A stretch of 64,000 bases of DNA from Escallonia rubra (taxonomy: Eukaryota > Streptophyta > Magnoliopsida > Escalloniales > Escalloniaceae): assembly GCA_033065855.1 (NCBI GenBank), contig JAVXUO010002815.1, positions 144,735 to 208,734 on the forward strand, read 5' to 3'. This document shows positions 1 to 64,000 of the stretch, in pieces; position 1 is the stretch's first letter; every line of letters starts with the position of its first letter. A program made the position numbers and the translations under genes. Below the pieces are notes generated by a model. It saw only the letters and a program-made list of their open reading frames with translations, searched no databases and was not told the DNA's origin.

Positions 1-304
1 ATATGTTGTCTTACGTTTCATTTTTTATAGGTACACGTAGGCTAAGAAAAGGTACCAAACTTTGTGTCATGATGTTGTTACTTCAATGTCTTCTGAACTT
101 GCTTTCAAAATTTTGAGTGTATATTTTATCATCGGAGTGTGTATTTTATCATCGGGGGATGTAACAGGTATAAAAAGGTTAAACAAAACAAACTTCTATA
201 TTAGATGTTAGCAGTGAACTTTCTATTGCCATGTTTTGATGATGTACCTCTAAATACTACAACGAATGTTGGAATATCATGCAAAGTTACACTTCACTTG
301 GCAG
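1..304. other. Probable intron sequence of a kinase pseudogene
   Basis: I see no coding signal in these 304 bases. They end in a pyrimidine-poor but usable acceptor (TTGGCAG at 298-304), directly followed by DNA homologous to the start of the terminal exon of the kinase gene at 17.2-35.4 kb. I infer that this is the tail of the last intron of a decayed paralogue whose other exons lie left of the window. Confidence 0.4.
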
Positions 305-323
305 GGGATTTCAGGGCTGGCAC

Positions 324-1490
324 TAGGGATGGCAATGGGGCGGGTCGGATGCGGATCTGCTAAAATCCGAACCCGCCCCGCTACTCCTGAAATCCCACCC
401 CGCCCCGCACCCGCCCCGCGCCGGGTTCTGTAACCTTAATACCACATCCGACCCTAACATTCTTTAGAAAACCCATCCCCGCCCCGCCTCGCCCCGCCCA
501 AACCCCTTCTTAAACTCTTCTCCTTCTCTGAAGGCTCCCCCAGGCCAAAGCCATGGATCGATCTCAGACTGTGTGGCCGGCGGTGGAGTCGCAGAAGATC
601 AGTGGCCTTCGGATCGATCTCAGATTCTCGGTGAGCGACGGTCGGCGGTGGAGTCGAAGAAGATACGGTGGCCTTCGCATCGATCTCAGATTCTCCGTGA
701 GCGACGACCGGCGGTGGAGAAGACGCAGCGGAAGTGAGAGTTTGAGAGAAGATGGAGAGTTTGAGAGAAGATGGGCTGCGTTGAGAAAACAGAGAAGTGA
801 GTTTGAGAGAAGGGGCGGCAGAACTGAGAGGCAAGAGAAAGAGAGAGAGTCGACTTCATCTAGCCCACTTCTGCCATGACCACAGTCCAGTGTAAGCAGT
901 AACTATGTATTCTTTGTCATATACGAACAAATTTTGACGATTCAAGAGGAATTACGGGCCTTCTATGAGGAGATACAAAGAGAAAAGACGAAGAAACCTG
1001 CCATTTTAATACCAGTCCTGATGGTGCCATTCTACAAAGAATCATTAGGGAAGAATTATCGACGTGAAGAAGAAGAAAAAGTGATGGAGGGAGCGGCTGC
1101 CAGAGTGGACCGGCCAAGTTCTTTGACTCTTTATGATGTCAAGCACTTGATGAAGAGAGAGAATTGAGTTTGAGAGAAGGGGGCCAAGGGGCGGCAGAAC
1201 TGGAGAAAGATAAGAGGCTTTATCCATTATATATACTATATAAGATGGATGGTCGAGATCGCCTAGATCTAGGGTTAGTATAAAAACTAATTATATATAA
1301 GATAGCGGGGTGGGGCGGGGCGGGGCGCGGGGCGGTTAGCCTAAATACCAAACCCGCCCCGTACCCGCTGCGGGTTTAAATTTTATATACCATACCCGCC
1401 CCGTAACCCGGTCAAAGTCAAGAAAACCCGCTCCTATAGGATCGGGGCGGGGCGGATATCCGCCGGGTCGGATTTAAATTGCCATCCCTA
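324..1490. mobile_element. Non-autonomous hAT element with GC-rich subterminal arrays
   Basis: The 1167-bp element has perfect 13-bp terminal inverted repeats, TAGGGATGGCAAT at 324-336 and its complement at 1478-1490. It is flanked by a perfect 8-bp target duplication, GCTGGCAC, at 316-323 and 1491-1498. Both ends carry dense CCCGCCCCG or GGGGCGGGGC arrays (about 340-500 and 1303-1460), which are probable transposase-binding subterminal repeats. The interior holds an imperfect triplication of a roughly 72-bp unit (about 553-725). I see no transposase. An 8-bp duplication with this TIR type defines the hAT superfamily. Confidence 0.93.
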
Positions 1491-1523
1491 GCTGGCACGT
1501 TGAACAGGAAGGGTGACGTCCAT

Positions 1524-1628
1524 CAGTGGCGGAGCCACGTTGTATTATTTTAATTTACTTATAAAAAAATTGAGTGACTTTGATATATTTTTTGTACTCC
1601 CTGAAATAAAATCCTAGTTCCGCCACTG
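1524..1628. mobile_element. 105-bp hAT MITE with CAGTGGCGG ends
   Basis: It starts CAGTGGCGGAGCCACG at 1524 and ends with the complement CCGCCACTG at 1620-1628. Perfect 8-bp target duplications ACGTCCAT flank it at 1516-1523 and 1629-1636. The interior is AT-rich and non-coding. It sits in the DVH codons of the decayed kinase exon. Its TIR is shared with the elements at 18628-19732 and 48685-50220. Confidence 0.9.
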
Positions 1629-1951
1629 ACGTCCATGGTATGGAATTGTGTTGCTGCAGATCTTATTTTGCAGGCTGGAAGTTGAGGAGGATTGGACCAT
1701 AATTTTCTTTATCGTCCCCGTTACGCTGAAGAGTAAGCTGATTGCGATGGAATTTCAACCGACTGACTCAATTTAGCGGAGCATCGCAAGTTGCCCGACT
1801 TGTATTGCGATGCCTGGACACCGAACCTAGAAGTCGGCCATCAATGGAAGAAGTTTTGTTTAACTTGGAGGACATAAAGAAAGATGCTTCATCACGAAGA
1901 ACACCAAGAAGCAAGGCTTCAAGTTCAAAACCAATGCTTTGCATCCTGTGA

Positions 1952-4053
1952 CCAAGACACTAGGGATGTTGGTTCCATTATTGAAGCCATGTTGTTGCAG
2001 AAAATTGGCTTTGTTCTTGGGACAACATAAGAAAAATCAAAATACATATCGAAGAAATATATGTTGAGGTGCATATGGAAACCTGAAATTTAACCTACTA
2101 ATTACGGGAGGCAAATGTAATCTTATATATGTTGTGTAACAACCTTGGGGAGTTTTGGTTGAGGAGGTTTAAGACACGCAGGGTCTCATGCGTTAACAGT
2201 TAATACATGTACATACTAAACATAACACGAGAGCAATAATATAATATCTCAAAATTGAAGGACCAGAACGATGAAATTGAGTTCCAAACTAAGATTTGAT
2301 GACAATCATATAATCTACCATCAACCTAACCCATCCGGTTCCTATGATGCTTATCTTACAACACGGAAATGCGATAACCATTGTCCAAATCACATGAGTC
2401 TTGATCAAAGATATAAGAAAAGTATAAAGTGACAAAGTTTCAGATGCTAATTTCCAATCAACGATGCGCAATGAACCCCGCTCAAAAGTATTAGAGCTTC
2501 ATCCTCCACGGCTTGCTAGATGGGCATAAAAAACTTAGAAAACAACAAAGATGAGCTTAAAGCCCAGCAAGTGCCCACCTTTTTCCCTAGCTAGTACAAC
2601 ATTGTAAATTTGTAATCCTCATTCGTCAATAACAACAAAAAGGAATAAGGTAGCATGTGTAAGGTAAAGTAGCTTCCACCAATTCCAACTTATCTCATAT
2701 AAATGCTCTGTTAGAATATACGAAACGAAGCAAAGACGTCAGTGACAATTATTCATGTATTTAAATTTAGAGTCAAGATTTCAAAGATAGATTTTAGAGA
2801 CAATACATGCATAGGCACAATAAAATCCAAAGTCTTGGTCACTTAAAAGTGACGTCACAAAGTCTATAGACGCATCCAAAATATGTCGAAATGGTACTTA
2901 CTCAAGTGAATATATTTCTATGCTCAAGAAGGACGTGCGCATCATCATCTACGGTCCTTCCATCGGTTAGATGAAAACGTGCGATTTGCTCCTATGTTGG
3001 GAACATATGTAATACGACCAATGACCAATCAATATAATCAGTATCCTTTTCAATAGAAAATACTATTGGGGACCAATGGTGATCTTAATTAACTAGGATA
3101 GTTAAATATATAATAAACTATTCCTCTTCCCCTTTTTGCATAAAATACTGCATTTCTTTTTAGCACATGTCACGATTTTGTTACCAAGTAAGTGAATATT
3201 TTTCCATCTTTTGTCACAAGAATTTCTCAATTATGCGACCCACCCTTGAATATATTTCGTACAATAAATTGTGTTTATAATGTTCGTAACAAAAGAATGT
3301 ATATTTTAGTTCATTACTCTACTTAACTTTTGTCTATGAAGAAATAATTGAAGGTATATTCTTCATAAATAATACTTTTGTTTTTAACTTCTCAAGTCCT
3401 TTGTCACTCCACCATTCTTGGGGTTGGGTTGGGCTCTCTTGTGCGCTAGTCCACTGAGATAAACAAAATTTCGTTTGTCACAAAAAGATATTTTTATACA
3501 GCTGACATTAACTTTTAGCAAAATAGCAATAATTGGCAGTAAAGTTTGGATTTTAATTACCTGCGACTGAGAATTCATGCAGAAGTGGAGGCAACAGGGG
3601 GGCACGTGGCCACCTGCTGCCATCCAACTCTTCCACACAGTTTTGTGACATAGTCCTCCACAGGGTAGAAGACCAAGGCATGTAGCTTTTCACCCCATAT
3701 CGCTTAGTCCATCACCAACATCCAGCAAAGCCAAATATGATATCTTCCTATCGGTCATCTCTCATGTCATGTTTTCTCTCTCTCTCTCTACCTATGTTCT
3801 TCTTATCTTAAACCTCATTTAGTTTTCAGCTTTGTCATTAGTAAAATTCATATGGCCCTTTGACATAATCATCAAAGCATCATCCATCTTCAGGCCATTG
3901 CTGAAGCCAGTGACACTTCCATTCATCTTTTTCTCAAATCGTGTATTGTCATCTAAATGATATATCATTCTCGCATGGGTGGTCTTTTGTTTGTTTAATT
4001 TTATAGTGATTGTAGTGTCGATATTTATGAATAAAAGTTAATCATGGTAAATA
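1952..4053. other. Intergenic DNA without recognisable genes
   Basis: I find no convincing coding exon, RNA gene or bounded element. A short CT-rich tract lies at about 3773-3790. The minus-strand open frame at 3384-3638 has no recognisable motif and I do not regard it as a gene. Confidence 0.5.
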
Positions 4054-4058
4054 ACATT

Positions 4059-5498
4059 TGTTAGCCCTATGGTTGGATAACCTAGGCTTACATCTTGTTT
4101 TGATGATAACTACACATTGATTATGTTCTAATGTGTGCTTTGAGTGTATTCTTAGTAGGTATATACATGCACACTCATGAAGACACATTTGAGAAGTTGG
4201 ATAGATGGATTAAAGCCAAAGAAGCTTAAAGCTATGGTGACATGCTATGGAAGCTTCATCAAGTCCAATGTCAAAGAGCAAGAAAGAATGCATAGCCTAA
4301 GTTACTATCGATTATAATTGATCTTTCCTATTATGTACCTAGTCTTCGTTTGATGCTTGGATTGATGACTATGACCTAAAAAGACCTTAGGAAACCTTGT
4401 GCATTGCATGTGAGTTCATAACCTTTCACACGAGTGTGGTTCTTGAAAATGAGTGAACTTTGGAGCTCACTCAGATTTTCTCAAAACTGTTTTTGGTGAT
4501 AATCTTTTCATATATTGATAAAACTTTTCATTAGCTTTCCAACGCAAAAAACGGCACCTTAATCCGATTTTTCTAGAGAAAGTTATGCCCAAAATAGGAA
4601 AGGGGGTTCCGTGAGGCAGCCGATAGGCAGTAGGGTATTACAGTCGACTGTAATTGAATACAGTCGACTGCATTGGTCAAACTTCAGTTCCAACGGTTAT
4701 TTTCGAGGACAAAACTCCAACAACTATTTTTGATATATTACAGTCGACTGCATTGGTTACAGTCGACTGCAATGGCAGTTTTGCCCACTTTATGCCTATA
4801 ACGGCTATATTTGATCTCTTCTCTATATAAATGATTTGGGGCTTCATTATACACCATGGAAACCACATTCTAAGCCTTCATTCATTAGAGAAACATTAAG
4901 GCTCATAGATTAAACTTTTCTCTCTTCATCTTCATGATTTCACATCATTAAAGAGAACATCTTTGTGAGCAATTCTTTGATTGAGAGTGAGCATACTTCA
5001 AGTCATCAATTCTCTCATCTCTCTATTGTACTAGAGCTTCATTTGTACTCATTTCCTTTCAAGAGGGTTTCTTTGTACACATTTGATCTTTGTAAAAGGA
5101 TTGTGATCAAGGCTTGGGTTTGTCAAGTCTTGGGTGAGCTTTGTGGATTCAAGGCTTGTGCTTGGTGTGGGGATATCACCAAGTGTTGTAAGGGTTTTGA
5201 TCTTGACCCGGAAGAAGATTGTTGCTAGTGGATTCTAGTGCTCTTGCAAGGGACTTCCTTGAAGAGGTGGATGTAGGCTTGAGGGTATATCAAGCCGAAC
5301 CATTTAAATCTCCTTGTCAAGTATCTCTAACTCAATCTCTTTACTTATTGCTCTTTAATTGTTTGAGATTGTTTAGTTAGCATCTTCATTGAAGTATTAC
5401 TTGGTTTGGTTGAGATTTATGATTGTGCTTAGTTTAAATTCCCCATTATATTTTAAAAACCTTATTCACCCCCCTCTAGGGTTGTTTTATTGGTTTCA
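4059..5498. mobile_element. Solo LTR, 1.44 kb
   Basis: The segment begins TGTTAGCC and ends GGTTTCA. It is flanked by a perfect 5-bp duplication, ACATT, at 4054-4058 and 5499-5503, as expected for an LTR-retrotransposon reduced to one LTR by recombination. It has no PBS, PPT or pol remains. Close to the end is the TTCACCCCCCTCTAGG-type motif (5465-5480) common near the 3' end of plant copia LTRs. Four copies of the palindrome-containing motif ACAGTCGACTG lie between 4640 and 4770. The small open frame at 4965-5228 inside it resembles no known protein. Confidence 0.8.
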
Positions 5499-5532
5499 AC
5501 ATTGAAAAGAATGTGTTTTTACCATTTGTGGT

Positions 5533-5885
5533 TGTTGATATATGTCTTGTATTTATGTCCCACATCGGTTACTCAAAAAAGGTTGGTCCTTAGTATATAA
5601 GACATCTTGTCCCACATTGCTTGGAGAAAGAAGATCACTGCTTTTTCCAAGTATAAATAAGGTGTATTGTATTGTGTTTAAGGGCAAGAGAAGAGAGTTT
5701 TTCTTTGAGTAGGAAAGAAAGAAAGAAGAGTCCTTCTTTGAGTAGGAAAACAGTTAAGAGATACACGTGAGGGAGCGTTGTAAATCTGACTTATGCAAAG
5801 TGGATTTGAGTTCTCTCATATTTCTTGTGTTTTCTTATTTGGTTATCGTGTTATATACATATTTATCTAGAGCGATTTCGTAACA
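5533..5885 (+). repeat. 5' LTR of copia element 1
   Basis: This 353-bp LTR starts TGTTGATATATG and ends in ACA. A TATA box, TATAAATA at 5652-5659, is the likely promoter core. It matches the right LTR along its length with small indels, for example around 5585 and 5820. Confidence 0.93.
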
Positions 5886-5887
5886 AG

Positions 5888-5900
5888 TGGTATCAAGAGC
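5888..5900 (+). other. Primer-binding site of copia element 1
   Basis: TGGTATCAAGAGC lies two bases after the left LTR and matches the plant copia PBS for initiator-Met tRNA apart from one extra A. Confidence 0.85.
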
Positions 5901-5950
5901 TTCCAGGTTTATTTTTTGGGCAAAATTGAAATTGATTTAAAAGAATAAAT

Positions 5951-6683
5951 ATGTCGAACAACACGACCATGAAGTATGCCTGTGAACAATTCAATAGGAA
6001 GACGAATTTTGGCATATGGCAGAGCACGGTGAAGGATATCCTTGTGCAGCAAGGATTGCTCAAGCCTTTGTTGGGAAAGAAGCCTAAGTCAATGGATCAG
6101 GACGATTGGGAGGAATTACAGGCTAAGGCTGTATCTACGATACGGTTGAATCTAGCCCCGAAGGTTAAGTACCAAGTTTTGACAGAGACTTCTCCAACAG
6201 CTCTGTGGCAAAAATTGGAGAAGATATATAAGTCAAAATCTTTGTCGAAACGGTTATATCTGAAGAAAGATCTGTACCAATTACGGATGGATGAAGGTTC
6301 AGATCTGGGTGATCATATATCAGAATTTAACCGGTTGGTGTCCCAATTGTCAAGTATAGATGTTAAACTCAAGGAGGAAGATCAGGTGATTTTGTTGTTA
6401 TCTTCGCTTCCAAAATCATATGAGACCTTGAAGACTACGTTGCTTATTGAGAATGAGACATTGTTTGTTGATGATGTTATGTCGGCTCTTATGGACTCGA
6501 GCAAAATTAATGGGACGAGTTCAAGCAGTCAAGGCGAAGGTTTGGTGGTAAGGTCTGAAAATAAGAATGGTCATGGAAGAGGCAGAGGTCGATCTAGAAG
6601 CAAAAATCCAGGACATGGAAAAGACAGGTCTAAGTCTCGTGGAAAGCAGGACAAGTCCAGTATTGAATGCTGGTATTGTAAAG
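5951..6683 (+). pseudogene. copia gag, 5' part, cut by a hAT insertion in the zinc knuckle
   Basis: The open frame starts with ATG at 5951, 50 bases after the PBS. It encodes a UBN2/gag-like polypeptide: a W-rich start, an LWQKLEKIY segment, then a basic RGRGRSRS region leading into the first half of a CX2CX4HX4C zinc knuckle (CWYC). The hAT transposon enters directly after the following Lys codon. The second half of the knuckle (GHIARKC) resumes at 12695. Reading on from 6684 gives only a few hAT-derived residues and a stop. Confidence 0.9.
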
Positions 6684-9600
6684 TAGGGGTGAGCATTTAA
6701 ACCGTAAAAACCAATCCAACCGTAAAAACCAAACCAACCAATCCGACAAATTTCAAACCGATTGCAAAAATAATTGGTTTGGTTTTTTTTTTCACAAACC
6801 GCATGTCCGGTTCGGTCGGTTCGGTTTGGTTTTTTTGAAACCGTTCTAAACCGAACCGACCGTATACAATATAATATATATATTTTTTAAACTAACCCCA
6901 GTTAGTTTTAACTAAATTAGGTAGTTAAACTTAACCCTTCATATAAATATCAGTAACCCACTAAGTCACTAACCCTAAATCCTAATTCATCTTTCCTTCA
7001 ATCGCTGCCCACTGCCCCATTCCCAGATCTTCTCCCCAACTCCCCAAGGACCACAACCTCACACTCCACGCCTCAGCTTAGCCCTCAACTCTCAAGGCAG
7101 CACCTCCACCACGGCAGCGCCTCCACCAAGGCAGCGTTTCCACCACGGCAGCGTCGTCTCTTCAGCCGCCGCCTTCTCCAATCGCCATCTCAACGGCTCA
7201 ACCTACCGTCAACTCTCAACTCTCAAGGCAGCACAGCCACCACGGCAGCTCCTCCACCAAGGCAGCGTCTCCACCACGGCAGCGCCTTCTTCAGCCTTGT
7301 CTCTTCAGCCGTCGCCTTCTCCAGTCGCCATCTCAACCTCCCACAGCTGCGCATCTGTATCTCCTCCTGCCGTTGCCTCCTGTTTCCTCTAGGCTCTAGC
7401 CTCCAAGGTAATGTTTCCCTTTTTCTAGATTCCTCCTGTTAGCATCACATAGCTTTCCTCTAGCCTCTAATTTACCCGGCTGGAGATTAAGTTCGTTTAT
7501 TGGAAGCTCATTCCATATCCTAAAGATTCCTCATTAATAGGCCATGTCTCTTCTGGTTCTGACATGTTCACTATGGATTATCGCTATCCCCTCTCCGCAT
7601 TTCAGGCTTTTGCGATCTGCTTGAGCAGCTTTGACACCAAATTGGCTTGTGAATAGAAGATTAACAACAAAAACAAAATAACTTTAGGGTGGTAACAAAA
7701 TGCATAAAAAGATCAACATCAATGCCTTTGCTCATCTTCATATTCGTGTTCACTTTCTTCACCTTTCTTATCACTAGAATAGGAGACTGTTGTTAATGTC
7801 CTTAATGCCGTTGTAATACCAATTGTGAGATTAGCCCTGTTCGGAGAAACAGTACTGAACTTTGTAAACCCGAGTCCTATGTATCGCATTTTGTATGTTC
7901 ATTTCAATCTCGTAATGCATTTGTATGTTCATTTCAATCTCATAATGCGCTGCTATTCACTAAATCTGTCCAAATGGCCCAGTCGGGGAACATCAGATAC
8001 ATGAATCATCTGCTTTACATTTGCATTCTGCATAATACTTAGTACTGGTTTGGGTACATTGCTGATTAGTCCGTGTTATGCCAGTGGCAGCAGTAACATG
8101 CATTTTAGCAGTAAAGTGTGATCCTTAAAATCTACCACAGGGTGCAATATGTAAAGGGTTAAGCAAAGAATCTTTTCCTTTCTTTTTGCTGATTAGTCCG
8201 TCTTCTCTTCCTACTTCAGTTTCTTAATCCCAATCCCGCAATTCATGGCATGCTATTATCTACATGAAAACTTGCATAATGCAATACTCCTTGTTGGTAA
8301 AACTTGATCACCTCTGCAGCATTTTCCAGTCAATGTGGGGTTGTCCAATCTCTATTAGCAGTTTATTCTTCACAGCTAGCTAGCATGCTCTATTATCTTC
8401 TCTTTTCTGAACTTCCTTTTTCAGCTCAAGGTTTCCGCTTTTGCGTGCATTGTTATTTCATAAGCTTATCAAATCCTTAAATGTTTATCTGCACTAGGTA
8501 TCTTTCCTTTTACTTGGATTAATATTTTATGTGTATTAAAGATAGGTTCTATAATTACTGCTCTTCACATGGCTGGACTCTAGCTAGCAAATCATAACAT
8601 GTTCTCTGTTCTGTCTCAATTTTGGCACTGATCACTAAAAACACACCCCACAGAAATCTGAATGTGTGAATTGCTGAGGCCATCTTTAAGCACTGAGCCA
8701 TCTGTTGTGCAGTTCCAATGGATTACTAGAAAAAGTGCAGCTGAAAGCGCTAATGTGATTTAAAATTAAAACATAGATAGAGTTATGAATTGGTTAACAT
8801 TAAACGCTAGGATTCAATTGAAAATTCATGACTAATTTCTTGAATTTCCCCCTTTCTGCTCTACTCTTAGTCCCTTTACGTAATGTCTTGCCTTTCATGT
8901 GGAGAACGGTTGCTACTACTGGGCCTGAAATTGGCTTAATTCGATTGTTTAGAATAAAGAATGTCAATCTATGTCTACCCTCTCCAATCCTTATAAACTA
9001 AGGAGATTTAATCTCACAAATTTTTTAGTAACCAGTATACTTGAAGTAGATTTAATGATTTCTTATCATTGTATTGTATCAGATGGTTGATGATGCGGGT
9101 GCAATAGGTGCTGATAACAGCGCCTGCCCACTTCCTCCTAGGCCTCCAAAGAGAAAGAAGGAGACAAGTGCTAGAGAGCCATCTGAAGTCTGGGATCATT
9201 TTCAAAAAATCAAAGGGAATACGCCTGCCGAGCCTGATCCCGAAATTGCAATATGTAAGTATTGTTGTAAGCGCTATGGTTACACCGGGGCAAATGGTAC
9301 GAGTACTTTATGGAGCCATATTAGATATAGTTGTAAGAAATACAGTTATGAAAAAGCTGGGAATAGTAAAAATCAAACAAAAATCAGGTTTGAACCTAAT
9401 AGACAGAAAAATGATGGGAATGAGTTAAAGGTGGCTTCGTTTAGTATTGAGGAGTGCAGACTAGCACTTACTGAGATGATTGTTGTTGATGAATTACCTT
9501 TTAATATTGTGGAAAGGCAAGGGTTTAAAAAATTCTGTGGAGTCATGGAACCAAGATTTAATGTTCCATCTCGTTTTACAGTTGCAAGAGATATTCTTAA

Positions 9601-12600
9601 GTTGTTTCGTAAAGAGGGAGAGTTGTTAAAGAAGCTTTTGAAATCCGAAAGGGTTTGTCTCACTACTGACACTTGGACTTCACTACAAAATATCAATTAC
9701 ATGTGTCTTACAACCCATTGGATTGATTGTGACTGGAATTTGCAAAAGAGAATTATAGCATTTTGTCAAGTTGAAAATCACAAGGGCAAAACAATTGGTA
9801 AAGTGATTAAGACTTGCTTGTTGAATTGAAAAATAGACAGTCTTCTTACCGTAACAGTTGATAATGCGAGTTCTAATGATGGTACTATTAATTATCTAAA
9901 GAGTAAAACTAATAGTTGGAAAAATACTGTCACGAATAATGAGTTCATGCACATGAGGTGTGGCGCTCACATTACCAACCTTATAGTTACTGACGGTATG
10001 AAAGAAGTTCACGAGTCTATTGTGAAGATTCGGAATGCGGTAAGGTTTGTGAGGTCTTCTCCTTCTAGGCTTTTAAGTTTCAAAAAGTGTGTAGAGAAGG
10101 AGAAAATTGAAAGCAAGAGCCTTGTTTGCCTAGATATTCCAACTAGGTGGAATTCTACGTACTTAATGTTGGAAGCTGCCCAAAAATTTCAGAAAGCCTT
10201 TGAAAGATTAGAAGAAGATGATTCGGGCTTCCGTAAGTATTTTTCAGTGTCTTTAAGCGAGGACGAGGACGAGGACACTGGTGGGAGAGGAAGGGCAACA
10301 AATATAGGGCCTCCTTCATTAATAGATTGGGAAAATGCTAGGGTGTTTGTTCAGTTTCTAAATTTTTTTTATGAGGTTACTTTACGGTTTTCGGGTTCTT
10401 TACATGTTACATCCAATGCCTATTTTAATGAAATTATGGCTGTGCGATTGAAATTGGTGCAATTGTGTAAAAGTGCTGATCCTATGTTGTACATTATGGC
10501 TTCTAACATGCTGAAAAAGTTTGAAAAGTATTGGGGAAATGTGGATAAACTGAATAAGTTGGTGTATATTGCTGTTGTGTTGGACCCTCGTCACAAATTG
10601 AAATATGTTAAGTTTTGCTTACGTCAAGTGAATGATTGTGGGGTGGTTAAAGATATTATTGATAAGGTGAAGGACCACTTGGTTCGCTTGTTTGAGCACT
10701 TTGAGCAGGGGGGGTAGTGAAAATAGTGGAAGAAGTCAAGTGTCCAAAGATAATGAGGTTGAGGGAGAAGAATCTTTGGCGGCACAATATCAGAAGCTTT
10801 TAGAGGCAGAAGAGAGTATAGAGAGCAAATCTGAGGTAGAAAGGTATTTGGCTGAGAGTTGTGAAGACCCTAGAAAATCCCTTGATATATTAGGGTGGTG
10901 GAAGGTGAATAGCAGCAAGTATCCTGTCCTCTCTCAGGTAGCGAGGCACATTTTAGCTGTTCCAGTTTCTACAGTTGCTTCCGAATCAGCTTTTAGCACA
11001 GGAGGTCGTATACTTGATCCATTTAGGAGTTCTTTGAATCCAAGGATGGTTGAAACTCTTGTTTGTACTCAAAATTGGTTGAAATGTCCCTCATCCCCTA
11101 TTGATCTTCGACAAGCTATGGACGAGGTTGAGAAGTATGAAGACATCTTTTCAGGTACTTTTTTTGTTAGTGAAATTGCTTTCAATGAATTATTTTGCTG
11201 AATTTCATTATCTTTGCATTTCAGACAACGCAACGGGATCAAATACAAGTAGTTCGAGTGATGCATGTGCATCTATTGTTATTGAGTGAGTCACCAAAAG
11301 GTAACTAAAGTGCATAGCTTTTTCTTTTTATTTTGGGCAGATTCTATTCTTTACCTATAATGTCAGTTTGTATGTAATCCTTTGGCCGTTTGTATATAAT
11401 CCTTTGGCTGTTTATATCACACTTTAGTCACCAAAAGGTATAGATTATATGCTGGTTGAACTTCTCATTCCCTTTCACTTGCTTCCCTGCTTTGTTCTAG
11501 CTTGTAACCATGGATCAGCTAAAATAATGTATGCAGAAGTCAGAAAGATAGAAATAGAATGCCTTTTAAATGTTGTTTCTAACAGTATCATTGGAAAATA
11601 ATTCATTTTAGAAGGGACTGAAAATACAGGTGTAACGTTGGTTTGCAATCTTTTGGATCAAGCCATAGTTTTATACAACGGAAAGTCCTTGATAGCGCAG
11701 CAAAATGTTAAGCAAATCATTGATAGCGCATCAAAATGTTAAGCAAATGTTGTATGAATTGCTCATTGGATGTTGACTGCGACTGTGGCTGAGAAAATGT
11801 TAATAGCAGTAGGTATATGGACAACAGTTCCCAGGAATTTAAGAACTCGTAGCTTGGTAGCATGTGGGTAGCTTGGTAGCAGTACGTATAATGTTGGTTT
11901 GCAATGCTTCACTTTCTAGGAAACATAGATTTAGAAGTTCCTCCATGCTTAACATATTTTCACTTTAACAAGGAACAGTGGAAGTGTCCACTTAATAGAT
12001 TTGATAAGGTACCTAACATAACATTCTCTTGAGGACTACCAAAATGTTCCACGACCAAATCTTCTGCCATATCTTTGGCATCCTTTATCATCGCTTTGTA
12101 CCTTTTCCATTGTGTTTTCACCCTTTGCGTGACTGATTTTTCTTTCATTGCATTTTTTCAGAAATATAGATTATATGTTGGTTGAAGGTTGATTGGCAAT
12201 GAAGGTTTTGAAGATGCTTGTTTGGTTTGAAGACTAAAGAGGACCTCTTTCTTCTTTAAGTTAATCTGATGGATATATTTGATGTGTGTAATTTGATTTA
12301 AAGCTTAACAGATGCTATGTAAGGAGTTATTTTCTTTTGAATGTTATGTAATTTTCATTAGAATTTTAATAATTGCTATGTAATGATTTGTGTGTAATGA
12401 GTTATTTTCTTTGGATGTTATGTAATCTAATTAGAATTTTAGTCTTATGAGCTAAGATCTGCTGAATTACTTGAGTTTTGTTACAAATTTTTAGTTATTT
12501 TGGGCCTAGAATGGAATCTAGCCCAAACCGATTTAATCCGTTTAAACCGAACCGTTCGATCCAGCTAATCCGTTCAAACCGAACCGTTCAACTACGGTTC

Positions 12601-12686
12601 GGTTTATTTTTTCCCAAACCGATGTTGGTCGGTTCGGTTTGGTATTCAACCTCCAAACCGAACCGACTGAACCGTGCTCAGCCCTA
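6684..12686 (+). mobile_element. hAT transposon with transposase gene
   Basis: The 6003-bp element has TIRs TAGGGGTGAGCA and TGCTCAGCCCTA (one mismatch) and a perfect 8-bp target duplication TTGTAAAG at 6676-6683 and 12687-12694. Subterminal blocks at both ends (about 6695-6865 and 12525-12675) are dense in the motif CCGAACCG or CGGTTCGG, which are likely transposase-binding sites. The 5' third is a long leader containing two copies of a roughly 130-bp CCACGGCAGC-rich block (about 7085-7340). A transposase gene occupies 9083-11289. Confidence 0.95.
9083..11289 (+). pseudogene. hAT transposase (BED zinc finger, hAT dimerisation domain), two breaks
   Basis: ATG at 9083 follows an acceptor-like TATCAG, so a 5' leader intron is likely. 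N-terminal features are a basic PKRKK stretch and a BED finger (CKYC near 9250, with the downstream H and C ligands near 9320-9340). The catalytic core includes LTTDTWTS and VDNASSND, the usual RNase H-like acidic positions. The C-terminal dimerisation region includes SEAFSTGGR and LNPRMVETLV. Two defects are visible: a TGA at 9827-9829 where the family has Trp, and a frameshift in the G-run near 10710. The last intron is 11155-11224, and the terminal exon 11225-11289 ends in TGA. It is otherwise intact, so it was lost recently or is nearly functional. Confidence 0.9.
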
Positions 12687-15600
12687 TTGTAAAGAGATTG
12701 GTCATATTGCAAGAAAGTGTCCAGAACGGAAAGAAACATGTGAATAATGCTAATGTTGCTGAAGAAGATGACAAAAGCAGCGATGGTGATCTCTACTTGA
12801 TTTCCTCAGTTGAGCAGCAAGAAGGTAATCTCTTATTAGTTAGAGACAACAGTTTTTCTACGGAATGATTTCTTGACTCTGCATGTTCGTTTCATATGTG
12901 CCCATACAAGGAATAGTTTGATTGTCTTACTCCATGTGACGGTGGTACTGTGTTAATGGGTAATGATGCTGTTTGTAAAGTCATGGGGATAGGTACCATT
13001 AAAATTAAAATGTTTGATGGGATTGTGAAAATCCTGGGTGATCTAAGGTACATACCCGACTTGAAGAAGAATTTGATTTCCTTGGGCACACTTGATTCTA
13101 TAGATTGTAGTATATCTATAAAATGTGGAGTCATGAAAGTCAGCAAAGGTGCGATGGTGATAATGAAAGGTCAGAAAACTAAAAATTTGTATAAACTGAT
13201 AGGGAACACAGTTATAGGTGGAGTTTCAGTATCAATTCATGCAGGTTCTAACAATGATAACTCTGTGTTATGGCATAAACGGCTGTGACACTTGAGCGAG
13301 GGAGGTATGCTGGAACTTCACAAACGCAAGTTGCTGCATGGAGTGAAATCATGCAAGCTAGACTTCTGCAAAATTTGTGTTTTTGGGAAGCAAAAATGAG
13401 TTAGTTTTAAAGCAGCTTCTCATACTAGTAAAGGGATTCTGGACTATATACATTCAGATGTTTGGGGACCAATCAAGCATATCTCAAATGGGAGAGCTCG
13501 TTACTTTGTTACGTTTATAGATGATTTCTCAAGAAAGGTATGGGTGTACTTTATGAAGCACAAGTCTGAAGTTTTCACGTGTTTAAGCAGTGGAAGGCTA
13601 GAGTTGAAAATCAGACGGGTAAGAAGCTTAAGTACTTCAGATCAGATAATGGCATGGAATACAAGGATGAGGAGTTTCTGCAGTTCTGCAAGGATAAGGG
13701 TATCATCAGACACTTTTCAGTGAAGAGGACTCCATAGTAGAATGGGGTTGCCAAAATGATGAACAGAACATTGCTGGAGCAAGCTAGATGCAAGAGGTTG
13801 AATGCAGATTTGCCTAAGAGTTTCTGGGCTGAAGCTGTTAACACAGCTTGTTACTTGATCAACCGTTCTCCATCATCTGCCATTAATCACCGAGTTCCCG
13901 AAGAGGTATGGTCTGGTAAACAAGTTAATTTTTCTACAATGAGAATTTTTGGTTGTCCTACGTATGTTCATCTTCAGAATGAAGAACGATCCAAACTTGA
14001 TCCTAAGTCAAAAGAATGTATATTCCTTGGGTATGAGGAAAGAGTAAAAGGATATATGTTATGGGATCCAGTGGCCAATAAAAAGGTGATTAGTAGAGAT
14101 GTGGTATTCAATGAAGCACATATGTTGAATATGAATGCAACTTCTAGCGAGAGGCAGGGTCACAAAGTGGAGATAGAGTTGCATGAGCAGAGGACAAAAT
14201 CAGCTGATGAGTCTACAGATGGATCTACAGATGAGTCGTCTTTAGAGGATCCAGAGGAGCATCCTAGTGATTCTTGGAATCTAATCAGAGATAGAGAGCC
14301 ACGTACTAAGAAACCAACTCAAAGGTATGGTTTTAAGGACTTGGTCTCATTTGCACTAATCGTGGGAAGTGGAGATCCTACCAGTTACAACGAGGCTGTC
14401 AAGGCAGAGGATGGTAACTTGTGGTTGACAACAATGAATGAGGAGATGGAATCTCTACGGAAGAATTAGACTTGGGAATTAGTTAAACTTTCAAAGGGTG
14501 TGAAGGCTATTGGATGTAAGTGAGTTTACAGGAAAAAGGAAGATTAGAAGTACAAGGCAAGACTAGTGGCAAAATGATATTCTCAAAATGAGGGAATTGA
14601 TTATAATGAGATCTTTTCGCGAGTAGTGAAGCATACTTCTATCAGATTAATATTGTCCATTGTAGCAGCGCAGAATATGGAGTTGGAGCAGCTTGATGTA
14701 AAAATAGCTTTTCTTCATGGTGATTTAGAGGAGAGGATCTACATGCAGCAACCCGATGGATTTATTGAACCTGGGAAGAAGGACTATGTGTGCAAGCTGA
14801 AAAAGTTCTTATATAGTTTGAAGCAGTCTCCTCGGCAGTGGTATAAGCGATTCGACACTTTCATGGTAACTCATGGTTACTCTCGGTGTGAGTATGATTG
14901 TTGTGTGTATTATCGAGTCATTGATGATGGTTCACTGTTGTTGCTCACATTATATGTGGATGATATGTTAATTGCTGCGAAGAGTAACTCTCATATTCTG
15001 CACTTGAAGAAATTGTTGAGCAGGGAGTTTGATATGAAGAATCTTGGTTCTGCTAAAAAGATCCTTGGTATGGAGATTCATAGAGATCGAAAGGCAGGAA
15101 AGTTGTGGGTAACTCAAAAACGTTATGTTGAAAAGGTACTGGAGAGTTTAGTATGCTCAATGCTAAACCGGTTAGTACACCATTAGGAGCTCATTTTCAG
15201 TTATCCTCACAACTTTGTCATAGTATAGTAGAAGATGTTGAGTATATGTCTCAAGTACCGTATGCAAATGTGATTCATTGTCTTATGTATGCCATGGTGT
15301 GTACTAGACCTGATATCTCACATGCAATTAGTATGGTCAATAGGTATATGGGAAATTCAGGAAAGAAGCATTGAGATGCAGTAAAGTGGATCTTCCGTTA
15401 TCTAGCAGGTTCGACCAACTTTGGCATCATGTTTGATCGTGATGGGGCAAAAGGTGAGGTTTCTGGCTTTGTGGATTCTGATTATGCTGGGGACTTGGAT
15501 TCCAGGAGGTCCACGACTGGATATATTTTTACATTCTATGGAGGGCCGATATGTTGGAAATCAGTGTTACAGTCTACGAAAGCATTGTCAACTACGGAGG

Positions 15601-15923
15601 CAGAGTACATGGCATTGACAGAGGCAGCTAATGAGGCATTATGGTTAAAGGGACTCGTAGAGGAGCTTGGCTTCAAGCAGCGTGGTGTTTTGTTATAGTG
15701 TGACAGTCAGAGTGCATTGGATTTGGCAAAGAATCAGGTTTTCCATGCAAGGACCAAGCATATTGATGTACGTTATCATAGGGTCCGGGAATGGATTAAT
15801 TCTAAACAAATTGTCGTACACAAGGTTCACACTAATGACAACGCTAGTGATATGCTCACGAAGATAGTCACGACAGAGAAGTTCAAGCATTGCTTGAGCT
15901 TGATTCATCTTCTTTCTTGTTGA
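12687..15923 (+). pseudogene. copia gag end and pol, multiply broken
   Basis: After the hAT insertion the zinc knuckle resumes, followed by a protease region, a GAG-pre-integrase segment (RYIPDLKKNLISLG, about 13047-13090), and an integrase core with HSDVWGP and FIDDFSR (about 13445-13560). A reverse transcriptase follows with YVDD at 14953-14964, then RNase H (DSDYAGD near 15475, STTEAEYMAL near 15590). In-frame stops occur, for example at 13736 and 14467, with frameshifts near 13290-13430, 15150, 15375 and 15700. It cannot make a full polyprotein. Confidence 0.92.
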
Positions 15924-16046
15924 GTTCAAGGTGGAGTGGATCCCTACCTTTAAAGGGGATGCAAGGTGGAGTACCTGAAGAAGGTACTTAAGGCATATTA
16001 CACTTTCCTCATGGAGTGGTCTGTTAATACAAGTCAAGGTGGAGAT

Positions 16047-16394
16047 TGTTGATATATGTCTTGTATTTATGTCCCACATCGGTTATTCAAAGAAGGTTGC
16101 AACTTGGCCCTTAGTATATAAGACATCTTGTCCCACATTGCTTGGAGAGAGAAGATCACTGCTTTCTCCAAGTATAAGTAAGGTGTCTTGTATTGTGTTT
16201 AAGGGCAAGAAAAGAGAGTATTTCTTTGAGTAGGAAATAAAGAAAGAAGAGTCCTTCTTTGAGTAGGAAAACAGTTGAGAGATACACGTGAGGAAGCGTT
16301 GTAAATCTGACTTGTGTAAAGTGGATTTGAGTTCTCTCATTTCTTATTTGGTTATCGTGTTATATACATATTTATCTAGAGCGATTTCGTAACG
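16047..16394 (+). repeat. 3' LTR of copia element 1
   Basis: This 348-bp LTR starts TGTTGATATATG directly after the purine tract. It ends ACG where the left LTR has ACA, so the terminal CA has mutated. The duplication GTGGT follows at once. Confidence 0.92.
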
Positions 16395-16399
16395 GTGGT

Positions 16400-17191
16400 T
16401 TATATATATGGTGCTCATATGTACATGATGTACCGGATATAATGTTGTAATTTTTTTTTAATTTTTGACTTGTGAGTAGTCTTGGAGTATGCAAATTATT
16501 GTCTCTCAAAAAAGCATATACGGTAAGCTACAAAAAAGTGAAAGTAACATGACAAAAAAAATGATTGGTTGCTTGCGGATTGAGTATCTACTACCGATAA
16601 AATTGCAAGAATATTTCGTCTGTACCCATTTGATGAAACCAAGATCATACCAATTTGGTGGTCTAGCAAGAATTACATTTTGATTATTCGAGTTAAACTT
16701 CCGTTTAATAAGTGCCCATTGTGCATTTTTTCTGGCTCCGCTACTGAATTGATGTATAGCAATGCTAAGTTGTCACTCATGGGAGGCGCCTGAATCGCGC
16801 CGCCCACCATGTCTGCATTGCTTCCCGTCGGCAAGTTTCTCCCCCCCACGAGTTATATCCCGTGCCGCAGACAGAAAGGGAGGAGGAAGAGTGGGGTTCT
16901 GAAACAAAAATGTTCGTGTTGATGTTGGATTAACCCAGAGAGAAAAGGCAAATGAAGCAATGGGTTTGTGAGGAACTCCGGTACAAATGGTAGATTTGCA
17001 ATGGGGCTAGGGATCATTTGGTCTCTTGCGCCTGTTCACATATGCCGGCTGATTCCTGTGGGCTGTGGTACAATACCACAGGAGTCAGTCAACTCCGGGA
17101 GAGGGAGAAAAAGAAATGCCGCACATTTGCAGCCGCCATTATTCCACCCGGTCCACGACTAGTTTTCTTAGCAGTGTGTCCCCTTTAGCCC
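16400..17191. promoter_or_regulatory. Upstream region and 5' leader of the tandem kinase gene
   Basis: This 0.8-kb stretch separates the copia element from the kinase start. It holds no gene. A TIR-like end TGGCTCCGCTACTG lies near 16731-16744 without a partner that I can find. In the kinase frame a TAG at 17186-17188 lies one codon before the ATG, so translation cannot begin further upstream in this exon. Confidence 0.4.
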
Positions 17192-18278
17192 ATGAGCGGC
17201 TACGACAGCTCGCCGTCCATGTCGTCCTCACTCAGCCGGCGATTCTCACTCTTCGAGATGAAATCGGCTACCGACAACTTCGCCGACGAACTAGTCATCG
17301 GCCGAGGCGGGTTCGGAAAAGTGTACAAAGGCTCAATCACCGATGGCGAGAACATTACCGTAGCCGTGAAGCGGTTGAACCCCCGCTCTCGCCAAGGAGC
17401 CCGAGAGTTCCGGACTGAAATCGAGATGCTTTCCAGGTTCCGCTACCGGTACCTCGTCTCGCTGATCGGCTACTGTGACCAGTCGGAGGAGATGATCCTC
17501 GTTTACGAGTACATGCCGCGGGGAACCTTAGCCGATCACTTGCACAAATTAGGGAAGAATTACAGTGCGCCGCTTCCGTGGCTACGGCGCCTCAGGATCT
17601 GTATTGACGCGGCGCGTGGGCTGGACTACCTCCATATAGGCACGAGCATCCAGCCAGGCAAGGCGATACACCGCGACGTGAAGAGCTCCAACATCTTGCT
17701 GGATGATAATTGGGACGCCAAGATATCGGATTTTGGGCTGTCCAGATTAGGTCCGGAAGACGAGGCCTACTCCCATGTGAGCACCGAGGTTAAAGGAACG
17801 TTCGGGTATTTGGACCCTGAGTACTCCTTGACCCGCAGACTGACGAGGAAATCAGACGTGTACGCATTTGGGGTGGTGATGCTTGAGGCGCTGTGTGGGA
17901 GGCCGGCGGTGGATTTGAGCGCGGATGAGGAGCAATGGGGTCTGGCCGTCTGGGGGCAGTATTGTATCAGAGAAGGAACGGTGGATGAGATTATTGATCC
18001 TAGTTTGAGAGAGGAAATTAGGAAGGATTGTCTGATGGAGTTTGTGCAGATTGCGGACGAATGCTTGCATCATCTTCCGAGGAAACGTCCCACGATGGCT
18101 GAGGTCGTGGTGCGTCTTGAGTTTGCAATGGCAATGCAGGAAGGAAATGACTCTTCTATAGTTTTCAAGCCTGTGAAGTCGGCTTTGGCGTTGCAAGAGC
18201 AAGAGGATTCTTCAGATATTGTCAAGCCTGCCAAGATGACTAGAAAGGTGCAGCCGTATTTCTCAGGAACAACGTCAG
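17192..18278 (+). other. Exon 1: active-type CrRLK1L-like kinase domain
   Basis: The exon encodes 362 residues plus one base. All catalytic residues are present, including the alpha-C Glu at 76 and the RD pair, so this should be an active Ser/Thr kinase. The donor G|GTACAATC follows 18278. If it is not used, the frame runs on to a TGA ending at 18391 and gives a 399-residue kinase with a hydrophobic, unrelated tail. Base composition is GC-richer than the surroundings, and the exon is intronless, as is usual for CrRLK1L kinase regions. Confidence 0.85.
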
Positions 18279-21200
18279 GTACAATCAAATCCTTTCGTAT
18301 CTGTTTGATTGGTACAGTAAAATGCATTAATTTAAGCGTTCCCACTATTTCTATAAAGGTAGCCTCCCTTTTACCAAATTTTGAAATGTGATCTGGAGAT
18401 ATCAATTCCGAAGAAGCCTCCTTAATATCCTGGATAATATCATCTGTAGCATACGTGAAAGTTTGCAATATGTCAGCATGTAACTTCATTAGTCTTTATT
18501 TGAAAACAAAAAGGAAGTCCGGTAGAGGGTTAGACGTAAGCAGCCCTTTCCCTTTCTATAGAGGGGCTGTTTCTGCGTTTTGAACACGTGGGGTCAAGGT
18601 CATAGTGGAGCAACCTTTCTCTTGCACCAGTGGCGGAGTGAGTGGGGGGCACCAGTGTGCTGGTGCCTACCTGCTTCTCCTTGATTTTTACATTTTATAT
18701 GGTATATTTTATCCCCAAAGAGAAAAGTACCCACTTAAAAATTTTAAAAATGCTTCAAGGAGGTATATTTCTAGTCATGTTACATATTAAGCTACCGAAA
18801 AAATATAAAGATAGTTAAAAAAAAATGTCTTTTTAGTCATTTAAAGTGCTAAACTTACACAAATAAACCAAAAAAACGAAGCCCACACATAAAGTTAACG
18901 CAAAAAATCCTCTTTTTTATCTATTGTTTACAAAGCTTCTATGTTTTTGAAGCCTGAAAGCCACATAACGGACAGAGCACATCGTCTCTTCGGTACCCTC
19001 ACCGGCCGCACGCCCTCAACGCCACGGCCTACTGCCTCCACCTGCAGGTCTACCTCTAGTGACCGGCATAGTCGTGTAGATGGTAGATTTAATCATGGCA
19101 GGATGTTTGAAGTCGTGGTGTATTACTCGATTCGTCGATTTGTTGATTCCTCCGGCATCGTCGATTCGTCTTGGTGTATTGCTTAGATGCAATGATCAAT
19201 ACGTAATGCTCTCCTCATCTTTTCTTTCCCAAATCTCAATATCTCATGTTATTTTCTCCGCCACGATCCTTTTAGCTTGGAAATCATAAAGAACCCTACC
19301 CTTTTTTTTTCCAAAATATAGTGGCACCATCCTTCCACTGATTACTGGAATTGCTCCTCCGCCTCCATGCAAAGTCACAAACCTTAGTCCTCCACCTTGA
19401 AAGCATGGTAAGATCCAGGCTTTCAGTATTTATTCTTAAAATTTTTAATTCCTTGAACTTGGACCTTTTCTTTTTTGTTTCAATTTGGAATTTGATTTTG
19501 GATTTTGGAACTTACAATTTGCAATTGGGACTTCTACTGGGATTCTTAGTTTAAGATTGAGATTTTGTATTTTTAAATTCAGATTGGTACTCATGGGTGG
19601 TGGGTGTATAGGTTTCAAATTGAGATTTGTTGGGATTTCTAATTTTGGATTGAGAGTTTGGCAATTTTTGTGATAATTTCTCTCTTATATATTTGGTGCC
19701 CACCTTAAGAGATTTTTCTGGCTGCGTTACTGTCCTGCACCGAATGAATGGATCGAATTGAGTTGTATGATTTCCTATAAACAACTTTGGCTAGCCAAAT
19801 ATCATGAGAACTTGAATGACTTATTATGAATTTGTTGTATGAGATTTGGCTTCTTTTCACCCCTGACCCCTCCAACAATTTTTGCGTTGTTGATGAAGCC
19901 CCTTTGACCACATTAGAGTCACAAGTACATATGAGAGGGTATCAACATAATTTTGTTGCAGCTTTGCATTTCGTCATCATTGTGAGTTGACCACTTTAAG
20001 CAAATCATGGTACCGTCACTCATCTGATCTGAGCTGCAATGCCTTAGAATGTGCTTTTCGTGAATATGCTCCCTAGGCATTCTTTGAGGATTTTGGGTGC
20101 ATTATCAGATGCATGTACTGATGATTTTTGCACAGACATTCTGATTTGGGTGTAGCTATCTTTCCTTTATGCAGTTATAGAAAGAAAACCTTTCCTATTA
20201 GTTCCTGAATTATACGTATGAGGCAATTCATGCTTTTGTTTCTCTCCTTGTTTCCTATTTCAGTTGATAGTGATACAAAGCCAAACAGTAAATTTACGAG
20301 AGAAATTGCAGAAGGGATGAGGATGAGCAGTTAGAATGCAAGAATAATTTTAACTGAAAAAATCATTTCAATTGCAAAACGGTTGCCGAAATAATGGGAT
20401 ATCAACTCGTAACAAGGACTCGTAATGGATATGCACGCGAGATCCTACTACACTCAAGGCCACGCGCGTAGGGGGCAACTGTAGGGGACTGCCTAATTGA
20501 GGTAGCATGTGAGATAACATGTGCATGACAACGTTTATTATTAATAGACGCAAAACCCACGTGCTAAATAGAGTGAGGAATACTAGACTCGGCAATGTTG
20601 GGTCTTGAGCATGAAACTCGTTAAAGTAGAGATTTAATCATAATTCTGAAAGCCTTATTACTCTTGAATGGAATGACAGAGGACTTCAAGGGAAGTAATA
20701 CGTGTTTAACCTCAATGTCTGCTAAAAAATAGCTCTCAGAACTGAAAGGCTTAAGGCCTTAGGGTTTAACGGACAGGCTCTCAGATTTAGATTTTTAAAA
20801 AATTGTTGGAAGTAAAGTCATTAAAATGGGGAAACTTAGGAAGAGAGAAGGGAAACTCCAAGAAGGCAAGCCTGGAAAAATAACAGACTCAAGCAACTGA
20901 GACGGGCTCGGGAATCAAGTCTGTCTCGAGTAAAAGCAGCCTTCGGTAAAGCGTTGAACTCAGAAGAGGGAGAAATACATGTCTATATTTTGTGATCAGC
21001 ATCTATGTTACATGGACTCGGTACGAGTGTCCAGGTGGGATACATGTCCCAAGTGTCATATTCGCATAGTTTTTAAAACTTAAGACACGGGGAGACAGAG
21101 AAATGGTCAAACATATATGGCTTTAGTTATTTCCAATGTAAATTGGTGTGTTATGTGACATAGATGGTTTTAATTGAGAACTTGTCTCATCTCAAAGCAA

Positions 21201-24200
21201 TAATGAATTAAACGGAACACTAAGATAGTGTTCATAGTGGCATATCATGGGATGTATTAGACACATACATATCACATACCCATTTCCAATGGTTGAGTGT
21301 CTGACACGGGTACTTCATGCATTCTGAAGAGTCCATGCAACATATCAGTACTGAAACTACTCCTATAAATACCCTGTTGTATTCTGACTATTGTTCATTC
21401 ATGATCTTTTGGAATAGCAAAATCTTGTGTTTCTCCAGTCCTTTAATCGTTTTAGCCAGTGTTCTTGAATTTATAATTCATGAGATTTTGTTGTTGAGTC
21501 AGTGCATACCATCACAAACCAAGTGCGACGCCCTGATTTTAGGGAGTACCGACCATCTTACCCTTAAGTGGCACTTATGACCTATAATTTCCGTAATATT
21601 ATTGTTGGAGTCCCTGGTCAAGAAAGACTAACCCTTCGAGTATGCTCAGAAGCACTATGCTGATAACAGTTTCAAAGTTGGTCATGTTGATTTGACTAGC
21701 ATAAATTATCAACAGCATCTCTAAATAAGGAATTATATCCCTCTTTCTTTTGAAGAGGGGGTCGGTTCCCGCGAAGGCCATGATTGTACTTTAATTTGTT
21801 TTTTCAAAATGTGCCCAAACGCCCATACTCTTAATAGAGATAACACTGAGAATAACAACAATGGCATCCCCTGAGGTTTTTTGAAAACCTCCCGAGTTGT
21901 TTGAAAAATTGCAGGCACCTTCTTTCTCAGTGTTGCCAATTGATAGAGATTAACAGAAGTCGTTGATTTTCCTTTGCACCTTTACGTAAATAGCTTCTTT
22001 TACTCTTTTTAACACTATTGTACTCAAATGATAACAAGTTCTGACTAAAATATTGTTTGTTTACTACTCTGTGATCTAGATTTATTTCCATATCAGTGCA
22101 ATCCTTCCTACTTTTCAGTTGCATCAGCATAGATTTATTTCCAAATTCCTTCCTAGTTTTTGTTTGCATCAGAAGTTAAAGATGGTTGCTATCACTAACT
22201 TCACCTTTCATTACCCAATTTACTTGCTTTCTCAATTTCTCTGGTTCTTCCTTCATTTCTCTGTTCAAGTTAGCTGAGTGGAAAAACCTTATAGTCGTCC
22301 CCAGACTAACCATGGCTTTCTCGTTCTTCCGCCGAAAAGTTATCTTCCTGTGACGGTGGTTCTTAATGTTGATCCCTTAAACTTTTCTCTTCCTTGCTAT
22401 TCTCTGTGTTGTGGAGATCACTATGGACTTCTTGAAGGTGTAATAGAGCTCTTGGATTTTTGAGTTCCCCGTGGGTTTTATTTCCATTCAATTCAAGCAA
22501 ATCCTTCTTCTGTTCTTCCTTGTTTTTCCCAATTGAACATCTGAATAGGTTGAGGATCTCCAGAATTGTCTATAGGCTTTATAATATGTTCCTTTTACAG
22601 CTCATACCTGGCCTGAGCCAAAACGCCCCAAAATTAGAGGCCTTTGTATATTGTGTTCACATTATGGACTGTGGCTGAGGGATACTGCATAAAATGGACT
22701 GATCGTGTTCTTAATTTTTTTTTTTCAAAAGTCAGGTCAAGTAGGAGTATATGCTTTTTCTTGAATGTGACAGATTTATGTTTTCCTCCCTATTCTCAGA
22801 ATCCAAAGCAAACACTAAAAGTGACAATAAGAGCGTACAACCTAATGAAGGTGGAGATATTGTCCAGGAAGTTCCCCCGAGTGGCCAAAGCGTGACTCAA
22901 AAGCTGAGTGAGTAATAAGTTGTGTAAATTGGATTGGCCGAATTTTTGTTTATTCCTTACATGTCTGTGGCAACTTAAGTTTAGGATTCTCGTATTGCGT
23001 AACACAATCATGTTTTCATCCCTAGTCTCCGACAGCAAAAAGAACGTTAAAAGCAGCAAGAAAAGTGTATTAGCTAACGGAGATGAAGATACATTCCAGG
23101 AAGTTGCCCCGGGTGGCCAAAATGTGACTCCAAAGCTGAAAGTGGTCACTCTAGGCGAATGGCGAAGCGTTACAGGTACGTTCTAGCTTTGTAAGGTTGA
23201 CACTGTGTTTTCTATTTATTGTTGATAATATAGTAGAATTTTTCTGAGCAATTATGCAAAGTCAACGTGACTCACTTTACGAGGCAATTCAAGCCGACCA
23301 AATACTACCCCTTCGTCTATCAACCCGTGATGAGCAGCTCTTTGGCGATTTCTTCCTAGGTTTTGAATGATCTCTTTGATCGAGAGTGCAGTTAACAGTA
23401 TTAGAAGCGTGATGCCATTGATCACGTGCTTCCACATCTTTAAATTTTCTTCTGCTTGCTGCACCATAAGATCTCTTCTTACATTAGTAGTTCTGGCGAT
23501 GATTCCTTGAAATTCTCTTCTTTGCTATTTTCTGTAATATGCAGATACTTTGGACTTCTGAAGGTGTTTCCAAGCTCTTGAATATGTAGTTGAGCTGCCA
23601 CAGGATTTTTGCTCCATTCAGGGCAATTAAAGTCTTCTATCATGTTTTTTCTTTTGTTGTCATCTAATTGAACATCACGGACAGTCATACCTCACCTGAG
23701 CTAGAAAGCCTCAACAGAGAAAGCCCTTTCCCTAGGTTTGCTTATTGGGTTGACACTAGGCATTGCTGGTCAATGATTAAATGCATAAATTGGATGCATT
23801 GAGTTCTTGAGTTCATAATACGGGGTCCACTTACACTTCCCCCTCTTCTTCATAATTGTTATGGAGGCTCTAAGCATGATGATTACTCGGGCAGTCTCTG
23901 ACAATATAATAAGGACACAGAATTAGGCTAAAATAGCCTGCCCTTCTTGAAGGGATACTCCTCTTTTTATATGCACTGTAATTACATGATTACAGGGATT
24001 TATATTCCCCACAGGTTTTCCTAAAGATATTCCTCACCAAATCTTCTGTAATCTTCTACTGCATATAAGCTAAGCTTTTATTTTACTTACAAATCTCGTA
24101 GGATTATATTTTGATATCCTAATGATATGTGTTTTAATTATATTTTGAGCACAAGTCTAAGGTGCAGATTCCCTCCATTCTTCTGAGACCCCCCTTAAAT

Positions 24201-27200
24201 TGATGCAAGGGAGAACGACGCATCAATTTAGACATAAGAAACTCATGTCAATCTCCTGTCATGGTTTTGTAAGTATATCTGCAAGCTGGAGGGCAGAAGG
24301 CACACGAGGCAAGGAGATAGTCGATGGAAGGAGCTTATCGTGGATTGCATGACAGTCCACTTCAATATGTTTCGTCCGTTCATGAAAAACAGGATTAGAC
24401 GCAAGACAAATAGCACTTGTATTATCCACATGAAGACAAGTCGATGTGTATTGAGGAAACCTGAGTTCGAAAAGCAAGCCACACAGCCACAAAATCTCAG
24501 AACAGGCTGAAGACATAGAACGATATTCAGCTTCAGTAGATGATTTTGAAACACGTTCTAGTTTCTTACACTTCCATGAAATAAGAGATTGACCAAGAAA
24601 CATAACCAACCAGTCGTGGAGCGACGGCTATCAGGACCTGCCCTACCTGCATCGGCAGATGCTTTAAGGCATGTGGTATTATCCGAAGGAAAAGAAAGTC
24701 CAGTACTAGGATGACCACATAGATAGCTAATAATGCGTTGAACAGAAGACATATGAAGATGCGTCGGATCAGTCATGAACTGACTAACAGTATGCATTGC
24801 AAATGATATGTCGGGCCGTGTAATAGAGGGAGAAATCAAATTACCCACCAACCTACAATAGAGAGCTGATCAGTAACAGAATTCCCCGAGTCTTTGGAGT
24901 ACCTGACATTGAGCTCCATGGGAGTGTCAACATAACGAGCGGTATAAAGGTGCGCCAATTTCACCAAATCCTGAATATATTTCTGTTGATTAGCAAATAT
25001 ACCGAAAGGAGAACTATGGACTTCCAGCCCAAGAAGTATGTTCAGGCTCAAGTCTTTCATCTTGAAGTGATGTTTGAGTAGATTTTGTAAACGAAGTATG
25101 CTGAAATGATCACTCCCAGTAATAAGCAAGTCGTCAATGTAAACAAGTAAAATAGTAACGCCATGAACTGTTAAAATGATGGGTTAATTGCATAAAATAC
25201 CCTTGTAGTTTGGGATATTTGCAAAAAGCCACCTAGGATTCCAAAATTTACATACACATAAAATTGCAAAGGTGTTGCATCGTAAAATTTCCGTAACAGA
25301 ATGGTAAAAATGTCTAAATTGCCCCTGCATATAAATCAGAATGCATCAATTTTTCATTTCTAATTTGTGACTTCCAAAGGCATAAAAAATTAGTGGTAAA
25401 CCCAACTCCACCTGGGTTCATCTCAATCGGAAGACATCAGAAGATTTAAGGTCATAATAAATCCATTCCCCCTTATTGTAGCTCTAGTTTTTTTTTCCCC
25501 CCACTTTTAAATGGTGTTAGTGTTGGTGTTGGTGGACAGGGCTAGGCTTGTGGTGGGTGCTTAGTGCTAGTGGCGGGGCTCGCGCCAGCATAAGTGGGGA
25601 TCGATGGGCCTGGCGGCGTTTAGATGTTGATGATTTACCCGAATTGCTCAAACTCAGATCTAGGGTTTCAATCTCACATTGCGATTTGAAACCCTAGATT
25701 TTAGTTTGTGCAATTAGGTTTCGAATTGTTGGTAGCCACAGCGAGATTAGGGTTCGATCTAAGTTTGTGCGATTAGTTTGGGCAGTGATGGTTGCAACGG
25801 GATTGGACTGGGCTGTTGGTGGCGGCGGGATTGGGTGCAGCATTTGACGGCGGCGGGATTGGATGAGGTAGATGGTGGCTCCGATTGTGGGTGGCGCAGG
25901 TGGTAGACGGGGGCGGTGGTGGTGAAGGTGGCGGCTAGGGTTTTGGTTGGCAAGGTTGGCGGCTAGGGTTAGGTTTTGGTGGAATTGGAGAAGAAATTAG
26001 GACTTGTTTGGGAGAGATAAAAAGAGGGAGGGTACTTTCAAGAGAGTGAAGAGCATGCCCCGTTAATTTAGACGACTTCTCTAACAGTTGCAACAAAATA
26101 AGCGCTAGAGGGAGGCCTTTGCAACTTTTGTATCTTCAGGTGGCTTTTTGCAACAACCCCAAACCACGAGGGTATTTTATGCAATTAACCCTAAAATAAT
26201 GAAATTCTGCAGCCAGAATAGTTGAAGAAAACTTTTCGAACCATGCACAAGGAGCCTGCTTGAGCCCATATAAAGATTATCTCAAACGACAAACGAAACT
26301 GGAAGGAACATTGTTAAGGCCTGGTGGAGGGCGTATGTGAACGGTCTCAGAGAGGTTTTCATGAAGTAAAGCATTCTTAACGTCCATTTGTAGCAATGGT
26401 CAGTCCTGGGAAGCAGCTAAGGAGAGGAGTAATCGAACATTAATCAGTTTGGCCACTGGTGCCAATGTCTCCTCATAATCAACCCCATATTCTTGTCGAT
26501 AGCCAAGAGCAACAAGTCTGGCCTTGTACCAATCTAATGTACCGTCGGAGTGAAGTTTGGCAGTGAAGACCCATTTGTATCTAATCAGCGTGATGTGAGG
26601 AGGGCACAGAACCAAGTACCATGTGCGATTCTCATCCAGGGCATCGAGTTCTACTTGCATAGCCTTTTTCCAACAATAATATGTAGTAACTTGCGTAAAG
26701 GAGCAAGGGTTGGGATCAATTAAGGGAGAAACAAGAAATGAAAACCTGTCCAGTGGTTGTGAAATTCTAGAGAACTGACAAAGAGGTGGAGGTGGAGGTG
26801 GAGGCGATGGTGGAGTCAGAGTTGGTACAGATCACTCGTTGGGAGAAGCAGGAGGAAGCTCTAAGGCATTGGACCGGTGATATATATGTGCCTTGGTCTG
26901 AACACAGCAGAAGAATCATCGGAAAAATGCAGGCTATATAAATATATATGATGGTGAAGACGATGTGGAAGATTGAAAATGATAAAGAGTTGTCGAGGAA
27001 GATAACATTGCGAGAAACTCAAATTTTCTATGTACATGGATCATAACACAAGAAACCCTTGTGGCCAGTTGCGTAGCCAACAAACACACATTTAGAAGAC
27101 CGAGGAGACAGCTTATGTCTTTCAGTTTGGGACAGCAGGACAAAACTCAAACAACCCAAAGGATGAAGAGCCAAATAGGAAGGTGATTTCATATGCAACT

Positions 27201-30200
27201 CAAAGAATGGAGTCTCGTTATCCAAGTTAGAGGGTGGCTGTCGATTAATGAGATAGACGCACTTTTGAACCATCTCAACACAGAAAGTTGTAGGCACAAA
27301 ACTTTCGATTAGGATAATTTGAACTGCATCTAAGATGTGACGATTTTTTCGTTTGGCCATGCCATTTTGTTGTGGCGTGGAACGACAAGACTTTTCCCAT
27401 AAAATCCCATATGACTTAAAAAACTCTTATAAAGGGGTAAAAGGATACTCTCCCCCTCAATCTGAGCGAAGAGTTTTTAGTTTCGATGAGAACCGGTCAT
27501 CTATCATAGGAACAAATTGCTGAAAGACTCCAAATACTTCAGACTTGGCATGTAAGAAATACACCCAAGTAAACTGACTAAAATCGTTAATAAAGGCCAC
27601 GAAGTACTTTTATCCACACTGAGAAATAACTGATGGTATTGTAAAAACATCACTATGAACCACATCAATCAAGAACCAGAAACTCATCACGTTGTGGGAA
27701 GGTCTTTGTTTTTTCCAAACTACATGCTTGAAGTTGGAAGTCATTGTCAATAGAGCAAACAATAGGCAACATGTTATTTCGAATCATGAAATTGAGTCTT
27801 TGTCTATTAGGATGACCCAGCCGACGATGCCACAAAGAGTAATCAGAAAAAACAGAGGAAAATGCTGAAAATTTAGTCTCTGGTGGATGTTTATGACGAG
27901 GTTGGTTCTAAAGATCCACTGAAAAGAGTGACACCTCCTTATTCCCCTTCCTCCAATCACCTGCCCCCTTCCCTGGTCCTGTATAACACAACCACTTGGA
28001 GAAAAAAACACATTGCGGTTATTATCAACAAGCTGTCCAGCAGATAATAAGTTGTGAGATAATTTGGGGATATGAAGAACATTAGACAACTTGAGATGGC
28101 TGAGACGTAAATGCTTGGAGATCACCTATGGCTCGGACGGGCATAGATTGTCCGTTTCTTGTACGAACATAAGGGATAGGTGTATGTGGATTTGAAGATT
28201 TAAAGGGCTCAGAATCCCAAGGCATGTGATGAGAAGCTCTTGAAGCAAGATACCATTTAGTTGGAAAAGAGTGAGGCTTACCTGAAAGTCCCATAGATGA
28301 AAAGGCAGCTAGGTTAGCTTGGATCATTTGATGCACTGCCTCAGGAGTGGGATAACACGCAGAATTATTTGCACCAGGAGCTCCAATAGATGAACTCGGA
28401 GAATATTGTGCATCACCAGAAGTATGAAGAGCCTAGGAGTTCGATTTGTTGGACATTCTCGGCGCTCAATTATGATATGCCCATCTTTCTTGCAGTAGTT
28501 GCAGAATATTTCTTTCTGCTTACATTGAGAGGCATAATGCCCGTACGCATGGCATGAAAAACATTCTCAAGTCCTTCTGTTTGGACCTAGATGTTGCTGC
28601 AAAGGCGACACCAGAAGGTCCATGTGTAAAGTGAGCATATGTAGCGTGTTGAGTACGAAGATGTTGTTCCTCCCTTAGAAACTCATTAAAACTAAGAGAT
28701 TTACTAGGTACAGGAGACGTATTAAACAAATTACCGCTTAGAGGCTTAAATTCCCTACGAAGCCTCATGAGGAATTGATGTTTCATAGTTTGCTCATGTA
28801 CCTCTTGGATGATTGCTATCGAATCATCGGGCTTGTCCGCATGTACGAGGGAACTATACTCTTGCCACAATGTCATCAGATCAGAATAATAGTCTTGAAT
28901 AGACCGCTCTCCTTTACTATAGTCTGCTATCTCGTTCTCCAATTGAAAACGCCACTTTCTTTAGATACAACCACATGGCTGCTCAGTCTTGTAAAAGCGT
29001 AGGTTTACCTGAGGATGTACTGAAGAAAGCATCCAACTTACTACCTTCGCATTCAGAATAAGCCACTAGCCATGCTCTGAAGATTTAGTATATTCTGGTT
29101 CCGGCAGAGTTCCATTCAAAATTCCCCACAAATTCTTCCCCGTCAAATACATGCGAAAACTGTATTCCAACAGGAAATAATTATCCCATTGAAGCGATCA
29201 ATCGAGATCCTTTCCATATCCATATTTAGACTAGAGTCGGAAGTGAATCACTTACACACGAATAAAGGACATACCGTTCCGATGTACTGGAAAAAAAAAA
29301 TGACTTCTTCTTTCTGAAGTCCAACTAATCTACTACTGACTACATACTCTAGTAAGCAGATGAAAAAGAAACAATCTGGTTGATAGAATTCATTGAAGTG
29401 CAGGGAAGGAAAGTTGTGCGAAAAGACTAGACTTCTACAGTCTAGTTCAAAGAAATCCTCCTGAGTAGAAAAAAGCTCCGATACCAAGGACAAAGAATTT
29501 GACTAAGATAGCCTGCCCTTCTTGCAGGGCTATTCCTCTATTTATATGCATTGTAATTACATGATTACAGGGATTTAGCAATCTTTACATGATTACAGGG
29601 ATTTAGCAATCTTCACATGATTACAGGGATTTACAATCCGCACAAATATTCCTAAAGGTATTCTTCACCAAATCATCTGTAATCTTCTACCGTAAATAAG
29701 CTAAGCTGATATTGTACTTGCAAATCTCCTAGCAGTATATTCTGATTTCCTAATGATATGCGCTTTAATTATACTTTGAGCACAAGTCTAAGGCCAGTCG
29801 TGACCAACCAGATTCCCTCCATTCTTCTGACAGTATCTTGTGGTTTTCTGGAAGTCTTCATAGTTGGGGGCTGGGAAGAGCGAGTACTGTTGTCTCCCAT
29901 TTGCTTTTTGTGGATTATATCCTTTTCTGTGGGGCTGAAAAATCTTAGCTGACGTACGTAAGAATTGTTCTTTTATGCTTTGAAGGGTGTCCTGAAAATC
30001 TTGCCAGTGGGAAAGGTTGGTTATGATTCCATTTTCGGCAGACACTTTGGGATGCAAGGTAAGCTCTGTACCTACTTCTTACTTGTGTTTGCTTTTGGAA
30101 GCGAAATGGAATCTTAAGCAGTTTGGGTTCCTATTTTTGCGCACCTTGACTCTAGATTAGCGGGGTGGAAGAGGCAATACCTTCTAAAGGGAGAAGGCTT

Positions 30201-33200
30201 ACATTTATTAAGTGCTCTCTTTGTAACCTCCCTATTTACTTTGTCTTTTTTCTCTATTCCTGTTTCTGTTTAGGAGAGACTTGATAAGCTTAGGTGGGAG
30301 TTCCTTTGGCTGGGGAATGAGGAATGTTTTAAATACATTGCTCTCCAATTTCAGAAGTTGGGTTGGATGTGAAAGATTTGTGGGTCCTTATTCAGGCTCT
30401 TTTACGCAAATGGTTTTGGATATTTCTGATGGAGGAAGGCTTTTGTCAAGGAAGGTGGTGGATCGTAGATTTTGTAAGGAGGCTACTGTTTCCGATAAAT
30501 TGACCTTTTCAGATGGAGAAGTGTCTGGAATCCACATCTTAGAAGGGATTTGCATGTTTGGGAACTTGAAGCCGTGAGTCGATTGGTGGATGTCCCAGAT
30601 ATATACGGATGCTTTTACTATACCTGATGATATGCTTTCGTGGTGGCCGTTCAGCAACGGAATCTTTTCTGTTCTATCGTTTTATCTATGTTGAGGAAGA
30701 GGGCTAATGTGTTTTCCTTGGAGAGGTATTTGGTGTGTTGATGCCCCTCGAAGGATGGCTTTCTTGTGTGGTCTGCCCTACATGGTGCTATATGGACTGC
30801 TGATAATCTGCGGCGGAACAAACTTTCATTTGTTGGTTTTATACGTATAAAAAGGATAAAATCAATTGGTCACTTGTTTCTCCATTGTGAGACTATGAGA
30901 AGTTTCTCGTGTTTGCTCTTTGCTACTTTCATAATGATGTGGTTGATGCTGACATCAGTTGAGGATTTGATTTGGAAGGAATGGGGCAAAGGTTCCAAAG
31001 AGTGGTTGTAATGAGTAGGGTTTAGCACCTTCTTGTATTACTTAGGGCATGTGGAGGGAAAAGAAGTTGAGGGCTTTTGCTTTTTTGGAGAGTCCTCACC
31101 GATGGCAGCATTCTTTTGTGCACCGCTTCTTCTCTTGGGTCAATGAGGAGTTTACAGGATCTTCTGATGCTTTTCGAGACCTTTTAGATAATTTAAGAAT
31201 AGCTTCATCTGCATAATGTTGCTTGGTTTTCTGACACTTTCTAGTTATTTTAGATGATTTGAGGATAGCTTCATCTATATGATGTGGTTTGTGGTTTATC
31301 TGGAGCACCTCCTTGGTGCTTTGGGCTTCTTTTATATGTGGGTTCCTTCCCCCCCCCCCCCCCCCCCGCCCCCCCTATAGGGCTTTTTCTATTAAGATTC
31401 TTACTTATGAAAAGAATTTGACGTATATGCTTCTCATAATGTTACGACTTCATGTTTCCCTTCCTTATCTCAGACACAGAAAAGCCCATTAAAAGCGGCA
31501 ATAAAAGTGCATCACCAAACAAAGATGGATATGTTGTCCAGGAAATTCCTCCGAGTGGCCAAAATGTGACTCAAAAGGTGAAAGTATTCACCTTTGCTGA
31601 ATTGAATATTGCTATGGGGTACTCTTTACTCGAGCCAGGAAGAGCTTTTTGGGTCAATGAGAAGACATATGCCCCGTCGAAGGCTGGCATCGGCATGGCT
31701 ATTACATTTGAGCTTTTAGAGAGACATGAAGACCTTCTAGGCGTTCAAAAGGGGCAGGTAATTTACTTCCGTACTTGCCGTCCTCCACCTTGATTTTATA
31801 AGTGTAGAAAAACGGATTTCTTCTATGAAAAATCTGTGAGTCCTAGAAGAACCAATTGTTTGTCTTTGTAGGTGCTTGGATAGGAAATAATTCGTAAAAC
31901 ACACGTAAGAATGCTGTTTATAAGTCACGTCTAGGGTGCATATATTTGTGTGAAAAACTGTTTACGTGTGTGTGTTCATGTTTCAACTTGATATTAGAAT
32001 ATGACATGCTTGATTTGTTTGTACCAGATGCACAAAGAATTTAGAGCTGTTGTCAACTTCTGGTACAGTTGAAGATCTAGGTAGTCTATAACTAAATCAA
32101 TGGCGTCTTCATACAGTAAATATCTTGGTAGTCCTATGTGATGTGTGTGTGCCTTTGACAACTAGTATATGAGATTCCTGATGATGCAATGTTCTGAGGC
32201 ATCGTTAACTTGAAACTTTTTCTTTTATGATTATTGTCCTAAAATCCTTCGTCTAAATTTTTTTGACACTAGCTCTATAAAACACACTTGATTGTTGCTT
32301 GACTAAGAGGGTGAGCCTTGTCACAACCATAAGGTTGCTCCATTGTGACCTGGAGGTCAAAGGTTTGAGACAAGAAACAACATCTCCATGAAAGTGGGGA
32401 AAGACTGCGTACATCGACCCTTGCTAGACCCCGCAACTGGGGAAGCCGCATGCACTGGCTGCCCCCCTTTTCTTCGTTGTAGCTTGACTGTGATGCTTTT
32501 GATATTACTATTTTCCTTTTACTCTTTACCACATTCTAAATTTGAGAGAGATGAGAAAACGTTTTTGTACCGCTTGTAAGTGCTTTAGGGATATCCTCTG
32601 GACCAAATTTCCTTTTTCTTCAACCTCTATTAAGAAGTACAGTGAGTGTCACAGAAGTACATCAGTTTTGAATGTAAAGCATCCCTAGTGAAAATTTGTA
32701 ATGTGCTTGAGAGGTAGAGAAAGTATATGGCTGCAATCCTTGTCAGTATAAAATAGAATTATACAGGATGAGCGCATGAACTGTGCCCTACAGCTTTTTC
32801 CTTTATGCAAGTTATAGGGTCAGGGAAAGGCGGAAAGCCTAGCATTTTAAGGGATAATGCAATTACCTCTGTTTGTGTGTTTGTCCTCAACAACCCCCCC
32901 CCCCCCCCCCCCGAACAAAAGAAAAACCACATCGACTTGTACGTGAAGTTTGAAGTGGTGTCATAGCCAATACCATGAACGTATGACCAGAATTCAATCA
33001 TTCAGTTGCCTTAGGCCTTATGCCAAGTTGCTTTCAGATGTACTATGTGCTTATGTTACTAAAGAAAGGTTAATCAAGACCTAAGATTGACCAATTTTAT
33101 AAGGAGCAAACCATAATACAACTTCCTGAAAAGCTGGACTTTCTTTATAAACAAGAAGGAAAGACAGCTGTTGTTTTTTCACAGGAAATGTTTGGTATAA

Positions 33201-35360
33201 AAACATGATATATCTATATAGCAGAAGCACGCAAGCATTTCATTGTCACTAAACAGAAAGGAATCTTTACACACACACACACACTTATGGAGGAAGAGTA
33301 TGAAAAAGAACGAAAAAAACAATCTGGAATGTGATCAAATTTAGAAGAATGGTCTAACGATTTGAGAAACATGTAGCACCACAAGATACACTAGTAGTAG
33401 AATATTACTTTAGCTAGTTATATTTTTTAACATTTATCGCAAATTTGTGGATGCAGTGGTTGGAGGCTTTCCTATCAAAATTTAGTCATCCTAATCTTGT
33501 CAAGCACTTAGGATACTGCTTGGAAGACAAGGAACTTTTTCTTATGTACAAAATCATGCAGAACGGAAGCTTAGATAGCAATCTTTCTGCAAGTAAGCAA
33601 TACTCGTAAAAGTTCATGATCCCAATACTCCTTTATAATTGAACTGTGACAGATAGATAATAACATTTGCAGAAGCTGCACAACCACTTCCGTGGGTTAC
33701 ACGGCTTAAAATAGCAATTGAAGCTGCTCAAGCCCTTGCTTTTTTGCACGCAACGGAGAACCAAGTCATGTACTTCAGCTTTACGGCGTCTAAGATACTG
33801 TTGGATGGGGTACATTGACATCTTTCATGATACACACACACACACACTTACACTTAAAAGAACCCATTTTCTTCAATTTGGTGCAAATCCACTACTTATT
33901 GTCTTGCTCTCTTCAAATTTCTTTTCAGGATTTTAATGCAAAGCTTATTGGTTTTGGAATAGATTTGGTATGCCACAATGAAATTCGCGATATGGCTGGT
34001 TATAACAACCCGAATGTTTTGTTTTCAGATTTATGGGTTCCTGAATACAATGGTAAGTTGTCCAATTGCTTTCTTTTATTTGTAAGAGGCACCTAATCAC
34101 GCTTGTTTATGTAAGATGGCAGTTGTTGTTCGATTTAAATTGAAGAGGATACTATTGGATGAAGTATGACGACAAACCCTTCAGAAGACAAGTTCTAGTT
34201 GAAGTATGTAAAATAGCCTAGAACAATAATTATGAACAAACTTATTATGCTGTTAGAAATCCTAACATGAATGTTGTTAGAACGCTGCAAAACATCGATC
34301 ACAGGGAAACTACACAATCGCTCTTTTCTCCAAGCGATAGAGGTGAACCATGATACCAAGGAGGTTGTCAATTGACACACCTCACAGCGAGGAATGAGTT
34401 CCAGTCTTGTGCTATTGCAATGAAAATTATGCTTGGATTTGCTTCGGTTTGATAATCAATTATTTATGGTAGTGCTTAAGGGCTTCTTGGTATGTAAGAC
34501 TGTATTGCAATAGAGTCAAAGTAGGAAGCAAATATAGGGGAAAAAAAAAACTAGGCAACTTAGCCCTCCCACTTTCCATCAATTGCTGTTCTTATCTTTA
34601 AGTTTAGGTCAAGGAAGCAGCTGTGTGTATTAATTGTCCATACTGTGAGCAATCCTTTTGCCTTGCGTAGGCATAGATATACCACTCCTACGTATTCATA
34701 AAAATTATCTTATTGAAACTTTGACTTAATTCTCTTTAGGAAAACATTTGCATGCGTGTATGACACTTTTGAGTACCTAGTTTGTGCTAGGTCTATCTAT
34801 TAGTGTGACGTAACTGTATGCTTGGATCTTAATGTTGTTTCACGTTATAAAATAAAGAACTAAAGCAATAAAAAATGTACACTTATCCATTGGAAGCTTA
34901 GACGTGGCCCAAATAGACGGTTTCAGGATAATGCGTGGTGAAACAACCAAAATGCCATTAATCGAATTGAATGTCGCGCAGGTTTATCAAGAATATATTG
35001 GAAGACCATTATGATTAACACCCTCCAAATTGTGCAGGTAATGTGGATTCTTTGACTGTTAATAGTGACGTTTACGGTTTCGGAGTGGTCTTGGTGCAAA
35101 TACTGACAGGCAGGCAGGCACATGATAGGAGTCGACCGTTTCCTGAAAGAAATTTGGTGAGTTGGGTTAGGCCTTTCTTAGGCAATGTGAGAAAGCACAA
35201 GATGATAATGGATGCACGCCTGGAAGACGGGTATCCTTCACGTGGAGCATCTCAAGTTGCTTTACTTGCACGATCATGTCTCGTGCACGACCCTGAACTA
35301 CGGCCATCGATGGAAGAGGTCCTGGAGGTTTTGAAAAATGTTAGGTCTTGGAGATGTTGA
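17192..35360 (+). CDS. Tandem kinase protein: CrRLK1L-like kinase fused to PBL-like pseudokinase
   Basis: Eight exons (17192-18278, 22800-22907, 23026-23175, 31474-31757, 33457-33592, 33673-33809, 33929-34052, 35038-35360) join with GT-AG introns and matching phases to give 782 residues. Residues 30-310 form a complete kinase: glycine loop GRGGFG 37-42, VAVK Lys60, HRD 160-162, Asn167, DFG 180-182 and [10 protein letters not shown] 202-211. It is closest to the cytosolic half of FERONIA-type CrRLK1L receptors, but has no signal peptide, ectodomain or membrane segment. Residues 363-490 are a Lys/Ser-rich linker of repeated modules. The rest is a PBL-like pseudokinase. Family knowledge: kinase-pseudokinase proteins such as barley RPG1 and wheat WTK1 act in immunity. 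A similar role here is inference. Splice sites are read by eye. The alternative is two adjacent genes, with the first ending at the stop near 18391. Confidence 0.72.
18279..22799. other. Intron 1 of the tandem kinase gene
   Basis: This 4.5-kb intron holds one bounded hAT element (18628-19732). No conserved coding segment is visible. Sequence at about 22410-22700 is repeated imperfectly at about 23530-23800 in intron 3, showing that the linker exons arose by segmental duplication of exon plus flanking intron. Confidence 0.6.
18628..19732. mobile_element. Non-autonomous hAT element in kinase intron 1
   Basis: It starts CAGTGGCGGAGTG at 18628 and ends GGCTGCGTTACTG at 19732, an imperfect TIR pair of the CAGTGGCGG family. 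It is flanked by TCTTGCAC (18620-18627) and TCCTGCAC (19733-19740), a 7/8 target duplication. The 1105-bp interior has no transposase. Confidence 0.78.
22800..23175 (+). other. Exons 2 and 3: repeated linker modules
   Basis: Exon 2 (22800-22907) and exon 3 (23026-23175) both enter and leave in phase 1. They carry the same module as the start of exon 4: a Lys/Ser-rich run, then [14 protein letters not shown] in exon 2 and [14 protein letters not shown] in exon 3, compared with [14 protein letters not shown] in exon 4. Exon 3 runs on into [11 protein letters not shown], which parallels the pre-kinase [11 protein letters not shown] of exon 4. Exons 2 and 3 therefore look like truncated copies of the first exon of a PBL-like kinase. 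The 118-bp intron between them is normal in length. Confidence 0.7.
23912..24188 (-). repeat. 3' LTR of copia element 2
   Basis: This 277-bp LTR matches 29487-29832 but has only one copy of the ACATGATTACAGGGATTTA unit that is present three times in the other LTR. Confidence 0.85.
24243..25180 (-). pseudogene. copia 2 reverse transcriptase end and RNase H
   Basis: The minus strand encodes a YIDD-type reverse transcriptase motif at about 25130-25150 followed by LLITGSD. After it come the post-RT region with [16 protein letters not shown] (about 24760-24830) and RNase H with [13 protein letters not shown] (about 24500-24545). The pieces lie in different frames and are separated by stops. The gene is cut upstream by the Mutator-like element at 25181. 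Confidence 0.88.
25181..26191. mobile_element. Mutator-like element (non-autonomous) inside copia 2
   Basis: Long TIRs of about 55 bp begin GGGTTAATTGCATAAAATAC at 25181 and end with the complement at 26191. They are flanked by a 9-bp near-duplication, TAAAATGAT (25172-25180) and TAAAATAAT (26192-26200). The 9-bp target site and long TIR are the Mutator signature. The 1011-bp interior is G-rich and has no transposase. It interrupts the reverse transcriptase region of the copia element, so it is younger than that element. Confidence 0.88.
26192..28945 (-). pseudogene. copia 2 gag, protease, integrase and RT start
   Basis: On the minus strand a gag-like frame (28520-28942; [19 protein letters not shown]) leads to a zinc-knuckle region near 28480. 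Next are protease and pre-integrase segments (27784-28336; [18 protein letters not shown]), and integrase C-terminal residues (27028-27360; RPAKRKNRH-type start, [12 protein letters not shown]). The RT start is at 26400-26660 ([20 protein letters not shown]). Frameshifts and stops separate every piece. Confidence 0.85.
29487..29832 (-). repeat. 5' LTR of copia element 2 with internal triplication
   Basis: This 346-bp LTR contains three tandem copies of a roughly 29-bp unit around ACATGATTACAGGGATTTA (about 29548-29635). The other LTR has one copy, which accounts for the 69-bp length difference. Confidence 0.87.
29838..31060 (+). mobile_element. LINE (L1-type) 3' remnant
   Basis: Decayed plus-strand fragments match plant LINE reverse transcriptase in order. 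There is an SHLLFVDY segment at about 29895-29920 where the family has FADD, then LLCFEG (about 29968) and a [11 protein letters not shown] segment (about 30280-30320). The final zinc-binding domain has [17 protein letters not shown] (about 30766-30815) and SIGHLFLHC (about 30865-30890). Frameshifts and stops are frequent. It lies in intron 3 of the tandem kinase gene. I cannot define the ends or a poly-A tail. Confidence 0.65.
31349..31375. repeat. Poly-C tract in intron 3
   Basis: A run of about 19 C, one G and 7 C lies about 100 bp before the exon 4 acceptor. The transcript carries the C-rich strand. The other strand could form G-quadruplexes. Confidence 0.8.
31474..35360 (+). other. Exons 4-8: PBL/RLCK-like pseudokinase half of the tandem kinase
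   Basis: Exon 4 begins with the linker module, then FTFAEL. The glycine loop of the family is deleted ([17 protein letters not shown] keeps only the flanks), and the VAVK lysine is gone (GMAITFELL). Exon 5 has [13 protein letters not shown]. Exon 6 has [15 protein letters not shown] where the family has YRDFKASNILLDG, so the catalytic Asp, Lys and Asn are lost. Exon 7 has GFG for DFG and no recognisable activation-loop APE. Exon 8 keeps the structural [11 protein letters not shown] and RPSMEEVLE. Splice phases stay open throughout with no stop, which suggests selection for a folded but non-catalytic domain. Confidence 0.75.
32894..32912. repeat. Poly-C tract in intron 4
   Basis: A run of 19 C, again inside an intron of the tandem kinase gene. 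Confidence 0.85.
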
Positions 35361-36194
35361 ATAAAGTTGCGGTCATCGATGGAAGAGGACTTAGAGATTA
35401 CGCCAAAGATGAACTCCCGTGCGGCAAAACGCCAAGTATGAGCCGTCAAATTAATGTCATCCTAGCCGGCAAAACGTCCAAGCATGGTTAATTCAGAGAC
35501 TGTTTTGTACATGGAAGTTTGGAAAATGTCGTATCAACTGTGGTAATGTTACGAATTCATTTTCTAGCATATGATCCACCGTTTTGTTGACGGTGAATCA
35601 TTGACACCACATAAGAATTTTGTTTTTCACGGTTAAATAGTAAAAACATTGCATGGAAAACAAAGAGAACCGGTTATTATGTCAGGGTAACCATTGGGAC
35701 AGAATATATCTGGCACCATAGAGCTTGTCCCATTTCTGACTCTAATTCTCTCCCTTTTGCCTTTGAAGGCGTTGGCTAAGCATTCACAGATCCATTCACA
35801 GATCACAACTATTGATGAAAGGTTCCTGAACAACTCAAGGGTTATTATAAACTGTTTAGGAGTTTAACATGATAATAAATGGGAAAAGAAAAAAAGAAGG
35901 CTTTGCTACAATCATTTGATAACCTGTAGATTTGAAACTGCAAAAACTCTGGCGATTACATCTACCGAGTACCGTCAAATATAGTTTGTGGCATTTTGCT
36001 AGCATTTTGATGACAATCTCAGCGACATTGTTAGTGTTCCCAAATCTTTCATCAACAATGTGACTTAACACTTCGGCTTACTACTCTTTGTTTCCTAATA
36101 AATGTTCTATTTGACTTTAACACACAAATTCAGGAGAATTGCTTGATTGCAATGATGATTGTCTCTTTTCTTTCTTTTAGTTAATTACTATACA
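35361..36194. other. 3' flank of the tandem kinase gene
   Basis: No gene is seen. Just after the stop, 35371-35400 repeats the CGATGGAAGAGG segment of the RPSMEEVLE codons (about 35307-35335), a small tandem duplication that continues into sequence resembling the tail of the decayed left-hand exon. AT-rich DNA follows. Confidence 0.5.
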
Positions 36195-36203
36195 TTTTAT
36201 TAT

Positions 36204-37561
36204 GGGCTAATTACACCTATGTCCCTAAAGTTTATGGATAATTACACGCGAGGACACAATTTCAAAATGTAACACTTATGTCCGTTGACAAACGGAATAC
36301 AAAAATACTTAACGGTTCTGACAAAAAGACCTATTTGCCCCTGACTTTGGAATCTAATTTACAAATTCTATTCATTAAAATTTCTGTAAATACCATTCAT
36401 TAAAATTTCTCTCTCTCTCTCTATCTCTCTCTCTCTCTCTCTTTCTCTATCTCTCTCCCACCTATCACCATCCATCTTCACCGGCAACCCACTACTAGTC
36501 TTCACCGGCGATTGCCACCAACCAAACACCAATGTACATCCCCATCGATCGGCCCACCCACGGCCGGCAACCGCACAACCACAACTGCCCGCTTCCACAG
36601 ATCGGCCCACCCATAGCCGCTGTCGGAGCAGACCCACCACCAGGCATCGATGCACGCCATCGCACGGCAGCCAGCACCATCAGCCACCCACGACCCCCCA
36701 GTCTCCGCAACCCCCGCGACCGCCCCTTCCCCCCCCGACGATAGTCCCCTTCCCCGCCAGCAATGGTAGCCCCCTTCTCCGCCGACAGTCCCTTCAGATC
36801 CACCACCAGCGACGTCGACGTCGCTCCTCCCCCTCCTTCTCTTCTCTCATCCCCCGCCACAGCGCACTCACTCGCCCCACGCCGGCAGGTTCAACGAATT
36901 TCCAAACCCGAACCATCGCAATGACGCCGGCAGGAATACTCGCCGGCCTTTTCTTCCTCCTTGCCCTCTACTGTTCCACATACCCTTTTACGCACAAATC
37001 CACCGCAGCGGTCGTCCCCTTCTGTTCCCCGACAATCGGCTGGTGTGGGTGGGTTGACCAAAATTCGCCATCCCCATCGTCGCCAAAAAAAACAGATCCA
37101 CTGCATCCCCCTGTCCCCTTCTGTTCTCTCTCAATCGGCCGGTGTGGGTGGGTTGACCAAAATTCACAAATTAGGGTTTTCTAACTAACCTGCTCATTCG
37201 AAAATTTGAACTAACCTGCTCTTGAAACCCTAATTGGCAAATTGAAAATTTTTGATGAAATGGATTGCAAGGATAGAGAACAATCAATGTTGTAAAACCC
37301 TAATCTTTAAATTAAAGCTTAAACTCTTAATTTAAAATTATTAAAAATATTATGTATACACAGCACAAAGGGTAATATTGACATTTTCAAAATACGTATC
37401 GATGACATCATCCAAAAAGTACACTTTTTGGACAGAACCGTGACGGATGGACACGGCTGATACATTTAAAAAGTGTTTGGTCACGGAATGTTACATTTTG
37501 AAACTTTTTGTTCTTGACTGTAATTATCCCATAACTTCAGAGACATAGGTGTAATTAGCCC
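36204..37561. mobile_element. Mutator-like element (non-autonomous)
   Basis: TIRs of about 80 bp (imperfect) start GGGCTAATTACACCTATG at 36204 and end with the complement at 37561. They are flanked by TTTTATTAT (36195-36203) and TTTTATTTT (37562-37570), an 8/9 target duplication. The interior has a CT microsatellite (about 36411-36457), proline/arginine-coding C-rich DNA without a recognisable protein, and a direct repeat: GTCCCCTTCTGTTC plus about 40 bp at 37014 and again near 37113. Confidence 0.86.
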
Positions 37562-37619
37562 TTTTATTTTTTAAGAGCAAGAAAAAATTCCTTGGATAGA
37601 ACATATCTTGTACCAAAAA

Positions 37620-38190
37620 AACTTAGGGATGTAAAAAGTACTTGTGTTGATGACATCCTTCATAGTTCTTCCACATTATTGACTTAGCGATGGCAAAAGA
37701 AAGAGAAGTGAACTCCAACAACTCCGTTGTTGTGGAAACTGCCCTCTGCAGGTACTTTTTAAAGCGACCGAACGTTGATGCCTCTCTTTTGAAACAACAG
37801 AATCCACAGGTGTTATGCCGCTCCTGTGTGCAATGAGAAGTGGACATAAATTTCGAACTCATTATAACTATCCTCGGGTTGTACACAATATACCCCGATC
37901 CTTCCACATCGACCAGCACTGCACCATCTTTCGATAACATATTGGCTACGCCCAGTGACCAGGTGATGGCTGCAATGAAATGGTGACTGCTTTGATCCAA
38001 CTTCCTCTCCCATCATACTCCTTCATCACCCATATGAAAACTTTCCACTTTCCCTCATCAATTGTGGAAAGACATCCTCCAAAGACAACTACAGATTATA
38101 CCACTCTCATGAGGGATATGATGACTCTTCCTCCATAAATTGGTGGAAGTGTAAACAATGAATTAGCTACTCTTACAATCTTATGACAAT
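37620..38190 (-). pseudogene. F-box-associated (FBA) domain relic
   Basis: The minus strand from about 38190 downward reads as a decayed FBA domain. A stretch resembling IVRVANSLF is followed by a stop, then VFGGCLSTIDEGKWKVF and FIWVMKEYDGRGSWIKAV. A frameshift follows, then DGAVLVDVEGSGYIVYNPR (about 37860-37935), which matches the dGevLl...lvlYnpk pattern of plant F-box proteins. No N-terminal F-box is visible in the window. Stops and frameshifts make this a pseudogene. Confidence 0.55.
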
Positions 38191-38449
38191 CAAAACTATG
38201 ACCACACCAAAGACAACCTGATCGTCGGCAATAGATCAACCATCATACCACGAAGCACACCTTGAGGGACAACGCGCATGCCCTGATTGTCTATAACTTA
38301 ATCCACACACAAAAGCCCTAGTAGTCAAACTTCAGACACACTACGAAGAACTCATCTTTCCAACTGGTCACTCAAGCCACCATTCCATCAAACAACATTC
38401 AAGAGGCAAAACAAGTAAAAACCATGCACACTACATACCACGCCACACA

Positions 38450-38790
38450 CGAAGCCAGAAATACAATGCATATCCCTCTCTCACTCTCACACAACACACG
38501 CTATAGCAGAAACAATAATGCATATCAGACATTCTAAAACAGAATTACAATGCCTATCACACACACAAGTTACCAGAATTACAATGCATATGATACACAA
38601 GCGCGCTTTAACCAGAAATACAATGGGTATCTCTTACACACACACACGAGACCCACACACACGTGCTTAACCTGATTTACACGTACAGTGCATATCACAT
38701 GCAAGCTAAACCAAAATCACATATACAGTGCATATCAGACAAGCTAAACCAGAGCTACATATACAGTGCATATCCCTCCCTCCCTCTGAA
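38450..38790. repeat. Degenerate minisatellite (AATACAATGCATATC family)
   Basis: A unit of about 35-38 bp built on CCAGAATTACAATGCATATC repeats with drift. The last copies (about 38690-38780) share GCTAAACCA and ACATATACAGTGCATATC. It lies just beyond the 3' end of RPS16. Confidence 0.7.
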
Positions 38791-39006
38791 CAGGCGTATC
38801 CCACTAACATACACAGTTGGGTCCAGATGATTATAAATTTCAATATCCAAAATATAATGCGGTGAATTCTATAGCCAAAACTCAAATTCCATATTCCAAA
38901 ACCCTACTCCATCAATTACTGACAATAATTCATATAAGAAAAACTTTAAAAACAAAACGCCACGAAACCTTTTAGCGACCAAATTTTAGCTCATAAAAAA
39001 CACTCT

Positions 39007-39674
<668 letters not shown>

Positions 39675-40781
39675 AAAAGGGCTATTTCTGCACTTTTATT
39701 TTGGTTAGGGCCGTAAATGTATGCTATTCGGACTGATATCTAGTGTCAAAATATCAGAGCCTTTTTTTGGGAATTAAATAGTCTTATGTAATTATATAAC
39801 TAGTTTTAAGCGTATCACTAACTTATACGCGTACAAACATTTTAGTGTCCATAATTAAATTCGTCCGTTGTTTTAGGTATTGATCGCTTATTCAATCAAA
39901 AAGTTGAATAGTCTTATGTAAGTATATAACTAGTTTACAACAAAAACTTCAGACAATGATCATAGATAACGATGATGTAAACCATAGAAATGTCAAGCGG
40001 TAAATGTTGAAAGAAAAATGGTCATGCAATTGTAGACTTAGGATGTAGTAAAAATATTGAGTAGTTCGGAATTAATGGTCCCTACTCTTTAGGACCGTTG
40101 GGTATAACAATCCTCCGTCGCCCTTAACTGCTTCTCTTATCGCATCAACTAGTTTATTCCTCAAATTCGGACCCTCAGTGAGTATGTCTTGATGCAATTC
40201 AAGCAGTTTTAGATGGTGATCACCATCAGCTACGTGAAGCGTTTGCTATTCTGAGAAGATGCCCCTCTGTATATTTTACTCTTTTCTTTGTGCTGTTCCT
40301 CATGTCACATGTAGAGAAAGACATTCCTGTAGTCCACTGAATTGCTGCTTCTTGCTCCAACTCAACGGGTAGGCTGCCAAGCTTTTGGTTGGTTTTTCCT
40401 CCCATTTACCATGGTTTTGGCTCTGATAGATAACAATCTTTGTTTATCTTGTTCTTTAGTCTCTGCACTTTCTTTTTAAATTAGATTTAGCTGGAAGAAA
40501 AGGCGCATTAGGTTGGTCGGTTAATTCTTTTGTCAAGATTGAATGATTGATCAAACAAAGAAGGAAATTGGGAAGATCCAATAAAGTCCAAACACATAAT
40601 CCAACCAACTACACAGAATGAACAGCTCAATCTTATTTTTGAAAAGGTCTACGAAACAATTTGCAACATACTCTAAAATCAAGAATAAAAGCAGCACCAG
40701 AACACCAGCAAATCCTCAGTAGTCCAAGAGATTTTCATGACACTGTACAGATGCATGACAGAATGAGTTGTAGAAATGCTG
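39675..40781. other. Intergenic, RPS16 to carboxylesterase 1
   Basis: No gene is seen. An imperfect 30-bp direct repeat (AATAGTCTTATGTAA, then TATATAACTAGTTT) occurs at about 39776 and 39906. Confidence 0.5.
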
Positions 40782-41804
40782 TCATAGGCGTTTGATAAAA
40801 GCAGCCAAACGTTTGATCATGCCCTGGGCTTTCTCACTCTCAGGCTTGAATACATGGAAGGCATGACCCTCTCCTTCCACCTCAAACAACTCCACTTCTC
40901 CCTGCCAGCCACTTTCCCTCACTGCATCGAAGTATCGAACGCCTCTTTCTCTCAACTCGTCGTCGGATGCAACGCAAACAAGTACTCTAGAGCACCCCAG
41001 ACCCGACAGGTGTGGCGCATTTGGAGCAAAAGGATTGATCATTGGGTTATCGAATCCGTCCGGTGCCAATGGATAGGCTAGCATCCATGTCTGATACAAT
41101 AAACCCTTGTCATGATCAACGAGAGGCTCGGATCCAATTGGTTTTGACCCCAAAAAGTATGGATGGCAGAGAAACGCTCCATAAATTTTGACACCACAGG
41201 ACAAGCTTTTAGCATTGGTAGTCTCGTGCACTGGACTGCCCTTCTTAAAATACATACCGTTGTTAGCAGTGCTAGCCCTTATGGCTATGTTGTGCACAAT
41301 ATTAGCTCCTGCGCTGTCACCACCGAGATAGACACGACCAAAATCGCCATGGCCAAGTAACCAAGGCTCTTTGTCGCCATTCTCTCCATCAGCATGTGAT
41401 GCCACCCATTGGAGAGCTGCCCAAGAATCTTCATAAGCACTGGGTAGAGGGTGCTCCGGGGCTAACCTATATTCAACGGACACAACAAGGGCTTGGGATT
41501 GAGAAACCAGGTCACTTATGTAACGGTGGCTAAGGACGGAGAAGGCGGACCCGATGAGAAAACCTCCACCATGGAAATAGACTAAAATGGGTAGTTTTTC
41601 TTCAGCGCCTGAGAGCTTTGGGAGGTAAACTCGCGCTGAGATTTCTGGTGATATTTTGATGTCTTTAGATAGAACACCGGAAGTTGGATCTTCGAGTGAG
41701 GGAGGGACATAAGGTGAGTCTAAATATCGCTCGACGGAGCCGTCTTTGAAGATCCTAAGGAATGGTAGAAGCTCTGAGACTACCTCTTTTGTGTTGGAGA
41801 CCAT
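40782..41804 (-). CDS. Carboxylesterase (AtCXE12/13-like), copy 1
   Basis: An intronless 340-residue alpha/beta-hydrolase of the plant CXE family. The oxyanion motif HGGG is at 78-81, followed by GF. The nucleophile elbow is GDSAG with Ser164, then the acid Asp282 (in VCVASDDELRERG) and His314 (GEGHAFH). No signal peptide is seen, so it is probably cytosolic. Family members hydrolyse short acyl esters of xenobiotics and specialised metabolites. The substrate here is unknown. It differs from its neighbours by an extra loop of about 20 residues at 182-202. It is the downstream-most of four tandem copies on the minus strand. ATG at 41804 fits the family start. Confidence 0.93.
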   Translation of the reverse strand: MVSNTKEVVSELLPFLRIFKDGSVERYLDSPYVPPSLEDPTSGVLSKDIKISPEISARVYLPKLSGAEEKLPILVYFHGGGFLIGSAFSVLSHRYISDLVSQSQALVVSVEYRLAPEHPLPSAYEDSWAALQWVASHADGENGDKEPWLLGHGDFGRVYLGGDSAGANIVHNIAIRASTANNGMYFKKGSPVHETTNAKSLSCGVKIYGAFLCHPYFLGSKPIGSEPLVDHDKGLLYQTWMLAYPLAPDGFDNPMINPFAPNAPHLSGLGCSRVLVCVASDDELRERGVRYFDAVRESGWQGEVELFEVEGEGHAFHVFKPESEKAQGMIKRLAAFIKRL

Positions 41805-44035
41805 TTTTGAGGAAGGGAGAAGAATTCTTTGAGAAAGCTGAGGTTCTTATTCCTCTGTTTGGTTTGATGTCACCTTTATATGTAGAAGAGAATGCTCCAT
41901 GTTGTGTGTGCATATATACTTGGAAAAGAGAAAGGTTGCCAACCACGTAATTCTTTGACCCTAATGACTAATGGAGCCGGTTGAGGAAGTCAGAACAGAG
42001 AAAAAGAGGTCTGCCATGGAAGTCAAATATGGAGATGTGAACACATGAACATTATGCAATAGCCATGATATGGCTAAGGCAGCTCTTAGAATTGAACAAC
42101 CACAGTTCTGGAGCTTTTAGCAGTTTCTACATTACTGTGACATCAAGCAAATCCATGAATTAACCACTTCATTCGATGAACCACTCATATATAAGTAGGG
42201 TCAAATGAAGCAAGCCGGCTACCACTTGTTTCTTTGTCGAGTTGATCTCAAACCAGCTCGAGGGAGAGCTTGACAGTTATATGTTTATTGAGTCGAGCTT
42301 GATAAGTTGGAACTCCGAAAAGTGTTCAAGATTGGGTTAATGCGTTCAAGCTTGGCTCGATATCAAACACACATATGAATCTTAAACGAGTTCCCAAACG
42401 AGCAAATACGAGCCAAGCCTGCCTGAGTAACTTGGTTCGTTCTACGGTCCTACGTATAAGCTCTATTGATGCAACCTTTAACCACCCTTGCACATTTTTT
42501 ATTTAGAAAATACCCTTTTTCAACCAACTAAATTTCGGTGGCAATTTTTTGGGCGGATTACTTGGAATTATTGGAATCCAGTGAGTCATGTGACTTGTAT
42601 TAAACACTTGATGTAGACAGGATATTGACCCTTAGTTGATTACTCAATGGGTTTCGTATCAATGTGATTCTTGTTATATCTGAAATCTGAAGCAAGAAAC
42701 TTCCTTATTACTTGTAGTGTTAGCTAAAAGATATGGGGCCTAAGCAAACTTGGATTTTCAATGGTAAGACTGCCCAACCACTGAAAGAAACACGACATAC
42801 AAGGCTGCCTAAAGAAGGATTTTAAAACAAAGTTGGATTTCCCATCATTGGATTGCATCAATTCAAGCTGATATTCCCCTATTTTGAGCCATATTTCACT
42901 CTTCAGCCCTCACAGTTGAATATTTGGTCAGGTGAGGAACACTGACTATAAGCTGTGTGAGTGTTCAAACTAATTTGTAAAGAAAGTAGTGAGAGAGAAA
43001 GCATCATAAATAAGTCATTTTCGTGGATTTCGCATAGAAATTTTAGTCATAAAGATGCTCCAAGGCTGCCTAGATCTTATTACTGATGCATCACAATTGT
43101 TGTAAATGGCTATTTGAGTTCTTGGTAATCGACTAGTTGAGTTCTTGGTAATCGACTAATTGGATATGTTTATGTCAATTCGAATATAATCCAACAATGC
43201 TTAAAGCAAATACTACCCTTTCTGCTTAAAGCAACTATCTTACGCGATCTATCAAGGTTACATCAGTATTTTTTTCTTGAATCTGATTTTGGGCAGTCAT
43301 GCTTTTATACCCTAATTGGACATTTCAATTTTTTTTGTTTTTTTTGATGCATCTGGTGATGATGGTTTACAACAAACTATACAGGGAAATTGCTATGACC
43401 AGCATGAAAGTCGTGCAGAATTTACTAACTGTGACCTACAGAACTCAGGGCAGATTTAGCCGATTTTAGGATCACTTCAGTCACATTGTTCTCATATCTG
43501 TAAATACTGGTATGTTATAGCTATCAAAAGAAAATTTTTGGGTATGTTCATCTTGCTGCTGCCGGCCAAAATTGGATTTGCTGTAGGCTTACAGCAATAA
43601 GCCATCAAAGCATTGGCCGCGCAGATGGAGAACATTTCGATTTCCTACATAGGCTAGGTGCTCGATCGTGATCCACCTAAATAAACGATAACAATTGAAG
43701 ATTAGGTACCTAAGTGGCAACGAAAAGAATTTTACTGTACTTTCTGCAGTTTACATATGTTAATATCCATCACGCAAACGTAGATACGATATATCTCGTA
43801 AAATAGTCCACTTCCGCGCAAATGGAGTGATTAAATTGCATCAATGAGGTATTATGCATAACCTAGCATCATGTTACTATAGTTCATGTCTGTAGATTAT
43901 CAAAACCAAATCCACAAGGCCTGCAGCTCTATTCAGCCCACTGGCGATTGAATAGTTCTTAACAAGGAACCATGAACTCCTAAATGGCTAAATTAGCCCC
44001 ATGACAGACCTGAAGAACAAAGCCAAAACTTTTAG
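41805..44035. other. Intergenic between carboxylesterases 1 and 2
   Basis: No gene is seen. It holds a possible small hAT element (42196-42452) and a tandem pair of a 24-bp unit around GAGTTCTTGGTAATCGACTA (about 43115-43160). Confidence 0.5.
42196..42452. mobile_element. Possible short hAT element with CGAGCTT motifs
   Basis: The ends TAGGGTCAAATG and ACGGTCCTA are weakly inverted. The flanks TATATAAG and CGTATAAG agree at 6/8. The interior is rich in GAGCTT, CTCGAG and CGAGCC motifs, the subterminal pattern of a common plant hAT family. No coding capacity. Confidence 0.4.
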
Positions 44036-45130
44036 TTACTGGAGGAAAGTAGCCAAGCGCTTGATCATATTTTTAGCAATCTCAGTCTCAGGATTGCGAA
44101 TATGGAAACCATGCTCACCTCCTTGTACTTCATACAGCTCAACTTCTCCTTCCCACCCACTTTCTCTCAAGGATTCACAATACTGAATCCCTCTGTACTT
44201 TGTGATCTCTTTCTCACCGACACAAACGAGCACCCTAGAACACCTGATTCCCGACAGCCTTGGAGCTCCTGCTGCAAATGGATTGATCATCGGATTATCT
44301 ATGCCACCAGCTGCTTTTGGATACACAAACTTCCATGACCTGCATATCATGTTATCTTGATGTCCAAAACTTGACTCGGACCTAATCGGCTTCGAGCCCC
44401 AGAAATACGGTTGACAAAGGAATGCTCCCAATATTTTCACGTTTCCATGTAAACTTTCAATCCCAGCACGCAAGGTTATATTATGCACAATGTTAGCTCC
44501 AGTGGTGTCGCCACCTATGAAGAGCCGCTCGAAATCAGCATGGTCAAGTAACCAAGGCTCTTGATCAAGAAAGGATCCTTTCAGATGCTGTGTATTGGTA
44601 ACAGAGGCACCTGAGAGCTGCAAGTCCCACCTAAATTCATGGTAGATGACGGGATTGGAACTTCCAACAATTGGACAGACTCCTTTACTCTCAGGGTCGA
44701 AGTTGTTTCTAACTTTATGAGAAGAAACCCACTGAAGTGCAGTCCAAGAGTCTTCATAAGCTGTGGGGAGAGGGTGCTCCGGGGCTACCCTGTATTCGAC
44801 TGAAATGGCGAGAATTTTAGCTTGGGAGACTAAGGTATTGATGTAACGGTGATGATCGGAAGAAAAGGCGGATCCGGCACAAAAGCCGCGGCGAAAGTAG
44901 ACCAAAATGGGAAGTTTCTGGCTGTCATCCGTGTACCCGAGTTTGGGAAGGTAGAGTCGAGCTGAGACATCTGATGAAATGGAGATGTCTTTGGAGGAGA
45001 CACCAGTGACAGTTTCGTCGAGTGTTGGAGGGACAAAGGGAGAACTTACAAGGCGCTCGACAGTGCCATCTGTATAGACTCGTAGGAGTGGGAGGAGCTC
45101 AGTGGCCACTTCTTTGGTGTTGGGAGCCAT
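44036..45130 (-). CDS. Carboxylesterase-like protein, copy 2, with altered active site
   Basis: An intact 364-residue frame with the family start (MAPNTKEVATELLP) and fold motifs (VEYRVAPEHPLP, SRVLVCV). The active site is altered. HGGG is replaced by a one-residue-shorter RRG (FRRGF at 79-83), the nucleophile elbow reads GDTTG with Thr209 for Ser, and the acid position is Glu308 for Asp. His340 remains. Thr in place of Ser occurs in 2-hydroxyisoflavanone dehydratase of the same family, but that enzyme keeps its oxyanion hole. An insertion of about 38 residues (about 141-190) is unique in the array. A 78-bp in-frame GT-AG stretch (about 44608-44690) inside it could be a retained intron. It is either a neofunctionalised or scaffold protein, or an early pseudogene. 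Confidence 0.85.
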   Translation of the reverse strand: MAPNTKEVATELLPLLRVYTDGTVERLVSSPFVPPTLDETVTGVSSKDISISSDVSARLYLPKLGYTDDSQKLPILVYFRRGFCAGSAFSSDHHRYINTLVSQAKILAISVEYRVAPEHPLPTAYEDSWTALQWVSSHKVRNNFDPESKGVCPIVGSSNPVIYHEFRWDLQLSGASVTNTQHLKGSFLDQEPWLLDHADFERLFIGGDTTGANIVHNITLRAGIESLHGNVKILGAFLCQPYFWGSKPIRSESSFGHQDNMICRSWKFVYPKAAGGIDNPMINPFAAGAPRLSGIRCSRVLVCVGEKEITKYRGIQYCESLRESGWEGEVELYEVQGGEHGFHIRNPETEIAKNMIKRLATFLQ

Positions 45131-45765
45131 TCACACTCAAAAACCAAAAGACATGCACCTTGTCCAAGTTCCACAGCAGGCCGAATGAGGTGCCCACAGG
45201 CCGGTTCCAGATGCTATTTCTCAACCAAGACAAGAGAGGAAACTTTGAACAGTACGCACAATTCCTTGTTGAAAACCCCCAAAGCTCAATATGAACCAAT
45301 CCTTGTCAAAGCTCATAAAGAAATAGTAAACTCAACATGAATTGACAAGCAGCATCATTGGAAAAGCCAGGGAAAAGTACAAGAGCTCTAGAGCCATATG
45401 GCCGTCCTCATGACACCAATATTAGCTTTATCCATTTGTTCCATTGATTGAATGCTAAAATGACGATTGCATACCCTCGGAACTTAATTACAGTAGCATC
45501 TTATGAAGATGCCTGCAAGGCGCAAGCCTAAAAGGGTGCATGCTGGTTTCAGATCATGAAACCAGTAAATTTAGGTTATGGAATAATTTCTTTAAGCGCA
45601 ATGGTTTATTCAACACACTAAAACTTCCTTTAATGCACACTAGAAAGTAGGAACTTCATCATTTTTTGCAGTCTGATCTGTCTGCAAATAATCAAAGATC
45701 ATCATGAATTTCATTGCAGTCTTCTTTGCTAGCCATCCAAGAAAGTGACCAAAACAACGTACTCG
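45131..45765. other. Intergenic between carboxylesterases 2 and 3
   Basis: I see no gene or bounded element. It should contain the promoter of copy 2 and the 3' end of copy 3. Confidence 0.5.
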
Positions 45766-46731
45766 TTACATGATAAAAGAAGCCAAGCGCTTTACCAAGT
45801 TCTTTGCATTCTCAGTACCAGGATTGAAGATATGAAAACAGTGATCCTCGCCTTCAATCTCAACCAACTCCACTTCACCATTCCACGCACTTTTCCTCAG
45901 TTCCTCACAGTAACGAACGCCTCTGTCCCTCAGCTTATCCTTCTCCCCAACACAAACAAGTAACCTTGAACAGGCTAGCCCTGATAAGCTTGGCGCATCT
46001 TCAGCCCATGGATTCATCATTGGGTTATCAATGCCACCACGAGCCGAGGGATAGGCAACCATCCAAAATCTGTAAAGCAAACTCTGCTCGTGATTTTTGC
46101 TCAACTCAGACCCTATAGGCTTCGACCCCAAGAAGTAAGGAAAACAAGCAAACCCTCCCATGATCTTTATGTCATTAGTTATGTGCTCAGTAGTGGCGCG
46201 CATGGCGATGTTATGCACAATATTACCTCCTGCACTATCACCGCCTATATAGACTCGATCATAATCTCCGTGGTCTATCAACCATGGCTCTGAGTTGGTG
46301 ATGTTGCTGGCAACATAGTTTGAAGCGACCCACTGGAGTGCAGCCCAGCAGTCTTCATAAGCTGCAGGCAAAGGGTGCTCTGGGGCTAGCCTGTACTCGA
46401 CCGAGACAGCGAGAGCCTTGGCTTGAGAGACTAATGAGTTGATGAAATTGTGACAGAGGAGGGCGTAGGCAGATCCAACACAAAATGCGCCTCCGTGGAA
46501 GTAAACCAAGATGGGGAGTTTTCGAGTTGTGTGTGTGAGCTTTGGTAGGTAGAGTCGAGCCGAGACTTCTGGCGAGATGGTGATGTCTTTGGATGAGACA
46601 CCAGTGGTTGGATCTTCATCTGATGATGGTGGGACGGTTGGCAAGTCAAGTAGTCGATCAACGCTGCCATCATTGTATACTCGGAGAATAGGCAGGACCT
46701 CGGTTGCCACCTCCTTGTTGTCCGAAGCCAT
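45766..46731 (-). CDS. Carboxylesterase (AtCXE12/13-like), copy 3
   Basis: An intronless 321-residue CXE. The start is ATG at 46731, aligned with the starts of its paralogues. The frame remains open for four codons upstream but has no ATG there. HGGA replaces HGGG at 79-82, keeping the His-Gly-Gly needed for the oxyanion hole. The triad is Ser166 (GDSAG), Asp265 (GEKDKLRDRG) and His297 (GEDHCFH). It is predicted to be a cytosolic esterase of unknown substrate. It is most similar in sequence to copy 4, and its codon usage matches the other copies. Confidence 0.93.
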   Translation of the reverse strand: MASDNKEVATEVLPILRVYNDGSVDRLLDLPTVPPSSDEDPTTGVSSKDITISPEVSARLYLPKLTHTTRKLPILVYFHGGAFCVGSAYALLCHNFINSLVSQAKALAVSVEYRLAPEHPLPAAYEDCWAALQWVASNYVASNITNSEPWLIDHGDYDRVYIGGDSAGGNIVHNIAMRATTEHITNDIKIMGGFACFPYFLGSKPIGSELSKNHEQSLLYRFWMVAYPSARGGIDNPMMNPWAEDAPSLSGLACSRLLVCVGEKDKLRDRGVRYCEELRKSAWNGEVELVEIEGEDHCFHIFNPGTENAKNLVKRLASFIM

Positions 46732-47599
46732 GGCAATCCACAAGCTATAGAACTCAATAGACGACTACATGCATCTGCAACTTCTACTTGTAGCGTTAAT
46801 TGGCAGATAAATTGACCTATATATTTGACTGGTTCCCCCTCTTTCATGCAGAGAAATATATATATTAATTAACAAGTTGGTACTTCTTGACTTTTATGTC
46901 TCTTTCAGTGGCACTTACAATAACAGTAGGCTTTGGAAAACATGGTGGACGGACATCAGCTAAGGTTACTTGCTGTGTCGAAGATCATCCATATTCACGA
47001 CTTGATGGAAAAGGAAACTTTAAATTACCAGATGAAACATGTATTCTATCACGAAAGACAAAGCAGAATGGGATGCTTAGTAGGCAGTAACAGCAGTGAG
47101 CACCGATTCAGGGTTTCCCTTAGGCTGCAGGTTCCTAATTCCATGCCAATGTTTCATCAATTTGTTCTTATCACGTCTGCAGGCAAGAATCTCACTTTCG
47201 TACTTGACATTTCTTGCTATCCTAGTCTCTGTGTCAGTTTTAGTTGTTAGAGACAGAACTTTAACCCTGTACCAGTGATCATCCGAGGGGCTATCCGATA
47301 GAAGTATTCATTAGGTATCCCGTATCCTAATTGACTAATCTGTCTGAAATCCGAAGTTTAGGCTTCATACATGACTTTCGAGACTTCTTGTTTTACCTGT
47401 CTTATGGGCTCAAGTAATCAGGTTGTTTACATTGCAAAGTAAGAACTTATTTTTCCAACTTGTTCACTTGATTGCTCATTCTCAGCTGGTGTGTAGTCAA
47501 CTAAGAAAAGAAACACAATACATACGAACTTCAATAATTATGGAGCTATTTCGTAGCCTTGACCTATCCAGCAAAATTAGTAAAACTAGTCAACAAAAC
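46732..47599. other. Intergenic between carboxylesterases 3 and 4
   Basis: No convincing gene. Short plus-strand frames (46887-47278) overlap one another and lack family motifs. Confidence 0.5.
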
Positions 47600-48562
47600 T
47601 CACTGCATGATGAAAGAAGCCAAGCGTCTAATCAGATTCTTTCCATTCTCAGAATCGGGACTGAAGACATGAAAGCAGTGATCCTCCCCTTCAACCTCAA
47701 CCAGCTCCACTTCACCTCTCCACCCACTTTCTTTCACAGCTGCATGATACCGAGCACCTCGTTCCCTCAGCTCATCCTTCTCCGAGACACAGACCAGCAG
47801 CCTCGAACACCCAATCCCCGACAAGCTCGGCGCACCATCGGCAAACGGATTGATCATGGGATTATCGATTCCACCAGATGCCAATGGATAAACGAAACCC
47901 CATATCCTGCAAATCAAGTTCTCTTCACGGTTCACACTCGATTCGGACCCGATTGGCTTTGACCCCCAAAAGTATGGATGGGAGAGGAATCCCCCCAGTA
48001 TTTTCACATCTCCGTTCAATCGCTCCGTTCCTGCTCGAATGGCTAAATTATGCACAATATTAGCTCCTGCACTCTCACCACCTACATATAGCCGCGTAAA
48101 ATCTCCATGATTGACCAACCACGGCTCAAGATTGATATTGGTGTTGTGAACAGTGTGTGAAGCAACCCACTGAAGTGCAGCCCAACAGTCTTCATAAGCT
48201 GCGGGCAAAGCGTGCTCTGGGGCTAACCTGTACTCCACTGAGACAGCGAGAACTTTGGATTGGGAGACCAAGGCGGTGACATAGCGGTGGTCAAGGAAGG
48301 AAAAGGCAGATCCGGTGCAGAATCCGCCGCCATGGAAGTACACTAATACTGGAAGTTTCTGCGTGGCGTCAGTGATCTCTGGGAGGTAAAGTCGAGCTGA
48401 GATGTGAGGTGTGATGGAGATGTCCTTCGAGGAGACACCGGTGGTTGGGTCTTCTGGTGATGGTGGGACATGTGGTGAGTCTATGGGTCGCTCGACTGTG
48501 CCGTCTGCGTAAACGCGGACAAGTGGGAGAAGCTCGGAGGCGACCACCTTGTTCGAAGCCAT
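47600..48562 (-). CDS. Carboxylesterase (AtCXE12/13-like), copy 4
   Basis: An intronless 320-residue CXE starting at ATG 48562 (MASNKVVASELLPLVRV). HGGG is at 77-80. The nucleophile elbow is GESAG with Ser164, Glu replacing the usual Asp before the Ser, which is tolerated in many hydrolases. The acid is Asp263 (SEKDELRERG) and the base His295 (GEDHCFH). It is predicted active and cytosolic. It is the upstream-most member of the array, and all four genes lie in the same orientation as expected for unequal crossing-over. Its promoter is short: a hAT element begins 122 bp upstream of the ATG (48684/48685), so its regulation may depend on that insertion. Confidence 0.93.
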   Translation of the reverse strand: MASNKVVASELLPLVRVYADGTVERPIDSPHVPPSPEDPTTGVSSKDISITPHISARLYLPEITDATQKLPVLVYFHGGGFCTGSAFSFLDHRYVTALVSQSKVLAVSVEYRLAPEHALPAAYEDCWAALQWVASHTVHNTNINLEPWLVNHGDFTRLYVGGESAGANIVHNLAIRAGTERLNGDVKILGGFLSHPYFWGSKPIGSESSVNREENLICRIWGFVYPLASGGIDNPMINPFADGAPSLSGIGCSRLLVCVSEKDELRERGARYHAAVKESGWRGEVELVEVEGEDHCFHVFSPDSENGKNLIRRLASFIMQ

Positions 48563-48684
48563 GGCAATGTACAATACAGAGAACCAGAGATGGTGTTGTA
48601 AATTGATGTGTTATTGTGACACTCCCTATTCAAGTGCTGGGGGCACCGACGTGAGCCTTTCAGCAGTTACTCATGCAGTACTGC

Positions 48685-50220
48685 CGTCGGCGGAATCAGG
48701 ATTTTATCCCGGGGCTAAAAATTGTGGTGACGGGGTTGGCAAGGACCTTTCGACCAATACGCTCGTCGAACTTTATCTCGAACATTAGGACTATAATCCC
48801 AAATATTTGGACGCAACCCAGGATCCGCAATAAGCTCGTCAGAGTTGAACTCATCGCTAATTCTGCTTGAATGCCCGAAATGAACATCACGGTGCACAAT
48901 GGGAGCCTTGTCCCTTACTGTTGAAATTTGAGACTGTTGAATAATATATTGATTTATACGCTCATTCTTATTAGACTGTAATAACTTTTCCACCTTTGGT
49001 TTCTTTTGATAGAACCTTTCCATTCTGAAAAAAAAATTATTTTAAGTATCAATCTATCAATTATCAATCAAATAACCTAGTTAATTACAAATATTTTATT
49101 CTTTTACTTTTCCAGTCATGTTTTATTATCACGTTAACCTAATTAACTTAATTTCACCCCACCATTCAACTTAATCACATATCTGACATCTCAATCCAAT
49201 TGGGTCTCATCCTCCATCAATCATCTCAATTCTCAAATGCTCAATGCACAATTAACAACATATAATCAGCATGAAAATAATCTCAACTTTAAATGCACAA
49301 TTAACACAACCTAAAATTATCAATCAAATAATCAATGCTCAAATGGGATAAAAATTCAATTGGGTCCCATCCTCCATCAACAATCTCAAATCTTAGTGAT
49401 CAATGCACGATTAACATCCATAAAGCATCAATTAGTAATCTAAATTATCAAATACACAACTAACAACCTAAAATTATTAATCAAATAATCAATTCTCAAT
49501 AGCAAAAGAAATTGTTCAAAATGCACACTGACCTCGGTCCTCAAAAATCAGAACGGCGTCGTTGTCGCAATGTTGTTGGTGACTGAAACTCAAAGTCAGA
49601 TCTGCAATTTCACTATTTCAAGCGCCGTGACCGCCGAACGGCAGTGGCGGAACTTCCTCGGTTCGTGCGCCGGCTCGTAGACGGTAGATCTAAGCTAGAT
49701 CTATCACCCAGATCTGTTCTGGCCTGAGTCGCCGGAGTTGGGTGGGGACTGGCCGGAGTTGGGGTGGGGACCGCCGGACTGAGGAGGGCCTTCGCCGGCT
49801 TCGCGCTTCGGAATCGGAGGACGGACGGCGACCAACTGATGAGAGCCCAGTTGAGCCGACGAGACGACCGGTGGCCGTGGGTCGGTGGGTGGTGCCGGCG
49901 TACGGGCAGTGAGCTGCGGTGGCTGAGAGAGCCGAGAGAGGAGGACTGGAGGAGAGATGCCGGCGTCACGGCGACGGCGTGAGAGCTTCACTGACGCCAC
50001 GGCGTGACGGCGACCGACCGTCGACTGGTGTCCGACTGACCAACTGTCCGGTGACTGTGAGACTATGTGCCGGCCGAGAGAGGAGGAGAGAGAGAGAGAG
50101 AGAAAGGAAAAGTGGAAAAAAAAAAAAAAAACACTATATATATTTTTTTTTTCAAAATCTGAGGGGGGGCTATAGCCCCCCCCCCCCCCCCTCCCTCGTA
50201 CAAGCGTAGTTCCGCCCCTG
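48685..50220 (-). mobile_element. Internally deleted hAT element carrying a zf-MYM1-type transposase start
   Basis: The left end CGTCGGCGGAATCAGG and right end GTTCCGCCCCTG are degenerate CAGTGGCGG-type TIRs. AGTACTGC (48677-48684) and AGTACTAC (50221-50228) give a 7/8 duplication. The minus-strand frame 48715-49023 encodes residues typical of the N-terminus of TTF/zf-MYM1-like hAT transposases (LIADPGLRPNIWDY, NVRDKVRRAY, KGPCQPRHHNF). It then runs straight into the terminal sequence, so the rest of the transposase was deleted. The right half (49600-50140) is GC-rich, with a GA microsatellite (50088-50103) and a G7CTATAGC16-like hairpin at about 50163-50191. Confidence 0.75.
48715..49023 (-). 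pseudogene. Truncated zf-MYM1-like hAT transposase N-terminus
   Basis: It starts MERFYQKKPKVEKLLQ, the usual start of these transposases, and continues through VHRDVHFGHSSRISDEFNSD to the KGPCQP motif. No catalytic region follows, because the element end comes next. Confidence 0.75.
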
Positions 50221-50293
50221 AGTACTACTATTCAAATTGTTTTACACTTCCAAGTTCCAAGAGGATAAAATGATTCTAAAGCATACGTATAAG

Positions 50294-51316
50294 TAGGGCC
50301 AAAAATGAACCATGAACAGTTCGTCGGACGTTTGAAGCTCATTTATTAAAGAATCCAAACTTGAACATATAAAAGTATTTTCTGAATATGTTCGCAAACA
50401 CCTCGTTAAGCATGAATTTTTTTTGTAGAGTTCTAATGTTAAATTCGAGCTGTGAGTATAATTGTCAAGGAAGTTAGAAAACCTAAATCCAAATAGGTCA
50501 AAAAATCAACCTACATAACCCATCGATACGCAAGCCACATAGATGCTAATTATTCAAGCTCAAACATGTATGTTGTGCTTAATTTGCCCCTAAATTCGAT
50601 TTTTCACTCCTAGCAACGCTCTCTCTCTCATCTCAAACATAGACTATCTCCCTCGCACAGGCACACTCATACGCAAGCGCGCACACACACAAATCGGCCA
50701 TCATCACATTGCCCTTTTTCTCAGACACACACACCAACTAACATCATGTCGCCTCCCTCAGCGGCGTGCACATCTCTTTCTCAGACACACACATGACACA
50801 ACAATCAGCAACATTGCCTCCTCCAGCAATGTACACACACATGCACCCCTGCACCAGCCATCACGACAGAACAGGCACTTCTCAACATGATTCGATTCTT
50901 TGTAAAGATCCAGAGACTCATCGATATCAATTCGATCTCTGCGCTGTGTGTGATTTTTCGCGATTAGGTCAACAACAAGGTCTGGGAGATCAGCTTTTCG
51001 ATCATTTTTTCTACTAATTTGTTTTTTCATCTTTGAGTGGTTGGAATATTAGAATTTTCAGATCTGGAAATTTTATTTTCCTTTTGGTCTTATTGAACAA
51101 GAATACGAGCTTACGAGGCTTGAGTTTGGTTTGTATAGGTTAAATGAATGAGCCAAGCCAAGCCGAGTCTGAACTTTCTGAATGGTTTCACGAACAAGAG
51201 TTTAAAGGAACATCTAACCATCTTATACGAACTTGAGCCGAGTTCGAACATGGCCTCAACTATATGGATCGAACATGAACATGCCCATGTTCGGCTCCAA
51301 CTCGCATTACAGCCTT
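50294..51316. mobile_element. Possible hAT-type element with GAGCCGAG motifs
   Basis: It starts TAGGGCCAAAAATGAACC and may end GCTGTAATGC-complement at GCCTTA. Subterminal sequences carry AGCCGAG and GTTCGAAC motifs at the right (51150-51300) and AGTTCG motifs at the left. The flanks agree poorly (4/8), so the boundaries are uncertain. It includes AC-rich repeats (50690-50850). Confidence 0.3.
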
Positions 51317-51324
51317 ACATGCGA

Positions 51325-52579
51325 GGTTTAATTACACTTGGCACTCCTAAGGTTTACCGAAAATACACACAGCTCCACCTATCTATTTTTGTTACCATCC
51401 ACCCCTTGTGGTTTTTAGTATCTTTACCATAAAAATTCATGTCGTTAAGGGATCCATGAATTAAAGTTAGAACACCACACAATTTTTTGTGATCTACTGA
51501 AATTGCCCTTAGGATGTCTTCTCTTCTTCAGCCACCACTGACAACGTCCGGCTCACTCATACACCCGCACCCTTATCCTTCTCTACATATCCAAACACCA
51601 TCCCTATCCTTACATCAAACCTCATGAAAGAAGAAAGAAGGCAGTAAACTTGCCTTCTTCCAACTTTTAATTCTTGCTACGATCTCTTCTTTCCATCCCG
51701 CTACTTCTTTCCATCGTTATTAGATCCCATCTGGTTGTAGGTCAATTAGGACTCTTCATGTCAATGTAACACACAACACACACCCCCCAATGAACCACCA
51801 CTGGCACCGCTGCATCCCCTCTCCAAACACCATCCCACCCCCATACACCAATGCCCATCTCTCTCACGCACATATCACTCAGAACGGCGACCACCTGCAC
51901 ATCACCCAAACACTCTCACCCCCCACATGCGCACACACACAATCACACTGCACTTGACCACCTTTCAAGACACACACACCACCCCAACCACTCGCCATCA
52001 CCACCGTCGTCCGCCCCCACACCACTGCCACCAAACACCAAACCCTTTAACATAGCCATCAGCCACAATACCTGTTGACAACCACCACCGCTACCAACCA
52101 TAATAAACACAACCCAAAGCAAACCCAGATCTATACAAAGAATAATTTCGAGTTTAATTTGTGAGAGATATTGTGAATTGGAAGTGATTTGTGATTGCCT
52201 TTGTGAATGGTGTAGATCGTAATGCTGGATTTGTTTATGGTGTAGATCGGCAACGGTGAGTTCCTTTTTAATGGTGGTGGCGGGACGGTGGTGGTTGGGG
52301 TGTAGATCTAGCGGTGGTGAGTTTGTTTTCTGTCATGGTGGTGAGGCGGGATAGATATTGTTGTAGCACCGCCGAGCCATGTGGTGGCAGTGAACTGGTT
52401 TGAGCAGTAGGCGTGTGGAGTAATTTTATTTTTCTATCAAGGGAATTAACCTTTTTTTGATTAATTATGTTAACTCTATGACCTAAAATATAAGAAAGTG
52501 TATATTTGTGTAACTTCAATACATAGATAGAGCGGGTATAATAAGAGTGAACCTCAAGAGTGCCTACTATAATTAACCC
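51325..52579. mobile_element. Probable Mutator-like element, degenerate
   Basis: The ends GGTTTAATTACACTTGGCAC and the complement of GGGTTAATTATAGTAGGCAC are inverted, with the same GGGTTAATT start as the elements at 25181 and 36204. The flanking 9-mers TACATGCGA and TATAAACAA agree at only 5/9. The interior is C-rich on the plus strand with no recognisable protein. Confidence 0.5.
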
Positions 52580-53390
52580 TATAAACAAATAATGTGGTTA
52601 ATTGTTGTCTTTTACTCCAAAGAAAAACACAAGTGCAATACAACCCTTGTATATGCTTTTGCACGATATTCTACAACGAAGATCAATAGATCAACCTTAA
52701 TTCTAGTGGGTATCGTTTCAATTCAGCCTGTAAAATCATTTCGTCTCAAACAAAGGGACTTGGTAAATGGCCTCGAAGCACAAATTGTTGCATGGTGAAG
52801 TCTACCTGATTTTTTATATTTTTTTTTTTGGGTAAATAAGTCTGCCTGATTAAGTCCACCAAAAAGTGTAATTTAACGCACACCCTCTCCAACAAATATG
52901 CAATGGAACAGTTTAGACAGGGAACAAATATGCAATGGAGATGGGGGCGCGCGCGCACACGAACCTCTTTTCTGACTCCCCAGGTTGGGTCGCGCGCGCA
53001 GAGAGAGGGAGGGGGAGAGAGAGAGAGAGAGAGAGAGATGCAAAAGATCTACAACAAGGCATGCAAATGTACAAAACAAGGATGCACCTGTAAATGAGTG
53101 CCTTCACTTCTTCTTTAATTTGTTCTTATTTTCATACACATTAAGATACAATGTTAGCCACTATAAGTAACACAATGAATAGCAAAACCTTCGGTGGTCG
53201 TCACCAGAAGCATCCAAGACAATGGCATTACGTGAGGAACTTAGAGCGCTTACAAGCAAAAGAACTCTGGAATTAGAATGCGGGCCCCCTATGATCAATC
53301 AACTAAGCCTTCACTTGCACATCAACCAAGAGACCTACCGGCTTCTGTACATCGTACCTTGTTAGGAATCAAGAATTATAAGGCGACCCT
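52580..53390. other. Intergenic, 3' of ARIA
   Basis: No gene. A GCGCGCGC block and a GA microsatellite (about 52949-53038) are present, and the segment AACAAATATGCAATGGA occurs twice (about 52891 and 52924). Confidence 0.5.
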
Positions 53391-63461
<10,071 letters not shown>

Positions 63462-64000
63462 GGGAAGGTAAGGAGAGCGAGGGTTTGTTGGAGGTTGGGG
63501 GGATTTGGGATTGAATAGGGGCCAGATCGAGGGGTATTATGGGTAACGAAAATATTTTCTTTTTAGCTTTTGCGTTTGTACTTTTCCGGTGAATGACTGT
63601 GTCGGGTTCTGCACCGGCCGGATGGATCCGATGGGAGATGTGGGGGCCACTTAGCGTGGACCACTGGACTGGATGGGTGAGTGTGGGGCCAGGTCTTGTG
63701 GTGACACTTAAGTTATCTTTAACGTGGGCACGAGAACGAATTGATGGTCGGAAACTCGGGTCGGATTACCGCAATCCGATATCAGGGATGGTGGTAACAC
63801 TCCTTCGTTGTAACGCCTTTCTGTTATAGGAAGAAGGATCCTTCAAAAACACGTGAAAGCTCTCGGCGTAATCACGAACTTATGTAAAAAAAAATTTATC
63901 TTTTGTTATATGATATTTATCGTTGATTGTATCACGTCACTGTTAAGATTGTATAATTAAAAGTTATTTATGTAATATTTTGTTTGAAATTGATTTAGAT
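63462..64000 (-). promoter_or_regulatory. ARIA upstream region
   Basis: No gene is seen to the window edge. A G-box CACGTG with an ABRE-like ACGTG core lies at 63850-63855, about 390 bp upstream of the ATG. That would fit ABA-linked control, but a single motif is weak evidence. Confidence 0.35.

Follow-up and report, generated by a model that had tools for sequence, protein, structure and literature searches.

The window, by which we mean the whole stretch of 64,000 nucleotides of Escallonia rubra DNA that was analysed, probably contains a single gene for a soluble tandem kinase, in which a front kinase of active type is followed by a dead rear kinase with a bait or regulatory role, and which belongs to a family with an exchangeable rear. 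We infer that this gene is transcribed as one fusion, that its front half has kinase activity, that its rear half acts as bait, and that the protein serves in immunity.

An eight-exon gene model joining two kinases

The model proposed in an earlier note on this DNA, of eight exons and 782 residues with GT-AG borders and compatible phases, was reproduced: the exons join into a 2349-nt spliced frame of 782 codons plus a stop, GT-AG borders are present at all seven introns, and exons 1 to 8 start in phases 0, 1, 1, 1, 0, 1, 0 and 1, respectively. The features are as follows.

17192-18278, + strand: exon 1, whole CrRLK1L-type kinase and linker tail, phase-1 donor CAG/gtacaa
18279-18391, + strand: open tail following the donor, closed by the first in-frame stop, with intron-like evolution in sisters
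20264-20334, + strand: probable decayed exon-4 start (by eye), a phase-1 acceptor and then a stop; outside the model
22800-22907, + strand: exon 2, one copy of the linker repeat, with symmetric 1-1 phases
23026-23175, + strand: exon 3, another copy of the linker repeat, again with symmetric 1-1 phases; the least certain exon
23911-29830, − strand: LTR retrotransposon-like insert in intron 3, repeats at about 23911-24186 and 29486-29830
31474-31757, + strand: exon 4, the last of the three linker copies and a degenerate N-lobe that lacks the P-loop and the VAIK lysine
33457-33592, + strand: exon 5, part of the rear pseudokinase
33673-33809, + strand: exon 6, YFS at the HRD position
33929-34052, + strand: exon 7, GFG at the DFG position, PEY kept
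35038-35360, + strand: exon 8, which retains the alpha-F Asp and the alpha-I Arg and ends in a TGA stop

When the 782-residue model was aligned by a spliced aligner to the DNA from 22701 onward, a target without exon 1, exons 3 to 8 and the end of exon 2 were recovered identically, and exon 2, with exon 1 absent, was extended upstream to 22781. Correcting the earlier note, we found that a single repeat occurs three times, as exon 2, as exon 3 and at the beginning of exon 4. Because exons 2 and 3 are both symmetric, either can be skipped without loss of the frame. Support is weakest for exon 3: a nearby acceptor in the sister locus L010 is absent from the window copy, and the L010 copy has no donor at the corresponding place. 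The model as a whole goes beyond chance, given the FERONIA and BIK1 bit scores reported below and the donor, phase and layout common to sister loci.

Intron 3 spans 8.3 kb and holds transposon debris, which weighs against the single-gene reading; the debris includes the LTR-like insert, which we take to be copia-like; a Pfam search of two of its frames gave no match. A candidate exon at 29986-30058 (GVLKILP...FGMQ) looks like a P-loop relic, and was left out of the model because a stop is reached when it is joined to the good exon-3 donor. The element at 20264-20334 resembles, by eye, the exon-4 start used by the sisters L013-L016, L019 and L023.

An active-type front kinase and a degenerate rear kinase

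In a PDB search exon 1 scored 343 bits against FERONIA and 228 bits against BIK1, whereas exons 4-8 scored 202 bits against BIK1, a further 193 bits on the RLCK-VII side and 77 against FER. Phylogeny of each half, which the earlier note had put forward as a check, grouped the front kinase with FER and Pto (support 100/100) and placed the rear beside BIK1/PBL2/RIPK at 84/97, which is below the star mark of the tool, with a long-branch warning elsewhere in the tree. Both halves passed the Pfam kinase cut-offs. The catalytic motifs of the front kinase are intact, which suggests that it is catalytically competent, and its omega, summed over 120 pairs, was 0.32. Those of the rear are lost in the window copy, which reads EPGR/TFEL/YFS/GFG. 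Thus, both assignments made in the earlier note, a FERONIA/CrRLK1L-type front with intact motifs and an RLCK-VII/PBL-type rear pseudokinase, were borne out by searches, motifs and tree. Two kinase domains, predicted to be one kinase and one pseudokinase, are the features of a plant tandem kinase protein (TKP).

The six top hydropathy windows of the 782-aa model all lie within the kinase folds, giving no membrane segment, and by eye only short frames and a transposon, with no malectin-like ectodomain, were seen upstream of exon 1, in agreement with the earlier reading that both are lacking. On this evidence the front is a CrRLK1L-derived kinase and not a CrRLK1L receptor.

RLCK-VII kinases (BIK1/PBL) have an N-terminal start exon of their own, which is often acylated. 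A narrow motif scan of 13 regions, directed at MGxC starts in the DNA that separates the two kinases, gave two hits, both in intron 1 of the window, and neither MG-C string was judged to resemble a kinase start.

A clustered family with varied rear modules

Sister loci were sought in the 566-Mb Escallonia rubra genome from which the window comes. All ten assembled sisters have uninterrupted fused frames (675-817 aa), whereas breaks were seen in two or more other sisters. The fused frame, whose absence elsewhere would have told against the model, occurs at ten paralogous loci of the same genome, and the sunflower report discussed below probably describes the same pair. Judged from these loci, the window gene is one of a clustered family in which the front is conserved and the rear halves differ, a feature absent from the earlier note. 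The loci are clustered and fragment-rich, with damaged fronts in several: L014x and L027/L028 are in pieces, L017 is cut and L022 carries a stop. Such damage tells against the single-gene reading. This pattern of similar fronts with varied rears resembles a fast-changing immune gene family.

Across the sisters, the rear domains range from those in pairs of two apparently active kinases down to degenerate ones. At the intact end, both kinases of L038 and L039 keep their motifs, a membrane-type segment precedes the front kinase, and their rear kinases gave an omega of 0.24 (p 5e-18, one pair). Among the 13 RLCK-VII rear modules, window included, stops were found in L014x and L017. A suspected frameshift in exon 8 of L018 was dropped, both pieces lying in one open frame, although the aligner placed a doubtful 57-nt intron there.

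The sisters L010 and L011 are 97.8% identical through exon 2 and then continue into rear kinases of different families, which indicates that the rear module was exchanged in one clear case. As for the RLCK-VIII rears, a start-exon scan came up empty for L010, L012 and L020 and returned a single weak hit for L027, and a phase-1 acceptor lies ahead of the first RLCK-VIII exon of L020. We do not claim these rears as proven fusions, because their omega was 0.97-1.08 in three pairs, the L020 rear module model holds stops and the L027 front is in pieces.

Decay, regulation or artefact

It is somewhat unlikely that a functional front kinase is followed in the window by a decaying pseudogene, spliced or not, that is still open by chance. 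The window rear half is not distinguishable from neutral against its two nearest sisters, with omega values of 0.75 (p 0.17, against L018) and 0.71 (p 0.13) and thus no significant purifying selection; the near-neutral RLCK-VIII pairs and the stops in the L014x, L017 and L020 rears point the same way. However, a neutral simulation of exons 2-8, with substitutions only, gave chances of remaining stop-free of 9.3%, 1.6% and 0.1% at 0.05, 0.09 and 0.18 changes per site, respectively, and all ten assembled sisters are open, with the exon-1 donor GT kept in 18 of 19 aligned rows.

Less probable still is a role in regulating CrRLK1L signalling for growth or the cell wall, in which a receptor-type kinase would be fused to its own cytoplasmic client and the dead rear would be an inhibitor or scaffold and not part of an immune sensor. 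Both rear families are placed downstream of FERONIA in the available part of PMC10515002, and L038/L039, with two intact kinases and a membrane-type segment, would suit such a role, but the clustered, fragment-rich loci and the turnover of rears look more like resistance-gene evolution.

Indels around the donor were counted in 15 rows, L017, L022 and L026 being dropped. Before the donor, 27 of 27 counts (8 of 8 distinct sites) were in frame; in the tail after it, 30 of 33 counts were out of frame and only 2 of 9 distinct sites in frame. This indicates that the tail to 18391 evolves as an intron. A transcript ending near 18391, considered in the earlier note, becomes improbable given the donor retention and this behaviour of the tail in sisters. 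That the join is a modelling artefact, linking two neighbour genes with no common transcript, is very improbable: the frame of exon 1 does run open as far as the stop at 18391 and the fusion is predicted from DNA, but the donor is retained, the indels before it all keep the frame and most of those after it do not, ten of ten assembled sisters have fused frames, and neither hit of the narrow MGxC scan was convincing as a start for the rear kinase.

A possible mechanism and its meaning

In the favoured reading of a soluble tandem kinase, the front would be a CrRLK1L/Pto-type kinase in one exon, competent by its motifs, and the rear an RLCK-VII kinase lacking its start exon and attached through a phase-1 splice junction, its catalytic motifs gone and its fold-marking residues retained. 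Coming from a family of FERONIA partners, the rear may be a bait or regulatory partner of the active front kinase; a pathogen protein or upstream signal acting on it would release the front kinase into defence signalling, perhaps through an NLR partner as reported for wheat WTK3-WTN1 (PMC12839863, available part). FER itself is bound and inhibited by AvrPto, according to the available part of PMC12341878. A role of the fused gene in disease resistance may be suggested, as in the earlier note.

More tentatively, the family could be a plug-in system, in which a one-exon CrRLK1L kinase with a phase-1 donor captures RLCK-VII or RLCK-VIII rears, both families being named downstream of FERONIA. The captured rears would lack the start exon, their first remaining exon beginning in phase 1; recombination within the linker introns would swap them, and they would later decay into varied baits. 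If true, such a system would be to tandem kinases what integrated decoys are to NLRs.

If the favoured reading is right, one genome holds the stages by which two intact kinases in a membrane-type protein gave way to a soluble kinase-pseudokinase, and also records a recent exchange of the rear module, so that the origin of tandem kinase immune proteins and of their dead, variable second domain becomes testable. It would add eudicot tandem kinase candidates to the cereal genes, and would point to an origin of some eudicot dual kinases by fusion of a receptor-type kinase with its own downstream partner family.

Comparison with known systems

Like the cereal tandem kinase proteins (WTK1/Yr15, RPG1), the window gene would encode a kinase and a pseudokinase in one chain without ectodomain. 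The available part of PMC6170490 describes WTK1 as a fusion of two families, with KinI kept (~80%) and KinII not (~30%) in its group 1 and 6 paralogues. The parent families differ, being WAK and RLCK_8 in WTK1 and CrRLK1L and RLCK-VII here, and resistance is proven for the cereal proteins, whereas it is putative for our gene. Among the dual-kinase RLKs named in the accessible text of a wheat RLK survey (PMC11968617), a CrRLK1L-RLCK fusion does not appear.

The kinase families of the front and rear modules are also those of FERONIA with RIPK (RLCK-VII) or MARIS (RLCK-VIII), placed downstream of FER in the accessible text of PMC10515002, and of the Pto-Pti1 pair; a literature search for Pti1 with RLCK-VIII gave no match. 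Those are separate proteins, whereas here a single chain is predicted, with a dead rear in the window copy.

Closest are the CrRLK1L-1 dual kinases of sunflower and lettuce (OrDeb2/OrAnom1 candidates, for example Chr04g0142441, 662 aa), which, in the available part of PMC8866362, are clustered, lack ectodomain and membrane segment, and have two kinase domains with an active site in the left one only; for both halves, that paper names the same Arabidopsis CrRLK1L genes as homologues. In Helianthus anomalus, two short genes match the long dual-kinase gene contiguously; the first is annotated as RLCK-VIIa-2, and the second resembles a gene of the RLCK-VIIa-2 type (PMC10884359, available part). 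Since ectodomain-less CrRLK1L dual kinases, which the earlier note does not mention, are already known from sunflower and lettuce, and matching RLCK-VIIa-2 pieces from sunflower, the window gene is of a kind described before. Module exchange, relatives with two active kinases and linker repeats are not described in the available parts of these reports, and to this known kind the Escallonia family adds module exchange and graded decay.

A probable single fused gene with an RLCK-VII-type pseudokinase rear

The eight-exon gene proposed in the earlier note was rebuilt from the window, which also carries other groups of frames:
17192–35360, plus strand: tandem kinase gene
40782–48610, minus strand: a run of four carboxylesterase-like frames, of which the tested one, 40782–41846, matches Abhydrolase_3
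9059–11201, plus strand: transposase-like frames; the tested frame, 9059–9829, has a BED zinc finger

The rebuilt gene encodes 782 residues with zero internal stops, seven GT-AG introns and compatible phases. A complete kinase lies within exon 1 (the front), whose best solved relative was FERONIA (343 bits), followed by Pto (2qkw_B, 278) and BIK1 (228), whereas exons 4–8 (the rear) scored 202 bits with BIK1, 193 with PBL2 and only 77 with FERONIA. Both halves passed the Pfam kinase cut-offs, and the linker had no Pfam match; exon 2, exon 3 and the start of exon 4 are copies of one unit, with exons 2 and 3 in phase 1-1 and the exon 4 start in phase 1. In the rear, the P-loop, VAIK region, HRD and DFG are replaced by EPGR, TFEL, YFS and GFG, respectively, and PEY, the alpha-F Asp and the alpha-I Arg are retained. 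At 29986–30058 (+), outside the 782-residue model, lies a possible orphan exon ([11 protein letters not shown]) that resembles a degenerate P-loop. No membrane segment was found in this model, because its six highest hydropathy windows all fall within kinase folds.

In a tree of 31 rows, for which the tool issued a long-branch warning between the FER and CARK1 groups, front kinases clustered with FER and Pto (support 100/100), RLCK-VII rears stood beside BIK1, PBL2 and RIPK (84/97, under the tool's star mark), and RLCK-VIII rears from sister loci clustered with CARK1 (100/100). CARK1 (PDB 5XD6) is a member of RLCK VIII, a subfamily to which Pti1-1 to 4 and MARIS also belong (PMC6006248). The earlier note's gene model, FERONIA-type front, PBL-type pseudokinase rear and absent membrane segment were thus all reproduced, and the phylogeny of each half that it called for agrees with its assignments.

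The tail after the exon-1 donor

The main alternative named in the earlier note was a transcript stopping near 18391, beyond the exon-1 donor. The front kinase belongs to a large family, with at least 126 matches in the E. rubra genome searched (566 Mb, 3222 contigs), in which the window is C1403:144735-208734, and we took 20 stretches behind its copies plus four shorter ones. Across exon 1 of the window and 18 sister loci (19 rows), the donor GT is kept in 18 rows, the exception L017 being without that part, and exon length gives phase 1 in 17 (exceptions L017 and L026). With L017, L022 and L026 dropped (15 rows), all 27 pre-donor indels relative to the window were multiples of three, while 30 of 33 post-donor indels were not; these raw counts repeat shared events, and 15 of the 30 represent a single base found only in the window. 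When each combination of site and size was counted once, 8/8 indels were in frame before the donor versus 2/9 after it, a split with a chance of 45/24310 (~0.002, hand calculation). Together with the many differing places at which the post-donor frame stops among sister loci, this pattern indicates, at the level of sequence comparison, that the tail is evolving as an intron, which favours the single gene. A narrow MGxC scan for a separate rear-kinase start, covering 13 regions between the kinases, returned nothing convincing.

Sister loci and assembled fusions

A second kinase was searched for in 23 sister stretches. RLCK-VII-type rear exons were found at 12 (L011, L013, L014, L014x, L015, L016, L017, L018, L019, L023, L038 and L039), with stops in L014x and L017, and RLCK-VIII-type exons at four (L010, L012, L020 and L027), with stops in L020. 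The other seven stretches (L009, L021, L022, L024, L025, L026 and L028) held either no second kinase or one of another kind; that of L009 is cut at a contig end, and L022 and L028 show the linker or exon-4 start only. The front kinase is damaged at L014x, L017, L022, L027 and L028, and the nearly identical L014 and L015 may be two haplotypes.

Fusions were assembled at ten RLCK-VII loci (L014x and L017 not among them) by joining exon 1 to the exon-4 equivalent at a phase-1 acceptor and to the remainder. All ten frames, built by an aligner that penalises stops, run uninterrupted to a stop (675–817 aa). The start of L039 lies beyond its stretch, L011 was built without exon 2, and several features are poorly fixed: the exon 7-8 borders of several loci, exons 6-7 of L023, a weak acceptor in L011 and a 57-nt intron in L018.

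A relic of sister-group exon 8 lies at 1772–1880 (+) in the window ([27 protein letters not shown]). Further upstream on this contig, C1403:132758-133315 is a front-kinase fragment that contains a stop; the window gene seems to be part of a tandem array that has decayed. Elsewhere in the genome, C1936:98865-99806 (−) matches rear exons 5, 6 and 8, with a 370-aa open frame given for every match, and may be a retrocopy or a rear kinase that lacks introns.

Apparent exchange of rear modules

L010 and L011 are 97.8% identical across 2.7 kb (exon 1, intron 1 and exon 2), but past exon 2 they have little in common except one 298-bp stretch (89%), and the rear kinase is RLCK-VIII in L010 and RLCK-VII in L011. 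This contrast could come from an assembly chimera, but the RLCK-VIII layout was found again at three further loci. The front of the window gene resembles that of L010 (82% over 1.9 kb of intron 1 and linker exons), and its rear resembles that of L018 (84.6% across 4.2 kb, with introns counted). The first RLCK-VIII exon of L020 also has a phase-1 acceptor; such a shared phase would permit a rear-module swap without a frame break, and may have been the actual route of exchange.

In intron 3, the stretch 30176–30488 (+), which we take to be LINE-like, has its counterpart in L018 directly behind exon 1; the frame 30227–30577 had no Pfam match. At L015:9770-9991 and L017:4351-4575, front-kinase residues 1–46 are followed directly by exon-7-like sequence, and these rearranged fragments could reflect recombination of front with rear kinases.

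Graded decay and selection in the rear half

The rear kinases form a series of decay. Their motifs are intact in L038 and L039, and L011 retains the P-loop, lysine, catalytic Asp and DFG; the P-loop and HRD are lost in L013–L016, L019 and L023, with the DFG Asp also lost in the last two, and all four motifs are lost in the window, L018 and L014x. Judged by eye, and provided that translation begins at its first Met, L038 comprises a signal-like start, a short spacer, a membrane-type segment and a kinase, with no room for a malectin ectodomain.

Omega was 0.24 (p 5e-18, one pair) for the L038/L039 rears. Among those of L013–L016, L019 and L023, 13 of 15 pairs gave 0.61–0.81 (p <0.05 in 7 of the 13), the outliers being L014-L015 (5.7, near-identical) and L019-L023 (1.9). 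The window rear gave 0.43–0.62 against L011, L016, L019 and L023, comparisons that reach back into a period in which the domain was perhaps still active. Its values against L018 (0.75, p 0.17) and L014x (0.71, p 0.13), and those of the RLCK-VIII rears (0.97, 0.99 and 1.08), are results against the fused-gene reading. In a neutral simulation that excluded indels, exons 2–8 stayed free of stops in 9.3%, 1.6% and 0.1% of cases at 0.05, 0.09 and 0.18 changes per site, respectively, and the open exons give modest support for constraint.

Possible function and known relatives

Phosphorylation between FER and the RLCK-VII kinase RIPK is mutual, and the RLCK-VIII member MARIS functions downstream of FER (PMC10515002). 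AvrPto, a bacterial effector, binds FER and inhibits it (PMC12341878), and in wheat the tandem kinase WTK3 acts together with the NLR WTN1 (PMC12839863). By analogy with these precedents, the rear domain would serve as a bait or regulatory partner next to an active front kinase, probably in immunity, though the fused kinase could instead act in growth signalling.

Klymiuk et al. describe 92 tandem kinase proteins (TKPs), including 40 fusions that represent 10 family combinations, and CrRLK1L is not among the RLK families named for TKPs in the accessible portion of that paper (PMC6170490). Within the literature searched, which did not extend to the TKP atlas, the portions seen contain no description of module exchange in the CrRLK1L dual-kinase family. 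The CrRLK1L-1 dual kinases of sunflower and lettuce are reported to have a single active site and to lack an ectodomain (PMC8866362). Since a short gene annotated RLCK-VIIa-2 and another short gene that resembles an RLCK-VIIa-2 gene are reported to match the long sunflower CrRLK1L-1 gene contiguously (PMC10884359), the CrRLK1L and RLCK-VII combination probably exists in sunflower too.
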